Shown piece after piece: positions 1 to 64,000 of a stretch of 64,000 nucleotides of DNA (the stretch's first letter is position 1; the number at the start of each line of letters is the position of its first letter). This stretch comes from Gilvimarinus sp. 2_MG-2023 (GTDB taxonomy: Bacteria; Pseudomonadota; Gammaproteobacteria; Pseudomonadales; Cellvibrionaceae). Both the position numbers and the translations under genes were made by a program. The stretch is taken from assembly GCF_030547685.1 (NCBI RefSeq), contig NZ_JAUOQM010000053.1, forward strand, positions 89,223 to 153,222. The letters run 5' to 3'. Under the pieces are notes generated by a model that was given only the letters and a program-made list of their open reading frames with translations, was not told the DNA's origin and made no database searches.

Positions 1-129
1 GAATGCTGAATGCTGAACAAAATTGTGAGCGGGCAGCGCTTTAACTTGGCAACCCTTAAGGCTTGCTTTTGCGTTCAGCGTTTGTCGGCTACATTTTTCT
101 TACTAACCAAAATACAAAGACGACCAGTT

Positions 130-726
130 ATGTCTCTACCTTTTTCTCAAGCCTGTGAAAACAATAAAGACCCGATTCTCAATGTCTTAACCGAGGTTTT
201 CTCTGACCGCCGCCGTGTTTTGGAGATCGGCTCGGGCACGGGGCAGCATGCGGTGTATTTTGCCCAAAACTTGCCTCATCTTATTTGGCAAACCAGTGAT
301 CTGTCTGTGAACCACGTGGGTATCAACCAGTGGATCGATCATCAGCCCAGCGACAACCTGCTGCGACCGACGGTTTTTGATTTACGTCAGCCTGTCTGGC
401 CCACCGGCATTGATGCAGTATTTTCGGCCAATACCGCACACATTGTCAGCTGGCCGCTGGTTCAGGCGTTATTTACACAGGTGGGCCAACACCTCCCCCC
501 TGGGGGAATCTTTGCGCAGTATGGGCCTTTTAACTATGGCGGCCAGTACACCAGCGACAGCAATGCCGCCTTCGATCAAATGCTAAAAAAGCGAGACCCG
601 GACAGCGGCATCCGCCACTTTGAGGAGATCTCGCAACTGGCCGAACAAAACGCTCTAGTACTGAGTAAAGATTACCCCATGCCAGCGAATAACCGACTGC
701 TGGTTTGGACCAAACTCACCCGCTAG
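130..726 (+). CDS. DUF938 family SAM-dependent methyltransferase
   Basis: This 198-residue protein has a class I SAM-binding motif near its N-terminus (VLEIGSGTGQHAVYFA) and an acidic strand-2 end (TSDLS), and matches the DUF938 family in length and pattern. The substrate is unknown. The open frame extends upstream to position 10, but the start is placed at the ATG at 130 because the family begins with a short MSLPFSQACENNKDPI-like segment and the preceding 40 residues look non-coding. The MAPEG gene follows after 18 bases, so the two may be co-transcribed. The family call is firm; the function is not. Confidence 0.85.
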   Translation: MSLPFSQACENNKDPILNVLTEVFSDRRRVLEIGSGTGQHAVYFAQNLPHLIWQTSDLSVNHVGINQWIDHQPSDNLLRPTVFDLRQPVWPTGIDAVFSANTAHIVSWPLVQALFTQVGQHLPPGGIFAQYGPFNYGGQYTSDSNAAFDQMLKKRDPDSGIRHFEEISQLAEQNALVLSKDYPMPANNRLLVWTKLTR

Positions 727-744
727 CCCAAAGGAAGACGCACT

Positions 745-1161
745 ATGAATTACGATTATTCGATTACTTTTATCGGCACCTATATCGCTCTGGTAACGCT
801 GTTTATTCAGGCTGTTGTGGCGGCCGGCAGCAAGGCCAAACAACCCGGTGCCGTACCGGGCAAAATCAGTGATGAACTGTCACACGACTCTTTTGTATTT
901 CGCGCCCACCGCACGTTTATGAACTCGCTGGAAAATATGCCGCTGTTTATCGGCTCGGTCTTTCTCGGTGTCTTTGCCGGCGCTCATCCGCGCTGGTTGG
1001 GCATTTTGGTAGTCACCTACGCCCTTGCCCGTTTTATTCATATGGCGCTCTACTACGCCATTGCCACGGAAAAGAACCCCAGCCCGCGGAGTTATTTTTA
1101 CGGTATCGCCCTGCTTGCCCAAATAGGTATGCTGGTGTTGATTGGCGCCGCGCTGGTTTAA
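745..1161 (+). CDS. MAPEG family membrane protein
   Basis: This 138-residue protein has about four hydrophobic segments (roughly 7-27, 68-88, 90-110 and 118-137). It carries the MAPEG signature region around FRAHRTFMNSLENMPLF, where RAHxNxxE-type residues bind glutathione in characterised members. MAPEG proteins are inner-membrane glutathione-dependent enzymes or their relatives. The gene lies directly after the DUF938 methyltransferase. Its substrate cannot be told from sequence. Confidence 0.88.
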   Translation: MNYDYSITFIGTYIALVTLFIQAVVAAGSKAKQPGAVPGKISDELSHDSFVFRAHRTFMNSLENMPLFIGSVFLGVFAGAHPRWLGILVVTYALARFIHMALYYAIATEKNPSPRSYFYGIALLAQIGMLVLIGAALV

Positions 1162-1172
1162 CTCAACCCCTC

Positions 1173-1195
1173 GCGCCCTGTGATGTTCAGGGCGC
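1173..1195 (+). terminator. GC-rich hairpin after the MAPEG gene
   Basis: A perfect 8-bp stem (gcgccctg / cagggcgc) with a 7-base loop lies 12 bases after the MAPEG stop. It is followed by a C-run rather than a T-run, so it is not a classical intrinsic terminator. It may still separate this unit from the flagellar genes downstream. Confidence 0.4.
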
Positions 1196-1235
1196 CCCCC
1201 TCTGCTGCACTGCAACAATCCCACCCACAAACCCC

Positions 1236-1262
1236 TAAATAATCCTTGGCAGCTGCCGATAC
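1236..1262 (+). promoter_or_regulatory. FliA (sigma-28) type promoter for flgP-flgT
   Basis: TAAA at 1236-1239 is followed by exactly 15 bases and then GCCGATAC. The E. coli FliA consensus is TAAAGTTT-N11-GCCGATAA, which gives the same TAAA-N15-GCCGATAA geometry. Seven of eight -10 bases match. It sits about 55 bases before the start of flgP, which makes sense for a late flagellar transcript. Confidence 0.6.
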
Positions 1263-1317
1263 CGATCTTATAACCGATAGAACCGGACTAATGATCCCAG
1301 CTCAAGGAACCCAGAAG

Positions 1318-1887
1318 ATGACCGTTCGCTTTTTAAAATACTTGTCTTTACTTACCATCAGCAGCCTGCTGGCAAGCTGTGGCATTATTGAGTGCCGTAT
1401 TTGTGGCGGCTATAACAATGAACACGTACAAGCGGCTCATGTGCAGGTTGAGCCATTAACCATCGCCGCTACCGGTTATGGTGCCATTGACCCAACCCTG
1501 GCCGGCAATGTGCCGCAACAAAAGCTGATGGCTCTGCGCGCCTCAGAAGTCGAAGCCTACCGTACGCTGGCAGAAAGGGTACGAGGGGTACAAATATCGG
1601 CCAACACCACTGTCAGTGACTTTATTACCGACTCTGACCGCATGAGCGCTCTGGTCGATGCCTATACACTGCGCGAATCTCGCATTGTGACTCAGGGAAT
1701 GAACAAAGAAGGCTACTTTGAAACCACGGTATCCATCACGCTGGGTGAGCAGTTCTTCCTCGCACCATTGGCTACGATGCAGGGGCAAACCTATGGTTCT
1801 ACTCGCGGCCAGCATTATCCCGATCAGCGCCAAGTCGTGCGCACGCATAGCACAGTAGAAACACATTACGACACCGGTGCTCACTGA
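1318..1887 (+). CDS. flgP: FlgP-like LPP20 outer-membrane lipoprotein
   Basis: The protein has a lipoprotein signal peptide with lipobox LLASC and then an LPP20/FlgP-type domain (ALRASEVEAYRTLAERVRGVQI). FlgP is an outer-membrane lipoprotein of the H-ring/basal disk that stabilises sheathed or sodium-driven polar flagella in Vibrio and relatives. The frame is open from 1246, but the ATG at 1318 is preferred: an AAGGA element precedes it and the signal peptide begins there. flgT follows after 18 bases. A FliA-like promoter lies upstream, supporting a motility role. Confidence 0.8.
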   Translation: MTVRFLKYLSLLTISSLLASCGIIECRICGGYNNEHVQAAHVQVEPLTIAATGYGAIDPTLAGNVPQQKLMALRASEVEAYRTLAERVRGVQISANTTVSDFITDSDRMSALVDAYTLRESRIVTQGMNKEGYFETTVSITLGEQFFLAPLATMQGQTYGSTRGQHYPDQRQVVRTHSTVETHYDTGAH

Positions 1888-1905
1888 CACTAAAGGTAAG
1901 GACTC

Positions 1906-3189
1906 ATGCACAGGTTTAAGACGCTTGCATTACTCGCCACGCTCAGCTGGAGTTTGATTATTGTACCCGCTGCGGCAACCACCATTACTGCCCAAGGGCG
2001 CAGTGCACTCAGCGAGGGCAGCTTATCTGAGGTGCGCCAACGCGCTATTGAGGATGCCGCCCGCACCGCACTGATGCAGGCGGGCCTGCAGGTCAACGCC
2101 TCCACTGTGGTGGTCAATGCCGCTGAGGTGGACGACCAAATCCGGGTTAGCACCAAGGGCCAGCTAAAAGCTTTAAAAGTGATTGGCGAGAGCCAAAAAG
2201 ACGGTATCTATCAGGTGACTGTCAGTGCCGAACTGGCCCCGCAAGCGATAAATACGTGCCCCAGCAGCGATTATCAAAAGTCTCTACTGGTGACCGCCTT
2301 CAACGTCAAAAGCCCAACCCACAGTCGCGTGGGTGAACTTAACAATGCTGATACCGCCCTTTCAAGCGCCATGGCTGAAAGGCTTTACCCCAACCACCAG
2401 CTACAGGTTCAAACCCAACCCGAATTATTACTGGCCAGCACCAATCGGTTAATGAGTAATCACTACGAATTATTTAACGCGGTTCAGCAAGTTGCCAACC
2501 AGTATCAAGCTCAATATGTGATGACCGGCTACATCGAAGACATGTCGATGGTCAACGGCCACGGTTACTACCGCAGCAACAGCCTGGGACGCGCCTCTAA
2601 CCGGGTGGCCAGTACCGTCAAAGGCTGGGTGGGCCAATCGCGTGATGACATTCGTGCCCGCCACTTCCGTTTTCGTTTAATGCTGCACGACGGTGTCACC
2701 GGCGCTCGTATTTTCGATAAAAGCTATGCCACTCAAGGGTTATGGACTGCCGACTACACCGCGCGCACCGGCTTTGCCAGTCCCGAATTCTGGAGTACCG
2801 ATTACGGCCATAAAACCAGTGAATTAATCGACCAGGCTGTAGCCGATATCGGTCAAAAAGCCCTGTGCCAACCCTTTATGGCACCGTTAAAGGTCTCCGC
2901 CCATGACCAGAACGTCTACCTATTGGCCGGGGCGAACAACGGCGTCGATGTGGGCGACAGCTTTACGGTTTACGCCCAGGGTGCAGCGCCTTTTGCCAAT
3001 ATTCAGTATTACGGCACTCAGGCACTCGCGCCCACCACCTATAAGCGCTTGGATCAAACCGAGGTGACCCTCACGATTACCCAAACCTACCCAGGCTACA
3101 GCGTGGGACGCTTTGATGGCGTTTTACAGCCGTATTTGCAATATATGGCAATGGCTGAGCCTGTGACCGACGACGCTTTCAGGCACTAG
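1906..3189 (+). CDS. flgT: Flagellar assembly protein FlgT
   Basis: This 427-residue periplasmic protein has a signal peptide (about 1-24, ending PAAA). It then shows the three-part FlgT layout: an N-domain (about 25-112), a middle domain (about 115-285) and a C-terminal SH3-like domain (about 325-410). In Vibrio, FlgT forms the H ring around the LP ring and is needed to assemble the MotX/MotY T ring. Its position directly after flgP is consistent with that. No other flagellar structural gene is in the window, so this pair is an outlying unit. Confidence 0.83.
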   Translation: MHRFKTLALLATLSWSLIIVPAAATTITAQGRSALSEGSLSEVRQRAIEDAARTALMQAGLQVNASTVVVNAAEVDDQIRVSTKGQLKALKVIGESQKDGIYQVTVSAELAPQAINTCPSSDYQKSLLVTAFNVKSPTHSRVGELNNADTALSSAMAERLYPNHQLQVQTQPELLLASTNRLMSNHYELFNAVQQVANQYQAQYVMTGYIEDMSMVNGHGYYRSNSLGRASNRVASTVKGWVGQSRDDIRARHFRFRLMLHDGVTGARIFDKSYATQGLWTADYTARTGFASPEFWSTDYGHKTSELIDQAVADIGQKALCQPFMAPLKVSAHDQNVYLLAGANNGVDVGDSFTVYAQGAAPFANIQYYGTQALAPTTYKRLDQTEVTLTITQTYPGYSVGRFDGVLQPYLQYMAMAEPVTDDAFRH

Positions 3190-3272
3190 CCCTGCAAAGC
3201 TCCAGGTAACGTATAATAGCTCCCTTTTGACCGGAGCCGGCGCATCTAGCCCGGCCCGCAACGGGCGGCAGA

Positions 3273-4472
3273 ATGCAAACCTTTGACTGTATTATTATTG
3301 GCGCCGGCGCCGCCGGGCTTATGTGCGCGGCCACGGCAGGGCAGCGGGGCCGCTCGGTGGCGGTGCTTGATCACGCCAATAAAGTCGGCAAAAAAATCCT
3401 GATGTCCGGCGGCGGGCGCTGTAATTTCACTAATTACGATATCGGCCCCGACAACTATCTCTCGGCCAATCCCCACTTTTGTAAATCGGCCCTGTCGCGC
3501 TACACCCAATGGGATTTTATTTCTCTGGTAAGCGAGCACCAATTGGCTTACCACGAAAAAACCCAAGGCCAACTCTTTTGCGACAACAAAGCCAAAGATA
3601 TTCTGAATATACTCTTGGCCGAGTGCGATAAGGGCTCGGTCAGCATACAAACGGGCTGTGACATACACGCCATCACCCCCATCGAAGACGGCCCCCTGCG
3701 CTATCAGTTAGCCACCTCTATGGGCAGTTTCAGCTGCCAGTCACTGGTGGTGGCCACCGGCGGTCTGTCGATCCCCACCATGGGGGCCAGCGGTTTTGGC
3801 TACGATATCGCCAAGCAGTTCGGCCTCAAAATTAAGGCGCGCGACGCGGCATTGGTGCCTTTTACCTTTAAAGGCGAAACGCTAACCCTGTGCCAATCGT
3901 TAGCCGGGGTGTCACTGCCGGTAAACATTACTTGTAACGATCAAAGCTTTCACGACAGCTTACTGTTTACCCATAAAGGCCTCAGTGGCCCCGCCGCTTT
4001 GCAGATTTCCAACTACTGGCACAGTGGTGAAACCCTCGCCATAGACTTTTTACCCGGCGCGAGTATCACTCAGCACATAGAACAATGGCGCCAGCAGGGG
4101 CAAAAAGCATCACCGCTCAATTTATTGAGCCAGCTCTTACCCAAGCGTTTTATCCAGCAGTGGGTGGAGTACCAGGGGCTAAACGGTCTGATGCAAAAAG
4201 AGCTCGCCCAGTGGCGGCGGGAGGATATTGCCAGACTCAGCCAAGCCCTGCAGCACTGGCAGACGATCCCCAATGGCACCGAGGGGTATCGCACAGCAGA
4301 GGTGACCCGCGGCGGCATCGACACCGACGGTGTATCGTCCAAAACCTTTGAGGCCAAAACCGCCCCGGGGCTCTATTTTATCGGCGAAGTGCTGGATGTA
4401 ACCGGCTGGCTGGGCGGCTTTAACTTTCAATGGGCCTGGGCCAGCGGCTATTGCTGCGGCCAACAGCTCTGA
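3273..4472 (+). CDS. YhiN/HI0933-family FAD-dependent oxidoreductase
   Basis: This 399-residue flavoprotein begins with a dinucleotide-binding fold (IIIGAGAAGLMCA) and has the family signature KVGKKILMSGGGRCNFTN. The C-terminal FAD-contacting stretch is GGFNFQWAWASGY. The HI0933/YhiN (BaiN-like) family is widely conserved, and the physiological substrate is uncertain for most members. Length and motifs are intact. Confidence 0.9.
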   Translation: MQTFDCIIIGAGAAGLMCAATAGQRGRSVAVLDHANKVGKKILMSGGGRCNFTNYDIGPDNYLSANPHFCKSALSRYTQWDFISLVSEHQLAYHEKTQGQLFCDNKAKDILNILLAECDKGSVSIQTGCDIHAITPIEDGPLRYQLATSMGSFSCQSLVVATGGLSIPTMGASGFGYDIAKQFGLKIKARDAALVPFTFKGETLTLCQSLAGVSLPVNITCNDQSFHDSLLFTHKGLSGPAALQISNYWHSGETLAIDFLPGASITQHIEQWRQQGQKASPLNLLSQLLPKRFIQQWVEYQGLNGLMQKELAQWRREDIARLSQALQHWQTIPNGTEGYRTAEVTRGGIDTDGVSSKTFEAKTAPGLYFIGEVLDVTGWLGGFNFQWAWASGYCCGQQL

Positions 4473-4536
4473 CTTCACTTGACCGAACACCCTAGGTACA
4501 CTGAGTTCGCCCACTATTTCGCTGAGGTACGCTTTT

Positions 4537-6288
4537 TTGCAGCAGACGACAAACACCCCACACTGGCTCTGGCAGTTGGCTCAGCGTTTAATGCAGTTGA
4601 CGCCCTTTCGCTCCAGCCAAGCCATTGCATTAACGCTAATCGCTCAAACAGCACTGATGCTGGGCATGCTATTGCCCGTGAAAATTGTCATGCTGTTGGG
4701 AATGGAGACGATACCTAGCTATATGCCGCAGCTGGTTCAGCAGTGGTCGCGCGAAGCTCTGATTCTGTCTCTCAGTGGGCTTGCCGTGATCTGCTTTCTT
4801 ATATACTTGGTGGGCGAGAAGTGGGCTACTAATCTCATTAACTCCTCAGTGCGAAATATTGTAGAGCAGGCTGGAAAAATCGTACTGTTTGAAAATCAAG
4901 AACAGGTCGCAACCAACACCTACACTAAGGTCATTAACTCACTTGCCGGCATTATATTTATGCTGGTATCCCTTGTAGTATTGAGTTTTATTTATCCATT
5001 AACCAGTATTTCGACCATTGCGGTCATTGCGGCCTCAGCCCCAGCAATTCCTGTTTTGGTTCGCCGCGCCCGCCAACACAATCAGCCCAAGCTGTTAATT
5101 CAATCACTACAAAATATTAACAATCTTGGCTTTTTACTTATATTCGCTATCATCGTAGTGGATCATCTGTACTTTTCTGGGCCCTCGCTTCTGTTTACTA
5201 TTGCCACCATTATTTTAACCAGACAGGCCACCAGTAAATTGATCATCAGTGTGGCCGACCTAGCCAATACCGCAGAACTGCGAGAAAAAAATTCAGCGTT
5301 ATTTTTTCATGACCATGTTTTAAATAGCCACACCCCCATCAATTCAGAGGGGATATGGGCACTGCTGGAGATTCCGAACCGAAAGCATTGGCTGTGTGAT
5401 TTATTGGAACAGGCAAGCGGAGAACGCCCTGCCACCGATACACTGAGCATTCACTGGCTACAATCGGGAATACCGAACATCTTTGCTTTTTGGGTGGAGG
5501 CAGACAAAGAAAACTACATTGTTAAAATTTACGATAAGCCCCGCGCCTTACAATGCAACCATGAGGCGACCCTATTAACCTCGGAATCGGCAGCGCAGCT
5601 GCCCGCCCCAGAGCTATTATTCACAGGCGTACACAAAGAATTTCGCGTCAACGTTTTACGCATCGCCACAGGCTATACACCATTAACCAATCGCTCTGAA
5701 TTCGAAGCCATTGCTACTGAACTTCAGCAGACGCTGGCCGGATGCCTACCGCCAACATCCATAACCGCGCCTTATTTACGCTCGCACCCACTGCTCTGGA
5801 AGAAACTGGATGAAGCGCTGGTAAGACCATTACTGCTAGCGTGTCAAAAAGACGAACGCGAGCAGGTCGCGAGTCTATTACACAATATAAGTGCATTACG
5901 GAATACGCTCGCCAATTTACCTACAGCTTTTCAAAACAATACGATTAATCCGCATAACATTTTGATTAAAGAGGGACAGAGCCCTATCACTTGGCAGTGG
6001 GGGCAATGGGGTTTAGATGTGTTTGGCTGTAATTTTCCCGCCAATAAAAAAGGATTTTCACAAATCCAAACCGCTATCACTTTACGATATAAGAACGATC
6101 AGGCACTCAATACAGTGCCAGCCAGTGATATAGAGCTTGCTAGCTTTACCAACGCACTCTACTACTGCCTTAAAAGCCAGCGCTTTAAAGACGCTTTAGA
6201 GTTAGTGCCTGAAATCAATCAGCGGCTGGCTGAAATGCCCGCCGCACTCACCAACGAACCTCCTAGCTCGTCGCAATCTCCAACTTAA
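4537..6288 (+). CDS. ABC-exporter-like membrane domain fused to a kinase-like domain
   Basis: I do not recognise this 583-residue protein as a whole. It starts at a TTG with GAGGT about 10 bases upstream. Residues 25-240 hold about six hydrophobic segments (28-54, 72-92, 133-152, 157-175, 195-212, 214-230) with ABC type-1 exporter spacing, but no Walker A, signature or Walker B motif follows. Residues 300-500 resemble an aminoglycoside-phosphotransferase/choline-kinase fold. There is a possible nucleotide lysine (NYIVKIYDK, K330) and a catalytic-loop-like TINPHNILI (N474), but the catalytic Asp positions are not acidic. That suggests a pseudokinase. The 3' end overlaps the convergent molybdoenzyme gene by 26 bases. 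Confidence 0.6.
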   Translation: MQQTTNTPHWLWQLAQRLMQLTPFRSSQAIALTLIAQTALMLGMLLPVKIVMLLGMETIPSYMPQLVQQWSREALILSLSGLAVICFLIYLVGEKWATNLINSSVRNIVEQAGKIVLFENQEQVATNTYTKVINSLAGIIFMLVSLVVLSFIYPLTSISTIAVIAASAPAIPVLVRRARQHNQPKLLIQSLQNINNLGFLLIFAIIVVDHLYFSGPSLLFTIATIILTRQATSKLIISVADLANTAELREKNSALFFHDHVLNSHTPINSEGIWALLEIPNRKHWLCDLLEQASGERPATDTLSIHWLQSGIPNIFAFWVEADKENYIVKIYDKPRALQCNHEATLLTSESAAQLPAPELLFTGVHKEFRVNVLRIATGYTPLTNRSEFEAIATELQQTLAGCLPPTSITAPYLRSHPLLWKKLDEALVRPLLLACQKDEREQVASLLHNISALRNTLANLPTAFQNNTINPHNILIKEGQSPITWQWGQWGLDVFGCNFPANKKGFSQIQTAITLRYKNDQALNTVPASDIELASFTNALYYCLKSQRFKDALELVPEINQRLAEMPAALTNEPPSSSQSPT

Positions 6289-8458
6289 CCGGCACCGACT
6301 TAAAGGCAGGTGTTTTACTGCGCGGGTCGTGCTCGGTGTCAATTAAGACGTTGGCCTCGGGGTAATAAGCCAGCACGTTGCCAGATGGCAAATCAAAGGG
6401 CACCACTTCCAGCCCAACCATTTCACCTTGCTGTGATTTGACCGTTACCCGGTCGCCGCCTTCTAAGCCAAGCTTTTGGCAGTCGTGATGGGAGAGCAAT
6501 ACCGTCCAGCGCGATTGCGCGCCACGATAGCTGTCGCTCTGCTCATAAATGATGGAGTTAAACTGGCCTTCACTGCGAATACTCGCCAGCGTAAAGGGAT
6601 ACTCCAACTGTTGTTTTTCATCTTTTTGGCTAAACAGAAATCGCGCGCGACCAATATCAAAAATGGGTTCGTGTTTAATGCGACCACCGACGCTAAACTC
6701 CTGCTTAGACTCGTCGATATCGGCCAGTGCTTCCATCCCCGGTATACAGCTGGCAATCGCCTCACGAACATGACGGTGCTCTTTAAACAGGGCAAAATCA
6801 AACGGCGCTTGCTCTAATAACCGGCTGCCTAAATCGGCCAAAATCTCGACCTCGGAGCGAACATTGTCTAAACGTTTTATGCCGCCGTCACTCAGGCGTA
6901 CATAGTTAAACATGGACTCTTGGGTAGTACTCTGTGGCTCCTCGTCGCGCGCGGCCACGGGCAGTACCATTACATCACCGGACTCGACCCCATTAACATG
7001 ACCTTCATTCAGTGTAGTGGTGAGAAATAGCTTAAATCCGACAGCGTCCAACGCTTTGCGAGCGAAATCGCTATTGGGGGTTGCCGAATATAAGTTGCCG
7101 CCCATAATCAGAGCGGCATCCATCTTGCCTTCCAGCGCGGTGTTAAGGCACGCAAGAGTATCCATACCGCGCTCTGTCGGCAGGGTAACCGCAAACTTAT
7201 CCTCCAGCGCAGCCAGTACATCTTCTGCCAACACGGGCTTTACCCCGATACTGCCAATACCCTGCACATTGCTGTGACCACGCAAAGGCAATAAACCCGC
7301 ACCAGGCTTGCCCAGCATACCGCTCAGTAGGGCGAGGTTAGCAATGGCTTCGACATTTTCCACCCCGTTTAAGTGGTGGGTAATGCCCATGCCCCAACTG
7401 AAAATGGCATTGTTGGCGTCAGCAAGTTGTAGGGCGATACTTTCTATGTCCGTTTTCTCCACTCCACACTGGGCTATTATCGCATCCCACTCAAGCGCGG
7501 CTATTTGTTCGGCGTAGCCATCGAAGTCTCGGGTGTACTCAGCGATAAAGGTGTGATCTTGACGGCCCTGCTCCAGCAGCGCCTTGGCAATACCATTGAG
7601 TAGCGCCAAATCAGAACCGATATTGGGCTGTACAAAGGTCGACGCAATCCAGGTACCGCCACTGACCATCGAGCGCGGGCTTTTCGGCACGGCAAAACGT
7701 ACCAACCCGGGTTCTTTCGCCGGATTAATCACAATGACTTTGCCGCCGCGGTCGCGACATTTTTTTAGTTGGTGAATAAACCGCGGATGATTGGATGCCG
7801 GGTTGGCGCCAATCACAAAAATTAAATCGGCATATTGCAAGTCGTCCAATGCAACCGTTGCCGTCCCAGTGCCGATACTGTTGCCAAGACCAACGCCTGT
7901 AGCCTGGTGGCAATAATAAGAGCAGTTATTGACGTTGTTAGTGCCGTATAGGCGCGCCAGCAATTGCAGAACAAAACCGGCCTCATTGGAGGAGCGGCCC
8001 GAGGAGTAAAAAAAGCTGCGTTCAGGGGGTGCAGCGCCGAATCGGTCAACGGCAATATCCAAGGCGTCCGACCAACTTAATACCTGATATTTATCTTGCC
8101 CTTTGGGCTTAAAAATCGGGTTGTTTAATCGCCCTAAACGCTCCAACTCGTAGGCGCTTAGATCTTTAAAATCGTTTAGATCATGGTCAAACAGCTCTAC
8201 GGGAATCGGCGGTTGAATATCGGTTGACTGCGCCTGAATACTTTTATTACATACCGAGGGAAACTCATCCGCCTCGTTCGTCATGCCGCCGTGCTGACCG
8301 CCCATCCCCAAACCACAGGCTTTGCAAGCATTGCGACTTTTGAGAGCCTTGGCAGAATTGGCCAACCCAATACGCTGAATGGTCTTTAAAGTGTAGAGAA
8401 CTTTCTTGGGGCCACCGCCGACAATTTTAATAGATTGTTTCTGAGCTTCATCCAACAT
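6263..8458 (-). CDS. FdhF/YdeP-family molybdopterin oxidoreductase
   Basis: This 731-residue protein of the formate dehydrogenase-H/YdeP family has an N-terminal Cys cluster (C45, C48, C70), less than a full CxxC-x3-C-x26-C Fe-S set. A molybdopterin domain carries FSWGMGITHHLNG and a C-terminal dinucleotide-binding domain is present. C183 in NNCSYYCHQAT is the probable molybdenum ligand; no selenocysteine is needed. YdeP-type enzymes are formate-dehydrogenase-like with an undefined substrate, and YdeP is linked to acid resistance in E. coli. The gene starts 15 bases after the solute-binding protein stop, so they are probably one transcript. Near the formaldehyde genes a formate role is possible but unproven. 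Confidence 0.88.
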   Translation of the reverse strand: MLDEAQKQSIKIVGGGPKKVLYTLKTIQRIGLANSAKALKSRNACKACGLGMGGQHGGMTNEADEFPSVCNKSIQAQSTDIQPPIPVELFDHDLNDFKDLSAYELERLGRLNNPIFKPKGQDKYQVLSWSDALDIAVDRFGAAPPERSFFYSSGRSSNEAGFVLQLLARLYGTNNVNNCSYYCHQATGVGLGNSIGTGTATVALDDLQYADLIFVIGANPASNHPRFIHQLKKCRDRGGKVIVINPAKEPGLVRFAVPKSPRSMVSGGTWIASTFVQPNIGSDLALLNGIAKALLEQGRQDHTFIAEYTRDFDGYAEQIAALEWDAIIAQCGVEKTDIESIALQLADANNAIFSWGMGITHHLNGVENVEAIANLALLSGMLGKPGAGLLPLRGHSNVQGIGSIGVKPVLAEDVLAALEDKFAVTLPTERGMDTLACLNTALEGKMDAALIMGGNLYSATPNSDFARKALDAVGFKLFLTTTLNEGHVNGVESGDVMVLPVAARDEEPQSTTQESMFNYVRLSDGGIKRLDNVRSEVEILADLGSRLLEQAPFDFALFKEHRHVREAIASCIPGMEALADIDESKQEFSVGGRIKHEPIFDIGRARFLFSQKDEKQQLEYPFTLASIRSEGQFNSIIYEQSDSYRGAQSRWTVLLSHHDCQKLGLEGGDRVTVKSQQGEMVGLEVVPFDLPSGNVLAYYPEANVLIDTEHDPRSKTPAFKSVPVKLEIATS

Positions 8459-8473
8459 TTTTGCTACCCATGG

Positions 8474-9268
8474 TTATCGCCAATCAGAAAGGTGATAGCG
8501 TGCCAATATTTTTTCTAACTCACCATTAGCTCTCATTTCTAACATTGCTTGGCTTAAAATATTGGCGTATTTTTTGGAATTTTTATCGGCCGGTGAAAAA
8601 GCGATATATACCTTGCTAAATCGATCCGTGGTTGGTACGTAGCCGGCCAGTTTCACTTTACCTTCTATGTCGGCTTGCGCTATTTTTTGCCGCATAACCG
8701 TTTCATCCTCAACTAACGCATCAATGCGTTGGCGCAATAACATGGCCAATCCGGTATCCAGGGGTTTATCGCCACGGATAACTGAAATCATTTCTTTACT
8801 GCTGTCACTGTCAATATATTGAGTTAAAGCAGGACCATAACCATAACCGGCTAAAATTCCTAACTGCACCAGTGATAATGAGTGTAGGCCTTGAAACTGC
8901 CAAGGTGAGTCGGTGTTTACCCAAAAACCATTGCGCATTTCACCTTGCTCAAGACGGGGAAATATAAAGTCTGGTGCTTCAGCTTTAGAAGCGCCAATCG
9001 TCGCATGGTATTTCCCATTGCGAGTCTCGCGCAGTGCACGTAACCAAGGCAAGGTAGAATAGTGAATCTCCACTCCTTGTTCGGCAAAGGCGCGGGTCAT
9101 AATTTCTACCATAAATCCCGGCTTTTTGCTGTTGGGTTCGCAGTTGTAGGGACACCACTCATCGGCAACCAAATGTAGGGTTTGAGCACGCCCCTCACTC
9201 GCGCCCCAAAAAAGCACGATGGCAAGACAAATCCGGCAGAAAAGGGCCGAATGCGAACTTTCTGACAT
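8474..9268 (-). CDS. Periplasmic solute-binding protein (SBP_bac_3 family)
   Basis: This 264-residue protein has a Sec signal peptide (about 1-28, ending SEGRAQ). A family-3 solute-binding domain follows (VADEWCPYNCEPNSKKPGFMVEIMTRAF at the start, an AFSPADKN strand near the end). Such orphan domains, with no ABC permease or ATPase nearby, are common in marine Gammaproteobacteria and probably sense or scavenge small solutes. It is the first gene of a probable two-gene unit with the molybdoenzyme and is divergent from the SIMPL gene. Confidence 0.82.
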   Translation of the reverse strand: MSESSHSALFCRICLAIVLFWGASEGRAQTLHLVADEWCPYNCEPNSKKPGFMVEIMTRAFAEQGVEIHYSTLPWLRALRETRNGKYHATIGASKAEAPDFIFPRLEQGEMRNGFWVNTDSPWQFQGLHSLSLVQLGILAGYGYGPALTQYIDSDSSKEMISVIRGDKPLDTGLAMLLRQRIDALVEDETVMRQKIAQADIEGKVKLAGYVPTTDRFSKVYIAFSPADKNSKKYANILSQAMLEMRANGELEKILARYHLSDWR

Positions 9269-9346
9269 ATAACCAATCCAAAAACAAAATATTCACTGCG
9301 CAATGTAACCTTTATACCATATAGATAATGCCCCTTGGAGTAAGTT

Positions 9347-10072
9347 ATGCAACGTATTCTTTTCGCGCTTTTGCTGTTTACCAGCCTGATAAACAGCAGC
9401 CACGCCCAGCAAGATCCGGGCTTTGCCCACCTTACGGTCGCCGGCGAGGCCAAACTGGATGTGGCGCCAGATACCGTAACCTTAAAATTTCAAATCATGG
9501 AATATTCAAAGAGCGCCCAAACGGCGGTCGATACAGTGACTCAACGAGCGGCTGATATTGTCGAAATGGGGGCCCAACAAGGATTAGAGCGAGAGCATAT
9601 TGAATCTTGGGCAATCGATAAACGCCCGCGACGCAGTCATCAGCCCGGCGGCAATCAACCGTTGATTACCGGTTACGAAGTGACACAAAAGTTTACTTTA
9701 ACGATTGAGGGGCTGGATGCTTACCAAGCCATCGTCAATCACCTAATGCGCATGCCCAACACCACCAATCTCAATGCCACTTTTGACGTCAGTAAACGCG
9801 AATTAATCACCGCTCAGCTAACAGAGCAAGCAGGTGCCGACGCCCGCCGCAAAGCTCAGGCGTTGGCCGGTGGGCTCGATGTCGAACTGGGCCGGGTTTA
9901 TTCAATTACCGATCAACACGCAGGGCTTGCTCCTTACCCCAAGTTTGGCGTCAATGAAGCACAGTTTCGATCTATGGCGGCGGGGGCCCAACAACCCCAA
10001 TTTGAGCTCTTCGCCCCTCAGAGCATTACCCTCAGTAAAAAAATTCAGGTGGTTTTTGCCATCAAGGAGTAA
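9347..10072 (+). CDS. SIMPL-domain (DUF541) periplasmic protein
   Basis: This 241-residue secreted protein has a signal peptide (1-20, ending SHAQ). The SIMPL/DUF541 pattern opens with LTVAGEAKLDVAPDTVTLKFQI and closes with LSKKIQVVFAIK. SIMPL proteins (YggE, BP26) are oligomeric periplasmic or outer-membrane-associated proteins tied to oxidative stress, with an undefined mechanism. It is divergent from the solute-binding protein gene and appears monocistronic. Confidence 0.87.
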   Translation: MQRILFALLLFTSLINSSHAQQDPGFAHLTVAGEAKLDVAPDTVTLKFQIMEYSKSAQTAVDTVTQRAADIVEMGAQQGLEREHIESWAIDKRPRRSHQPGGNQPLITGYEVTQKFTLTIEGLDAYQAIVNHLMRMPNTTNLNATFDVSKRELITAQLTEQAGADARRKAQALAGGLDVELGRVYSITDQHAGLAPYPKFGVNEAQFRSMAAGAQQPQFELFAPQSITLSKKIQVVFAIKE

Positions 10073-10144
10073 CGATTTTTTGTCAGCCTGCCACGGGGCT
10101 GCTATCTTTATTAATACTATAAAGACGCCCTATGGACGTACCAC

Positions 10145-11125
10145 TTGATCACGACTCTTCGCAATAACTTTCGCCAGGCGATGATGCTGTTGCTATCCGC
10201 CTGCGCGATTATCGCCATTACACCCCTTGCGATGATGCGAGCACTGGCTGGCCAATGGTTATTGGCCGGGCTCGATGCAGTCATCGTTTTAGGCATGCTT
10301 CTTGTTCTGCGCTACAACCTACGCCACCAACACAGCCTTGCAGCCCGCCTAAGCAGTGCGAGCTTTTACTCGATAGCGGGAATCACCATGGTGTATTTTA
10401 AATTAGACGTCATGGTTTACTGGCTCTTCCCTGTGGTTATTGCCAATTTTTTCTTACTCTCGCTCAGGCAAGCTATTGTTATTAATTGCGCCGTATTGCT
10501 TGTAATTGCCCCGGCAGTATCGGGCTTTACCAACCCCTCAGAGCCAATCGACTTTTATGTTGCCCTTATTCTAGTCTGTGCCTTTGCCGGTATTTTTTCC
10601 TGGAAAACAGAAGATCAGCGCCAACAGCTTGAGCAATTGGCCCACCACGACCCACTTACCGGCATGGGCAATCGACGTAAGCTTTTTTCTAAACTGGGGC
10701 CAAACAATGCAAAATACACCGGCTCCATGGTGCTGATGGATCTGGATCACTTTAAAGCTATTAACGATGAGCTCGGACACGAGCGAGGCGATACAATACT
10801 CCAACAAATTTCTGCCCTGATGACCAACAAGCTGCGCCAAAGCGATGAGCTGTACCGCTATGGCGGCGAGGAGTTTTTAGTGGTGTTAAACAACACAGGC
10901 CTCAGCAACGCCTGCCGCATCGCCGAACTACTGCGCCGAGAAATTAACGAGCAGTTGTCGATAACCGCCTCATTTGGCTGCGCGCAGAAGCACCCCGATG
11001 AAGACTGGGACAGCTGGATTGCCCGGGCCGACAAGGCGCTGTATCAGGCCAAAAACGAAGGGCGCAACTGTGTGCGCCCGGCACCTACCAATACCGACTG
11101 TGAAAGCGCAGATGCTCTTCCATAA
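10145..11125 (+). CDS. Membrane-anchored GGDEF diguanylate cyclase
   Basis: This 326-residue protein has five or six transmembrane segments (about 12-155) followed by a GGDEF domain (about 168-312). The active-site motif is GGEEF near residue 239. An RxxD product-inhibition site (RQSD) lies five residues before it, so it is probably an active, feedback-inhibited c-di-GMP synthase. The start is a TTG at 10145; an in-frame ATG at 10181 is an alternative. The 3' end overlaps the convergent fghA by 41 bases. Confidence 0.85.
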
Positions 11126-11921
11126 AGCTCGCAATAAAGTAGTAGCTGTGGTCGTAGCCCTGCTGCATGCGCAGAGTTAATGGATAGTCAGATTGCTCGG
11201 CCGCCTGAGTCAATGCTTGCGGTTTAAGTTGCTCACTCAGAAAGTTATCACTTGTACCTTGATCAACCAACACAGGTGTCTTACCACCGCGAGCCATTAA
11301 TACGCTGCTGTCGTAATCGCACCACAATGATTTATCTTCTCCCAGGTATTGGCTAAAAGCCTTTTGCCCCCAGGGGCAATCCATCGGGTTTGAGATTGGG
11401 CTGAATGCGGTAATCGAACTGTATTTGTCCGGATTTTTTAAGCCGATGGTCAATGCACCATGCCCCCCCATAGAGTGGCCGCTGATGGCGCGCGCCTGGC
11501 TCACCGGGAACACACTTTCGACCAATTCGGGCAGCTCATGGACCACATAGTCGTACATACGGTAGTGTTGCGACCAGGGAGCTTGTGTGGCGTTGAGATA
11601 AAAGCCCGCGCCCAAACCAAAATCGTAGGCCGCTTCCGGGTCATCGGGAACGCCATCACCCCTGGGGCTGGTATCCGGCGCCACCAGAGCGATACCGAGT
11701 TCAGCCGCAATACGCTGCGCCCCTGCCTTTTGCATAAAATTTTCATCGGTGCAGGTCAGTCCGGACAGCCAATACACTACCGGAACCGATTGCCCCGACG
11801 ACACCTGCGGCGGCAAATAAACGGCAAAGCGCATAGCGCAGTTCAAGGTCGATGATTGATGACGGTACTGCTTATGCCAACCAGAAAAACATTTTGTGTT
11901 GGATACCACCTCTAGACTCAT
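11085..11921 (-). CDS. fghA: S-formylglutathione hydrolase
   Basis: This 278-residue esterase-D family enzyme hydrolyses S-formylglutathione to formate and glutathione, the second step of glutathione-dependent formaldehyde detoxification. The nucleophile Ser150 lies in [10 protein letters not shown]. The conserved [12 protein letters not shown] segment and the C-terminal [12 protein letters not shown] with the catalytic His are present. It lies 18 bases after frmA and is surely co-transcribed with it. Confidence 0.95.
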
Positions 11922-11939
11922 ACAAGCTCCTGGTATGTA

Positions 11940-13076
<1,137 letters not shown>

Positions 13077-13116
13077 CTAAAAGAAAGGAGACTGTTTAGT
13101 CTATGTCCCCATTGTA

Positions 13117-13139
13117 ATTATTTTTATCTGGATAATAAT
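13117..13139. promoter_or_regulatory. Candidate LysR-type operator between frmA and lysR gene
   Basis: ATTATT and AATAAT are separated by 11 bases, forming an exact 6-bp dyad with the T-N11-A geometry typical of LysR-family recognition sites. It lies in the 107-base divergent spacer, 39 bases before the regulator gene and 47 bases upstream of frmA. Confidence 0.45.
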
Positions 13140-13177
13140 ACAGCCTACAAGTAAAACATTTTTACAGCAGGGTAATA

Positions 13178-14071
13178 ATGGGCAATTGGGAGGGCATCAG
13201 TGAGTTTGTCGCCGTGGCTGAAACCGGGAGTTTTACCCGTGCCGCCCAACGTCTGGGAACATCTGTAGCCCACATTAGCCGCCAAATAAAAGCCCGCGAA
13301 CAAAGGCTCAATACACGCCTGCTTGATCGCACCACGCGCAAGGTCAACATGACCGAAGAGGGGCGGGTCTTCTACCAGCATTGCCGGCAAATTCTCGACG
13401 CTTTAAGCAGTGCCGAAAACGAGCTGGCCGAGCTGCAAACCAATCCCACCGGAATACTGCGATTGACCGCCCCGGTCACCTTTGGCGAAACATACATCGC
13501 CCCACTGATTAACGATTTTGCCTTGCAACACCCGCAGTTGCGCATTGATTTGACACTGAGTAATCAACGCCTAGACCTAATGGATGAAGGCCTAGATTTG
13601 GCCGTGCGACTTGGCCCACTGGAAGATAGCCGCCTGATTGCCCGTTTACTGGCCGAGCGCACCCCCATTGTGTGTGCCGCGCCCGGATATCTAGCCCGCC
13701 ACGGTACGCCGCACACGCTAAGTGAATTAACCGACCACAACTGCCTGCTGGGTACGCTGGATTACTGGCGCTTTAGTGAAGCGGGACGAGCCCGCAATGT
13801 GCGTGTTAGCGGTAGCCTTCGATGCAACAATGGCCCCAGCTTAGTCGATGCGGCCCGCAAAGGAATTGGTTTAATTCAATTACCGGACTACTACTTAACC
13901 TCCGAGCTAGCCGAGCAACGGCTGATACCAATTTTAAAGACCTATTCCCCCGCCCGCGAAGGAATTTGGGCGCTCTACCCTCCCACGCGCCGGCTATCAC
14001 CCAAAGTTCGACTGTTAGTACACCATCTGGAATCTCAGCTACCGAGCCTTCTTAATCGCACGGTGTCATAA
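13178..14071 (+). CDS. LysR-family transcriptional regulator of the formaldehyde genes
   Basis: This 297-residue regulator has an N-terminal winged HTH (FVAVAETGSFTRAAQRLGTSVAHISRQI) and a LysR substrate-binding domain (about 88-290). It is transcribed away from frmA-fghA, the usual arrangement for a regulator of the neighbouring operon. A dyad with LysR-box geometry lies between them. The inducer is not known from sequence. Confidence 0.9.
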   Translation: MGNWEGISEFVAVAETGSFTRAAQRLGTSVAHISRQIKAREQRLNTRLLDRTTRKVNMTEEGRVFYQHCRQILDALSSAENELAELQTNPTGILRLTAPVTFGETYIAPLINDFALQHPQLRIDLTLSNQRLDLMDEGLDLAVRLGPLEDSRLIARLLAERTPIVCAAPGYLARHGTPHTLSELTDHNCLLGTLDYWRFSEAGRARNVRVSGSLRCNNGPSLVDAARKGIGLIQLPDYYLTSELAEQRLIPILKTYSPAREGIWALYPPTRRLSPKVRLLVHHLESQLPSLLNRTVS

Positions 14072-14101
14072 CCATAGCCGCACCGAAAAGTGGCAAAAAC
14101 A

Positions 14102-14366
14102 ATTAAGGGCACTTCTATTAAATCAAAGCCGTCTCTACGCGAGTCCAAAACGCTCACTCCGCTAGCCGCTCTTAGCCGTAAGCCCTTAGCAATAAGAGCA
14201 ACGACGCGGATGGACGTTTTGGCCGCGCCCTGCGGGGTCTTCAGGGCTTCCCGACTCTGTGTTGGCTCCGCTAGACGGGCAACCAGCGCGCTTTCACGAA
14301 GCCGCCTTGGGCTCGAAAAGCCCTGAAGGCCAGAGGCGATTCTGAATTAATAGAGGTGTCTTTATA
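14102..14366. repeat. MITE-like structured element with imperfect terminal inverted repeats
   Basis: The left end (14102-14125) and the reverse complement of the right end (14342-14366) share cacttctattaaatca versus cacctctattaattca, 14 of 16 bases. Inside are nested palindromes. tcttcagggcttcccga (about 14239-14254) pairs with tcgaaaagccctgaagg (14313-14329). gtccaaaacg pairs with cgttttgg. A gctctta/taagagc hairpin sits in the left half. No transposase is encoded. Terminal and internal symmetry fit a non-autonomous mobile repeat or a transcribed structured element; no second copy was seen in this window. Confidence 0.5.
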
Positions 14367-14368
14367 CC

Positions 14369-14394
14369 TAAAGAAAACCCGCAGCGACCGATAA
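14369..14394 (+). promoter_or_regulatory. Candidate FliA (sigma-28) promoter for the chemoreceptor gene
   Basis: TAAA (14369-14372) and ACCGATAA (14387-14394) are spaced 14 bases apart, one base shorter than the FliA optimum, with seven of eight -10 bases matching. It lies 108 bases before the chemoreceptor start and abuts the right end of the MITE-like element. Confidence 0.4.
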
Positions 14395-14501
14395 CGTTGT
14401 AAGGCGCGCCTCTGTACGCGGTAGATAACCGCCCCGCGTCATCATTATGTCGCCAAACTCATCTACACTTTAATCTCAATACTCACGACCAAGGACTCCC
14501 C

Positions 14502-16628
14502 ATGTTCAGAACCTTGAAGGCCAAATTGCTGGGCGCCATAGCCGTTGCGTTAGTTTTATTACTCTCGGTCTTGGTGACCCAGCTGGTGTCTGGCCTCAAC
14601 GGTATGAAAAGTCAGCTGTTGGAGCAAACCCAGGCCGCCATGGAGGACGAAGTACTGGGGCGGCTTAACAGTGAAGCGGCCAGCCTTGGCAATAGAGTCG
14701 CCGGCTACATGAACAGCCTATTCCGGGTGACCGAGACTCTTGCCGGCGAACTCTCTCTGAGTGCAGCGAATGAACAACACCGCCTCAACCGGGCACAAGT
14801 GAACCTTCTTACCGAAGCCACTCTGACGCAGCACGCCGACATCAGCGCTTTGTACGCACAGTTCGAAGCCGATGCCTACGATCGACAAGACACACAATTA
14901 CTCGGCAGTGAGCAGGTGCATACGGTAGCCAATAGCGGCGCCCTGGAGATTTACTGGATACGGGATCAGGCCGGGCAAGTTCACCAAGAGCGCGTCGAAG
15001 ACTCAGAAGAAAAATATCTCGACACCAGAGACGAGTTTGGCCAGCGCGAGGCCGAGTGGTTTTTATGCTCAAAAGACACTCGTAGCGCCTGCGTGCTAGA
15101 GCCATACTTTTATGAAATCCGCCCCGGTTACAGCGAATTGATGACTAGCTTGACCAGTGCCATTACTGTTGCCGGCGATTTTCGCGGTGTGGTCGGAATT
15201 GACGTCAACTTGCCGGTCATACAATCCTTAATTGACGAGTTACACCGCGAGCTTTACGCCGGCCGCAGCCGCATCACACTTTTGAGCGAAAAGGGCTTAA
15301 TTGTCGGCTCCAGTGAATACACCGACAAGCTGACCCGCCCCCTTTCTGAAGCGCGGGACACTTATGCCGAGCAGCTGACTAATTTGCACCAAAAAGCCGA
15401 TTCAACCCTCAAGCGCGATGGCACCTACTATGTTGCTCAACCACTGTTTATCGAGGCCTCCGATTCGACCTGGTCACTGTTAGTCGAGCTGCCAGAAGAG
15501 GTGGTATTGGCCACCACCAGCCGCCTGACCGGCACCATTGATAACAATGTCGCGACCCTGCTGCGCAACCAAACGGTTATCTCTTTGGCGATCTCTCTGG
15601 CCATTGGCGTTGCACTGTTATTATTGGTGCAGTCGATCGTCCGCCCCCTGCGCAAGCTCGATGAGCGGGTGCACAATCTGGCGAGCCAGGAGGGGGATCT
15701 CAGTGCCTCCATTGACGTACAGACCCACGCCGAGTTGATGTCTTTATCGCGGGGCTTCAATAACTTTATCGCCAAGCTGCGCCATATGGTGAATGAGTTA
15801 AAACAAATTGGCTCCGATGCACACCAATCGGCCGAGCAGATCACATCGATCAACAAGCGCGCCGCCGAGGCCACCCACGAACAACAGCGGGAAATCGACA
15901 GTGTGGTGACCGCCACCAACGAGATGTCACAAACGGCAACCAGTGTTTCCCAGCTGGCCGCACAAGTATCGGAAAATGCCACCACTTCCCTGGATACCGT
16001 GGTTCAGTCGCGTGAAGCGCTGGCAAGCTCTGTCGAACGAGTGGAACAGCTCACCGGTGAAATGCTGACCGCCAGCGACAGCATTCGCGATGTGGCCGCA
16101 CGCACAGAAGATATCAATCGAATTCTCGATGTTATTCGCGCCATTGCCGAACAAACCAATTTACTGGCCCTCAATGCGGCAATTGAAGCGGCACGAGCCG
16201 GCGAGCAAGGCCGCGGCTTTGCCGTTGTAGCCGACGAGGTGCGCAACCTGGCCAGCAAAACTCAAAACAGTACCGACGAAATTAATGATTTAATTTCTAG
16301 CTTAAAAGAAGGGGTCAATCGCTCTGTGGCGGTCATCGCCAGCAGCGCCGAAAAAGCCGAAGACACTAAGGCCAATACACAGGCCTCCTTCGACTCACTG
16401 TCCACGGTGGTGGCGGATGTAAACTCTATTGCCGACAATATTACCCAAGTCGCCACCGCCGCCGAAGAGCAGAGCGCCGTAAGTGAAGAGATCAGCCGCA
16501 ATCTGACGATAATCGGAGATAAAGCAAACCAGCTAGCCGCTATGGCCAAAGAGTCTGATCAAACCGGTGTTGAGCTAGACACCATCATGCAGCGGTTGGA
16601 TGACCAGCTCAGCTCACTCAAAACTTAA
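14502..16628 (+). CDS. Methyl-accepting chemotaxis protein with large periplasmic sensor
   Basis: This 708-residue chemoreceptor has TM1 at about 8-30, a periplasmic double-Cache-type sensor to about 350, TM2 at about 358-380 and HAMP at about 382-432. The signalling domain has the hairpin tip [22 protein letters not shown] followed by [17 protein letters not shown]. It should feed CheA/CheW and bias flagellar rotation. The ligand is unknown; Cache domains of this kind often bind small organic solutes. A FliA-like promoter upstream is consistent with co-regulation with motility. Confidence 0.93.
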
Positions 16629-16886
16629 CCAGCGGCTTATTACGATTGCCACATCAACCTTAGACACGCGCCCGACAGCTTCCACCGGGCGCGAGCTCGC
16701 CGCCGGTTAGCGCTTACCTCACTATACACATTGAGCTGCCGTGGCCCCTACCCGACAAATCTAAGTAGCCCTCTCGATCACCACGATTGTTTTTCCCTCA
16801 GACAACGCAACACTCATGCGGTAAACTACAATGGTATTTATACCATACACCTTAACAACAAGATTAAGAGTCAATGGGGGCCCCAA

Positions 16887-18638
16887 TTGCGCGTGCACAC
16901 TCGCCGCTTTTTTGCGTTATATGCGCTCATGACTTTACTGGGGCTAACTCTGGCCAACCAGCAAGCGGCCGCATATAACCTTGAGCCGACCCGTACCCTT
17001 AAAGATCTCGACACCCAAATTTTATTAGCGGTAGAACCCCTTACCATAGACCAGGCAACAACAGACTTGCGCTGGCAAGAGTTTCAACCTCGTGACAATA
17101 ATCAAGGAATCAGTGATAAGCATTACTGGGTAAGATTTAGCCTGCATAACCCAGAGCCGGAAGACCGGGTAGAAATTCTGAGCACCGAGACCAGTTATTT
17201 GGACCATATGGCCGTCTATCTGCGCCGCGACAGCGAGTCCAACTTTCAATCACATAGCCTCAGCGATAGAGAGCCCTTCTCAAGTCGCCCCGTGTTTTAT
17301 CGCACCCTGGCTTTGCCTATTGTTTTACCGGCGGGAACCAAAACCGAGATTTATATCCAAGCCTACCACACCAAAGCCGACTCACTTACTATGGGCTTTA
17401 AGCTGGAGTCCCCTTCGCGTTTTGCCACCAGGCAGCAGCAAGAGCACCTCAGCTTTGGGCTTTTTTACGGCGCTCTGAGCATTATGGCCCTGATGGCCAG
17501 CATATTTGCCATCACCCTAAAGCAGCGCAATGCGGCCTATTACGCTTTATTTCTGCTCAGCAGTATCGTCTTTTGGTTAATGCTTAACGGGTTGGGGTTT
17601 CAATACCTCTGGCCCGAAGCCCCCTGGTGGCACAATGAAGGCTTCCACCTTGTTTACTTGATATTTGTTATTTGTGCGCTGCAATTTAGCAAATCTTTTT
17701 TACAGCTTCAGCTTTTATCGCCACATCTTAATGTAGTATTTATCGCCATTCAGGCCGTCGCGGGAACAGGCATAATTATCCGTCTAATCGGCTTTTATGA
17801 GCCCATTTTGACACTCTCATACGGCTTGCTGGCGGCCCTTGCACTCATTCTCCCGGTTGCCAGCTTCGCAGTGTGGCGCAAAGGCCTCGATTACGCCCTG
17901 TGGAGTCTATTGGCTTGGTTGATATACGCTGCGGGATTGATTTTAAGTTTAATCAGCGCCGCCACACCTCTATTCAACTGGGGCATGACACCCCTATTTT
18001 ATGTCCAGATTGCAGCACTTCTGGAAACTTTATTTTTAATGATTGGCCTATCTAAATGGTTAATTCAATTAGAGTCAGAACGTCAACAAGCCATCACACA
18101 GGCCAGCGAAGATCCTCTGACGGGTCTGGGCAACCGACGTCGCCTGCAAATTGCATTTACCCAGCTAAAAGACCGCATGGCCATCGATCAAAGACCTGCC
18201 TACGTATTAATGATTGATTTGGATTATTTCAAACAAGTGAATGACAACTATGGCCACGAAGCTGGCGATCAGGTACTCAAAGATGTGGGAAGATTATTAT
18301 TGCGCACCTGTCGCGACAGCGATGTAGTAACACGATATGGCGGGGAAGAGTTCGCAATTTTATTGCGCGCCAGCGAGATAGACTCCGTAATACAGATTGC
18401 CGAACGCATACGCATCGAGTTTGAATCAACACCGACGCAATATAATTCTAGCAAAATCGCACATACTCTGTGTTGTGGCATTGCCGAAGTAATGAACATC
18501 GAATCCCAGCCCAGCGTGCAAGATATGATGCGCCACGCCGATGCTGCACTCTATCAAGCCAAGGCGGCCGGGCGCAATCAAACGTATGTGTACCCTCACG
18601 AACATAAACTTAACCATACTCAACTGACTGTATATTGA
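16887..18638 (+). CDS. 7TM-DISM membrane diguanylate cyclase
   Basis: This protein has a signal peptide, a periplasmic 7TMR-DISM extracellular domain (SDKHYWVRFSLHNP, LSTETSYLDHMAVYL), seven transmembrane helices and a C-terminal GGDEF domain. It has GGEEF and an RxxD inhibitory site (RDSD) five residues before it. DISM domains often bind carbohydrate or other exogenous ligands, so this is probably a ligand-gated c-di-GMP synthase. The frame is open from 16731, but the first 52 residues are not signal-like. A TTG at 16887 (GGGGG upstream) or GTG at 16893 starts a good signal peptide. Confidence 0.87.
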   Translation: MRVHTRRFFALYALMTLLGLTLANQQAAAYNLEPTRTLKDLDTQILLAVEPLTIDQATTDLRWQEFQPRDNNQGISDKHYWVRFSLHNPEPEDRVEILSTETSYLDHMAVYLRRDSESNFQSHSLSDREPFSSRPVFYRTLALPIVLPAGTKTEIYIQAYHTKADSLTMGFKLESPSRFATRQQQEHLSFGLFYGALSIMALMASIFAITLKQRNAAYYALFLLSSIVFWLMLNGLGFQYLWPEAPWWHNEGFHLVYLIFVICALQFSKSFLQLQLLSPHLNVVFIAIQAVAGTGIIIRLIGFYEPILTLSYGLLAALALILPVASFAVWRKGLDYALWSLLAWLIYAAGLILSLISAATPLFNWGMTPLFYVQIAALLETLFLMIGLSKWLIQLESERQQAITQASEDPLTGLGNRRRLQIAFTQLKDRMAIDQRPAYVLMIDLDYFKQVNDNYGHEAGDQVLKDVGRLLLRTCRDSDVVTRYGGEEFAILLRASEIDSVIQIAERIRIEFESTPTQYNSSKIAHTLCCGIAEVMNIESQPSVQDMMRHADAALYQAKAAGRNQTYVYPHEHKLNHTQLTVY

Positions 18639-18732
18639 TTTATCATTGCTAAGTTCATTCAAGGTCATATACTGTATGAACATCTAATAAAAACGTAGAG
18701 CTATCTCTATTTACCTGCGATAAAAATTCATT

Positions 18733-19878
18733 ATGGAAGCTTACATCTTCAATTTTCACGACGTCATCGTTTTTATGACGATCATTGAGTGCATCATGCT
18801 GGCACTTTTTCAGTGGGCTTTGCCGACCGCACGTAAAACGGCCAGTGGAGCATTAATTGTCTTCTTGCTCTCAATTGGTCTGCACAGCCTTTGTATACTT
18901 CTCTTGTGGAATGATTTGGTTCACACCCTCGACTTTTTTGACTTAAACGTCGTACCTTATTTACTTATGTTGGCTGCATTTAGTAAAGGGCAAGCACTCT
19001 ATTTTTATGTTGCATCGCTAACAGAACATGACTTTAAGCTAAGAAAGAACCAACTTGTACATTTATTACCCTTGGCCCTTAGCTGGCTTTTATTGTTAGT
19101 ACTACAAATTGATAGCGATGCACTGCGCTGGCGGGCGGACAATCAATCACAACTGTCCATTACCGTGGTGAATTTTATTTGGCATAGCTCAAAAGTCATT
19201 CCGTTTATATATGGATTAGCCGCTGTACATTTGGCGCGCCGGTACTACCTGTCACTCAAAGATCAATACTCTTCGTTCTCAAGTGGCGAGCCCAGCTGGC
19301 TGATAGTGCTAACGGTTGGATTTTTGCTGCATTGGATTTTTTCACTGGTCGTTCATGTTGGCGCCCAATTCAGCACCATCAGCCTTTCCAATTATTTAGG
19401 TATCTCTGAAAATTATGTCGTTTTCGTGCTGATCAATGGCCTTTTTGCCTACAGCGCCGCCTATGCTCACAGAGTATTAACGACAAAACCTGTGACCCTT
19501 AAAACGGTTCCTGAAGATCAGCCGAATGATGCTGCCATTGTGAAAGTCAAAAACGGCATGGAGGTTGACAAATTATTCTTACAACAAAACCTGAACATTG
19601 AAGAATTTTCGAATCAAATAAATCTACCCGCCAGGGATGTGTCCGGCGTAATCAATAAACATTTTGGCACCAATTTTTTTGAATTTATGAATTCTTACCG
19701 GGTAGAAGAAGCCAAAAGGCTATTGTTAGACCCTGCCCACAAGCATCTAACGATTCTCGATATTTTGTTACAGGCAGGGTTTAACAGTAAATCAGCGTTT
19801 CATCGCTTCTTTAAGCGACTGGTGGGGATATCCCCCTCTGAGTACAGAAAACAATCGGCAGGGAAAGGGGAGCGATAA
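18733..19878 (+). CDS. Membrane-embedded AraC-family transcriptional regulator
   Basis: This 381-residue protein has about seven N-terminal transmembrane segments (10-250) and a C-terminal AraC-type double HTH (about 285-376; the second HTH is DILLQAGFNSKSAFHRFFKRLVGISPSEYR). Such membrane AraC regulators often sit beside polysaccharide utilisation genes and TonB-dependent receptors. It is convergent with the GH16 lipoprotein gene. Inference: it senses an oligosaccharide or envelope signal and controls the glucan locus that follows. Confidence 0.85.
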   Translation: MEAYIFNFHDVIVFMTIIECIMLALFQWALPTARKTASGALIVFLLSIGLHSLCILLLWNDLVHTLDFFDLNVVPYLLMLAAFSKGQALYFYVASLTEHDFKLRKNQLVHLLPLALSWLLLLVLQIDSDALRWRADNQSQLSITVVNFIWHSSKVIPFIYGLAAVHLARRYYLSLKDQYSSFSSGEPSWLIVLTVGFLLHWIFSLVVHVGAQFSTISLSNYLGISENYVVFVLINGLFAYSAAYAHRVLTTKPVTLKTVPEDQPNDAAIVKVKNGMEVDKLFLQQNLNIEEFSNQINLPARDVSGVINKHFGTNFFEFMNSYRVEEAKRLLLDPAHKHLTILDILLQAGFNSKSAFHRFFKRLVGISPSEYRKQSAGKGER

Positions 19879-19897
19879 ACGCAGGTTTGCGTTATTG

Positions 19898-19908
19898 CCC
19901 CCCCCCCC
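19898..19908. repeat. C11 homopolymer between convergent genes
   Basis: Eleven consecutive C residues lie between the AraC regulator stop (19878) and the GH16 stop codon (19913). A small hairpin (aacgca / tgcgtt, about 19878-19893) sits just before it. The tract lies outside both reading frames. Confidence 0.8.
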
Positions 19909-19912
19909 GAAT

Positions 19913-22051
19913 TTACGGTGCGATATAACGAATGTTATCCAACTGCAGATGGACATTCGCTTGCGCTTCCCAAGTAGGGGAAATCACCAATGGAGTATTT
20001 ACCCGGCTTAAATCCAGGCCGCCATTAACCAAGTCATTGATTGGCACCTCCACCGTCTGCCAGCCATCGGAGCCGACCATGCCTAACTCTATATCGCCGG
20101 AACTGCAGGGGTGCACACAGTCAACCCGGATAGCCACTTGACTTGCCAAACCGTAGTCCAATACCTGAACATCAAACACCAGACGACCGCCGGAAAATAC
20201 GCTCATATCCTTTGGGCTGGTCGACTGAATAAAGGCTATACCACTGCCTCCCGCATTGCCAAATTGAACATCAATAACTTGCCCCCGGGCATTATCACTC
20301 GCCTCCACGATTGACGTTGAAACATGGTTCGCGGCAGTCTGATAAATACCAATACCAAAATCCCAGTTCACATTAATGGCATCGTCAAATACGGTATGCG
20401 GCGTTTCTATGGTACTGGATTGGCCGGCCAATATGGCCTGAGGCGCGCAGTCACCCAAACATTCATAAGCAATATTGTTTATTTTAATTTTAGCCGTCCC
20501 AGCGGCCAACTCTAAAACAAAGGGATTCACCACTGAATTCAGGTCGACCTGACCCGGCTCAATATTATTCGCCTGCAGCTCGCTCAAGCGCACAACCACG
20601 CGCGTCCACTCACCCACACTGGGTTCAATTTCTTTTTGGCTCACAGCGGGCCAACCACTATCCACCTTCACTAAAAATTGCGCGTCACCGGACTTTTCTT
20701 CAACCAACAAATCGAAGGCAATCTGCCCGGTTTGGGCAAACTGAGACAGATTCACACCGCTGGCCAACCCATCTTCTTCCGAACTCTGATCTGCACTGAG
20801 AAAAATATTCGCCGCACCGGAAAACTCTGCGCTCCACACCGTATCACTGCCGGTATTAAAGGCCGGGTCAACCACCAGGTTACCAGCATTCGACTCATAG
20901 TAGCCTGGTGTTAGCGAACGCAGGGTGTCACTGCTGGGCGTCTCTAGGGTCAGTGTTGTGTCCCCATCCCTATAGAGCGAAAAACTCTTTATATCGGGGG
21001 CGGGAAAACCCGGCAGTCTTTCTATTTGGCTATCCAGCAAATCACTACAACCAGCGCCTGTTTCTGGATCGAGCGCACACTGATAAACACGCACATAATC
21101 GACCAGAAGTGTCTGCGGAAAGGACGTCGTATCATCCGGATCCTGCGGCCAATTACCGCCCACTGCCAAGTTAACAATTAAGTGGAAGTTTTGATCGAAA
21201 GGCGCCGCGCCTTCACCCAACTGATAGCCTGCACCAGAGTCGCTGGTGTAGTAGGTGTACCAGCCGTCGGATGTTTGTGTGGCATAATGAACGTCATCCA
21301 CGAACCAGTGGATTTCCCCCTCCGACCACTCAACTGCATAAGTATGAAACTCTTGCCACACATCTGCAGGTGGCACATAAGAGGTGCCGGAGTATTGATT
21401 ACCCGGCCACGCGCTGCCGTAGTGCAAGGTGCCGTGAACTTCGTTGCCGCCAGCGGCATTGGTATTCACGGCCTCCAATACATCAATTTCGCCACTGCGG
21501 GGCCAACCACCATAAACATTGTCGGTGGGCAGCATCCAAAAAGCCGGCCAAATGCCCTGCCCTTGCGGTAGCTTCGCGCGGATTTCCATTCGGCCGTACT
21601 TAAAATCGCCTTTGCCTTTGGTGCGCAGACGCGCCGAGGTGTAGTCGCGCTGAACGGAGGTATCATTGGGATCGTAGCTAGGCGAATCATCCCATTCACC
21701 CGGGCCCTGATAACTTTCTTCGCGCGCAACGATATGCAAGAAACCGTTGTCGAGATAGGCGTTCTCCTCGCGCGGCGTGTAGCACTGCAACTCATTGTTG
21801 CCACCGCCGGTGCAGTTAACCTCAAAGCTCCATTTGTTGGTGTCAATGCTCTCGCCTTCGAACTCATCACTCCACACTAGTGCCCAATTTTCATTCAAGG
21901 ACTGTGAACTGGCAGAGGACGTGCTGCTAATGCTAGATGAGCTGATCGAGGAGCTCGATGGGGAGCCGACATCAGTCGTAGAACTACCTCCGCCACAAGC
22001 GGCCAAACCGGTTAGTATCAGTGGCAGCATTGCAAGTGACAATTTTCTCAT
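19913..22051 (-). CDS. GH16 beta-glucanase (laminarinase-type) lipoprotein with two C-terminal binding modules
   Basis: This 712-residue protein starts at 22051, where a lipoprotein signal ends in LAAC (C19); the frame is open 20 codons further upstream. A Ser-rich linker (about 23-50) leads to a GH16 domain (about 58-325) with the catalytic motif GEIDVLEAV (nucleophile E188, acid/base E193). GH16 enzymes with this motif cleave beta-1,3 or beta-1,3-1,4 glucans. Two related beta-sandwich modules follow (about 335-525 and 540-712). Both contain the pattern S-x-F...G.W..V.V..L...N.PFV/LVI...I..D.I., similar to the galactose-binding-like module of ExoP glucan exohydrolases. It is probably surface-anchored. 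Confidence 0.9.
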   Translation of the reverse strand: MRKLSLAMLPLILTGLAACGGGSSTTDVGSPSSSSISSSSISSTSSASSQSLNENWALVWSDEFEGESIDTNKWSFEVNCTGGGNNELQCYTPREENAYLDNGFLHIVAREESYQGPGEWDDSPSYDPNDTSVQRDYTSARLRTKGKGDFKYGRMEIRAKLPQGQGIWPAFWMLPTDNVYGGWPRSGEIDVLEAVNTNAAGGNEVHGTLHYGSAWPGNQYSGTSYVPPADVWQEFHTYAVEWSEGEIHWFVDDVHYATQTSDGWYTYYTSDSGAGYQLGEGAAPFDQNFHLIVNLAVGGNWPQDPDDTTSFPQTLLVDYVRVYQCALDPETGAGCSDLLDSQIERLPGFPAPDIKSFSLYRDGDTTLTLETPSSDTLRSLTPGYYESNAGNLVVDPAFNTGSDTVWSAEFSGAANIFLSADQSSEEDGLASGVNLSQFAQTGQIAFDLLVEEKSGDAQFLVKVDSGWPAVSQKEIEPSVGEWTRVVVRLSELQANNIEPGQVDLNSVVNPFVLELAAGTAKIKINNIAYECLGDCAPQAILAGQSSTIETPHTVFDDAINVNWDFGIGIYQTAANHVSTSIVEASDNARGQVIDVQFGNAGGSGIAFIQSTSPKDMSVFSGGRLVFDVQVLDYGLASQVAIRVDCVHPCSSGDIELGMVGSDGWQTVEVPINDLVNGGLDLSRVNTPLVISPTWEAQANVHLQLDNIRYIAP

Positions 22052-22217
22052 GGATTTTGCCTCTTTATTGTATGGGCTAGTCTGAGCACGGGAGTTATCT
22101 TTGAGCTCCATTGGAGCTTTACATCCTCAGAACAAGCGGGGGAATAACATGATAAAAACGCTCTGAAGGCTTCTGATAAATTTGATACAAGTATGGCTTT
22201 TATTATGTAGGGCGGGT

Positions 22218-22244
22218 AAAAAAAACCCCTCCCTGACGGGAGGG
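22218..22244 (-). terminator. Strong intrinsic terminator, minus strand
   Basis: On the minus strand a perfect 7-bp stem CCCTCCC / GGGAGGG with a 4-base loop is followed by a run of eight T. It lies about 400 bases beyond the large gene's own terminator, so it must end some other minus-strand transcript. Confidence 0.85.
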
Positions 22245-22600
22245 TAAGTTTCTATACGAAGAGCCAGAAATACTCACATATTCATTTGACTCAAAGCCGT
22301 GGCGACCTGACACGCCACCAGCTTGTGCGAATGTAAACCAGTCACCCGGTTGCCCATACATCCACCTTTGTAGTTTGACCTTAGTAAAAGCACTAATCGT
22401 CCCATTTTTACAATGAATACAAAGATGGGATGCCCCAATAAAAGCGAGGCTCTGTAATCATAGGGCTTAAGGTTCCAACAATCTTGGGGTTCGCTTTATG
22501 TGCCGAAGTGTATCCGCAAGGTGGGACACCTGCCGTAAGCTACCCCTTAATTGTCGGTCGCACTATCGAAAATACGAGTTAAGCTGCTGCTTGGCCACAA
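22218..22600 (-). ncRNA. Candidate structured RNA between the GH16 genes
   Basis: Read on the minus strand, this stretch contains successive hairpins. They include TCCCAT...ATGGGA, TTAGT-gctttt-ACTAA and GTGGCG-tgtcaggt-CGCCAC, and it ends in the strong terminator. It begins just past the terminator of the upstream gene. It matches no RNA family I recognise. One frame is open for about 82 codons without a good start, so a decayed small gene is an alternative. Confidence 0.4.
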
Positions 22601-22601
22601 A

Positions 22602-22626
22602 CAAAAACGGCACCCGAAGGTGCCGC
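22602..22626 (-). terminator. Intrinsic terminator of the GH16-cytochrome gene
   Basis: CGGCACC / GGTGCCG with a TTCG tetraloop is followed by five T on the minus strand, 22 bases after the stop codon. Confidence 0.9.
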
Positions 22627-22648
22627 TAATTCCAATCAAGCTTATACT

Positions 22649-25600
22649 CTACAGTGATTCAATAAAACTCAGTAAATTACTGCGCGCATTGTTGGACAGT
22701 CCATCGTAGGCTTGCTTTGCCGCGAGCGCTTCACCACCGTGCCAACGAATCGCCTCGTCGATAGTGCGAGCACGGCCGTCGTGCAAAAAGTTTGCGTCGG
22801 GAACACACGTCTCATAACCGTCTAGGCCGAAACCGTCCCAGCCGATGCCACCCTCTACGCCACCGGTTACACAGGCGGATAGCCCCACACCCCAGAGCGG
22901 AGCTGTGCGCCATTCACTACCGGTCGCCTCGCCTTCACCTAGGTTATCGGCCAATCCCGGGCCCATGTCATGCAACAACATATCGGTGTAGGGGCGAATG
23001 GTTTGGTCGCGTAACTCGGCCAGTGGATGGTACTCACTGGTTTGGTGAGTGGGGGTATGACAATCCGCGCAACCGATTTGATCAAAGGTTTGTTCGCCAT
23101 CGAGTACGGCTGGTTCATTGTAGTTGCGCTGCGGACGCACCCCTAACAGTGAGACATACTTAACCAAATTGTCCAAATGTTCATCAGCAAGCTCACTGCC
23201 TGCTGGACCACAGTCGTTTTGCGCCGATCCACAATCGGGGTTGGGTAACAGGCTTGTCATTACTCCCATATCGGTATTAAACGCCGCGGCCACCTGATGC
23301 TTAACACTAACCGCTGCCGCCTTATAGCCGAATCGGCCCAGTCGCGTAACGCCAGTTTCAGGATCCGCGATACGGTTAGCACGCCCGGAAATGCCATCGC
23401 CGTCGGCATCGTTGGGGTCTTCCAGTGCCAGGATAGCCGACTCTGGAATCGCCTCTAACAAACCCAGACCATTTAAGTTGGGCGCCAAACGAGCTGAAAA
23501 AGTCTCTGGTGTGCCATTGCTAAAGGTGTAGTTGGGTGAACGCAAACCGCCCGATTCTGTCCAAGACTGAATGGCTACATCACCTTCACCACCCAGCCCA
23601 CGTGGCTGTAAAACACGGCCGCGATCTGCTTCAGGGTTGCCATTGGCATCGCCAATTTTAAACACCCAACGATCCAAAGATTCACCGATCTCGGCCACCG
23701 AAGCACGGCCATTGCGCACGTGACAGTCGGAACAGCGCTCGTTAATATAATTGGGGCCGGCTTTGCCAACGGCGACACTGTTTACACCATTTTCCGCACT
23801 TTCATCGTGTACACCATCAACAAACGACGAGTGGTGGATATGACGCCCCAACACAAATGGCTGACCATTGTCATAGCCTAAGTTAGTCGCCATCTGCTGA
23901 AAGTGACCATCGGGCTCTGCCGTCATTTGCACGTGCAAGGTGGTATCACCACCCATACGTGCCCGCTCAGGCACAGGGATAGTGTCACGTTGTAAATAAT
24001 TGCCGCTGACAAACTCTACCTTATCGGTAACATCCCAAGGCACTATGCCCTCACCCACAATATACAGATACGTCGTGCCGTAATAATTGGCACGTCCGCG
24101 CGGCACACCCACATCGAGGAACTGGCTGATTTCAAACTCGAGTTTATCCCCCATTTGGATGGGCCGACCTTCACGGCAGTTCCAGTTTTCCTCTTTCCAG
24201 TAGTTCACATTATCACTGGTATTCATTACGCCATTGCCGCAATACTGAGCGAGGGTATGCAGCCCCTCATACCACCAGCGATTTTCAGCCTCGGTATCGG
24301 ACAATTTAAATTCAGTGCGAACATTCATCCGTATGCTGTCGCCACCCTTGGCCACGTAATCGATAATTTCTATCGCTGCGGTACGATCTTCCCAGTAAAA
24401 CGACAGGTAATGATCGTAGGCCTGAAAGTGGTTTTCTTTGGCGTGACGATCGCGAGCCCGATCGGAAAAACGAGTGATCAGGGCATCACCTCGATCAAAA
24501 CTGATCACCGGCTCCAACGCAGTATTATTATCAAACAAAGGCGTTATTTGCGCACCGGGCGGCAAGGTAACGGGGCAACCGTTGGCGTCGACACTGACGC
24601 CCGCCGCAGTGTTGGGGCATTGGTCATTGGCATCAACAACGCCATCGTTATCACTATCGCCCGGTGTTGGATCTGGATCAGGGCCCGGATCTGGATTTGA
24701 ACCGGCTCCCACAGTGTAGCTTTCCCACGGTGAGTCGACAGCTCCGCCCAAGTTGGCATCCCAATAGGTAAAACTGTAATCCACTACATCGCCACTACTT
24801 AAACCGCTCGCGTTATAGGTATTGCGACCGCTGCCTTGCACCATAGCGACATTAATTTGACCGCCACCGTTAACACGGTAGTGCAAATCCGCCCAGTCAG
24901 CCATGTTGAGATAAAATTCTAGGCTGCCCTCCGTCGGCTCGTTGACACCGGAATTACCATCAGTGTTCGTTATAGCGCAGCCATCGGCGTCGACCTGGGC
25001 TCCCGTAGCGGTAGCCGGGCACTGATCGATATTATCGGTAACGCCATCGCCGTCACTATCGACTACCACTTTTTCCAGATTAATCCAATTTAAGTTTAAG
25101 CCCGCCGCATCGATATTAATACGTACATTGGCATTGCCTGCGGCCACCTCTATATTACCCAGCACCAGACTTTGCCAGTTCTGCCAGCCACCGGTACTGC
25201 TCACCGAACTGCTGGATGTGTAGGCGCCATTGATGCCAACACTAAGCGCTCCACCATCATTTAACGCCGCTACGCGCGCCGTCACCTGATAGGTACCCGC
25301 CGCCAAATCTGTACTGTATTCAAGCCACTCACCGCTCTCGGTCCAACCTACGTTGTAGCCGCCATCGGTGTCAGTGGCCACCTCGATATCAACATCATCA
25401 TTGCGATATTCGCTGCCGTTATTGCCGGCGCTACTGTCTAAAAAGTTGATGTAGTCTTCGGCTTGAATTTTCACGCTGTCGGCACTGCAACCGGTGGCGT
25501 TAACACTGGCACCTGCCTGCGTATTAGGGCAGGCATCGTCGCCATCCAACACACCATCATTGTCGGTGTCGGTCGCAGATACTTGGGCGCAGCCCGAACT

Positions 25601-27163
25601 ATCAACCGCAATGCCGGCCGGTGTTCCGGGGCAAGCATCGTTCTGGTTGGCAACGCCATCAGCGTCGTCATCGGCGGCACTGCCACCGCCTTGCCAAATA
25701 ATGTCATCAATGGCTATCGAAAAGTTGGCACTGGGCATAGTGTCGCCGCTGAGCACCACAAAGGGATAAGCGAGAGATTGCAACGCCACCAATGCGCCGC
25801 GTAAATCGCTCACCGGTACAGTTGCCGTACCCCACTCGCCGTTACGCACTAAACCATACTGATTCACACCAGCGGGGAAGTCGATATAGTGCTCATTGGT
25901 ATAGGTGTCTGTCACACCAATTCTAAAGGACACATCAGCGGGCGCCTTAATACGAAACGTTACTGTGCCGTCGGCAAAGTTACTCATATTCAAAGGCTGA
26001 CGCGATTGAATGCCACCGCCAAACCACTGACCAGGCGCAGTGTAATCCCAACTAATCACATTATCGCCTTCATCTGCCGGCTCAGTGCCGCCGGTAAGGG
26101 AGCCAGTACTCCAAATATATATATCGGAACTGACACCCGGCTCAAGCTTGTTGTCGGTTGCGGTGTTATCGGTAAACACACCAAAAGTGCCCACTTCAGC
26201 CTGGGTGGTATCGCCCAGCGTCACCTCTCCCATGCCGTCGTATTCGTAGACACGTACATAGTCGACGTACATTTTTGCTGGCAGTGGTGCGGTTACCTCG
26301 CTATTTTGCTGGGCATCGGTGAAGTTGCCACCTACAGCCATATTCATCAGCAAATAGAAAGGAGCCCGGAATTCGTCGGATTCATCGGTAATGGGCACTG
26401 GGTTATCGTACATATCGTATTCAACACCGTTATCAACCACCGCAAAACGCAACGATTGATCGGTCCAGTAAAGCCGATACGTGATAAAACGATCGTTCAT
26501 CGGGGTTTGCGAGACATAGGCGTTATCTGTTTGCCAGGCCGACATGGCCGCACAAGTCGGATTGCCTTCTACGCAGGCATCGTCGGAGTAAAAAATGGCA
26601 TTGCCACCGACAAAGCTATTTGGGGTCGCACCGGCGTGGAAATGGTCGATCTCGGTTTGGCGATGGCCCATTTCCATCATGTCGATTTCGCCCTTGGCGG
26701 GCCAGCTGGCGGTGGTGGTGCCCAGCAGCCAAAAAGCGGGCCACAGGCCTGTCTCTAAATTGGGCACCCGAATGCGAGTCTCGATCATACCGTACTGAAT
26801 GGCGACCGCATTCTGGCTGTCGAGCTTGCCCGAGGTAAAGGCACTGCCCTCGACGTTCTCGGCGCGCGCTTCAAATACCAAAGCAGAATTGCCGGGCTCA
26901 CCCGGAACCGCTTCAATAGAAACGTTATCAGCCTGATAATATTCCAGTTCTTGATTGCCCCAGCCGCACAAATTGGGGCCTAATTGACAGCCGTTACCTT
27001 CAACGACGTTCCAGTGATTGGTATTGATATTGTCAAAATTGTCTTCCCACAACAATTGACCAACTTGTTGCGCGTGGGATGTACTCACAGCCAAAGCCGT
27101 GGTGAGTGCGGCTGCGCCGACCATTAAAGGGCGGCAAACCGAATATCGGTTGCGTTTATTCAT
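22649..27163 (-). CDS. GH16 glucanase fused to CBMs and a di-heme oxidoreductase domain
   Basis: This 1504-residue secreted protein has a signal peptide (1-31) and a GH16 domain (about 35-308) with active site GEIDMMEMG (E159, E164). A module like those of the neighbouring GH16 spans about 330-492. TSP3-type calcium repeats lie at 497-525, 532-560, 701-730 and 836-863. A CBM6 (about 563-700) opens IQAEDYINF, and a CBM56-like module (about 745-820) contains LHYRVNGGGQINVAMV. A region at about 870-1060 is unrecognised. A DHOR/DUF1111 di-heme domain (about 1100-1504) has two heme sites, CSDCH (1144) and CADCH (1365). DHOR proteins are periplasmic c-type cytochromes. Fusion to a beta-glucanase suggests redox chemistry at the glucan surface. 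The frame is intact throughout. Confidence 0.9.
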   Translation of the reverse strand: MNKRNRYSVCRPLMVGAAALTTALAVSTSHAQQVGQLLWEDNFDNINTNHWNVVEGNGCQLGPNLCGWGNQELEYYQADNVSIEAVPGEPGNSALVFEARAENVEGSAFTSGKLDSQNAVAIQYGMIETRIRVPNLETGLWPAFWLLGTTTASWPAKGEIDMMEMGHRQTEIDHFHAGATPNSFVGGNAIFYSDDACVEGNPTCAAMSAWQTDNAYVSQTPMNDRFITYRLYWTDQSLRFAVVDNGVEYDMYDNPVPITDESDEFRAPFYLLMNMAVGGNFTDAQQNSEVTAPLPAKMYVDYVRVYEYDGMGEVTLGDTTQAEVGTFGVFTDNTATDNKLEPGVSSDIYIWSTGSLTGGTEPADEGDNVISWDYTAPGQWFGGGIQSRQPLNMSNFADGTVTFRIKAPADVSFRIGVTDTYTNEHYIDFPAGVNQYGLVRNGEWGTATVPVSDLRGALVALQSLAYPFVVLSGDTMPSANFSIAIDDIIWQGGGSAADDDADGVANQNDACPGTPAGIAVDSSGCAQVSATDTDNDGVLDGDDACPNTQAGASVNATGCSADSVKIQAEDYINFLDSSAGNNGSEYRNDDVDIEVATDTDGGYNVGWTESGEWLEYSTDLAAGTYQVTARVAALNDGGALSVGINGAYTSSSSVSSTGGWQNWQSLVLGNIEVAAGNANVRINIDAAGLNLNWINLEKVVVDSDGDGVTDNIDQCPATATGAQVDADGCAITNTDGNSGVNEPTEGSLEFYLNMADWADLHYRVNGGGQINVAMVQGSGRNTYNASGLSSGDVVDYSFTYWDANLGGAVDSPWESYTVGAGSNPDPGPDPDPTPGDSDNDGVVDANDQCPNTAAGVSVDANGCPVTLPPGAQITPLFDNNTALEPVISFDRGDALITRFSDRARDRHAKENHFQAYDHYLSFYWEDRTAAIEIIDYVAKGGDSIRMNVRTEFKLSDTEAENRWWYEGLHTLAQYCGNGVMNTSDNVNYWKEENWNCREGRPIQMGDKLEFEISQFLDVGVPRGRANYYGTTYLYIVGEGIVPWDVTDKVEFVSGNYLQRDTIPVPERARMGGDTTLHVQMTAEPDGHFQQMATNLGYDNGQPFVLGRHIHHSSFVDGVHDESAENGVNSVAVGKAGPNYINERCSDCHVRNGRASVAEIGESLDRWVFKIGDANGNPEADRGRVLQPRGLGGEGDVAIQSWTESGGLRSPNYTFSNGTPETFSARLAPNLNGLGLLEAIPESAILALEDPNDADGDGISGRANRIADPETGVTRLGRFGYKAAAVSVKHQVAAAFNTDMGVMTSLLPNPDCGSAQNDCGPAGSELADEHLDNLVKYVSLLGVRPQRNYNEPAVLDGEQTFDQIGCADCHTPTHQTSEYHPLAELRDQTIRPYTDMLLHDMGPGLADNLGEGEATGSEWRTAPLWGVGLSACVTGGVEGGIGWDGFGLDGYETCVPDANFLHDGRARTIDEAIRWHGGEALAAKQAYDGLSNNARSNLLSFIESL

Positions 27164-27717
27164 AGCGCTACTCCAGGGTTTGATTATTGTTAAAGTCCCA
27201 TGGTATTTAATTTTTGTTGTGCTTTCTGAGCCTTGTCATACAAATGCGGCTCAATGTCCTTGAGCACAATACGCGGCTTAATACTAACCGGCTCATTACA
27301 ACGCTCGGGTTAACATCTTGCCAACTTGATTCAAAGCAAGCACTACCGAGCGCACATTTTTCACGCACAGCTGCCTTGAATGATAAAAGTAGTGTTAAGA
27401 GGCCTTTTCGTCGTCCCGCTTTACTCACAATTTCCAACAGTTACACCGTTAAAACTGGGACTTCGCAGCGCCTTGGCTGGCGGGGGCTACAGCAAGGGTA
27501 TCAGTTTGTAAAACTACCATTTTGTAGAAACGTCCCGCTTTCAATTCCACGGCACGTAATGAAATATTTAAATGGTGGTGATTTTTGCGCCAGAAAAATT
27601 ATTCTAGTGGCGCCTGCTTTATTTAAATTCTATTGATCAGGCCGAGACAAGAGAACAGTTCACTAATGACTGAGTCAAACGTTTTAGTTCGCCACTAAAT
27701 ACTCTGAAACGATTCAC
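27164..27717. other. 554-base upstream region of the GH16-cytochrome gene
   Basis: A 140-codon plus-strand frame (27214-27636) has no domain and low-complexity drift, so I do not call it. The stretch contains two copies of the motif cgtcccgctt (27413-27422 and 27531-27540), the first extended to an exact 12-mer that also occurs upstream of the TonB-dependent receptor. Confidence 0.65.
27414..27425 (+). promoter_or_regulatory. Shared 12-mer upstream of the GH16-cytochrome gene
   Basis: tcccgctttact here is repeated exactly as its reverse complement at 35021-35032 upstream of the TonB receptor. A shorter copy (cgtcccgcttt) lies at 27531-27541. This is a candidate operator linking the two transcripts. 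Confidence 0.4.
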
Positions 27718-28413
27718 TCAAGAGAAATCCACAAAAATATTTGCGGTTAGCCTACCGGTCAACGGACAATGGTTAATATCTGTCGCGGTATTTATAAGCC
27801 CTGAATGAAGAAGGTTACCCGGATACACCATCAATCGGTTAACCCTGTATTCAACTGAGGCGGTCATTTCAAATCGGTCATTCGAGCCGGCAATATATTC
27901 GTGGGCAGGCTCGGACTGTTTAAGCTCACCTCTTACCGACTCAATAAAGACAGATCTGTTGTCAGGCTTTACCCGTTCCACTCCACTCGCTTTGTGCCGA
28001 AAAAATCCTGTGCCGCCAAAGTCGCCATCTCCCAGATAATGCATAACCGCGAAATAGCGGGAAACATCAGAATCAAAATGAGGTAAGCGTTGCAAGGTCG
28101 ACAACTCCGACGGCCTTTTAGTCACTAGAGAAAAGAATTGTTGATAACAGCGCCCCTGAGCGGTATCAGGCAGTGAGTAGACCGACTGTATTAAAGGTTG
28201 CAGAACACTTAATACCGCACTGCCATAACTGGAAGGAAGAACCGCTCTGCACCCCGGATACCCGCCCTGTGCCGGAGTAAACCGCGCATAGTCCTGTGCC
28301 ACAACCCGAAGGCCATGAAGCGAATCGCCAAAGTCATCAATAACAATAACAGGGGTCTTGCTCTGGCCAACCAGTAGAATATTTTCTACCAGCGGCTGTT
28401 TTATTTTTATCAT
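27718..28413 (-). CDS. DUF6445 protein, 2OG-Fe(II) oxygenase-like
   Basis: This 231-residue protein resembles the DUF6445 family. It keeps an iron-triad-like set, H112-x-D114 (LPHFDSD) and H203 (LLHSG), followed by R221 (GRLTANIF), which would bind 2-oxoglutarate in a prolyl-hydroxylase-like fold. It is the last gene of the halogenase cluster, 10 bases after the halogenase stop. Family members commonly travel with tryptophan-halogenase-like, SapC and cupin genes beside TonB-dependent receptors. The substrate is unknown. Confidence 0.72.
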   Translation of the reverse strand: MIKIKQPLVENILLVGQSKTPVIVIDDFGDSLHGLRVVAQDYARFTPAQGGYPGCRAVLPSSYGSAVLSVLQPLIQSVYSLPDTAQGRCYQQFFSLVTKRPSELSTLQRLPHFDSDVSRYFAVMHYLGDGDFGGTGFFRHKASGVERVKPDNRSVFIESVRGELKQSEPAHEYIAGSNDRFEMTASVEYRVNRLMVYPGNLLHSGLINTATDINHCPLTGRLTANIFVDFS

Positions 28414-28423
28414 ATCCTATCAA

Positions 28424-29923
28424 TCATTGCGCTGAATTGTGCGCGTTTTTCGACTGGCAGTAGTGATCGATAAACTGCTGATGCGTGGGCAACTTGGAAA
28501 CCATAGTCGACTTTGACTGCCTGATACTAGCCAAAAAATCATTGAGTTCTTGGTCACTCATTACATCGGCAAAGCCGTGATACGATTTTGGCTCTACCCC
28601 CTGCCCCATCATTACCTGAATCCAAGATTCCTCACCAAACAGTTCATTGTTAACCTTAAATACTTTGGCCGAATCTGAAAACAAATCAATTTTTTGTTGC
28701 AGCGTGTCGGGAATTTGCATGTTCTTACAATAGCGCCAAAACTCAGTATCAGTTCGATTAGTCACTTTATAATGCAAAATAATAAAATCTCGAATTCTTT
28801 CCACATCGATTTTTGTCTGCCGGTTAAATTCGTCCACATCACTGGCATTAATGCCCATTGACGGAAATAACTGTATAAAACGTACCAGTGATTTTTGCAC
28901 AAGATGTATGCTAGTGGACTCTAAAGGCTCTAAAAAGCCACTGGCCAGCCCTAGCGCCAGACAGTTTTTATGCCAATGCTTGCGACGAGTTCCGGTGCGA
29001 AACTTTATTTTTTTAGGTTGTGTTAAAGGCTCGCCTTCTAAGTTTGCCATTAGCACTTCTTGAGCTTGCTCATCGCTCCAAAATCGACTGGAATAAACCA
29101 TGCCATTACCTACACGGCTTTGCAGTGGTATTCGCCACTGCCAACCCGCATCGTGGGCGATAGAGCGCGTATAGGGCAATGGATCCGACACCTTCGGCGT
29201 CTGCACGGCCAGCGCGCTGTCACAAGGCAACCAGTGAGACCAATCTTCAAAACCTGCATGCAGTGACTGTTCGATCAGCAACGCTCGAAAACCGGTGCAA
29301 TCAATAAAAAAATCGCCGTCAATCACTTTGCCAGACTGTAAGGTCAGCGATTGTATATTACCGCTACTTTCATCCAAATTAACTTTTTCAATTTTTCCTT
29401 CTTGACGCTTAGCACCTAGCTTCTCGCTGAATTCGCGCAAATACTTAGCGTATAGGCCAGCGTCCATATGATAGGCATAATTCATTCTGGCGTTAGGGGC
29501 AATCGCAAACTTACCTTCATAGGCCGCTAACAGCTCGGCGCAGTAATCGGCGTAAGGGTAGTCGATACCGCGCGCTTTACCAGCCAACCAGAAATGCACA
29601 AAACTGCAAGCCCAACAATCTTTACCCGCATAGCCGAACGAGTGAATATACTTGTGGCCTTTTTCGCGCCAATTTTCAAAACTGATGCCCAACTTAAACG
29701 TACCGTTAACAGTTGCCATAAATTCTCGCTCGTCAATATCGAGAATATTATGAAATGTGGTCAACGGTGGAATGGTGGCTTCACCCACGCCGACGGTGGG
29801 GATATCGTCTGATTCAACCAAGACGACCTCATTTTTTTTGCCCAGCGTTTTCGCCATAACAGCGGCGGCCATCCAACCTGCGGTGCCGCCTCCGGCAATC
29901 ACAACTTTTTTGATGGGGTTCAT
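28424..29923 (-). CDS. Tryptophan-halogenase family flavoprotein
   Basis: This 499-residue protein is of the PrnA/RebH-like halogenase family. It has an N-terminal FAD motif (GGGTAGW, 11-17), the conserved lysine region GTFKLGI (K77), and the halogenase signature WxWxIP as WQWRIP (261-266), with LEPLESTSIHL further on. Key residues for FADH2-dependent HOCl chemistry are therefore present. No flavin reductase gene is nearby. In TonB-receptor loci these enzymes are abundant, but their substrate is not established. It is the fourth gene of the receptor cluster. Confidence 0.9.
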   Translation of the reverse strand: MNPIKKVVIAGGGTAGWMAAAVMAKTLGKKNEVVLVESDDIPTVGVGEATIPPLTTFHNILDIDEREFMATVNGTFKLGISFENWREKGHKYIHSFGYAGKDCWACSFVHFWLAGKARGIDYPYADYCAELLAAYEGKFAIAPNARMNYAYHMDAGLYAKYLREFSEKLGAKRQEGKIEKVNLDESSGNIQSLTLQSGKVIDGDFFIDCTGFRALLIEQSLHAGFEDWSHWLPCDSALAVQTPKVSDPLPYTRSIAHDAGWQWRIPLQSRVGNGMVYSSRFWSDEQAQEVLMANLEGEPLTQPKKIKFRTGTRRKHWHKNCLALGLASGFLEPLESTSIHLVQKSLVRFIQLFPSMGINASDVDEFNRQTKIDVERIRDFIILHYKVTNRTDTEFWRYCKNMQIPDTLQQKIDLFSDSAKVFKVNNELFGEESWIQVMMGQGVEPKSYHGFADVMSDQELNDFLASIRQSKSTMVSKLPTHQQFIDHYCQSKNAHNSAQ

Positions 29924-29949
29924 GGGTCACCTCTCAATAATTTTAAAAT

Positions 29950-30939
29950 TTATTGTTTTAATTTTTGTGCGAAATTCATCCACGCTAAGCGCGCTGCTGG
30001 TTCATTATCGGGATCTAACATGCCTTGCAGCGCCTTGGGTATATTGTCAGTGGCCATAGCATTGTCAGAAAACACATAGTGCTCAAACATGGCTTTCCAA
30101 CTGGCTTTTTCACGCGTATTCATACCACGCAAAGCCAGTATGGCGTGCTCCAATGCCAGATCGGGCACCCCCATATAATCGGCCGTTTGCTTCCACCAAT
30201 AGTTAACCAGCATATTGATTGGCCCGCTGCTTTTAACTCTGTGCCACCACAACGGGGGAATATAAAGCGCATCACCCGGTTGCAATCGCGCCACCACACT
30301 GTGCTCAAGTGCGGTGGAGAATTTGGGAAATTTTTCGAGATCGGGCGCGTCAAAATTAACCATACTAATTGCCCGCCCCGAAGGCGTTCGATCCACTGGC
30401 CCTATGTATAGGTTAGTGACCTGCTCGGGAGGAAACAGTGTGAACTCCCGCTTACCAGAAACACAGCACGCAATGTTCATAGGGCTGTCAAAGTGGGCGG
30501 CAATGTCGGTTTCACCACCAATCCAAAAATTGGCCAAAGGCTGTGCGCCGGACATGACAATATCGTTTTTCTCGCGAAAACCGGGCAGCCATTTATCTAT
30601 CCGAGTGGATCCAATATAACGCCCCTCAACGGCCTCTTGCAGGCTGTTCAGAACCTCATTTAAATGGGCACTGGCCCGATCGAATGTAAAGCCACTAAAA
30701 TCGTCTAAATAGCCTATTCTGCCACCCGTCACACCGGCTTTGATTTGGTAAAAGGTAACGGGCAAATCGGACGAATATTGTTTTAAATATTGGATGAGAC
30801 TGGCATCGGAAACCGTCGCCTCAGCCACGGCGGGCCAATGACTTACAAACCCTTTTAACACGACCGGGACGCTTAGGCCCGGCAGTTCCTCGGGCACTGT
30901 GCCCGGTTCTGTGTAGGGATGGTTTGCAACGGTGCTCAT
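29950..30939 (-). CDS. Cupin-8/JmjC-like oxygenase
   Basis: This 329-residue cupin_8 protein resembles factor-inhibiting-HIF and JmjC enzymes. It has the metal triad H149-x-D151 (AAHFDSP) and H233 (PPLWWHRV), and a Lys after the first strand (GKREFTLFP) suited to binding 2-oxoglutarate. It probably hydroxylates a protein or small-molecule partner. It lies between sapC and the halogenase gene, 16 bases from sapC and 26 bases from the halogenase start. Confidence 0.85.
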   Translation of the reverse strand: MSTVANHPYTEPGTVPEELPGLSVPVVLKGFVSHWPAVAEATVSDASLIQYLKQYSSDLPVTFYQIKAGVTGGRIGYLDDFSGFTFDRASAHLNEVLNSLQEAVEGRYIGSTRIDKWLPGFREKNDIVMSGAQPLANFWIGGETDIAAHFDSPMNIACCVSGKREFTLFPPEQVTNLYIGPVDRTPSGRAISMVNFDAPDLEKFPKFSTALEHSVVARLQPGDALYIPPLWWHRVKSSGPINMLVNYWWKQTADYMGVPDLALEHAILALRGMNTREKASWKAMFEHYVFSDNAMATDNIPKALQGMLDPDNEPAARLAWMNFAQKLKQ

Positions 30940-30955
30940 GGCGGTTTTTTAACCT

Positions 30956-31687
30956 TTAGCCTACAGCAGCCGTTTTTAGCGCGACCTTGCGCTCCATTAA
31001 GCTGCGCACTTTGTTAACCGAGGCGATGGCCATATAAATTGGCTCTAAATAGTAGCGCCGATGCAATTCAATTAACTTCTCATCGGGCAATTCGCGCAGA
31101 CTTTTTTCGTTGATGGTGTAAAATCCCAGCAGCTGACCTTTGGTGCCATCATCCAAAGTAATATCCATGGTCACCTGCTCCAGCAAATTAAGTTCTTGCA
31201 GAGCTTTAAGAAATATTTCGTTATCCTGATGCCATACATGCAGTGTTTCCAGCATGCCTGAAATTCTGTCTAAATAGGGTGTAGCGGTACCCAGCTCATC
31301 AAATAATCGCTGTCCCACTTTTTCATTCACTTTGGGATGATCAAGATCAACGTTGATAAAACGATTGGGACCATCGCTTTGTTCATCTTTTTTCCTTCCG
31401 ATGGAGAAAGGGCCGCGCTGAACCATTAAAGGAATGTATCCCGCGCCCCACCGTCCGTTATCGAGAAATATATTATCACCCTGCTCAAAGCCTAACAGCG
31501 TTACGGCCATAAACTGACCGGTTTGGCTGTCTTTTTGAAACAAGATGGGATAGTGCGCTTGTGCGTTGCGAAACTCGGCGGCAAAGGTTTGCGCCCACAT
31601 GACGCCATCGCCAAGTTCAGTTGAATATTGATTGCTAACGTGTAAGTTGCGGTGTTCATCACTGTTGAGCATTACGGTTTTTGTCAC
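30956..31687 (-). CDS. SapC family protein
   Basis: This 243-residue protein shows the SapC pattern, with VTLLGFEQGDNIFLDNGRWGAGYIP early and LLGFYTINEKSLRELPDEKL near the C-terminus. SapC was named in Campylobacter S-layer loci, but in gammaproteobacteria it is a standard companion of TonB-dependent receptors in carbohydrate loci, and its role is not known. It has no signal peptide, so it is probably cytoplasmic. It follows the receptor after a terminator-like hairpin pair. Confidence 0.85.
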   Translation of the reverse strand: MTKTVMLNSDEHRNLHVSNQYSTELGDGVMWAQTFAAEFRNAQAHYPILFQKDSQTGQFMAVTLLGFEQGDNIFLDNGRWGAGYIPLMVQRGPFSIGRKKDEQSDGPNRFINVDLDHPKVNEKVGQRLFDELGTATPYLDRISGMLETLHVWHQDNEIFLKALQELNLLEQVTMDITLDDGTKGQLLGFYTINEKSLRELPDEKLIELHRRYYLEPIYMAIASVNKVRSLMERKVALKTAAVG

Positions 31688-31753
31688 ATGACCACCTATT
31701 ATTTTTTATTGCTATTGGTACGGTTGTTACCGCTTCGTTAATAAGCCAGAGAG

Positions 31754-31781
31754 CAAAAAGCCGGCCCAATAACTGCCGGCC
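31754..31781 (-). terminator. Intrinsic terminator after the TonB receptor gene
   Basis: GCCGGC / GCCGGC separated by a 9-base loop is followed by five T on the minus strand. It lies between the receptor stop (31845) and sapC, so sapC and downstream genes depend on read-through or their own promoter. Confidence 0.7.
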
Positions 31782-31786
31782 TCTGG

Positions 31787-31821
31787 TACCAGCACTGGCC
31801 AAGACCTCACCAGTGCTGGTA
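31787..31821 (-). promoter_or_regulatory. Perfect 12-bp hairpin between TonB receptor and sapC
   Basis: TACCAGCACTGG pairs perfectly with CCAGTGCTGGTA over an 11-base loop, immediately before the terminator. It has no T-run of its own, so it may stabilise the 3' end of the receptor mRNA or modulate termination. Confidence 0.55.
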
Positions 31822-31844
31822 CTACACTCTACCCTAACTTTAAC

Positions 31845-34800
31845 TTAGAAAGTATAGCGGGCCCCTAAGTTATAGCGAGCGTAACCTTGATAGTAACCCA
31901 ACACTTGCTCGTAAGAGCGACCATAGTTGCGGCCACTTTCTTCGGTGACATTTATGCCTTCGACAAACACCGAAAGATTCTCGGTCACATCGTAACTGAC
32001 ATTAATATCGACCTGGCTGTACTCATCGACATAAATCGGGTTGTTGCCCGTACCCGATGCGCCCGAGGCCAAGAAAGCATCGCGCCAGTTATAGGCAATA
32101 CGCGCCTGGAAGCCATGTTTTTCATAGAAGGCAACCAAGTTGGCGGTATCACTCACCCCCGGCAATGAGAACTGAGGATCACGCAGCAGCATGTCATCAA
32201 AGTTGGTGTCAACATCCACTAAGGTGTAGTTCGCCATAAAACCAAAGCCACTTTCACCGAAGGTGTGCTGAACCGCAAACTCCAAGCCATCCACGTTTAC
32301 AACCTGATCCGAATTCGCCACCTCGGTGACTTCGACGGGCGTATTAGGATCTTCGCCTGGGATGCCGACGATCACTATATTGCCGCTGCCATCGATATAG
32401 GCTGTGTCTGGATCGGCATAGTTATCGTAAATATACTGGCGAATATCGACCACCGCATTGGGCGACAAGCCCGAATCAACGGCAGCCTGGAAGCGCTCAC
32501 CCATGGCTGGGTGCGGTGTATTGTTCAGCGGGCCATCCTCAAAGACAACCTGCGTGCCAATAAAGTTTTCCACCTCTTTTTCAAAGTAGCCGACCGATAC
32601 ATAACTTGCGTCGGCAAAATACCATTCCGCCGAGATGTCGAAGTTATCCGCCTTATAGGGCTCTAAACCTGGAGAGCCTCTATCGGCTGTAGCACCGTTA
32701 ATACGAAGACCTTCAGAGTATGAGGTGCCGCCGCGCAGATCCAGCCAATCGGGGCGCGCGATACTTTGCCCATACGAGGCGCGCAACACCACATCATCTA
32801 CCACTTCTAAGCTAGCATCGATCGAGGGAAGCACAAAGTCGTATTCGCCACTGTCTGTCACTGCAACCGCATCCCCCACCGGACGCATCGTAAACTCGTT
32901 GGCGGATACCCAGGAAACCGGACCATACGCCTGCGCCGACGCAGGGGTTTCTACCTCGGTAGACTCATAACGCACACCGGCCAACAAGTTAAATGGCATA
33001 GCGGCTATATTCGTCTGCCAAGCAACCGACACATACGCACTGTCGGAACTTTCGCTAATGTCATTAAATTGGTCAGGAGCTTGCGCACAGTACCAAGTAG
33101 AACCATCGGGACAGTCAGCAGGCCCTTCGCCATCATCAAGGTTAGCGGCAGCAAAGTTGCGTACATCCTCAAAACTAAAGGAGTAGTACTGATCCAGCGG
33201 TATGGCATTGCTACCACCCAGAAATGCAATCTGCTCTTGTGTGGTTTCACCATAGGAGCCATCAAAACGATCCAAAATGGTTTCAGGAGTAAACCATTGC
33301 TCGTCTAGCATGCCCGGCTCACCTAAGCCGCCCCAGGCTTCACGCTGTACGTTACTGAAGGAAGAGCGGTAATCGCTCTCAGTACGCGCCACACCGAATT
33401 GTAATTTTAACTCATCTGTAAAGGCGTACTCACCGTCGAACTGAATTTGATCAATGTCTTGCTTCATACGGCTGTTACGGAAGTAACTGCCCGATACTTG
33501 CATATCTTGCACGCGCAGGTCACTGCCACCGGCACCGTCTAAAACATCCAAAATCAACACGGGCATGTCACCGGCGACATTAATGGTAGTGCGGTCACGC
33601 ACATAGGCGGATACCGCCACGCCGACACTATTGCCGTATTCGTTATCGGGCGAGGCCTCTGCGCTTGAGCTGTGCGCATCTAACGATAGCTTCAGCTTAT
33701 CGCTGACCTGCCACTCCAGATTTAAACCAACGGAGTTATTTTCATATTTTGCCGCCTGACGCCCCACACCCATCGGCAGGTCACCTGCGGTCATATCCTC
33801 TGAGTACAAAATTGGGGTTTGCACGGCTGGCGAGTCATAATCGGTAAAAATCGTGCTTTGTCCGCCGAAGTTAAACCAGCCGCCCACATCGTTGTAGGTA
33901 GAGGCAATGGTGTTTTCGCTGTAGGTGTAATCGAGCGTAGCGGTCAGTGCATCGGTAGGCGCAAACTGTAAGGTCAGCTGGCCGTTGGTGCGCTCGCGCT
34001 CAAATTCGGTAAATACATAACCCATTTGCTGCGGGGTTGAATAAATATCGTCCGCCGAGGGCTGGTTTTGGTGATTGCCATTAAAATCGATACCACCCCA
34101 TTCCCAATCGACCGTTTCCTGACCGCCCCAATCCTGCACAACAGACCCTTGGAATGAGCGCCAGCCGGTACCCACTTGAGCAGCAGCGGAGCCACCTTTA
34201 CGTTCTTGATAACTACCGGTTACCGCAACACCTATTTTGCCATCGGCAAAGGTATTGCTGTAAATACCGGAGATCTCAGGGGTTAATGAGGAGTCCTGCG
34301 ACGACTCATCGTAAACACCTTTAACACCAAAGGATGCGACCGCATCCGACTCCAGCGGTTTGGGCGTGACAATATTGATGGTGGCGCCCATACCGCCCGG
34401 AGGCGCATCGGCGCGAGTGGTTTTATACACCTCGACCGCGGACACCCCTTCGGAGGCGATGTTGGCAAAATCAAACGAACGCGACCCCGAGGCCACAGTT
34501 GACTCTAAGGTCGCACCAGGCATTTGGCGGCCATTGAGTAGAACCGTATTAAAGTCTGGCCCTAAACCGCGCACCGTAACTTTGGAACCTTCCCCATCAC
34601 GGCGATTAATCGATACGCCGGAGATACGCTGCAAAGACTCAGCAAGGTTTGTATCTGGGAACTTACCAATATCTTCGGCGGAGATGGCATCGACCACACC
34701 GTTGGCATCGCGCTTTAAGTCCATCGAACGCTGTAGGCTGGCACGAATGCCAGTCACAATGACTTCTTCTAGAAGGCTCTCTTCTTCTTGGGCATAGGAT

Positions 34801-34880
34801 GCGTTGCCAAATCCGGCGACTGCTGTCGATGCAATCGCGGTGGCAATAAGCTTGCGCTTAAATGTCTGCTTAAAATTCAT
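31845..34880 (-). CDS. TonB-dependent outer-membrane receptor
   Basis: This 1011-residue receptor has a signal peptide (about 1-30), a plug domain (about 45-165: GKFPDTNLAESLQRISGVSI, VTVRGLGPDFNTVLLNGR) and a 22-strand-type barrel ending in the aromatic terminus NLGARYTF. It belongs to the TIGR01782-type group that imports saccharides or other bulky nutrients in Xanthomonadales, Caulobacter and Cellvibrionales. With two GH16 enzymes nearby, a beta-glucan oligosaccharide is the likely cargo (inference). It heads the sapC-cupin-halogenase-DUF6445 cluster. Confidence 0.95.
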   Translation of the reverse strand: MNFKQTFKRKLIATAIASTAVAGFGNASYAQEEESLLEEVIVTGIRASLQRSMDLKRDANGVVDAISAEDIGKFPDTNLAESLQRISGVSINRRDGEGSKVTVRGLGPDFNTVLLNGRQMPGATLESTVASGSRSFDFANIASEGVSAVEVYKTTRADAPPGGMGATINIVTPKPLESDAVASFGVKGVYDESSQDSSLTPEISGIYSNTFADGKIGVAVTGSYQERKGGSAAAQVGTGWRSFQGSVVQDWGGQETVDWEWGGIDFNGNHQNQPSADDIYSTPQQMGYVFTEFERERTNGQLTLQFAPTDALTATLDYTYSENTIASTYNDVGGWFNFGGQSTIFTDYDSPAVQTPILYSEDMTAGDLPMGVGRQAAKYENNSVGLNLEWQVSDKLKLSLDAHSSSAEASPDNEYGNSVGVAVSAYVRDRTTINVAGDMPVLILDVLDGAGGSDLRVQDMQVSGSYFRNSRMKQDIDQIQFDGEYAFTDELKLQFGVARTESDYRSSFSNVQREAWGGLGEPGMLDEQWFTPETILDRFDGSYGETTQEQIAFLGGSNAIPLDQYYSFSFEDVRNFAAANLDDGEGPADCPDGSTWYCAQAPDQFNDISESSDSAYVSVAWQTNIAAMPFNLLAGVRYESTEVETPASAQAYGPVSWVSANEFTMRPVGDAVAVTDSGEYDFVLPSIDASLEVVDDVVLRASYGQSIARPDWLDLRGGTSYSEGLRINGATADRGSPGLEPYKADNFDISAEWYFADASYVSVGYFEKEVENFIGTQVVFEDGPLNNTPHPAMGERFQAAVDSGLSPNAVVDIRQYIYDNYADPDTAYIDGSGNIVIVGIPGEDPNTPVEVTEVANSDQVVNVDGLEFAVQHTFGESGFGFMANYTLVDVDTNFDDMLLRDPQFSLPGVSDTANLVAFYEKHGFQARIAYNWRDAFLASGASGTGNNPIYVDEYSQVDINVSYDVTENLSVFVEGINVTEESGRNYGRSYEQVLGYYQGYARYNLGARYTF

Positions 34881-35020
34881 GTAGCTGATCCTCGAACCAT
34901 TATTGTTATCTCAAGGCCGTGGCTAACCGACCTTACCGAGGTTAATACTGCCCTTTAGCATTTAACGCTTCGTCCCACTTTGGCTGTGAGCGATAACATG
35001 GCGAGTCTCACTTTCCCCCC

Positions 35021-35032
35021 AGTAAAGCGGGA
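35021..35032 (-). promoter_or_regulatory. Shared 12-mer upstream of the TonB receptor
   Basis: agtaaagcggga is the exact reverse complement of the site at 27414-27425. Related copies cgtcccacttt (34971-34981) and gtctcacttt lie within 60 bases. It is a candidate operator for a common regulator of the glucan locus. Confidence 0.4.
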
Positions 35033-35316
35033 AAATATTTCTGTTTATATTCAAACACTTACAATAAAAACCCCAGATCACCCAAAGCCTTTAAATACAA
35101 AAAATGTAAAGTTTAAAAGCCACCCCCTTATTTCAATTCGTGCATTTATTGGCCCCCAAAGCTCTGGTAGCGCAATCATCCCACCTTGCAGCGACGCCTG
35201 TTTATTGAACTTCCCACGGCCTTAAACGATCACAGTAGATAGAGAAAAAATATAGTTGGTAACGGATATATACGGATTAATTACCAAGCTGGCGACTCAT
35301 TCATTACAGGTTCAGG

Positions 35317-35345
35317 TTGACTTGCTACACTGATCCCCAGATAAC
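35317..35345 (+). promoter_or_regulatory. Sigma-70-type promoter of the DUF3300 gene
   Basis: TTGACT and GATAAC are separated by 17 bases; the -10 ends 27 bases before the start codon. Confidence 0.5.
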
Positions 35346-35372
35346 ACGAACTCCGCAGAGCGGGAGACGACC

Positions 35373-36590
35373 ATGAAACTACTGCAATACATATTACTGA
35401 GCCTGAGCCTGATGAGCGCAACAAGTACGGCACTGGCACAAGACAGCCACTTTTCCGAGGAAAAGCGGCAACAGCTGCTCGCCCCGGTTGCACTCTACCC
35501 CGATACGGTTCTAACCCACCTATTGATTGCCGCCACCTACCCACTAGAAGTGGTGCAAGCTGATCGCTGGAGCAAAGCTCACAGCGATCTTGCAGGGCAA
35601 GAGGCGGTCGCCGCCGCGGCCGATAAGCCCTGGGACCCCAGCGTCAAAGCACTGTTGGCCTTTCCTGACTTACTCTCACGCATGAGTGAGGACTTACTAT
35701 GGACTCAAGAATTGGGAGATGCGTTTCTAGCCAGCGAGTCGGATACTCTCGACTCTATCCAGGCCCTGCGCCAAATGGCGATGGACAATGGCACCTTAGA
35801 AGACATGGAACATCAGGAAGTGGTACGTGAGGATAAGCTGATCATTATCCAACCGGTACGCCGTGAGGTAGTCTATATTCCCTACTACGACTCGCGCCAT
35901 ATATACGGCACTTGGTCGTGGGCCAGCAGCCCGCCGGTTTACTGGTCACACCCTGCTCGGTACCACAGTGGTTTTCATTGGGGCGTACACGCCTCGGTCA
36001 GTGATTGGTTCTACTTTGGTGGCTTCCATTGGGGCCAGCGCTCGGTCGTCATCAGCTACGATCGGCCTTACTATTACAGCCGTCATCGCCTTTATGGCTA
36101 CCAAACGCGCAATACGGTTCGCTGGCAGCATGACCCGTATCACCGTCGCGGCGCACGCTATCAGCACGACAATATTCGCCACCACTACAGCAACCGGGGC
36201 CGTCCTGAAGTCAACCAGCAATTGCAGCACCATAGCAGCCGTTTACACGCCATTTACGGGCGCGGTAAAGACCGCTCGACTATCACCCGGAACACAACAC
36301 GAAACGCTTCGCCACCAGTGCAGCGCAGCGACCGGGCCAGCCGAATTGGCAGCACTCAAAACCAGCGTACCGGTACCGTATCCACCAGCCCTTCACACAA
36401 CAGCAGGGCGGTGCGCCGCGACACCTCATCCAATGCGCAGGCCACCAGCCGTACACGCACTGAAAGCCGCCAACAAAGTACTCGTCGCGAAACCCTGCAA
36501 CGGACGAGCAACAATCGCCCAACCAGCCGCAGCACTACGCGTCAATCACCTTCACGCAACGATGGCGATCGCGGCGGCCGCTTGCGTTAA
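35373..36590 (+). CDS. DUF3300 domain secreted protein with basic low-complexity tail
   Basis: This 405-residue protein has a signal peptide (1-23, ending TALAQ) and an N-terminal DUF3300 domain (about 30-190: LLAPVALYPDTVLTHLL, YPLEVVQADRW). A His/Tyr/Trp-rich middle (about 190-290) leads to an Arg/Ser/Thr/Gln-rich disordered tail. The family is widespread in proteobacteria and has no assigned function. The tail's composition suggests interaction with nucleic acid, polysaccharide or acidic surface polymers, which is inference only. Several long frames in this region are shadows of this biased tail. Confidence 0.85.
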   Translation: MKLLQYILLSLSLMSATSTALAQDSHFSEEKRQQLLAPVALYPDTVLTHLLIAATYPLEVVQADRWSKAHSDLAGQEAVAAAADKPWDPSVKALLAFPDLLSRMSEDLLWTQELGDAFLASESDTLDSIQALRQMAMDNGTLEDMEHQEVVREDKLIIIQPVRREVVYIPYYDSRHIYGTWSWASSPPVYWSHPARYHSGFHWGVHASVSDWFYFGGFHWGQRSVVISYDRPYYYSRHRLYGYQTRNTVRWQHDPYHRRGARYQHDNIRHHYSNRGRPEVNQQLQHHSSRLHAIYGRGKDRSTITRNTTRNASPPVQRSDRASRIGSTQNQRTGTVSTSPSHNSRAVRRDTSSNAQATSRTRTESRQQSTRRETLQRTSNNRPTSRSTTRQSPSRNDGDRGGRLR

Positions 36591-36605
36591 CTCTTATTGC
36601 GGCCG

Positions 36606-38102
36606 CTATACTTGGTAGCGACCTATGGCGGCACGGTTTTCCGCGACTGTACCGCGCAGCGCTGCCGCGCGGCTCACCAGCTCCTCTGATACATTCGCCA
36701 GCTCACGTCCCTCGGAGTTAATCGTATTGGTACTACCGCCAATTTGTTCCATTACATGGCGCTGCTCTTCCAGCGCTTGGGCAATCGACTGTGATACTTG
36801 ATTGACTTGCCGCGACTCGCCGGCGATTACCGTGAGCTTATCGCCCACCGATAGCACTTCATTGCTGCTCAGCTCCAGCTCTTGCTGACTGCGCCCCAAG
36901 GAAGACAAGGTTTGCGCCACACTGTCGTTAAGGTGCTGAATTAAATCGCCTATTTCCGCCGCTGAGGTTTTGGATCGAGCAGCCAGTGTGCGAACTTCAT
37001 CAGCCACGACAGCAAAACCACGCCCCGATTCGCCAGCCCGAGCCGCCTCAATGGCAGCATTCAGTGCCAGCAAATTAGTCTGTTCAGAAATGGCTGTAAT
37101 ACTGTCGGCAATCGAGCTAACGGCTAAGGTATCTTCATGCACACGACTCATGGAGCTGGCTACATTGGCCATCTCACTTTCCAGACCACGAATCGCGCTA
37201 ACGATGCTGGTCATACTTTCGCTCGCGGCCGACACCTCCCCCTCAAGCTGCGCGGTTAAGTTGGCCGAATGATTGCTGTTTTGCTCGACCGAACCAATAC
37301 TGCCCAGCATATCTTTTGTTGCCTGTGCGATTTGTGAGGACTGGTCATACTGCACCGCGGTAAGCCGGCCAATATTAGAGCTAATATCATCCAGCGCATG
37401 GCTTAATGACTCGATATGATCGGCCCGCTGACGGAACCCAATAAATGTCTCCTGTAAACTGCCTATCAAGGTATTAATAGCCTTACCTGAATCGGTTGTT
37501 TCATAGCGACTTCGAGCCAATAAGTTGCGACTGGATGCAACCTCCTCAACCACATCGACAACAACCTGATCGACTTGTGTACGGCGCCGAAGCATCTCGG
37601 ATAGCACCACCAACGCAGCGGCTTCAAAGCCTGCGAATACAGCATGTAAGAAGGTAATACTCCAGGAACACTCAACAGCGAAAGCCAGCAATGGCATATC
37701 ACCTAAATGAACTCCACTTAACTGCAAAGCTGTAAAACTTAAATGGTGTACTGCAACCGTCAACAATGCCGCCACAATAGGCTTCCAATCTTCATACACC
37801 AGAAAAACCGCCATCATCGCAAAAATATGAAAGTGCATTTCCAACATGCCCAACTGGGACTGAATCAATAGCCCAGAAAAACTCATCATTAAAATGGCGA
37901 AAGCAACAGAAGCCAACCAGTGGCCCCGCAAGGTTACAAAGCAGAGAATCGCTATAGTCGCCAACACTAACGAGCCAATAATGCTAAATAGAAACAGCCC
38001 CGCCCCCATTGCACCTGACAACCACAATATGGGGACTTGTACCAACAACATTATTAACACAGCTTTATCTTTGCGAATTTGGACATTAGCTGCAGTCTTC
38101 AT
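36606..38102 (-). CDS. Methyl-accepting chemotaxis protein with multi-TM N-terminus
   Basis: This 498-residue chemoreceptor has no periplasmic sensor. Residues 12-175 form about six transmembrane helices, with clustered His ([22 protein letters not shown]...HHLSF), and the signalling domain contains [26 protein letters not shown] is not obvious. Its start overlaps the stop of the SCO gene by four bases (ATGA), so the two are translationally coupled. A membrane or redox signal, perhaps sensed through the His-rich helices, is plausible but unproven. Confidence 0.9.
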
Positions 38103-38716
38103 ATGGACCTCGGATTTATACTTGATAGTGATTGGACGTCTAGTTGAGAGATAAGGCGATCATGGAGAGCTGGCCAGCTAAGATTCGCGCTTGAAAAAAA
38201 ATCCACGATAATTCCCTGTCGATTCAGCAAATAAACATTTCCACGATGATTGGCAATATCAGGGGCTCTATCACCCAGTTCAAAACGTAGGCGGCTTAAT
38301 TGTTTATCAGCAAGTTGCACCGACTCAATACCAAGGGAATCGACAAAACGGCGACGACGCTCCACCGTATCGTGCGTGGCGTCTAACGTTACAAATAGTA
38401 TTTGTAACAGCTGCGGGTCTCGATGACGGGCAACTGTCGCCAGCTCCGCCAACGTAGCGGGGCAAATCGAATCACAGGACAGATAGCCGAGAAAAAGTAG
38501 TGTGAATGGAGCTTGACTCGAAGCTAGCGAACTTCGATCGCCGTCAATATTAATCCAGGAAAAAGGTGTTATCGTTAACACAGGCTTAATTGCCCAGAGA
38601 GAAGCCAACCATAAACACAACGGCAGCCCAATGACGGTCAGCGCCAATACGCTAACTTTGACAAACAAACGGTAAGGCAAAGCCACCGCGAACAACCTCT
38701 CTATGCTGCACGGCAA
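38099..38716 (-). CDS. SCO1/SenC family copper/thiol protein
   Basis: This 205-residue membrane-anchored thioredoxin-fold protein has a TM anchor at about 20-43 and the copper-binding CxxxC motif (C81-DSI-C85), with [10 protein letters not shown] near the end. SCO proteins deliver copper to or reduce the CuA site of cytochrome oxidase, and some act as thiol-disulfide sensors. No oxidase genes are adjacent. Instead it is coupled by a four-base overlap to a chemoreceptor, an unusual pairing. Confidence 0.83.
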
Positions 38717-39071
38717 CCTTTCAGTTTAAGATCGCCCCACAATAGAACCAACATAGCGTACCAAAGCACAAATAAAGCCTCGTTTGGCACACAATAATAA
38801 AAGAGCCTGACTATATTGCCCAATTATAGTGCATAACACAGTAATGCACACCACCTAGTCGAGGCTTGTCACCTCATCTGCGCAGGATAATTTCACTTAA
38901 GTCGTCGCTAATGCTTAAATATCGCTATAGAAACGAACCGGCCAGTATCGTCGCCCTATCCAAGCGCTTATACCTGCACTAAAACGGCCGTGAATGACAC
39001 TGTCAGTAGGATAATTAGGAGCAACCTCAGCCCCATAAAGTTACTGATAAGCCGCCAATCAGAGACCCCCT
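38717..39071. other. 355-base region between SCO and methyltransferase genes
   Basis: Nothing convincing was seen apart from divergent promoter space. Short frames here have no recognisable product. Confidence 0.5.
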
Positions 39072-39872
39072 ATGAAGCGCAATGCAGACACAAGGATAGA
39101 TCAAGCCTCTGCCTCCACTCTGGGAGAGAGGGCAGATGTGTACTCATACCCTCAATTTCGCCCCTGTTCGAAATGGGTTGGCATTAGCCCGAAAGAAGGT
39201 ATCAAGCTCTATACGCCGAGTAGCGCAAATAGTTCACTGACAAGAAATAACATAACCCAAGAACAGATAGCATGCCCCTCTAAAAGGTCTAGTTGCGGAA
39301 GGCGGCGTGGCTCGTTAGTCAGTATTGAGGTCTTGCGCCCATTGAACCACAAGCGCATCGGTGCTGAGCTCACCATCCACTACCAGTTCTTTGATACGCT
39401 ATTCGGTGAAATGATGGCGGCCAGCACACATAGAGGGGTTTGCTTTGCTCAGTACTTTGCCAAACGCTCCACGGCGCTGACAGCTCTAAACGCTTTTTTT
39501 CCACAAGCTACTGTTGTTGCTTCGTCCTCACAACACTTAGTAGCCTTACAACAATATCTTCAAAACCAATTACTGCCTGAGAGCAAAGTAAAGCTACATC
39601 TTATCGCTACACCTTTTCAACTTAATGTCTGGCAAGCTCTGCTTAAAATCCCCCTCGGTCAGTTAGCCACATATTCAGACATCGCAGAAATGATAGGTCA
39701 GCCAAAATCTGCTCGAGCTGTGGGCTCTGCCATCGGGAAAAATCCCCTCGCCTTAATAATTCCTTGTCATCGTGTAATAAAAGCCAACGGCGACCTAGGG
39801 CAATACCGTTGGGGAAAAGCTCGCAAAGCAGCTATTATAAACTGGGAGGCCACTCACTCTTCTGGCGCTTGA
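39072..39872 (+). CDS. Methylated-DNA-protein cysteine methyltransferase with eroded N-terminal HTH
   Basis: The C-terminal part (about 100-262) is a complete O6-alkylguanine-DNA methyltransferase, with acceptor Cys in IIPCHRVI and the LNVWQALLKIPLGQLATYSDIA helix. It repairs O6-methylguanine by suicidal transfer. Residues 10-97 align loosely with the AraC HTH of HTH-MGMT fusions (KWVGISPKEGIKLY recalls the WVGISPKKFLQYLT helix; SIEVLRP recalls SIEAMTP), but much of the HTH is not recognisable. Translation may start later. The 3' end overlaps the convergent mscS gene by 19 bases. Confidence 0.8.
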   Translation: MKRNADTRIDQASASTLGERADVYSYPQFRPCSKWVGISPKEGIKLYTPSSANSSLTRNNITQEQIACPSKRSSCGRRRGSLVSIEVLRPLNHKRIGAELTIHYQFFDTLFGEMMAASTHRGVCFAQYFAKRSTALTALNAFFPQATVVASSSQHLVALQQYLQNQLLPESKVKLHLIATPFQLNVWQALLKIPLGQLATYSDIAEMIGQPKSARAVGSAIGKNPLALIIPCHRVIKANGDLGQYRWGKARKAAIINWEATHSSGA

Positions 39873-41299
39873 CGCGGGGAGCCTTGCTGGTCTTCTGCCC
39901 CATGACTTCCCTGCGTGGCGTGATCAATGGTGAATTTAGCCGATGTAGCCTCGCCTTGTTTATTTTCACCAAAATAAAGTGTTTGATGCGGAAACGGAAT
40001 CTCAATATTGCGCTTATCAAACGCATATTTCATACGGCGGTTAAATTCTCGGCCAACCTCCCATTGATGTATGGGTTTAGTTTTAATACGTGCCTTAATC
40101 ATAACCGCACTGTCGGCAAAGGCATTGACCCCCAGAATTTCCAGCGGCTCCAGAATGAATTGACTATAGTAATCATCAGCTATCAACTCTGAACTGATGT
40201 CATTTAACACCGCGCAAACTTCATCTGTATTTTCACGGTAGGCCACGCCGATATCAAACAAGTAATAGCTAAAGATTTTAGTGAAATTTTTCACCACTGT
40301 AATTTCACTGCAGGGAACGGTGTACACACAGCCATCCAGGTCTCGCAATTGAATTTTTCGCAACGTGATTTTCTCTACAATGCCGGTTCGCTCACCCACA
40401 GTAATCACATCGCCCACATTGACCAAATCTTCAAGAACGATAATAAAACCATTCAAAACATCCTTAATCAAGGCTTGAGCGGCAAAACCGACCGCAATAC
40501 CAATCACACCCGCGCTGGCCAAAATAGGGGTGACATTAACCCCCATTTCCGAGATAAGGGTAATAGCGAACAATAAAATCATGACGCCGTAAATAATATT
40601 CCTAACAATAGGAATTAGGGTATTAATTCGAGCGCTGTCTTTAATGGCCAAACGATGAAAGTAGCTTTCAATGGCTGCCGATACCAACTCAAAAACAATT
40701 AGCAACACAACAAAGGCTAAAGAAAAATTGACCGCCTGAGCCAGCCATCCCGTTATTGTATCGGCCAAGACTAACTCGGCATCCCCTCCCCACCAAATTA
40801 CAAATAGCGTTAACGCGCAAAGTAATACTACCACCACATGAATCATGGCACTCAACACACGGCGGTATAGCTTTAAGCGCTTTCGATTAAACCGCAACTT
40901 GTGATCGTTGCTGATAACTTTCTTATAGATTTTTTTACTACCCGCCGCCACTAACATTATAACCACACCGGTAATGATTAATACGATAGCCGTGGCAACG
41001 CCTTTAGCGGCCCAAGAGGCCGAGAAACCTAGTGCTTCTAACCAGCTGTTAATCTGCGCTTCCCAAGAGATGGCGATTTCATTGACATCGATAACCTGAT
41101 CGAGATGTAGACTCAATGCCGGCTCGTTCGATTCAGAGCTTTCATTAGGCGAGCACGAATCGCCTTGGCATGCAGACGATGCGCTGCTACTTTGCGCCGA
41201 AGATTCAGATGTCGATAAAAGATCAAGTGCGGTTTGCGAGAAGCCAACATTAAAACAGCCCAGCAAAATAATGGCGATTAAATAGCGACAAATCGGCAT
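39854..41299 (-). CDS. MscS-family mechanosensitive channel
   Basis: This 481-residue protein has a signal peptide (1-22), a periplasmic Ser/Glu-rich segment (about 25-85), three or four TM helices, and the MscS pore and beta domain (about 250-400: ASAGVIGIAVGFAAQALIKD, then GVIDVGD-like LVNVGDVITV). It should gate on membrane tension and release solutes on hypo-osmotic shock. The Gly/Ala-rich pore helix is intact. It is likely transcribed alone and borders the stress island. Confidence 0.9.
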   Translation of the reverse strand: MPICRYLIAIILLGCFNVGFSQTALDLLSTSESSAQSSSASSACQGDSCSPNESSESNEPALSLHLDQVIDVNEIAISWEAQINSWLEALGFSASWAAKGVATAIVLIITGVVIMLVAAGSKKIYKKVISNDHKLRFNRKRLKLYRRVLSAMIHVVVVLLCALTLFVIWWGGDAELVLADTITGWLAQAVNFSLAFVVLLIVFELVSAAIESYFHRLAIKDSARINTLIPIVRNIIYGVMILLFAITLISEMGVNVTPILASAGVIGIAVGFAAQALIKDVLNGFIIVLEDLVNVGDVITVGERTGIVEKITLRKIQLRDLDGCVYTVPCSEITVVKNFTKIFSYYLFDIGVAYRENTDEVCAVLNDISSELIADDYYSQFILEPLEILGVNAFADSAVMIKARIKTKPIHQWEVGREFNRRMKYAFDKRNIEIPFPHQTLYFGENKQGEATSAKFTIDHATQGSHGAEDQQGSPRQAPEE

Positions 41300-41343
41300 A
41301 GAACAGCACCCTCATTTTTGGAAAGTCATTTTGTTTATACGAA

Positions 41344-41381
41344 GAAAAACGGCAGACCATAATAATTGGCCTGCCGTTTTG
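41344..41381 (-). terminator. Intrinsic terminator (bidirectional-looking)
   Basis: AAAACGGCAGGCC / GGTCTGCCGTTTT forms a 13-bp stem with one G-T pair and a 9-base loop, flanked by A- and T-runs. It ends the small lipoprotein transcript on the minus strand. Confidence 0.85.
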
Positions 41382-41427
41382 AGTTAACCTTTAGGCTCGG
41401 GAATTAATTCACGGGCCTCTTTACGGA

Positions 41428-41634
41428 TTAACAATTTTCGCCGGAAACCTCTTCACAAGCATCTTCAGCAGAATCGCCAATAGAATCAGCTGCATCTTCT
41501 GCGGCATCACGAGTTGACTCGGCGGCCTGATCCAATTTTTGACCCACTTCCTCGGCAGCACCATCGTTGTTGTCACAAGCGGCTAAAGGCAGGGCGATTA
41601 TCAGCATTAGGGCAAAGCGTTTCATTAAATCCAT
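41428..41634 (-). CDS. Small acidic lipoprotein
   Basis: This 68-residue protein has a lipoprotein signal (LPLAAC) and a short, strongly acidic, Ala-rich helical body ending in two Cys (DACEEVSGENC). The start at 41634 is favoured by GGAGG five bases upstream; the frame is open further upstream but crosses the promoter. A near-perfect sigma-54 element lies 45 bases upstream of the start. The function is unknown; composition recalls small envelope-stress lipoproteins. Confidence 0.75.
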   Translation of the reverse strand: MDLMKRFALMLIIALPLAACDNNDGAAEEVGQKLDQAAESTRDAAEDAADSIGDSAEDACEEVSGENC

Positions 41635-41678
41635 AAAATCCTCCAAGTCATTCAATTTATATAAGACACTTAACCTAT

Positions 41679-41695
41679 TGCTCAAATCGTGCCAA
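41679..41695 (-). promoter_or_regulatory. Sigma-54 promoter of the small lipoprotein
   Basis: On the minus strand TTGGCACGATTTGAGCA has GG-N10-GC spacing and matches the TTGGCACG-N4-TTGCW consensus well. It is 15/17 identical to the element before the BON gene at 50074. Confidence 0.7.
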
Positions 41696-41841
41696 AACTT
41701 GTTGGACCTACCAATAAAACCATAAGCCATTGAATATATTGATTTTTTTATTTTATCGAGAAGGTATGTGAGAAATTAATAATAAAAAACTCGCATTACT
41801 TCTGAGGCAGACAAGCATAATGGTGAAAACAGTTGAAAATA

Positions 41842-43767
41842 TTACAGAGCCTTCAAATCTTGCAGGCTAACCGGTTTTAATAAGCTTGCTGATATTCCAG
41901 CTGCTTGCAATTCTTCACGGTCACGAGCCTCACCACTAAGCAGTATGATTTCAAGGTCTGGCTTAAAGGATGTGACTTTTTCAGCAACCTGAAACCCACT
42001 AATATCGGGAAGATTTAAATCGGTCAATAGCAAATCGACGTTATTGTCTTGGACGACTTGCACTGCTTGCTCTCCGCACTCTGCCGTTAAGACACGCCAA
42101 CCAATCAACTCTAATAAGCTAGCAGTGGCCTTTAGGGCATCCCTATCATCATCCACAACAGCAATTGTACGAGTACCAACCACCTGCGCTGACAGTGATT
42201 GTGCAGGTAAAAATTTAGCTAGATTTTGATAAAGCTGCAACCGATCCACAGGTTTACTAATGTAACCGGTGAAACCAGACTTCAGGCACTTATCCATATC
42301 GCCTTTCATATGCGCTGCAGTTAAGGCGATCACCGGTTGCTGAAAGCCCTTCTCCCGCATTTTGGCAACCGCATTATGACCATCTAGGACTGGCATATGA
42401 ATATCCATTAACACCAAGTCTATACGACCTACACTGGATTGAGCATCCAGCTCCATGGCTTTTACAGCCTCTTGTCCATTGCGAGCATAAATAACATCCG
42501 CCCCACACTGGCGGACAAAGTGTCCAATTAAACTTCGAATATCGGGTAAATCATCCACCACTAAGACACGTCCACTCAGCTTTGGAATATCTGAGCTCAG
42601 TGCTCTATGTTCGACACTCTCTAGAGAGAAATCACAAAGTTCATCGAAGTTCTCGGCATCAATCTCAATTGAAAAAGAGAATTCACTGCCCTCGCCAGGC
42701 TCACTACTCACGGCTATACTTCCGCCAAGTCGCTGTGTTAGCTGCTGACTAATCGCCAACCCCAAACCAGTTCCCGCCCTAGGCTCAGCGTAAGAGTTCT
42801 TTGCTTGTACAAACGGATGGAAAATATCTTTCGCGACATCTTCCTGAATACCTACACCAGTATCCTTCACCGCAAAGGATAACCAATTTCTCATGTCGTG
42901 CTGATAAGCTGATACTGTCAAAGACACTTGCCCGTAATCGGTAAATTTTATGGCATTGCCTAATAAATTCAACAAAATTTGACGCAGGCGGGTTGGATCA
43001 GTACGAACTTTTCGTGGTATCGGATTTGGACACTCAATATTAATATCCAAAGATTTATCAACGGCGGCGCCGTGCATTAAAAAATAAATATCGGTTAAAA
43101 AAGAAGATAAGAATACATCTTTGTATTCTAACTCAAGTTTTCCAGCTTCAATTTTTGACAAATCAAGAATATCATTCAACAAACCCAGCAAATGCTTGCC
43201 GTTTCTATGCACAACCTTCAAGTGTCCTAAAGATTCAGAATCGTACTGATTGTTCATTAACAGTTCAGTAAAGCCTAAAATTGCCGATAATGGGGTGCGA
43301 AGCTCATGGCTTAGATGAGCTAGAAATTCACTTTTAGAACGATTCTCAGCCTCAGCCTTCATTCGCTCAACACGCTCTTTTTCCATATCACGGCGAGACA
43401 GTGCATAACGGATAGAGCGAGCAAGTTGCTCAGAGGAAAGATTTTCTTTAACTAAATAATCAACGGCGCCAGCCTCAAGGGCTTTCATGTCAATTTCGCT
43501 TTGATGCATTCCAGTTAATAAAATAACTGGCCCGCTAAAGCCGCAATTATGAGCCTCAGCCAACAACTCAATACCGTCATTGGCACCAAGCTGGTAATCC
43601 ATTAAACAAAGGTCATGACGATTAAGTGATAATATTCGCCTCCCTTCATCAAAGCTAGACGCCCATTCAATTCGATAATGACCAGAAGAGATATCTTCTA
43701 GTAAATCGCGAGTAAGTAGAAAATCATCCTCGTCGTCATCAACAATTAACAGGTCTATTTTATCCAT
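41842..43767 (-). CDS. Hybrid histidine kinase: REC-HisKA-HATPase-REC-REC
   Basis: This 641-residue soluble protein has an N-terminal receiver (about 1-120, LLIVDDDEDDF) and a HisKA domain (about 143-210, phospho-acceptor His in FLAHLSHELRTPLSAI). A HATPase_c domain follows (about 253-370, with GTGLGLAI), then two receivers (about 396-515 and 527-641). It lacks a transmembrane or PAS sensor, so input is likely phosphotransfer to the first receiver. It is the last gene of the five-gene operon, 37 bases after the single-domain receiver gene. Confidence 0.92.
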   Translation of the reverse strand: MDKIDLLIVDDDEDDFLLTRDLLEDISSGHYRIEWASSFDEGRRILSLNRHDLCLMDYQLGANDGIELLAEAHNCGFSGPVILLTGMHQSEIDMKALEAGAVDYLVKENLSSEQLARSIRYALSRRDMEKERVERMKAEAENRSKSEFLAHLSHELRTPLSAILGFTELLMNNQYDSESLGHLKVVHRNGKHLLGLLNDILDLSKIEAGKLELEYKDVFLSSFLTDIYFLMHGAAVDKSLDINIECPNPIPRKVRTDPTRLRQILLNLLGNAIKFTDYGQVSLTVSAYQHDMRNWLSFAVKDTGVGIQEDVAKDIFHPFVQAKNSYAEPRAGTGLGLAISQQLTQRLGGSIAVSSEPGEGSEFSFSIEIDAENFDELCDFSLESVEHRALSSDIPKLSGRVLVVDDLPDIRSLIGHFVRQCGADVIYARNGQEAVKAMELDAQSSVGRIDLVLMDIHMPVLDGHNAVAKMREKGFQQPVIALTAAHMKGDMDKCLKSGFTGYISKPVDRLQLYQNLAKFLPAQSLSAQVVGTRTIAVVDDDRDALKATASLLELIGWRVLTAECGEQAVQVVQDNNVDLLLTDLNLPDISGFQVAEKVTSFKPDLEIILLSGEARDREELQAAGISASLLKPVSLQDLKAL

Positions 43768-43804
43768 GAACTTCTTGATTACTTTGTGTATGAATTAGGG
43801 GCAA

Positions 43805-44248
43805 TTATGGCAACTCAACGAACTCTACCCAATAACGTCCCAATGTACGCATTAACTCAACCAACACATCAAAGGTAACAGGCTTAGTAATATACGATGC
43901 GGCCCCTTGATCATAACCACGCAACATATCCTCTTCAGCCTTAGAGGTAGTAAGAATCACAACAGGAATACGCTTTAACACGGGGTCCTTTTTGAGCTCA
44001 GCTAATGCCTCTCGACCATCCATTTTGGGCATATTTAAATCGAGCAGAATTAAACCGGGCAGTGGATGCGCTGTGCGATCGGCGTATTTATGATCACCGC
44101 GTAGGTACTCTAATAACTCCACTCCATTTTCAACAAAATGTAAATCATTTAAAACTCGACTTTCTACAAGGGCCTCAGATGCCAACAGGCGATCATCTTC
44201 GTCATCATCTGCCATCAAAATAATCAGTGGTTTCTTTTGGCTGTTCAT
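43805..44248 (-). CDS. Single-domain response regulator (Rcp1-like)
   Basis: This 147-residue receiver has the acidic pocket ADDDEDDRL, phospho-acceptor Asp in GLILLDLNMPKMDG, and the conserved Thr/Lys (VILTTSK, YITKPV). It has no output domain. Its start overlaps the stop of the CHASE3 kinase by four bases, so it is the obvious partner of that kinase. The phytochrome-like kinase plus Rcp1-like receiver pairing is common. Confidence 0.92.
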   Translation of the reverse strand: MNSQKKPLIILMADDDEDDRLLASEALVESRVLNDLHFVENGVELLEYLRGDHKYADRTAHPLPGLILLDLNMPKMDGREALAELKKDPVLKRIPVVILTTSKAEEDMLRGYDQGAASYITKPVTFDVLVELMRTLGRYWVEFVELP

Positions 44249-45738
44249 TCTACGTCCTCCAGTGACTCTAAATTAACTTGCTTACTGGGCAAATCAAACT
44301 GAAATGTTGCGCCTTTACCGGGCGCGCTAATTGCCACTATAGTACCACCATGGCGCTCGATAATCTTACGACACAACGCAAGGCCTATTCCCGTTCCTTT
44401 ATATTCATCTCTACCATGCAATCGTTGAAATAAGTTAAACACCTTATCGGCGTATTGCTCATCGAAACCGATACCATTATCCACGAATGTAAAACGCCAC
44501 CACTGCCCAGTAAGCTGCTCATACTCATCGCCCAAATCAACCGCCTCACAAGTAACGGCAATGCTTGGGTTAACGCCTGAACGCCTAAATTTAATGCTAT
44601 TACTTAATAAGTTCATCATTACTTGCCGTAACTGTGAAGCATCGGCATAAATCTCTGGAAGCTCACCCACCTCAACAACGGCACCAGAATCCTCAAGCGC
44701 AAACTCTAAATCTTCTAGAGCACCGGCCACTACTTCATTGAGATCAACCAGCTTAAAAGGTTCCTGCCGTGTGGTCACCCTTGAAAAACTAAGTAAGTCA
44801 TCAATTAGCTGTGACATACGCTCTGAGGCAGCATGCATTCGTTCTACATAATCAGCGCCACGCTCATCTAGGGACTCTTTATATTTCTGCCTTAGTCGAT
44901 CACCAAAGGCTCGAATTTTTCGCAGTGGCTCCTGCAAATCATGTGAAGCAATAAAAGCGAACTCTTCCAGCTCTCGGTTACTTCGCTGTAGTTCATCTGA
45001 ATACTGCTCTAAAGCAAATGTACGATTAGCCACTTTTTCTTCTAATTCATTATTGGCTTTCTCAATCTCGTAATTCAATAACTGTATTTTCCGTGAGTGC
45101 CTATATACTGAGATGAAAATCCCTATCGCCAATAGCAAGCCTACAACATTAGTCGCCATTAAAACTGAAAATATTATTTTTCTGTCTTCTGTTGCCACAG
45201 TGCGATTATCATTTAAAAGCTCACGCTCTTCAGCTGCCATCTCACCAATTAAAGTATCGATCTCACGCATAAGTTCGATACCCACATCATTCTTTAATTC
45301 CTCAATTGCTTCACTTCTTTGCCCCAAATGAACCAAATGAACTTTTTCTTGCATTCGATCAATTTTTTTATTAATTAATATCTTTAATTTATCAAACCGT
45401 ATTAGCTGCTCCGCAATTTCAGTATTTGAATTTGACAGCTCTTGTAGCAACCGATCAATATCTTCCATGGCTTTGTGATAGGGCGCCAAATATTGGCCAT
45501 CAGCGGTTAGCAAATAACCCCGCTTTCCTGTTTCCGCACTGACCAGTGATGCTTTTAGATCTTGCACAAGCGCCAAAACCTGCAGCGTATTACTAATGCT
45601 TAGGTTGTTATCGTGCAACACACTAATTGATCGGTAGGCTGACCCCATGCTGGCAAGAAAAAACACCACCACTGAAATCAATACCCAACCCCATGTTCGC
45701 GTACTGTAATAATGTGAACTCATTACGTCGCTACTCAT
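44245..45738 (-). CDS. CHASE3-domain sensor histidine kinase
   Basis: This 497-residue kinase has TM1 (about 13-33), a periplasmic CHASE3 helical sensor (about 36-185), TM2 (about 190-212) and a coiled coil. HisKA has the acceptor His in FAFIASHDLQEPLRKI, and HATPase_c ends with GTGIGLALC. The H-box is of the phytochrome-like kind. Its start overlaps the 73-residue DHp-like gene by eight bases and its stop overlaps the receiver gene by four, indicating a tightly coupled operon. Confidence 0.92.
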   Translation of the reverse strand: MSSDVMSSHYYSTRTWGWVLISVVVFFLASMGSAYRSISVLHDNNLSISNTLQVLALVQDLKASLVSAETGKRGYLLTADGQYLAPYHKAMEDIDRLLQELSNSNTEIAEQLIRFDKLKILINKKIDRMQEKVHLVHLGQRSEAIEELKNDVGIELMREIDTLIGEMAAEERELLNDNRTVATEDRKIIFSVLMATNVVGLLLAIGIFISVYRHSRKIQLLNYEIEKANNELEEKVANRTFALEQYSDELQRSNRELEEFAFIASHDLQEPLRKIRAFGDRLRQKYKESLDERGADYVERMHAASERMSQLIDDLLSFSRVTTRQEPFKLVDLNEVVAGALEDLEFALEDSGAVVEVGELPEIYADASQLRQVMMNLLSNSIKFRRSGVNPSIAVTCEAVDLGDEYEQLTGQWWRFTFVDNGIGFDEQYADKVFNLFQRLHGRDEYKGTGIGLALCRKIIERHGGTIVAISAPGKGATFQFDLPSKQVNLESLEDVE

Positions 45739-45952
45739 CAGGGCTAGACTTGGAATCTTTTAAATAACTTGACAGCACATCTAACGATTGACTGCAGCGT
45801 TTGCACTCGTTCACAATCGTATCAAATATAGCCATCGCCTTTTCTTTATCATTGATAGTTTCTAATGTTAATTTACCCAATTCCGCATTCACAGAAATAT
45901 TATTCAATGGATTGCGAGCGTCGTGAATTAACTTCTTAACGTCTTCATTCAT
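45731..45952 (-). CDS. Stand-alone DHp (HisKA-like) protein
   Basis: This 73-residue protein consists of little more than a two-helix hairpin with the H-box-like motif LIHDARNPLNNISVNAEL, where H and RNPLN mimic the phospho-acceptor region of histidine kinases. No ATPase domain follows. It begins immediately after the stop of the sigma-54 activator gene (TAAATG) and overlaps the CHASE3 kinase gene by eight bases. It could be a phosphotransfer intermediate or a decoy or dimerisation partner of the kinases. Confidence 0.75.
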   Translation of the reverse strand: MNEDVKKLIHDARNPLNNISVNAELGKLTLETINDKEKAMAIFDTIVNECKRCSQSLDVLSSYLKDSKSSPDE

Positions 45953-47275
45953 TTAAGCTGTCTCCTCTGAATAACTATTTAATCGGTTATACAGAGTTTT
46001 TAAGCTTACCCCGAGAACTTCCGCCGTTTTCTTTTTGTCGCCATCGTAGTGTTTAAGGGTGGATTCAATTAATTCCCGCTCAACATCTTCAACAGTTTTA
46101 CCTACTGTTATACCCGGGCTGCTATTTTCAGCCTTAGAAAATGGTGACGTGAAATTTTCAGGAAGCACCAATAGATTTGTCGTAACATCCGCCATTATGT
46201 AAGCCCTATGAATGGCATGGCGAAGCTCACGAACATTACCTGGCCAATCATAGGTAGACAAACGCTCTAAAGATTTCTCATCTACACCGATATCCGATTC
46301 ATATTCACGATTAAAGCCTTTGATAAAATGCTCTACCAATAATGGGATATCTTCTTTTCTTTCACGCAACGGAGGAATTGTAATGGGGAAAACTGCCAAT
46401 CGATAATACATATCTTCGCGCAGACACTTTTCTTCAGCTAGTTGCGCTTCACTGCGATTTGTAGCGGAAACCACACGACAGTTAACATTAATAAGCTCCG
46501 TACCGCCGATACGAGTCAGCTTTTGAGTTTCCAGGACTCTAAGTAAATTGGGCTGTTGATCAATAGGCATTTCGGTAACTTCATCGAGAAATAGTGTTCC
46601 TCCATTTGAACGCTCAAAAACACCTTCTTTGCGTTGTATTGCACCGGTAAATGCTCCCTTTTCATGACCAAACAGCTCACTACCAATAAGCTCACTGGTT
46701 AAAGCACCGCAATTGGCCGCAACTAAGTCTCCTTTGACTTGGCTGGCTGAATGAATGGCCGAAGCCACCATCTCTTTACCAACACCACTCTCCCCCATCA
46801 ACATGACGTTAGCTTTGGTTTTTGCCACACGTTCAATTTGCTGATAAAGATTTGTCATAGGTTTTGATTCACCGACTAAGCAACCAAAATGTAAGTCTTT
46901 ATCAGAATTTAACTCAGCAATACTGCTAGTAGTGGTATCGAGAGCCGCCTTGAGTTGCTGAAGGTCAATAGGTTTTATCAGGTAGGATATATTGGGCCCT
47001 AACAAATCTTTAACTAACGACTTGACCGACGGATGCCCAGTAACCAATGTCACACTACAAGAGTTATGATCTTCAATAGATTCTAATAAATTGAGACCGC
47101 TACCATCGGGGAGTATCAAATCCAGAATTAGATGATCAAAACTTTGACGATTCAATATCTCTTTAGCGCTAGAGAACGATGTTGCACTGGCCACAATATG
47201 GCCAAGCATTTCTAACAACTCACGAGTCGTATTAACAAATGTTTGATCGTCATCAACTAACAGTATTTTCGCCAC
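45953..47275 (-). CDS. NtrC-family sigma-54-dependent response regulator
   Basis: This 440-residue regulator has an N-terminal receiver (about 1-115, phospho-Asp in LILDLILPDGSG). The AAA+ domain (about 130-365) has Walker A GESGVGKE and the sigma-54 contact loop GAFTGA (in ELFGHEKGAFTGA). The Fis-type HTH (about 393-435, KKTAEVLGVSLKTLYNRL) is C-terminal. All parts needed to open sigma-54 promoters are present. It is the first gene of the signalling operon. Several neighbouring stress genes have -24/-12 elements, so local targets are likely. Confidence 0.94.
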   Translation of the reverse strand: MAKILLVDDDQTFVNTTRELLEMLGHIVASATSFSSAKEILNRQSFDHLILDLILPDGSGLNLLESIEDHNSCSVTLVTGHPSVKSLVKDLLGPNISYLIKPIDLQQLKAALDTTTSSIAELNSDKDLHFGCLVGESKPMTNLYQQIERVAKTKANVMLMGESGVGKEMVASAIHSASQVKGDLVAANCGALTSELIGSELFGHEKGAFTGAIQRKEGVFERSNGGTLFLDEVTEMPIDQQPNLLRVLETQKLTRIGGTELINVNCRVVSATNRSEAQLAEEKCLREDMYYRLAVFPITIPPLRERKEDIPLLVEHFIKGFNREYESDIGVDEKSLERLSTYDWPGNVRELRHAIHRAYIMADVTTNLLVLPENFTSPFSKAENSSPGITVGKTVEDVERELIESTLKHYDGDKKKTAEVLGVSLKTLYNRLNSYSEETA

Positions 47276-47448
47276 AACTAATATTCCCCAGTAAAATTTT
47301 TATAGCGCTCCTACTTAAACCGCTGCTTGGTTATTACATTGCGATTTATTGGGCGCACAATCAGACTTATTTGTTAGTCTAAACTAAGCATGATTTATGC
47401 ACAAACGTTATATACATTCCATTTTATAACTAGGCGATAATAATATAA

Positions 47449-47694
47449 TTAGAGAGCTAACGGTATTTTTCTAATTAAAGGAATAAGACCTTTTCTGTAT
47501 ATTCCTTTCGTTTTGACGCGTGCGAACAAGACACCAGATGAGAACCCAGCAACCATCAAACAAATCAATAACCGCCTAGGGCCAATTTTAATTCCTGCTT
47601 CCCTCATTTGCAGACCTAAATCCTTCTTAATCTCTTGAATTTTCGCTTGGCTTTTTTTGCTCTTTTTCACTTGTCGCACGTTGAACCCCTTCAA
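47449..47694 (-). CDS. Small YqjK-like membrane protein
   Basis: This is an 81-residue basic protein with one transmembrane segment (about 41-60). It is third in a DUF883, YqjE-like, small-protein string like E. coli yqjD-yqjE-yqjK, but sequence similarity to YqjK is weak. The long form overlaps the preceding gene by 68 bases. An internal ATG at 47607 (52 residues, AGGT upstream) would avoid the overlap and may be the true start. Confidence 0.5.
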   Translation of the reverse strand: MKGFNVRQVKKSKKSQAKIQEIKKDLGLQMREAGIKIGPRRLLICLMVAGFSSGVLFARVKTKGIYRKGLIPLIRKIPLAL

Positions 47695-48091
47695 TTAATG
47701 CCCTGATATTTTCGCGCGTATAGGGAAATGACATCCAGTGCTTAGATCGCTTTATATATAACTGCAACAAAACAAAGCATAAAGCTTGTAAAACCGTAAA
47801 ACTTGCTATACCTATGACAGCACTATCAGAAACTGCATAAACATACATACCGGCTGTACTGCTCAAACCCAACCAAAAAAATAACAATATAGGAAGGCTT
47901 AACAGCCACGCCATAATCAATTTTGGCAGCGTAGTGATAAGTTGACGCGCCTCTAGCCCGGCTAGAGTAGCGCCCTCCTCCAGCAACGCAATTAATGTTT
48001 TACCAATGGCAACATAATCCTGCCCGGTAGGATCGACACTCTCGGTCGAATTCTGCCGGGCCGAGGATGACTTATCTAACTCATCAGTCAT
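47627..48091 (-). CDS. Phage-holin-family/YqjE-like membrane protein
   Basis: This 154-residue protein starts at 48091, where ATG overlaps the preceding stop by one base (TAATG). It has a polar N-terminal helix and two TM segments (about 57-80 and 88-112), as in YqjE/holin-3_6 proteins. With DUF883 partners these proteins are thought to bind the inner membrane under stress or in stationary phase. Its place in the string is typical. Confidence 0.75.
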   Translation of the reverse strand: MTDELDKSSSARQNSTESVDPTGQDYVAIGKTLIALLEEGATLAGLEARQLITTLPKLIMAWLLSLPILLFFWLGLSSTAGMYVYAVSDSAVIGIASFTVLQALCFVLLQLYIKRSKHWMSFPYTRENIRALIEGVQRATSEKEQKKPSENSRD

Positions 48092-48381
48092 TAAGATTCT
48101 CTGCGCGGTACTAACAAGCGAGAAACCAACCAACCAGCAGCAAAGGCAACACCTACAGCCACTACAGGCCGTTCACGCAGAACATTCTCTGCACGCAGAC
48201 CATAGTCTGTCGCTTTAGTTTTACCTTCGTCCAAAGCCTCTCTGGCTGTTGCTTTACCGGCTTCAGATAATGATCCGAAAGCTTCGTAAACACTGGTTGA
48301 GGCCTGTTTAATTTGATCAATTGCCTCAGCAACTTCTGCACTTTCTGACGAATTCGCTTTCTTAGTAGCTTGAGTAGCCAT
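48091..48381 (-). CDS. DUF883 (YqjD/ElaB-like) membrane-anchored protein
   Basis: This 96-residue protein has a long amphipathic N-terminal helix and a C-terminal TM anchor (about 72-91) ending in basic residues (VPRRES), the DUF883 layout. E. coli YqjD and ElaB bind ribosomes and the inner membrane in stationary phase. It lies 39 bases after the DUF1328 gene and overlaps the YqjE-like gene by one base. Confidence 0.85.
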   Translation of the reverse strand: MATQATKKANSSESAEVAEAIDQIKQASTSVYEAFGSLSEAGKATAREALDEGKTKATDYGLRAENVLRERPVVAVGVAFAAGWLVSRLLVPRRES

Positions 48382-48420
48382 AACTTATCTCCTTAGTTTA
48401 AATATAAATTTCGCAGACGG

Positions 48421-48582
48421 TTACGGGCGACGGCGCCCAAAAATAATCGACAAAATAAACAGGACGAGAAATACAAAAAACAGTATTTGGGCAATACCTG
48501 TTGCCGCACCTGCAATACCACCGAAACCCAAAACAGCTGCGACTAACGCTATGACAAAAAACAATATTGCATAACCTAACAT
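48421..48582 (-). CDS. DUF1328 small membrane protein
   Basis: This short gene encodes 53 residues, starting [20 protein letters not shown] and ending in FGRRRP, with two TM helices and a Gly/Ala-rich turn, the complete DUF1328 (YtjA-like) pattern. A strong AGGAGG lies six bases upstream of the ATG. It is first in the DUF1328-DUF883-YqjE string. DUF1328 proteins are stress-induced in many proteobacteria but have no known activity. Confidence 0.9.
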
Positions 48583-48618
48583 CTTAACCTCCTAAACATT
48601 GCTGTGTATCAAAGTACC

Positions 48619-48635
48619 TTCAATCTTCATGCCAA
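48619..48635 (-). promoter_or_regulatory. Degenerate sigma-54-like element before DUF1328
   Basis: TTGGCATGAAGATTGAA on the minus strand has a good -24 half (TTGGCATG) at the right spacing, but the -12 GC is GA. It lies 37 bases upstream of the start. It may be a weak promoter or a coincidence. Confidence 0.3.
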
Positions 48636-48753
48636 TAAATATATTCTATATACATCAACGACTTACGAGGGTTTCATCATATGGAACTTTGCACATTCTG
48701 CAATTTTTATCACTCTTACAAGCTTTCAGACACTTCAATATCCGCGGGTAAAT

Positions 48754-49818
48754 CTATTTACTTTTAACGACTCGCTCCCAACCACCTATTAGATTGAGCT
48801 GCGATGCCAGTATTCGACAGCACATTAACAACGGAATGGCCAATAGCATGCCTACCGCACCCCACAACCACCCCCAGAAGAACATCCATAAGACAACAAA
48901 CAAAGGATTCACGTTAAAGCGCTTACCGAGAAAGGTAGGTGTTACAAATTGACACTCGATAAAATTCAATGCTAAAAAAGCACCAGGCACAATAAGTGCC
49001 TCTTGAATATTGTAAAACTCAATGTAGCCTACGCCCGTTAAAATGATGGTGATGACCATGGGGCCTATATAAGGTGCAAAGTTAAGCATAGCGGCCAACG
49101 CCCCCCACAATAAGGCGTCTCTAACGCCCAGTGCGTACATTGCTAAAGCCGTACATATTCCTAACAACATATTAATTAATGAGATCACTAACACATAACG
49201 AGAGACATCGGTTTTTGTAGTATTAAACACTTTTAGAGTGGCTTTTTTAGAAGCCATTGTCTTTTGAAATCGAACAACATTTCGCGCCAAGTCTTCACCG
49301 AACGCTAAAAAGAAGTATGTAATCACAACAATTGCCAGCAGCTGAATAAAGACCATTACTGTCGTTTCTGCCATCAGCGCAATTAGACTATCGACTGAGG
49401 CATTAACCGCGGTACCCACTGCCTGCTCTCCCGACCCCGACACACTTTCACGCAATGCCGATAAAGGCTTAGCCACTCCCCCTACCTCTGTCTTTAATCG
49501 GTGCAGTATATAAGGGACGGTTTGCAACCAACGGCTGGCGGGCTCCACCAGCAAATTCAATACATAAGCTATGCAATTTATTAATAAACCAATAATAAAA
49601 ACTGACCCTATTGGTCTAGGTACCCGCAATATCTTTAATAACTTTACCAGCGGACTACAAAAAAGCGCCACAAAGCCCGCCACCAAAATCGGTACAAATA
49701 ACGATTTAGCAAAATACAGTGTATACACCACAGCCATAACACCGAGAATGCATAATGCAAAACGACCGTTATCATTGCTCTCTTTATCTATCCAAATATT
49801 TTTCAACTGACTTGTCAT
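48754..49818 (-). CDS. AI-2E/PerM family transporter
   Basis: This 354-residue membrane protein has about eight TM helices and the family's central periplasmic helical insert (about 85-145). The signature region is ALLWGALAAMLNFAPYIGPMV and LWGAVGMLLAIPLL. Members export small molecules or act as sodium/proton antiporters; autoinducer-2 export is established only for some. A candidate sigma-54 element lies about 70 bases upstream. Confidence 0.88.
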   Translation of the reverse strand: MTSQLKNIWIDKESNDNGRFALCILGVMAVVYTLYFAKSLFVPILVAGFVALFCSPLVKLLKILRVPRPIGSVFIIGLLINCIAYVLNLLVEPASRWLQTVPYILHRLKTEVGGVAKPLSALRESVSGSGEQAVGTAVNASVDSLIALMAETTVMVFIQLLAIVVITYFFLAFGEDLARNVVRFQKTMASKKATLKVFNTTKTDVSRYVLVISLINMLLGICTALAMYALGVRDALLWGALAAMLNFAPYIGPMVITIILTGVGYIEFYNIQEALIVPGAFLALNFIECQFVTPTFLGKRFNVNPLFVVLWMFFWGWLWGAVGMLLAIPLLMCCRILASQLNLIGGWERVVKSK

Positions 49819-49888
49819 TCGAATATCCGTGTATAGTTTGATCCGCCTATCCTGTCGATAACCGCTACCGACCCCAATAAGACCTTAG

Positions 49889-49905
49889 TGCTATTTTCAT
49901 ACCAA
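49889..49905 (-). promoter_or_regulatory. Candidate sigma-54 promoter of the AI-2E transporter
   Basis: TTGGTATGAAAATAGCA on the minus strand has GG-N10-GC spacing. The -24 half is TTGGTATG and the -12 half TAGCA, close to consensus. Confidence 0.5.
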
Positions 49906-50073
49906 CATCAGAACCCCACTTAACGCATATCTTCAGCTTTAATACGCAGGTCAGCCGCCGCTGGGTTATAGCTTTTACATTTTTCTTGCAATTAATACCC
50001 AAAAATCATCCATTTAGTTTATAGCGCCTAGTCTTATCAGCCTTTTTACTGCTCTTACCGCACCCTCATACAG

Positions 50074-50090
50074 TTGGCACGATTTCAGCT
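50074..50090 (+). promoter_or_regulatory. Sigma-54 promoter of the BON-domain gene
   Basis: TTGGCACGATTTCAGCT matches the consensus -24 half exactly (TTGGCACG) and has GC at the -12 position after 10 bases. It lies 44 bases before the start codon. It differs from the lipoprotein element at 41679 in two bases. Confidence 0.75.
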
Positions 50091-50133
50091 TATAGGCCAC
50101 CGACTATGTTTTTAGCTATGAAGGAGATAAATC

Positions 50134-50784
50134 ATGAATTATCTAACCAAACAAACAGTACTTTCGACTTCTATCGCAGCCTTAATGACCGCATCACTAG
50201 CACCTACAGCCAGCGCCGGAAACTCGACCTATAAAGAAAAACGAAATGCCGATGAATACTGGTCTGAATTTAAACAAGATGCCGAACAATCATGGGACAC
50301 CACCAAAGTGGCATTTCGCGATGGCTGGATCGAAGGCAAACTTGAAACAGCTTTGATTATGAATGAGCACTTGAACCCATTCGATATCGACATCAGCGTG
50401 GACAACAATGTCGCCACTCTAGAAGGCGACGTTTCCAGCGATATTGATATCGAGCTTGCCAGTAACATTGCTCTAGGTATCGAAGGTATTGATGAAGTTA
50501 AAAATGAATTAACCATCGAAAAAGAGTTAACAAATTCAGACCAGGAGGAAGGTCGCGATTTTGCTCAGTATGTAGAGGATCTAAGCACTACAGCTGCAAT
50601 CAAGTCTCAACTAGTGGCATCATCTAATGTAAGCGCACTGGACATTAACATTGACACCTTTCGTGATGAAGTAACCTTACAAGGTAGAGTCGATACTGAA
50701 GCCGAAAAAGAATTGATAGAAGCCATTGCGGCCAAGCATGACGGCGTAGAGTCTGTTGATAATCAATTGAAAGTTCAATCTTAA
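50134..50784 (+). CDS. Periplasmic protein with two BON domains (OsmY-like)
   Basis: This 216-residue protein has a signal peptide (1-28, ending ASA) and two BON domains (about 67-130 and 150-216), each with the VTLEG/LQGxVDxE pattern and a V-x-G-V-x-x-V-x-N ending. BON domains bind phospholipid, and OsmY protects the envelope under osmotic and stationary stress. GAAGGAG lies before the start. A near-consensus sigma-54 promoter upstream ties it to the neighbouring activator. Confidence 0.9.
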   Translation: MNYLTKQTVLSTSIAALMTASLAPTASAGNSTYKEKRNADEYWSEFKQDAEQSWDTTKVAFRDGWIEGKLETALIMNEHLNPFDIDISVDNNVATLEGDVSSDIDIELASNIALGIEGIDEVKNELTIEKELTNSDQEEGRDFAQYVEDLSTTAAIKSQLVASSNVSALDINIDTFRDEVTLQGRVDTEAEKELIEAIAAKHDGVESVDNQLKVQS

Positions 50785-50857
50785 TTTTTTTTGCGGCAAG
50801 TTTACCCTGCCACAGTCGACTTATAGAGATTAAACACACCCATATATGGAGAAGACC

Positions 50858-51403
50858 ATGACACAGACAGCTTTTATACATGACTTGCAGGCACGAAAAC
50901 AGAAAGCCAAACAACATATGATGCGCGGCGCGGTTACCGAGGACTACACCAACGACCGCGAAGTTATTGTTAAGATGCTTAACGAAGCATTAGCCACTGA
51001 ACTTATTTGTGTTCTGCGCTATAAAGTTCACCACTTTACGGCCAATGGCCGTGGCGCACGCGATGCCGCTGTCGAGTTTTTGGAACACGCTCAAGAAGAA
51101 CAAGAACACGCTGACAAGTTAGCCGAGCGTATCTCGCAATTGGGTGCCGAGCCTGAAATGAACCCTTCGGTACTGGCTGAGCGCTCACACAGCGATTATC
51201 ACAGCGGTGGTGATACGATAGAAATGCTCAAAGAAGATTTAGTGGCAGAGCGTATAGCCATCAGCAGTTACCGCGAAATGATTCAGTATATCGGCGACAA
51301 AGACCCAACCACACGCCGGCTATTAGAAGATCTATTAGCTCAAGAAGAAGAGCATGCGGACGACCTGGTTGATTTACTGGAACATATCGGGGCCGATGTT
51401 TAA
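50858..51403 (+). CDS. Bacterioferritin-like ferritin-fold protein
   Basis: This 181-residue protein has a four-helix ferritin-like fold with paired iron ligands: E in NEALATELICVLRY, ExxH in HAQEEQEHADKL, and E and ExxH in EDLVAERIAISSY and AQEEEHADDL. It probably oxidises or stores iron or acts as a stress ferritin (Dps/bacterioferritin relative). The ATG at 50858 is chosen because GGAGA sits six bases upstream; an ATG at 50846 is an alternative. It follows the BON gene by 73 bases. Confidence 0.85.
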   Translation: MTQTAFIHDLQARKQKAKQHMMRGAVTEDYTNDREVIVKMLNEALATELICVLRYKVHHFTANGRGARDAAVEFLEHAQEEQEHADKLAERISQLGAEPEMNPSVLAERSHSDYHSGGDTIEMLKEDLVAERIAISSYREMIQYIGDKDPTTRRLLEDLLAQEEEHADDLVDLLEHIGADV

Positions 51404-51594
51404 TAGCTGTGTTAAAAGTTGCATTCCTGCCCGGGTTAAATGGCGGCTCTCACACGCCTATCCAACTGGGCAATACTGGCCTTAAGGATATCCCCTAGGC
51501 CATATTTGCCCAGGCCCTAAGCAGGCCCCTTTGCCTTTCAAGTTTGCACCGAGCCTGCTAGGCTAGAGTAGCGCTCACTGACAAAGGTATAACT

Positions 51595-52650
51595 GTGACA
51601 CTCTTACTGTTTTATATTGCTTTGGCGTTGGGCGTCTCTTTTTTGTGCTCTGTTGCCGAAGCCGTGCTATTAAGCGTTACCTCGGCTTATTCATCGCTCT
51701 TGGCACAAGAGGGGAAACGCTCGGGCCTACTACTAAGCAAGCTGACTCAAGATGTAGAGCGCCCCTTGGCGGCCATACTCACCCTGAATACCATTGCCCA
51801 CACCATTGGCGCGGCAGGCGCCGGGGCCCAGGCCACTGTTGTTTTTGGTAACGCTTATCTGGGCCTCTTTTCAGCGGTGCTGACTCTACTGATACTCGTC
51901 TTGTCTGAAATCATCCCCAAAACCTTAGGCGCTTACTACTGGCGTCAACTAGCTCCTCCGACGGCCTTTGGCTTACATTATTTAATTAAACTCCTCACGC
52001 CTTTTATTTATCTATCCGAGTTATTAACTCGCCTGATTACACGCGGAGAGCGAGCCGGGGCGGGCCTCAACCGTCAAGAACTGGCTATTGCCGCCGACAT
52101 TAGCAGTGCAGAGGGGCATTTGGATGAAAATGAAAGCCAAGTCGTCAAAAACCTGCTAGAACTACGCCAAACTCCCATCCGAGAGGCAATGACTCCCCGC
52201 ACCGTACTGTTTAGCGAGCCATCTAACAGCAGCCTTAGCGAGGTCTTTAATCGGCATAAAACCATCCCCTTTTCGCGCATCCCTATTTATGATGACGAAC
52301 CCGATAACATTACCGGTGTGGTACTGCTTAGCGACTTATTATTAGCCCAGGCTCGCGGCGAGGTAGATCAACCCCTTAGTCACTACCGGCGCGAGCTGCC
52401 CGCTCTGCTAGATGCCATGCCACTGACACAAGCTCTGGAGGAATTTCTCCGCAAGAAAACGCATATTATTTTGGTTGTCACCGAATTTGGCGATGTATTG
52501 GGTATTATCACTTTAGAGGATGTACTAGAGGCGCTGCTCGGCCGGGAGATTGTCGATGAAAATGATAAAACTCGCGACATGCAAGAGCTAGCCCGCCGAC
52601 AGTGGCGCAAACAAAAATCCCGCCAACACGCCGGCGATGCAAGTCCGTAA
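51595..52650 (+). CDS. CNNM/CorC-family transporter (DUF21 plus CBS pair)
   Basis: This 351-residue protein starts at a GTG with AAAGG upstream. It has four hydrophobic segments of a DUF21 domain (about 1-165) and two CBS domains (about 200-320: MTPRTVLF, DNITGVVLLSDLL, DVLGIITLEDVLEALLG). CNNM proteins move Mg or Na or sense adenine nucleotides through CBS. The CorC_HlyC C-terminal domain is missing, making this a short form. Confidence 0.88.
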   Translation: MTLLLFYIALALGVSFLCSVAEAVLLSVTSAYSSLLAQEGKRSGLLLSKLTQDVERPLAAILTLNTIAHTIGAAGAGAQATVVFGNAYLGLFSAVLTLLILVLSEIIPKTLGAYYWRQLAPPTAFGLHYLIKLLTPFIYLSELLTRLITRGERAGAGLNRQELAIAADISSAEGHLDENESQVVKNLLELRQTPIREAMTPRTVLFSEPSNSSLSEVFNRHKTIPFSRIPIYDDEPDNITGVVLLSDLLLAQARGEVDQPLSHYRRELPALLDAMPLTQALEEFLRKKTHIILVVTEFGDVLGIITLEDVLEALLGREIVDENDKTRDMQELARRQWRKQKSRQHAGDASP

Positions 52651-52655
52651 TATTC

Positions 52656-53039
52656 TCAACGCTCCAGCAACCAGACTATGGCTGCTTCTTGACTCTCGAA
52701 GTATTCAACCTCACCCGATACAAACCAACTACCGAGCTTTGCCGCCACTTTTTGCCAACGTTTATTGCCTAAAATTGCAATCTTATGAAAATGATTATTG
52801 TGCTTAAGACCGATCTTAAAATCATCCCAGACGGCCCGAGCTTCCCATCCTTCCAGCTCCGTTCCATCAATCAGCACATTCACCTTAGGTGAGTTAACAG
52901 ACTCAAGAGCTGAATCTATAAACGGTGTTATGATTTTATAATCGGCATGGGTTAATGTACCCACGGCTTTAAGGGAGAGAAAAAAATCACTGCCCACCCC
53001 CTCCATACCAATACTTATGCCATGCTTAATCGAATTCAT
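52656..53039 (-). CDS. SpoIIAA-like STAS-fold protein
   Basis: This 127-residue protein matches the SpoIIAA-like family (PF11964). It has an N-terminal strand pair, VNVLIDGTELEGWEARAVWDDFKIGLKH in the middle and KIAILGNKRWQK with a C-terminal EAAIVWL helix. Members are small soluble proteins, often in stress loci, with no known anti-sigma partner here. It is convergent with the CNNM gene. Confidence 0.8.
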   Translation of the reverse strand: MNSIKHGISIGMEGVGSDFFLSLKAVGTLTHADYKIITPFIDSALESVNSPKVNVLIDGTELEGWEARAVWDDFKIGLKHNNHFHKIAILGNKRWQKVAAKLGSWFVSGEVEYFESQEAAIVWLLER

Positions 53040-53189
53040 AGACTCATCTCCAGAGTATAGAGGTTAGTATTATCTCCATTTTTAGCTCATTTCCGAGCAC
53101 ATTTCCACACATCTATACTTACAGCGATAAACCTTTCAGACGCTTCGTCACTTGTTATAATGCACCCTTGCACATAAAGAGGAATAACC

Positions 53190-53624
53190 ATGGCATACCT
53201 GCAAACTCTCTGCGCCCATTGCCTGACTGCCAACCGAGTGGATGATTCTCGCCTAAGCGAGGCCCCCAAATGCGGTAAATGTCACAAGCCACTTTTTACC
53301 GGTCAACCCATTAGCGCTAACGACGCGCAGCTTACCCGCTGGCTATCGCACGAGCAGCTTCCCTTAGTGGTGGATTTCTGGGCCGAATGGTGTGGCCCCT
53401 GCCAGAGCTTTGGCCCAGCATTTGCACGAGCCGCGGAGCTTGAGCCAATCGCGCGCTTTATAAAAGTTAACACCGAGCAGGCTCCGCAATCAGCGGCGCA
53501 ATTTCAAATTCGCAGCATTCCAACCCTAATGATTTTTCAACAGGGGAAAATACTCGATCAACAAGCCGGTGCTCCGCCCTATCCGCAATTTCTGCAATGG
53601 TTGCATCAAACTCTATCGCGCTAA
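53190..53624 (+). CDS. trxC: Thioredoxin 2 (zinc-ribbon thioredoxin)
   Basis: This 144-residue protein has an N-terminal zinc ribbon (C8-x2-C11 and C28-x2-C31) followed by a thioredoxin domain with the redox motif WCGPC (67-71) and the cis-Pro loop RSIPTLMIF. TrxC reduces disulfides and is induced by oxidative stress. A TATAAT -10 box lies at about 53156-53161. It sits within the stress gene group. Confidence 0.92.
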   Translation: MAYLQTLCAHCLTANRVDDSRLSEAPKCGKCHKPLFTGQPISANDAQLTRWLSHEQLPLVVDFWAEWCGPCQSFGPAFARAAELEPIARFIKVNTEQAPQSAAQFQIRSIPTLMIFQQGKILDQQAGAPPYPQFLQWLHQTLSR

Positions 53625-53658
53625 CCGCTAGCGTCACCGTAGACGGGAAAGTAAACTT

Positions 53659-53689
53659 GCCGAGCTACTTGACCGCGCAGCTCGGCACT
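53659..53689. promoter_or_regulatory. Hairpin between trxC and PRC-barrel genes
   Basis: TGCCGAGCT and AGCTCGGCA form a perfect 9-bp stem with a 13-base loop between two convergent genes. There is no T-run, so it is at best a weak bidirectional terminator. Confidence 0.4.
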
Positions 53690-53765
53690 TCTGGCTCAGA
53701 TATTTCACACCTGTGGCACTGTCAGTCATCAGGACCTCTGCGCAAGCAACTTTTTGCACCTGCCA

Positions 53766-54479
53766 TTAAGAGTGCTCATCCTCTGAGTACTCAGGCAAAT
53801 TATCCAATCGGTGTTCAGTTAGGGGCGTATTCCAAACAACATGGTCGACATCGATACGCAACTCACGAGCATCAACCACGACGTCTTTATCGCCAATACC
53901 CATAAAACCACCAATGCTCACCACAACGTTTTGCACCTTGCCATCGTCGACAATCACCTTCTCAACTTCGCCCACAATCTCTGCCTGTCGATTGATGACA
54001 TTAAAACCTTCCACACGATCAGCGTTATCGGCCGGCAACTGATCTACCGTAACAGCCGCTTTGGCCTGCATGTCGCTCTGGCCCTGAAAGGTTCTTTCAG
54101 CCGTACGCTGACGTTGATCACCCGCTTGATACGCAAGCTCGGTATCCTGCGACTTGGCAACAGCACGCGCGATAGTCCGTGACAACTCGGCATACTCTTG
54201 CGGCTCTAAAACGTCATCGCCATTTTTATCGAAGCGATTTAGAGTCGTGCTCTTATCTAAATGTAGCGATTCAAGCTTTGCGCCGTATGCGTCTTTTACC
54301 TCTTGCCAGTGTAAACTGCCACTGGTATCACGATCGACCTCATTAAACGATATAGGTGATTGAATCTGCTCAGATGCGGTATCCTCTGCTGCCTGAGCGA
54401 GACCACAGGTAGCAAAAACAAGTGCCGCTACCGACACACGAGTCCGTTGAGCAACTGTCATTTTCCGAGAAATATTCAT
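53766..54479 (-). CDS. EF-hand and PRC-barrel periplasmic protein
   Basis: This 237-residue protein has a signal peptide (ending AQAAE), a pair of EF-hand-like loops (DRDTSGSLHWQE and DKNGDDVLEPQE) and a C-terminal PRC-barrel (about 160-225: VIDDGKVQNVVVSIGGFMGIG). It may couple calcium to membrane or envelope binding. The start at 54479 has GGAGG eight bases upstream. A sigma-54-like GG-N10-GC element lies 45 bases upstream. Confidence 0.82.
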   Translation of the reverse strand: MNISRKMTVAQRTRVSVAALVFATCGLAQAAEDTASEQIQSPISFNEVDRDTSGSLHWQEVKDAYGAKLESLHLDKSTTLNRFDKNGDDVLEPQEYAELSRTIARAVAKSQDTELAYQAGDQRQRTAERTFQGQSDMQAKAAVTVDQLPADNADRVEGFNVINRQAEIVGEVEKVIVDDGKVQNVVVSIGGFMGIGDKDVVVDARELRIDVDHVVWNTPLTEHRLDNLPEYSEDEHS

Positions 54480-54522
54480 AGCAACTACCTCCAACGTCAT
54501 TAAGACAAATTAGGGAGTTACG

Positions 54523-54540
54523 GGCTAAATGTCTGCCGCA
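54523..54540 (-). promoter_or_regulatory. Candidate sigma-54 promoter of the PRC-barrel gene
   Basis: TGCGGCAGACATTTAGCC on the minus strand has GG-N10-GC spacing. The -24 half is only a partial match. Confidence 0.4.
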
Positions 54541-54764
54541 ATACACAGCTTTTAATCCGTAAACCCAATCTCTGACTTGCTAGTCGCAATTGCTATGCCA
54601 AAATTAAATTTAACGCATCCGCGTGAAATTGCTCACATTCACACCGATTCAGCGTCGCCTACTGGAAATAATTACAACGATTGACGAATAATTTTTCTAA
54701 TATGCAAAGGAAGTCTGTAAAGGCTGGCAATACTTGAATCACTCAAAAGTAAAAAGTAGAAATC

Positions 54765-54795
54765 ACAAAAAACGCCGGTATTACCCGGCGTTTTA
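54765..54795 (-). terminator. Intrinsic terminator of phoD
   Basis: AAAACGCCGG / CCGGCGTTTT with a 6-base loop is followed by a T-run on the minus strand, 23 bases after the phoD stop. Confidence 0.88.
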
Positions 54796-54817
54796 GATTT
54801 TACTTTTTCGAAAATGA

Positions 54818-56599
54818 CTAACTAAAGTGATATGGATTATCCGCCGATACCGTCATTTCCTGAGTTCTGGAGGCTTGTAGGCTGTAGTCACTCTCTTGTA
54901 CCGAGGTAACAAACTCCCAGCGCGCGATAATACGCTCGTGGGTAATGTCCAGGGTTAGCAAGCCACGGTCAGCGCTATTCAAATACTTCAGCCCCTCCAC
55001 CAAGTTGACTATTCCCGCTTCGGTTTGCGCGTAAGCATCGGGCGGTATGGCCAGGTACTCTTCCAACCCCGGTGAACTTACCGATGAGGTGGCCAATTCT
55101 ACCGCTGCAAAATTGCCATCGGCATCGGCAATTTCACTGGCCCATGCGTTATGCGTATCGCCAGCCAGCACCACCAACCGTGCGTTAGCCTGGCGGGCCA
55201 TGGCCAACACCTGTTCGCGCGCATAGCCATAACCGTCCCAGGCATCCAGGTTATAAGGGATACTGGGCGCTTGCAGTAAGGCCACAACCTCTGGCGTAAG
55301 ACGCTCTTGGTTAGCCTGTAAATACGCCAGCTCATCAGTACTGAGGCTCGGGTCGCCCTGCTCTGCACGCGCCGCTAATAAAGCCAGCGCGCCCAACTCG
55401 GCGTAATCCGGAATACTCATTTGCTGGGTGGCAATGGCAAAAGGTAAATTCATTCGCCCCATTAAAACCTGTTGACCCAACATCTGCCAGGTTGCACTTG
55501 AGGTAGTCAAAGCCGCAGCCAGCCAGTCGCGCTGCGGCGCGCCTAATAGCTCGCGAGTCGGATCGTTTATATCGGCAAACAGCCCGGTAAAGTCGAATGT
55601 GCCCGTCTGAGCATTAAAGTAACTGCCTGTTTCCAGAGGTTTAGCCCGCGCTTCGTTACGGGTATCGAGCATCAATAAATTTACCAGATTGCCCCACTCA
55701 AATTGACGATAAATACTCGATGGCATAGCCAGGCCGTCGCTGTCGAGTGCCCCTTCCGAGCGAATAGGCAACCACTCAAAATAGGCCCGCAGTGCCGCCA
55801 ACTTGCGCTCGGCAAAGTCGCCCTCGCTTGCGTCGTGATTTTCTGCACCGTCGATGTAGGTATCGTTGGCGATTTCATGGTCATCCCACACCACCAAAAA
55901 CGGTGCCGAGGCATGAGCCTTTTGCAAATTTTCATCTGTTCGGTACTGTGCATAACGGGCACGGTAATCATCCAGCGACAGGATCTCGCTGGCCGGTAAA
56001 ACTTCCCGGTTCATTTGCGCTGCCATGTCCGATGCATAACCGTCGCGCCCATACTCGTAGATGTAATCACCCAAATGCAGCACTAAATCTACACTCTTAT
56101 TGGCAATTTCGTTATACACATGGAAGAAACCCGCCGGATAGTTTGAGCAAGACACCACAGCCAGTGACAGCTTCTCCGCACTGTTATCAGGCATAGTACG
56201 TGTACGCCCAACAGTAGAGGTGGTACTGGCCGTTTTAAACCGGTAATAATAATGTGAATCTGGCGACAAGCCCTGTACATCCACCTTAATGGTAAAGTCG
56301 CGAGCAATATGAGCCTCACCCGACCCCTCGGCAATGATATTATTAAACGCTTGGTTATCGGCAATCTCCCAACTGACCCGCACCGCCTCTGCACTGCTAT
56401 CGGCAGGCGTCACTCGCGTCCATAAAATAACGCTATTGGCTAATGGGTCACCCGAGGCCACCCCGTGGGCAAAGGTGCCCATTCCTAAGTTTTCGCTATC
56501 GTCACTGCCGCCACAACCACTCAGCGCCGATGTCACATACACACCACCAAGGCCCACTAAACCGTTGCGGATAAAACCCCGCCTAGATACATCTGGCAT
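54818..56599 (-). CDS. phoD: PhoD-family alkaline phosphatase/phosphodiesterase
   Basis: This 593-residue exported phosphatase has a twin-arginine signal (SRRGFIR) merging into a lipobox (LSGC, C29), so it is probably a Tat-exported lipoprotein. It has the PhoD N-terminal beta domain and a metallophosphatase domain with VLHLGDYIYEYG, VVWDDHEIANDTY and VVLAGDTHNAWASEI, the calcium/iron-binding residues of PhoD. It releases phosphate from phosphodiesters and monoesters outside the cytoplasm. It appears monocistronic. Confidence 0.92.
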   Translation of the reverse strand: MPDVSRRGFIRNGLVGLGGVYVTSALSGCGGSDDSENLGMGTFAHGVASGDPLANSVILWTRVTPADSSAEAVRVSWEIADNQAFNNIIAEGSGEAHIARDFTIKVDVQGLSPDSHYYYRFKTASTTSTVGRTRTMPDNSAEKLSLAVVSCSNYPAGFFHVYNEIANKSVDLVLHLGDYIYEYGRDGYASDMAAQMNREVLPASEILSLDDYRARYAQYRTDENLQKAHASAPFLVVWDDHEIANDTYIDGAENHDASEGDFAERKLAALRAYFEWLPIRSEGALDSDGLAMPSSIYRQFEWGNLVNLLMLDTRNEARAKPLETGSYFNAQTGTFDFTGLFADINDPTRELLGAPQRDWLAAALTTSSATWQMLGQQVLMGRMNLPFAIATQQMSIPDYAELGALALLAARAEQGDPSLSTDELAYLQANQERLTPEVVALLQAPSIPYNLDAWDGYGYAREQVLAMARQANARLVVLAGDTHNAWASEIADADGNFAAVELATSSVSSPGLEEYLAIPPDAYAQTEAGIVNLVEGLKYLNSADRGLLTLDITHERIIARWEFVTSVQESDYSLQASRTQEMTVSADNPYHFS

Positions 56600-56856
56600 A
56601 TATCACCCCAAAGCTTCAGTAAATAATCGATTATTACCGGTATTGGTGACATAGGTGTGACAGACATCACTGTGCAATGTGACAAACTCGGGAGATTCCA
56701 GCAAAAATCATTAGAAATGCACTACCAATTTAAGTCATACTTGTTATATAAAGATAAGATTACAAATAACAGCAGCCCGGATATTGAATAAACCTGATAC
56801 CGACACCATCGTTGGTAAATATGGCCGAAAAGGAAATCACAAGTGGGAGAAAATAT

Positions 56857-57045
56857 ATGCGAAGTATTAACAAATTTTCAGCATTGAAAACCGCTATCGC
56901 CAATGGCGATGAAACCTCCGTTAAAGATTTATTAACCGATGAGCCCATGGTTGAGCTCGAAAAGTCTTACCTTATAGACCTCGCTGAACTGAATGGCAAC
57001 TCAGTGATTGTAGAACTGCTAAAAAACGTCCCCGTTAAGAAGTAA
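56857..57045 (+). CDS. Small ankyrin-like protein
   Basis: This 62-residue protein resembles one and a half ankyrin repeats (ALKTAIANGDETSVKDLLTDEP and LAELNGNSVIVELLKN). The ATG at 56857 has GGGAGA seven bases upstream; the frame is open from 56812. The function is unknown. It is an isolated gene. Confidence 0.6.
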   Translation: MRSINKFSALKTAIANGDETSVKDLLTDEPMVELEKSYLIDLAELNGNSVIVELLKNVPVKK

Positions 57046-57274
57046 AGCAAAATTATTATCGTGGGTAGGCAGACTCGTTATCTATATTATGCCTACTATA
57101 GAAATACAGATTCATTCCCTCATCCCAAATTTGTTACTGCGGATAAAACGTTTGACTCACTCACTTAGAAAAAATTATCGGAACTCACAAATCAAAGTCT
57201 GGCGCCGCACGCTCGACACCAGATCAGAACAGCGTTACTAATATTTTATTAAGTATTTCTAAATTTTTTATATA

Positions 57275-58096
57275 TTAGTATTTATTAGAAATATTTCCAA
57301 TACGGTTTTCTTGCTTGAATCGATCTTCGAAAGATTGGTTTATAGTGCCCGCCTGTTTAAGCAATTTCGAGCCATTAATGTTTAGAGTTAACCCTATATT
57401 AAAAAAACCTAATGCCCTGTAAATATTTCCAAGCTCTTGTTCCGTATTATTACAAAAATCCTCGTACGAAACTTCTACCGGATCTATTGAGTGTTTAAGA
57501 AAAAACCCCTCAAACTCTGCATTAGAGCGGACAATTTCTTTAACAAACCTATTAATTTCTACCGGATTATAAGATATATCATCACTATTAATTTTACTTT
57601 TCTGTGTAGACATCCACTGTTTGGTTTGCCTTGCTATGGATAACGAAAGCGCTTGAGCAACCACATTCTCCCGTTTCATATGAATAATGCGCGCCTGCGG
57701 AAAACAATTCTCAAAGACACCAGTTGCTGCCAGCCAACTTAGTTGACCAAAGGACGCTTTAGCACCAAAAGCATGCCCGTGCTCAGTAGTGCTTTCAACC
57801 AGCCAAAACAAATAATCAGAGAATCTTTTAAAACCATGCTCTTTGGATTTCTCTATGACCATATCGGCACATAATGATTCTCTTGCCGGAGAATATCTGG
57901 CATCACCTGCAATCATTTCGGCCAAATAATTTGATCCCGAACGGTTAGTAAAGCCTAAAATATAGTGCTTATAACGGGAGAACCGGTCATCAGGCTCCGT
58001 AACTATCACATTCTCTAAACCAAAATACTCAACAATTTTCATTCCATGTGGTGAAATATTATAGGGGATACCGTACATCCCAATATCAGAGTTCAT
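57275..58096 (-). CDS. Stf0-like sulfotransferase
   Basis: This 273-residue protein has a PAPS 5'-phosphosulfate loop (YILGFTNRSGSNYLAE, about 45-60) and a 3'-phosphate-like segment ARIIHMKRENVVAQALSLSIARQTKQW, as in Stf0/NodH-type sulfotransferases that sulfate carbohydrates or lipids. The gene and its flanks are noticeably AT-richer than the rest of the window, suggesting acquisition by transfer. No glycosyltransferase is adjacent, so the acceptor is unknown. Confidence 0.72.
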   Translation of the reverse strand: MNSDIGMYGIPYNISPHGMKIVEYFGLENVIVTEPDDRFSRYKHYILGFTNRSGSNYLAEMIAGDARYSPARESLCADMVIEKSKEHGFKRFSDYLFWLVESTTEHGHAFGAKASFGQLSWLAATGVFENCFPQARIIHMKRENVVAQALSLSIARQTKQWMSTQKSKINSDDISYNPVEINRFVKEIVRSNAEFEGFFLKHSIDPVEVSYEDFCNNTEQELGNIYRALGFFNIGLTLNINGSKLLKQAGTINQSFEDRFKQENRIGNISNKY

Positions 58097-58320
58097 GCAT
58101 ACAAACCTTATTTAAATAATAAAAACAATAACAGCAGAATTTTTAAGCATTAACTATTTATTAAAAATAGTTATTATAATGTAATTCTATCACCTTGCAC
58201 TTATTTTGATATAAACAACAAAAGACCTGCCCTGTTATGCCTACCAAGACTACCTCATCACGTCACCCAACCTAGTCTCAAGCGATTAATCAGGCAGGTT
58301 ATTGCGGTTTAATTAATCCC

Positions 58321-58376
58321 GCCATTGATGTGATTATTTATTCGACTTAAGTAACTCTTAACATCTAATCAATGGC
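58321..58376. repeat. Inverted repeat upstream of the mesX region
   Basis: gccattgat (58321-58329) and atcaatggc (58368-58376) are exact reverse complements around a 38-base AT-rich centre. Its role is unknown. Confidence 0.45.
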
Positions 58377-58569
58377 ATCAAATCGACTCCGTTGTATAAC
58401 TGAGGCTAGCATAAGAAATAAAAGGCGCAGCAACTCAGCTCCTAAATATCAGTGCTTATGAAGCTTGAACTGGGACTCCAGCGCCACCCTGCCCCACCAA
58501 AACACGTAGTGCCTAAATCAGCAACCTCACAACACCATACCGCACCGCCCCAACACATGAATATATATA

Positions 58570-58622
58570 ATGAATACATGAATATACATCACTATTATTC
58601 ATGCATTCATTTCGGTATAAAT
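58570..58622 (+). promoter_or_regulatory. Operator-like inverted repeat and -10 box upstream of mesX
   Basis: ATGAATACATGAATA (58570-58584) and TATTCATGCATTCAT (58596-58610) are inverted copies matching at 14 of 15 bases around an 11-base centre. TATAAAT (58616-58622) follows six bases later. Half-sites TGAA/TTCA recall MetR-type sites. The dyad would cover the -35 region. The leader from here to the start is about 147 bases. Confidence 0.55.
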
Positions 58623-58769
58623 AGCCCCAGCCCTTCGCTATACATACTTCGCCGCCAATATGGGCATAGCCCGCCGACGCTTAGACAAGCTGCCAACGAG
58701 CGAGACCAAAGGGCCTTAACGGAACCGCAAATAATTTCGATTTACACACTAAATGGATGATAAGCGACG

Positions 58770-59747
58770 ATGAATCACAACCTTACCTTTGCGATTAAAC
58801 GCATTTGTTTCGATGAAAACTATCAACCTGCAGACAGCACACGCGTTACAACCAACTTTGCCAATCTCGCCCGAGGCGAGCACCGTCGGCAGAACCTGCG
58901 TAACGCCCTAAAAATGATCGACAATAGCTTTAACGCCCTAGCACACTGGGACAACCCAAACGGGGACCGTTACAGCATCGACCTAGAAATTATTTCAGTC
59001 GACATGAAAGTTGAGAGCGAAAATCGCAGCTTTCCGTCAATAGAAATACTAAAAACCATTATTAATGACCATAAGGAAAACATCCGCACAGAAGGCATCG
59101 TAGGAAATAATTTTTCGTCCTATGTCCGTGATTATGATTTCAGTATCGTGTTACAAAATCACAACAAAGGTCAGGATAAATTTACTATTCCCGAGAACTT
59201 TGGAGACTTACACGGCAGTATTTTTAAGCAATTCATAAATTCAGAAGCTTATAACAGTAACTTTTCTAAACCTCCGGTTGTCTGCTTAAGCGTTTCCGAT
59301 AAAAAAACGTACCACCGAACAGAAAATCACCACCCAGTTTTAGGCTTTGAATACCAGCCCACCGAATCTTCATTGACGGAGAGATACTTTAGAAAAATGG
59401 GCCTGCAGGTTCGCTACTTTATGCCGCCCAATAGCGTTGCTCCTTTGGCCTTCTATTTTGTAAATGATTTACTGAATCAATACACCAATCTTGAGTTAAT
59501 CGGAACCATCAGCACTATGGAAACATTTCAGAAGATATATCGGCCTGAAATTTACAACGCTAATGCGGTAGCCGGAAAACTCTATCAACCCAACTTGAAT
59601 AATGTTGATCACTCATTAACAAAAATACAATACGATCGTGAGGAACGAAGCCGTTTGGCGATTAAACAAGCCAAGTTTGCTGAAGAATATTTTATTAATC
59701 CTTTTAATTCGGCTTTAAAAAACCTCACTGACAATCACACACTTTAA
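58770..59747 (+). CDS. mesX: MesX, DUF1852 partner of methionine synthase MesD
   Basis: This 325-residue protein is of the DUF1852 family, recognised from MNHNLTFAIKRICFDENYQPADSTRVTTNFANLARG at the start and the adjacent core-MetE gene. MesX is a putative oxygenase; in Acinetobacter, MesD needs MesX and oxygen to make methionine without folate as methyl donor. The methyl source and MesX reaction are still unclear. mesD follows after 28 bases. The pair gives an aerobic route from homocysteine to methionine. Confidence 0.88.
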   Translation: MNHNLTFAIKRICFDENYQPADSTRVTTNFANLARGEHRRQNLRNALKMIDNSFNALAHWDNPNGDRYSIDLEIISVDMKVESENRSFPSIEILKTIINDHKENIRTEGIVGNNFSSYVRDYDFSIVLQNHNKGQDKFTIPENFGDLHGSIFKQFINSEAYNSNFSKPPVVCLSVSDKKTYHRTENHHPVLGFEYQPTESSLTERYFRKMGLQVRYFMPPNSVAPLAFYFVNDLLNQYTNLELIGTISTMETFQKIYRPEIYNANAVAGKLYQPNLNNVDHSLTKIQYDREERSRLAIKQAKFAEEYFINPFNSALKNLTDNHTL

Positions 59748-59775
59748 AGCAACCCATAAACTGACAAAAAACGCC

Positions 59776-60804
59776 ATGAAACAGTTATTACCAACATCAA
59801 CAGCAGGAAGTTTACCTAAACCTAGCTGGCTTTCCCAGCCAGAGACACTTTGGTCTCCCTGGAAACTCGAAGGAAATGCCCTAACCGAAGGAAAGAAAGA
59901 TGCTTTACTAGTCTCATTACAAGAACAACAGAACGCCGGCATTAACATTGTCAGTGATGGTGAACAATCTCGGCAACACTTTGTAACCACTTTTATGGAA
60001 CACTTAAGCGGTGTGGATTTTGAACGACGAAAAACCGTAAAAATCCGCGACCGCTACGACGCCAACGTACCAACTGTGGTAGGGGATGTTTATCGCTCCA
60101 AGCCAGTTTTTGTTGAAGATGCTAAATTTCTTCGCCAACAAACCAAACAGCCAATAAAATGGGCACTACCTGGCCCAATGACAATGATCGACACGCTTTA
60201 CGACGACCACTATAAGAGTCGTGAAAAGCTCGCCTGGGAATTCGCCAAAATATTAAACCAAGAAGCCAAGGAGCTAGAAGCAGCGGGGGTAGATATAATT
60301 CAGTTCGACGAACCCGCGTTTAATGTATTTTTTGATGAAGTCAATGATTGGGGAATCGCGGCACTAGAAAAAGCTACTGAAGGCCTAAACTGCGAAACAG
60401 CTGTACACATTTGTTATGGGTATGGCATTAAAGCCAATACCAACTGGAAGAAAACACTTGGTAGTGAGTGGCGCCAATACGAAGCAACATTTCCTAAATT
60501 GCAGGCCTCTACTATCGATATGATTTCTTTGGAGTGTCATAACTCTCGAGTGCCTATAGAGTTAATTGAACTGATTCGCGGTAAAAAAATCATGGTTGGT
60601 GCCATTGACGTTGCCACGAACATCATTGAGACACCCGACGAGGTCGCCAACACCTTGCGCAAGGCGCTGGATTTTGTCGACCCTGATAAGCTTTATCCTT
60701 GCACCAACTGCGGCATGGCTCCCTTATCTCGCGAGATCGCCAGAGGTAAACTTAACGCCTTAAGCGCCGGCGCAGATATTGTTCGGGGCGAACTCACCCG
60801 ATAA
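59776..60804 (+). CDS. mesD: MesD, core-MetE-type folate-independent methionine synthase
   Basis: This 342-residue protein corresponds only to the catalytic C-terminal barrel of MetE. It keeps zinc-site features (MISLECHNSRVP and CTNCGMAPLSREIA) and VDIIQFDEPAFNVFF. The N-terminal half that grips methyltetrahydrofolate in MetE is absent, as in MesD. It transfers a methyl group to homocysteine and depends on MesX. It is in an operon with mesX. Confidence 0.88.
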   Translation: MKQLLPTSTAGSLPKPSWLSQPETLWSPWKLEGNALTEGKKDALLVSLQEQQNAGINIVSDGEQSRQHFVTTFMEHLSGVDFERRKTVKIRDRYDANVPTVVGDVYRSKPVFVEDAKFLRQQTKQPIKWALPGPMTMIDTLYDDHYKSREKLAWEFAKILNQEAKELEAAGVDIIQFDEPAFNVFFDEVNDWGIAALEKATEGLNCETAVHICYGYGIKANTNWKKTLGSEWRQYEATFPKLQASTIDMISLECHNSRVPIELIELIRGKKIMVGAIDVATNIIETPDEVANTLRKALDFVDPDKLYPCTNCGMAPLSREIARGKLNALSAGADIVRGELTR

Positions 60805-60827
60805 AACTCATCGATTTGTTATCGAAG

Positions 60828-60852
60828 ACCCCGGTTGTATTTTCACGGGGTT
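60828..60852. terminator. Hairpin after mesD
   Basis: accccg and cggggt pair around a short T-rich loop about 25 bases after the mesD stop. No T-run follows, so the terminator call is weak. Confidence 0.35.
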
Positions 60853-60899
60853 CCAACCTATTACGCTAGATTGCTAACACTGACATATATGAGGCACGC

Positions 60900-61688
60900 A
60901 TGTCCTTCTTTTTACTTTATTTAATGGTGGGGGCTTTCGCTGGGCTCATGGCCGGTCTGTTTGGTATTGGTGGTGGTATGGTCATTGTGCCTGTACTTAT
61001 TTTTAGCTTTATCGCAATTGGAATTTCACCCGATGTTCTCACCCATATAGCAGTCGCCACCTCTCTAGCCAGCATTGTATTCACCTCTATCAGCTCAGTG
61101 TTGGAACATCATCGCAATAAAGCCATTATTGGCCGTATTGCAAAACACATGACTCTAGGGTTAGTGCTTGGCACTAGTGTAGGGGTATTCTTTATTAGCT
61201 CTATACCCGGCCCTGTATTACAAAAGCTCATCGGATTTTTCGCGCTAATACTGTCACTAAAAATGCTCTTAAACTGGCAATTACCCGGGCAAGGTAAAGA
61301 GCCGGGGGCGATTGGGCTGGGCATAGCCGGTGGTGTAATTGGTTTTGGCTCATCGTGGTTTGGTATTGGCGGCGGTACGTTCACCGTACCCTACCTCACT
61401 TGGCTACGCATCGATATGCGTAAAGCGGTTGCCACCTCTGCCACCTGCGGCTTACCAATCGCACTCGCCGCCACTTTCGCTAACATAGCAGCAGGATGGA
61501 ACCACGATGACTTACCACATTGGAGTACAGGTTTTGTATATTGGCCTGCGGTATTAGGCATTGCCATCACCAGTGTACCTTGCGCACGCGTAGGGGCAAA
61601 ACTCGCACATTCGCTAGACTCAGCCCTTTTGAAAAAACTCTTTGCCGTGCTGCTTTTTATCGTCGGCGTTCGATTTATTGTTTTTTAA
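60900..61688 (+). CDS. TauE/SafE-family sulfite/anion permease
   Basis: This 262-residue membrane protein has about eight TM helices and two family repeats (GLMAGLFGIGGGMVIVPVL and GFGSSWFGIGGGTFTVPYL). TauE/SafE members move sulfite, sulfonates or related organic anions. It lies about 95 bases after mesD, and a sulfur-linked role is plausible but not shown. Confidence 0.88.
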   Translation: MSFFLLYLMVGAFAGLMAGLFGIGGGMVIVPVLIFSFIAIGISPDVLTHIAVATSLASIVFTSISSVLEHHRNKAIIGRIAKHMTLGLVLGTSVGVFFISSIPGPVLQKLIGFFALILSLKMLLNWQLPGQGKEPGAIGLGIAGGVIGFGSSWFGIGGGTFTVPYLTWLRIDMRKAVATSATCGLPIALAATFANIAAGWNHDDLPHWSTGFVYWPAVLGIAITSVPCARVGAKLAHSLDSALLKKLFAVLLFIVGVRFIVF

Positions 61689-61705
61689 TGCGAATAAAGA
61701 ACACT

Positions 61706-61752
61706 AGGTTTGCTATAGACGGGTGAGCACATCACTGATTTATAGCAAACCT
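61706..61752. terminator. 12-bp inverted repeat after the TauE/SafE gene
   Basis: aggtttgctata and tatagcaaacct are perfect reverse complements around a 23-base loop, 17 bases after the stop. It lacks a T-run but is well placed to end or stabilise the transcript. Confidence 0.45.
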
Positions 61753-61833
61753 GACAGCCAGAGCTGTTACCTTAAACCCTCTCTTAGTTGATTATGTAAA
61801 CAATAAAACCATTGCTATTTATTGGGATAGCCT

Positions 61834-62391
61834 CTATTCGGTGTTTTCCACTCTTGTAATCAATTTAGTTAACCGGACGATAAACTCTTCCGCACTTTTA
61901 TCACCCAATCGTTCTGCAATACGCGCACTATCGATCGCTTTATAGTATTTCTCTAAGTGATAGTAAGTACCAGCGCGCGCTCCATAGGCCTCTGCGGACT
62001 CTGGATTCCTCGCTATAAAGTCATCCCAAAACTGTACAATCTCTTCAAGTTTTGCCTGCCTAAATAATGCAAAGTCGAGCCATCGGGCATAATCGATATT
62101 GTCAGAACTAATGACGAAACACCTTTTCGGCTGCCGCGTTCTCGCCCAGTGCTAAGTGTGAGTATCCCTTCAGATGAATCCAATAGCGAACAGCCCCATC
62201 ACAATGCCTGTGCAAAAAGTTCTCATCAAGATCAACTGCAATGATATACACCTCTTTGCCTTTCCACCAATCAGTTCGGAGTGGTCGATTTTTTTCATTT
62301 ATTAATGCTGATTCGCCCAAGCCATCTTAAAACTCAAAAGCATTTTTCCAGGAAATTCTTTTTGTGCTTTTGCGAGTTGATTCTGCTTCAT
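61834..62391 (-). pseudogene. Frameshifted TPR-like gene
   Basis: The minus strand holds three consecutive frames that together read as one helical-repeat protein. A 29-codon piece starts at 62391 (MKQNQLAKAQKEF...). A 70-codon piece covers 62320-62108 (ending GYSHLALGENAAAEKVFRH). A third frame with no start runs to 61834 (NPESAEAYGARAGTYYHLEKYYKAIDSA, typical TPR). Two frameshifts are needed to join them. Either this is a pseudogene or sequencing errors are present. Confidence 0.5.
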
Positions 62392-62451
62392 ATCTGAAGC
62401 CCTAACACCGCAGATCACAGGAGATGTGAGTTAATCCTGGGGAGCTAATTG

Positions 62452-63510
62452 TTATACCTTTTTGCATTTAATATTCAGCTTTTCAATAAGGCGCTTTGCT
62501 TTGAAAGGATCGATACTTACCGATGTGCTTAATGGATGGTAAATATCAAAATTATCTCGAACGCTAGCTGGTTTTATACCTTCTGACAGATCAGTTGCTA
62601 CCGCTTTCCAATTAATTGAAAGCCTGTGCATACAATCACCTTTCAAGCGGTCTTCAGCACCCCCAACCTTTGCAAGCTTATAAGACTCAGGGTTTTCGAT
62701 TACACCCCAACCAATTGCGCCAAAACCCTTTGAATAAGCAACGATCACATCACCAGAGATATAACTAGTTAATATTTTTTCTCCTTGGTCCCCTGGCGCA
62801 CTATCAAAACAAGCTGGGATTTGTTTTGCCTCAACTAGATACTCCCACCACTCTTGATCGGCGCGAGCAATATTGTGCCAGTAATAGCTGGGTTCTCTCG
62901 CGATTGCCCCAAGAGAAAGTGGATTTAATATATCTTTAGATCGATCAAAGGCAATACTGAAAGAAATGAAACGCTTTTCATCTATTTCAGTAGGCTCATA
63001 TTGGATACAGCGAAATGCTACGCCATTATTTGAAAGCCACTCGCCCATAGAGTAAATAGTTGGATCAAATTCTCTAGCCAACAAAATGATACGACTTGAT
63101 TTATTAATGTCTTTTAAGGTGGCATTGCCACCGATAAAAGAGTTAATTTCTTCTTCTAATTGAGTATTTGTTTTTGAGAATTGCTTTATAAAGTCTTGAC
63201 CTTTATATGCAGAAAAGTCGGCAAGATACTGTAACGCTTGAGTTTCAACCCCTAAAAAACCTCGATCTCGTTTTAATTCAATAATAACACCGTTTCCGTA
63301 GCGATCTATGGCTAGAATATCGGCCCTTTTCTTGAATTTCGTTTTAACCTGATTGCTGATGATTAATAGAGGTTCGCCAAACACAGAAGAATCAAGGATA
63401 TTGTTATCGCTATCGGCAGATACTATGAATCTTTCAACATCCAATTCTCGGGGCTGCCATTTTGATAGATACCTCTTTAAAGTATCATTTTTTGTGATCT
63501 CGAATAACAT
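62452..63510 (-). CDS. NucS/DUF91-like PD-(D/E)xK nuclease-domain protein
   Basis: This 352-residue protein has an N-terminal nuclease-like domain (about 35-115) with PD-(D/E)xK residues D64 (KKRADILAIDR), E78-x-K80 (GVIIELKRDRG) and Q91 (ETQALQYL), as in the NucS/DUF91 C-terminal domain. The remainder (about 150-352) is unrecognised. It could cut or sense damaged or foreign DNA. It lies in a lower-GC end of the window with other accessory genes. No partner genes of a known defence system are seen. Confidence 0.72.
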   Translation of the reverse strand: MLFEITKNDTLKRYLSKWQPRELDVERFIVSADSDNNILDSSVFGEPLLIISNQVKTKFKKRADILAIDRYGNGVIIELKRDRGFLGVETQALQYLADFSAYKGQDFIKQFSKTNTQLEEEINSFIGGNATLKDINKSSRIILLAREFDPTIYSMGEWLSNNGVAFRCIQYEPTEIDEKRFISFSIAFDRSKDILNPLSLGAIAREPSYYWHNIARADQEWWEYLVEAKQIPACFDSAPGDQGEKILTSYISGDVIVAYSKGFGAIGWGVIENPESYKLAKVGGAEDRLKGDCMHRLSINWKAVATDLSEGIKPASVRDNFDIYHPLSTSVSIDPFKAKRLIEKLNIKCKKV

Positions 63511-63644
63511 ACAAACTTCCTATAAGGTATAACTCCGCTATCACCGGAAACGAAAGCGGGGGTTTTTATGCCATTGTTTGAGCGCTTGCGCGAGTTGCAC
63601 AAAAACGCGCAGGTTTTTTCCGGTGTATAGCTTTGTCATGTATA

Positions 63645-64000
63645 CTATTTTGATTCCATTACAATTAAATCCATTGAACTTGAAATGAATTTTTTATTTT
63701 CATCGAAAAGAAAATTGTAACAACCATTTAACACGTTTTCTTTGGTAAAACTTATGTCTGGACTGGGCATTTTATCGAGGTATTCTTCGACATTTGCATA
63801 CAATATCTCACCAAACTCTTCTCTAGTATGACTTTCTAGCTCCATGCTCTCAGGCAACTGAGCAATAATAACTGCCTCACCAGTAGACGGATCAATCTTG
63901 GTCGTGTAAACGGGACGATACTTAAGCTTACTATTCAATAAAGTGAAATGAGACAGAACCTCTCGAAGCTGTATAGGAGATAATGGTTCTGAAAGTCGCT
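63645..64000 (-). CDS. Hypothetical protein, 5' end beyond the window
   Basis: I do not recognise this protein. An in-frame TTG lies at 63938, but the frame stays open to the window edge with protein-like content (PLSPIQLREVLSHFTLLNSKLKYRPVY), so the gene probably starts past 64000. The visible 118 residues are acidic near the middle and end SSSMDLIVMESK. It is 134 bases upstream of the NucS-like gene in the same orientation. Confidence 0.55.
   Translation of the reverse strand, partial: RLSEPLSPIQLREVLSHFTLLNSKLKYRPVYTTKIDPSTGEAVIIAQLPESMELESHTREEFGEILYANVEEYLDKMPSPDISFTKENVLNGCYNFLFDENKKFISSSMDLIVMESK

Follow-up and report, generated by a model that had tools for sequence, protein, structure and literature searches.

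The window, a stretch of 64,000 nucleotides from Gilvimarinus sp. 2_MG-2023, carries a long reading frame at 22649-27163. The initial annotation gave it as an intact frame of 1504 codons without naming a strand; it lies on the minus strand, and the same register of the plus strand has stops throughout. The frame, its domains and its neighbours are as follows.

18733..19878, plus strand: neighbour, AraC-type regulator (domain search)
19913..22111, minus strand: neighbour, second GH16 with an ExoP_C domain (domain search)
22606..22627, minus strand: terminator-like hairpin of 9 pairs, just past the stop (hairpin scan)
22649..27163, minus strand: whole ORF, 1504 aa (ATG-to-stop translation, no internal stop)
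27071..27163, minus strand: putative Sec signal peptide, residues 1-31 (cut after ...SHA, judged by eye)
26243..27067, minus strand: GH16 laminarinase-type catalytic domain, residues 33-307 (Pfam and PDB matches)
26672..26689, minus strand: GH16 catalytic motif EIDMME, residues 159-164 (motif scan)
25682..26230, minus strand: CBM-like domain, residues 312-494 (no Pfam match)
25457..25678, minus strand: TSP3 calcium-type linker 1, residues 496-569 (Pfam and motif scan)
25070..25405, minus strand: CBM6, residues 587-698 (Pfam)
24974..25066, minus strand: TSP3 linker 2, residues 700-730 (Pfam and motif scan)
24731..24949, minus strand: CBM56, residues 739-811 (Pfam; PDB 7quz and 5t7a by sequence)
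24566..24664, minus strand: TSP3 linker 3, residues 834-866 (Pfam and motif scan)
24029..24547, minus strand: extra N-terminal domain of the redox module, residues 873-1045 (predicted beta-sandwich, CBM56-like fold)
22652..24028, minus strand: di-heme DHOR domain, predicted MauG/CCP fold, residues 1046-1504 (Pfam and predicted model)
23801..23848, minus strand: class motif GRHIHHSSFVDGVHDE (GRxxxHx5GxHxE), residues 1106-1121 (motif comparison)
23720..23734, minus strand: heme site 1, CSDCH, residues 1144-1148 (motif scan)
23057..23071, minus strand: heme site 2, CADCH, residues 1365-1369 (motif scan)
27718..34880, minus strand: neighbours, DUF6445, tryptophan-halogenase-like, cupin, SapC and TonB-dependent receptor (domain search)

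Could such a fusion be an artefact? Collinear single frames of 1715-1741 aa, intact in four genus-mates, rule out an assembly or frameshift error. The stretch between residues 860 and 1100, where a stop or frameshift had been considered, is read through without interruption, and it is not a linker, because the identity of the extra domain is at least that of every other domain in five of five pairwise comparisons. The product is probably one large secreted polypeptide that should bind and cut beta-1,3-glucan.

The domains named in the initial annotation are all recovered by Pfam above the cut-offs: GH16 (PF00722) with 32.6 bits against 22, CBM6 with 65.0 against 28.9 (CBM_35_2 matches the same stretch, 67.8 against 23), CBM56 with 81.5 against 27, TSP3 with 30.7 against 25, and, in the C-terminus that was to be compared with PF06537/DUF1111, DHOR with 217.8 against 22 in two stretches, the best spanning residues 1224-1504 and profile positions 214-499 of 499. 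Both CxxCH sites are present, beginning at residues 1144 and 1365, and the catalytic EIDMME begins at residue 159, within the GH16 domain. The description of two binding modules joined by TSP3 repeats held for CBM6, CBM56 and TSP3, but missed the CBM-like domain at 312-494, which adjoins GH16 in 17 of 18 GH16-module frames, and the extra domain at 873-1045. The best PDB match for GH16 is the endo-1,3-beta-glucanase 4crq (E 4.7e-28), EID[MI][MF]E is present in 17 of 17 GH16-module proteins among the matches listed, and the domain is classed as laminarinase type from its profile and ExDxxE motif.

The redox module is defined here as the C-terminal 632 residues (873-1504), comprising the extra domain and the di-heme DHOR. 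The predicted model of the DHOR part has a pLDDT of 90, and its closest folds are of the MauG/di-heme CCP superfamily (Z 15-16 over 219-250 residues of the model): hydrazine synthase gamma 5c2v, which we take to be a structure of this fold (Z 16.2, 219 aligned, 2.9 A), the di-heme CCP 2c1v (Z 15.5, 235 aligned, 3.4 A), MauG 3sle (Z 15.5, 249 aligned, 3.6 A), and also the MauG-like 6e1c. The MauG/cytochrome-c-peroxidase fold predicted for residues 1046-1504 is reported as new. A single-sequence PDB search with the module gave no solved structure at E<=1; an alignment-based search matched cytochrome c stretches only over short lengths (9l08, E 7e-11, three repeats; 5z25, 0.012), with weak hits to hydrazine synthase gamma (0.045) and to a CCP (0.21). 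A profile search of the source genome found no CCP_MauG (PF03150). The genome encodes CcmH of cytochrome c maturation, and this protein would be loaded with heme. Pfam itself describes DHOR as a putative peroxidase.

The extra domain, also reported as new, is predicted to be a beta-sandwich whose fold is closest to CBM56: 93 of 93 residues superpose on 5t7a at 2.5 A, with Z 10.0 in the full model and 9.0 for the domain alone, both being predicted models. Between beta-sandwiches a Z of 9-10 can reflect a common arrangement. A relation to CBM56 by sequence was not found (hhalign probability 1.3; no Pfam match at 873-1045), and the domain was dropped as a CBM by sequence; Foldseek returned no match for it at E<=1e-3.

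One feature that distinguishes this module from ordinary DHORs is a motif ahead of heme 1. GRxxxHx5GxHxE, which was fitted on the sequences counted, occurs in 82 of 84 full modules, being missing from two, in 9/9 CBM32-linked DHORs, and in 0/41 ordinary DHORs; the latter were picked by length (420-560 aa), so their absence of CBMs is in part a matter of definition, unlike their absence of the motif. These counts leave aside 12 of the 146 frames, which are partial, broken or intermediate; six of the 12 have the motif. A stricter form with a fixed distance to an Asn is found in 52/84 full modules and 0/9 CBM32-linked proteins, and the Asn was left out because its spacing varies. The class motif is missing from Xyn65-type DHORs and from a CBM31-DHOR within the genus. 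Its presence in the module branch and absence from all ordinary DHORs counted suggests that the site close to heme 1 has been altered and is not simply a relay, and we propose it as a new marker of this DHOR branch.

Of the 144 genomes from the family, 62 have a strong match to the module, which also occurs in several phyla, and both CxxCH sites are kept in all 84 full modules. Their partners are CBM56 (43), F5/8C (28), CBM6 (26) and GH16 (18), with none recognised in 19. CBM56 accompanies the module in Gammaproteobacteria and in Myxococcota, and a more distant version of the module has it in one Phycisphaerae genome; modules with no recognised sugar domain occur in Verrucomicrobiota, Planctomycetota and Fibrobacterota. 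The search for GH-DHOR fusions in other genomes revealed a recurrent architecture, and the premise that hydrolases and c-type cytochromes usually occur apart is not borne out as worded, such fusions having been in print since 2008 (PMC2386152) and 2022 (PMC9638140). Within the genus the DHOR is 82-89% identical, somewhat below GH16 (86-91%), and identity to the probable Lam16A is 76% for the extra domain and for DHOR, 66% for GH16, and 52% for CBM6 and CBM56. By these identities, used alone since synonymous sites are mostly saturated for dN/dS, the module appears to be conserved as strongly as the catalytic GH16, or nearly. Other DHORs of the genus accompany a CBM31 of the beta-1,3-xylan type, in some cases together with a GH26 beta-1,3-xylanase (CBM31 and GH26 in L211-L214 being named by PDB sequence matches). 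No GH26 with the module was among the matches listed by frame length for the 144 family genomes; GH26-DHOR frames found later were absent from those rows.

The closest known protein is Lam16A (Sde_1393) of Saccharophagus degradans 2-40, a 1,707-aa GH16/CBM6/CBM6/TSP3x4/COG3488 protein in Table 3 of PMC2386152, where the COG3488 domain is called thiol-oxidoreductase like. A 1707-aa frame of this architecture among our genomes (L037 of G122) is very probably Lam16A itself. The window protein shares its order of GH16, CBM6, TSP3 and DHOR (COG3488), but is shorter, at 1504 residues, and carries a single CBM6 where Lam16A has two; the modules are 75-76% identical. Xyn65 of Gilvimarinus xylanilyticus (GH26-CBM31-CBM6-Big-DHOR; PMC9638140) is likewise a secreted beta-1,3-polymer hydrolase with a C-terminal DHOR, but it bears GH26 and CBM31 for beta-1,3-xylan, and in the Xyn65-like frames of genus-mates the DHOR is shorter. 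Cbp2D and Cbp2E of Cellvibrio japonicus and TERTU_2913 and TERTU_3803 of Teredinibacter turnerae are also described as cytochrome proteins of polysaccharide use, most with CBMs (PMC12542752, PMC8981238, PMC10916295); compared by these descriptions, they differ in having one-CxxCH X183 and X132 domains, unlike the two-heme MauG/CCP type here. Ordinary DHOR/DUF1111 proteins (PF06537, about 470 aa) are 36-43% identical in the di-heme core, aligning from module position 177-264 to 632, but have no extra domain and, partly by length choice, no CBM (0/41).

Upstream of the gene, 27718..34880 looks by context like a TonB-type uptake locus. Among 94 proteins encoded next to 48 module loci, GH16 is the most frequent family (8), with GH3 in 3, and LPMO_10 is not among the 25 most frequent of 180 families. 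Terminator-like sites in the region number 9, not clearly above the shuffle mean of 7.4.

How might these parts work together? GH16 would cleave the glucan, with CBM6 and CBM56 keeping it bound. The earlier idea that redox activity is carried to the very glucan under hydrolysis is supported, and the redox module may also be held there through its own CBM56-like domain. The most likely reading, which we adopt tentatively, is that this module, a di-heme enzyme of predicted MauG/cytochrome-c-peroxidase fold from a polysaccharide-linked DHOR branch, is itself a polysaccharide-directed oxidase or peroxidase and a catalyst in its own right, within a multimodular beta-1,3-glucanase that is probably secreted and is of the same type as Lam16A of S. 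degradans. Heme 1, with the class-specific cluster of His, Glu and Arg next to it, would be where the module uses H2O2 or O2 to oxidise either the polysaccharide or a substance bound to it, and heme 2 would relay electrons. Mass spectrometry has detected two relatives among extracellular proteins: Cbm32A (PMC2386152 Table 6), which we equate with L089 through its 1028 aa and 111.9 kDa and whose module is just 36% identical, and Xyn65, which made up 82.3% of secreted 1,3-xylanase spectra (PMC9638140). Weighing against this reading are the 19 modules with no recognised sugar domain, the two full modules and the Xyn65-type DHORs that lack the motif, the slightly lower conservation of DHOR than of GH16 within the genus, and the enrichment of LPMO_10 in module genomes. 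A literature search that mostly did not reach subscription journals found no study of this module class and no measured activity for one.

A bolder extension, which we consider doubtful, is that the module represents an undescribed family of carbohydrate-active redox enzymes, a di-heme oxidase or peroxygenase of MauG/CCP fold with its own CBM56-like domain and GRxxxHx5GxHxE site, oxidatively opening beta-1,3-linked polymers (glucan, and xylan in a sister branch); its part with triple-helical beta-1,3-polymers would match that of LPMOs with cellulose and chitin. Beta-1,3-glucans, laminarin among them, make up some of the largest carbon pools in the sea. If the module is catalytic, it would provide an oxidative route for beta-1,3-polymers outside LPMOs, the GH16 fusion would be a single polypeptide that oxidises and hydrolyses, and this would bear on the role of CBM-linked extracellular bacterial cytochromes. 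Its recurrence on sugar-binding proteins hints at unexplored oxidative handling of polymers, and the motif and domain limits make the catalytic reading directly testable.

The same fold, with the Pfam description of DHOR, is what a glucan-tethered peroxidase would have if it removed H2O2, either in defence against algal or host peroxide or in protection of the enzyme. Bacterial CCPs draw electrons from periplasmic donors, and such a supply would be hard to arrange outside the cell; the class motif and sugar-binding modules also suggest a more special task, and we regard this role as unlikely. Somewhat less probable is a Cbp2D-like role in which the module passes electrons to an LPMO on the polysaccharide, one of the functions suggested in the initial annotation. 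LPMO_10 is enriched overall in module-rich genomes (53/62 vs 37/82, p=7e-7), and also when the two largest genera are set aside (20/22 vs 21/53, p=3.5e-5), but not clearly in the largest genus (17/22 vs 15/26, p=0.22) or the second-largest (16/18 vs 1/3, p=0.08), all without correction for kinship or lifestyle, which confound the association. Nor is the co-occurrence obligate: nine of the 62 lack LPMO_10, several being drafts, although G098 is one contig. The source genome does have one LPMO_10 gene, but on another contig and with CBM2, CBM10 and GbpA_2, not CBM56, and the family's absence from the 25 most frequent of 180 neighbour families speaks against the donor role as well. The X183 domain of Cbp2D reduces an LPMO slowly, whereas those of T. 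turnerae are reported not to feed one (PMC10916295). The enrichment stands, but feeding of an LPMO is not favoured.

The presence of MauG 3sle and MauG-like 6e1c among the closest folds would also suit a MauG- or MbnH-like oxidiser of side chains, in its own protein or in surface partners, but no shared protein partner appears among the 25 most frequent of 180 neighbour families, making this improbable. More improbable still is a role in iron acquisition or extracellular electron transfer, of the kind proposed for ordinary DUF1111 beside imelysin: DUF1111 sits in imelysin iron-uptake loci (PMC3143127), whereas the neighbours here are GH16, a TonB-dependent receptor and AraC, and GH16 leads among the 94 neighbour proteins. 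Least credible is a module for binding or structure only, with vestigial hemes. Xyn65 produced recombinantly in E. coli with the vector pET22b hydrolysed 1,3-xylan, with heme maturation not mentioned in the available part of PMC9638140, and hydrolysis probably needs no hemes; however, the invariant CxxCH pairs and a conservation about that of GH16 argue for hemes that are still in use.

What might a di-heme domain do at the end of a beta-glucanase? The frame at 22649-27163 that the initial annotation described as a GH16-CBM-DHOR fusion is a real, intact ORF of 1504 aa, on the minus strand. The Pfam domains above cut-off, from the N to the C terminus, are GH16, CBM6/35, CBM56, TSP3 repeats and DHOR, and with EIDMME at residue 159 and CxxCH at 1144 and 1365 the proposed GH16, CBMs, TSP3 and two-heme DHOR are borne out by Pfam and motif search. 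Residues 36-308 have their closest PDB sequences mainly among endo-1,3-beta-glucanases and laminarinases. A CBM-like domain without a Pfam match (residues 312-494, window 25682-26230), a candidate unnamed CBM, travels together with GH16 in 17 of 18 GH16-module frames. Four genus-mates (G043, G044, G045 and G047) possess collinear single frames of 1715-1741 aa, closed by the same C-terminal module with 84-89% identity to that of the window protein.

This module, residues 873-1504 (632 aa, numbered here from 873), behaves as one unit, consisting of an extra domain (873-1045) and the DHOR domain (1046-1504), and it forms the C-terminal end of the protein in every frame inspected. The 146 frames collected comprise 84 with the full module (including two pairs of identical copies), nine CBM32-linked DHORs, 41 ordinary DHORs, and 12 that are partial, broken or intermediate. 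Unlike the full modules, ordinary DHORs (about 470 aa) begin to align no earlier than module position 177; the CBM32-linked DHORs align from position 126-128. In the alignment, nearly all modules and ordinary DHORs share their heme motifs as well as the segments HDMG and HDGRA. Directly N-terminal of heme 1, R235, H239, G245, H247, E249 and N253 are conserved at 98-100% across modules and are invariant (100%) across the nine CBM32-linked DHORs, but differ in ordinary DHORs. The motif GRxxxHx5GxHxE, derived by fitting to these same surveyed sequences, is found in 82/84 full modules, 9/9 CBM32-linked DHORs and 0/41 ordinary DHORs; among frames fetched later it is present in L214 and missing from three closely related GH26-DHOR frames and one CBM31-DHOR frame.

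The predicted model of the module has a mean pLDDT of 90.0 and a pTM of 0.92. With VIA-align, its DHOR part matches hydrazine synthase gamma (Z 16.2) and, at Z about 15, MauG and the di-heme CCPs; module residues 23-164 match the CBM56 structure 5t7a (Z 10.0, 93/93 residues, 2.5 A). Modeled by itself (pLDDT 81.9), the extra domain again has 5t7a as its top match (Z 9.0), with another CBM56, a DUF4426 protein, copper-binding CrdA, isoamylase, GH64 glucanase, GNBP3 and CBM31 at Z 6-8. No sequence relation of the extra domain to CBM56 was found, and Foldseek by itself returned nothing significant for either predicted model. A stretch at module positions 29-55 is conserved (R30, R34, H35, E38, Y51, R55), and the blocks at 31-50 reach a pLDDT of 77-79 in the full-module model versus 53-59 in that of the lone domain; this higher confidence suggests that the stretch may pack on the heme domain. 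Identity to the four genus-mates is 89-92% for the extra domain, 86-91% for GH16, 82-89% for DHOR and 73-81% for CBM6 plus CBM56, and to L037, a 1707 aa homolog, 76%, 66%, 76% and 52%, respectively.

A recognized sugar domain accompanies the module in 65/84 full-module frames and none in 19/84; the partners are CBM56 (43), F5/8C (28), CBM6 (26) and GH16 (18). CBM56 is joined to the full module in the Myxococcota Archangium and Corallococcus; a Phycisphaerae genome has it alongside a more distant relative (L151; CBM56 at 41.3 bits against a cut-off of 27). Across 144 family genomes, 106 have any module match and 62 are module-rich (E<=1e-100); CBM56 occurs in 56/62 module-rich genomes versus 7/82 others, partly because CBM56 and the module are often on one protein. 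The first 294 module residues match 35/390 genomes of the order, including the window's genome and 12 more of its family, and the extra domain alone matches 2/274 genomes drawn across the class, one being the window's own, so that the distribution is patchy. Within the genome collection, the best 80 named loci include full-length modules from Alteromonadaceae, Colwelliaceae, Pseudoalteromonadaceae, Teredinibacter, Archangium, Corallococcus, Roseibacillus, Rhodopirellula and a Fibrobacteres bin. A 90-row tree (quick method, SH-aLRT supports only) requires at least six gains or losses of GH16 on starred branches and places the window protein in a six-row GH16-only set (support 99). The shipworm-symbiont genome G138, Teredinibacter sp. 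ISS155 judging by the identity of L075 and L141, yielded seven module-bearing frames (L073-L079), with GH16 in L076 and L077. Paired secreted PF03640 "Lipoprotein_15" repeats directly precede the module in 17 surveyed frames (e.g. L040, L080, L123) and are absent from the window protein.

This kind of protein is already known but appears unstudied in the literature searched. L037 has the length and domain order listed for S. degradans Lam16A (1,707 aa, GH16/CBM6/CBM6/TSP3x4/COG3488; PMC2386152 Table 3); their putative identity is not proven, because the computed mass of 183.2 kDa disagrees with the printed 163.3 kDa. The frame L089, if started at a GTG or TTG-type codon (Val codon), gives the 1028 aa and 111.9 kDa of Cbm32A, which was detected in the supernatant of a xylan culture (PMC2386152). 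A second type of DHOR fusion exists in the genus: L211, L212 and L213 (from G048, G044 and G045; 1672-1673 aa, about 178.5 kDa with signal peptide) have a shorter DHOR with two hemes spaced 113 residues and lack the class motif. L212, the one tested, matches the GH26 beta-1,3-xylanase 2ddx (E 2.3e-130) and CBM31 2cov. This fusion type resembles Xyn65 of Gilvimarinus xylanilyticus (176.6 kDa). Among secreted 1,3-xylanases Xyn65 is described as the most abundant, and it is active when expressed in E. coli; its authors state that DHOR domains were previously not found in GHs (PMC9638140). Two more DHOR proteins of the genus match CBM31 weakly (E 8e-6 and 2e-5). DHORs are thus found repeatedly alongside domains that bind beta-1,3-linked polymers.

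The initial annotation suggested that the redox module could, for example, feed an LPMO. LPMO_10 is present in 90/144 family genomes, 53/62 module-rich versus 37/82 others; the counts are 17/22 versus 15/26 in the largest genus (p=0.22), 16/18 versus 1/3 in the second-largest (p=0.08) and 20/22 versus 21/53 in the remaining genera (p=3.5e-5), a link that exists but is not strict, in figures uncorrected for kinship and lifestyle. The sole LPMO_10 gene of the window's genome, with GbpA_2, CBM2 and CBM10 domains, is on a different contig. The LPMO mechanism stands as one of several readings but is not the best supported; over it we favor a catalytic, glucan-directed di-heme enzyme, for which we infer every functional step and which we consider possible, at somewhat less than even odds. 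For Cbp2D/E, a 2025 paper hypothesized direct cleavage of cellulose by a heterodimer, through a novel mechanism (PMC12542752). The window's genome has 11 GH16 matches and one CcmH; its DHOR matches are confined to the window ORF, and it has no CCP_MauG match.

The window ORF is flanked by the following genes:
Downstream: another GH16 gene, which also has an ExoP_C domain
Beyond the downstream GH16: an AraC regulator
Upstream: a series of genes for DUF6445, halogenase-like, cupin, SapC and TonB-dependent receptor proteins
Taken together, these neighbors suggest a locus for beta-glucan uptake. Around 48 module loci, the 94 scanned of 178 listed neighbor proteins include GH16 (8), ExoP_C (7), AraC-type (6) and GH3 (3). 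A terminator-like hairpin lies directly 3' of the ORF stop, such sites being hardly commoner in the region than in shuffles. The tryptophan-halogenase-like gene (28424-29923), with SapC, cupin, DUF6445 and the TonB-dependent receptor alongside, makes a halogenase/SapC/cupin/DUF6445 combination that is odd for a sugar-uptake locus; Trp_halogenase occurs in 2/94 scanned neighbors. The window also encodes a 731 aa molybdopterin oxidoreductase (6263-8458, minus strand).
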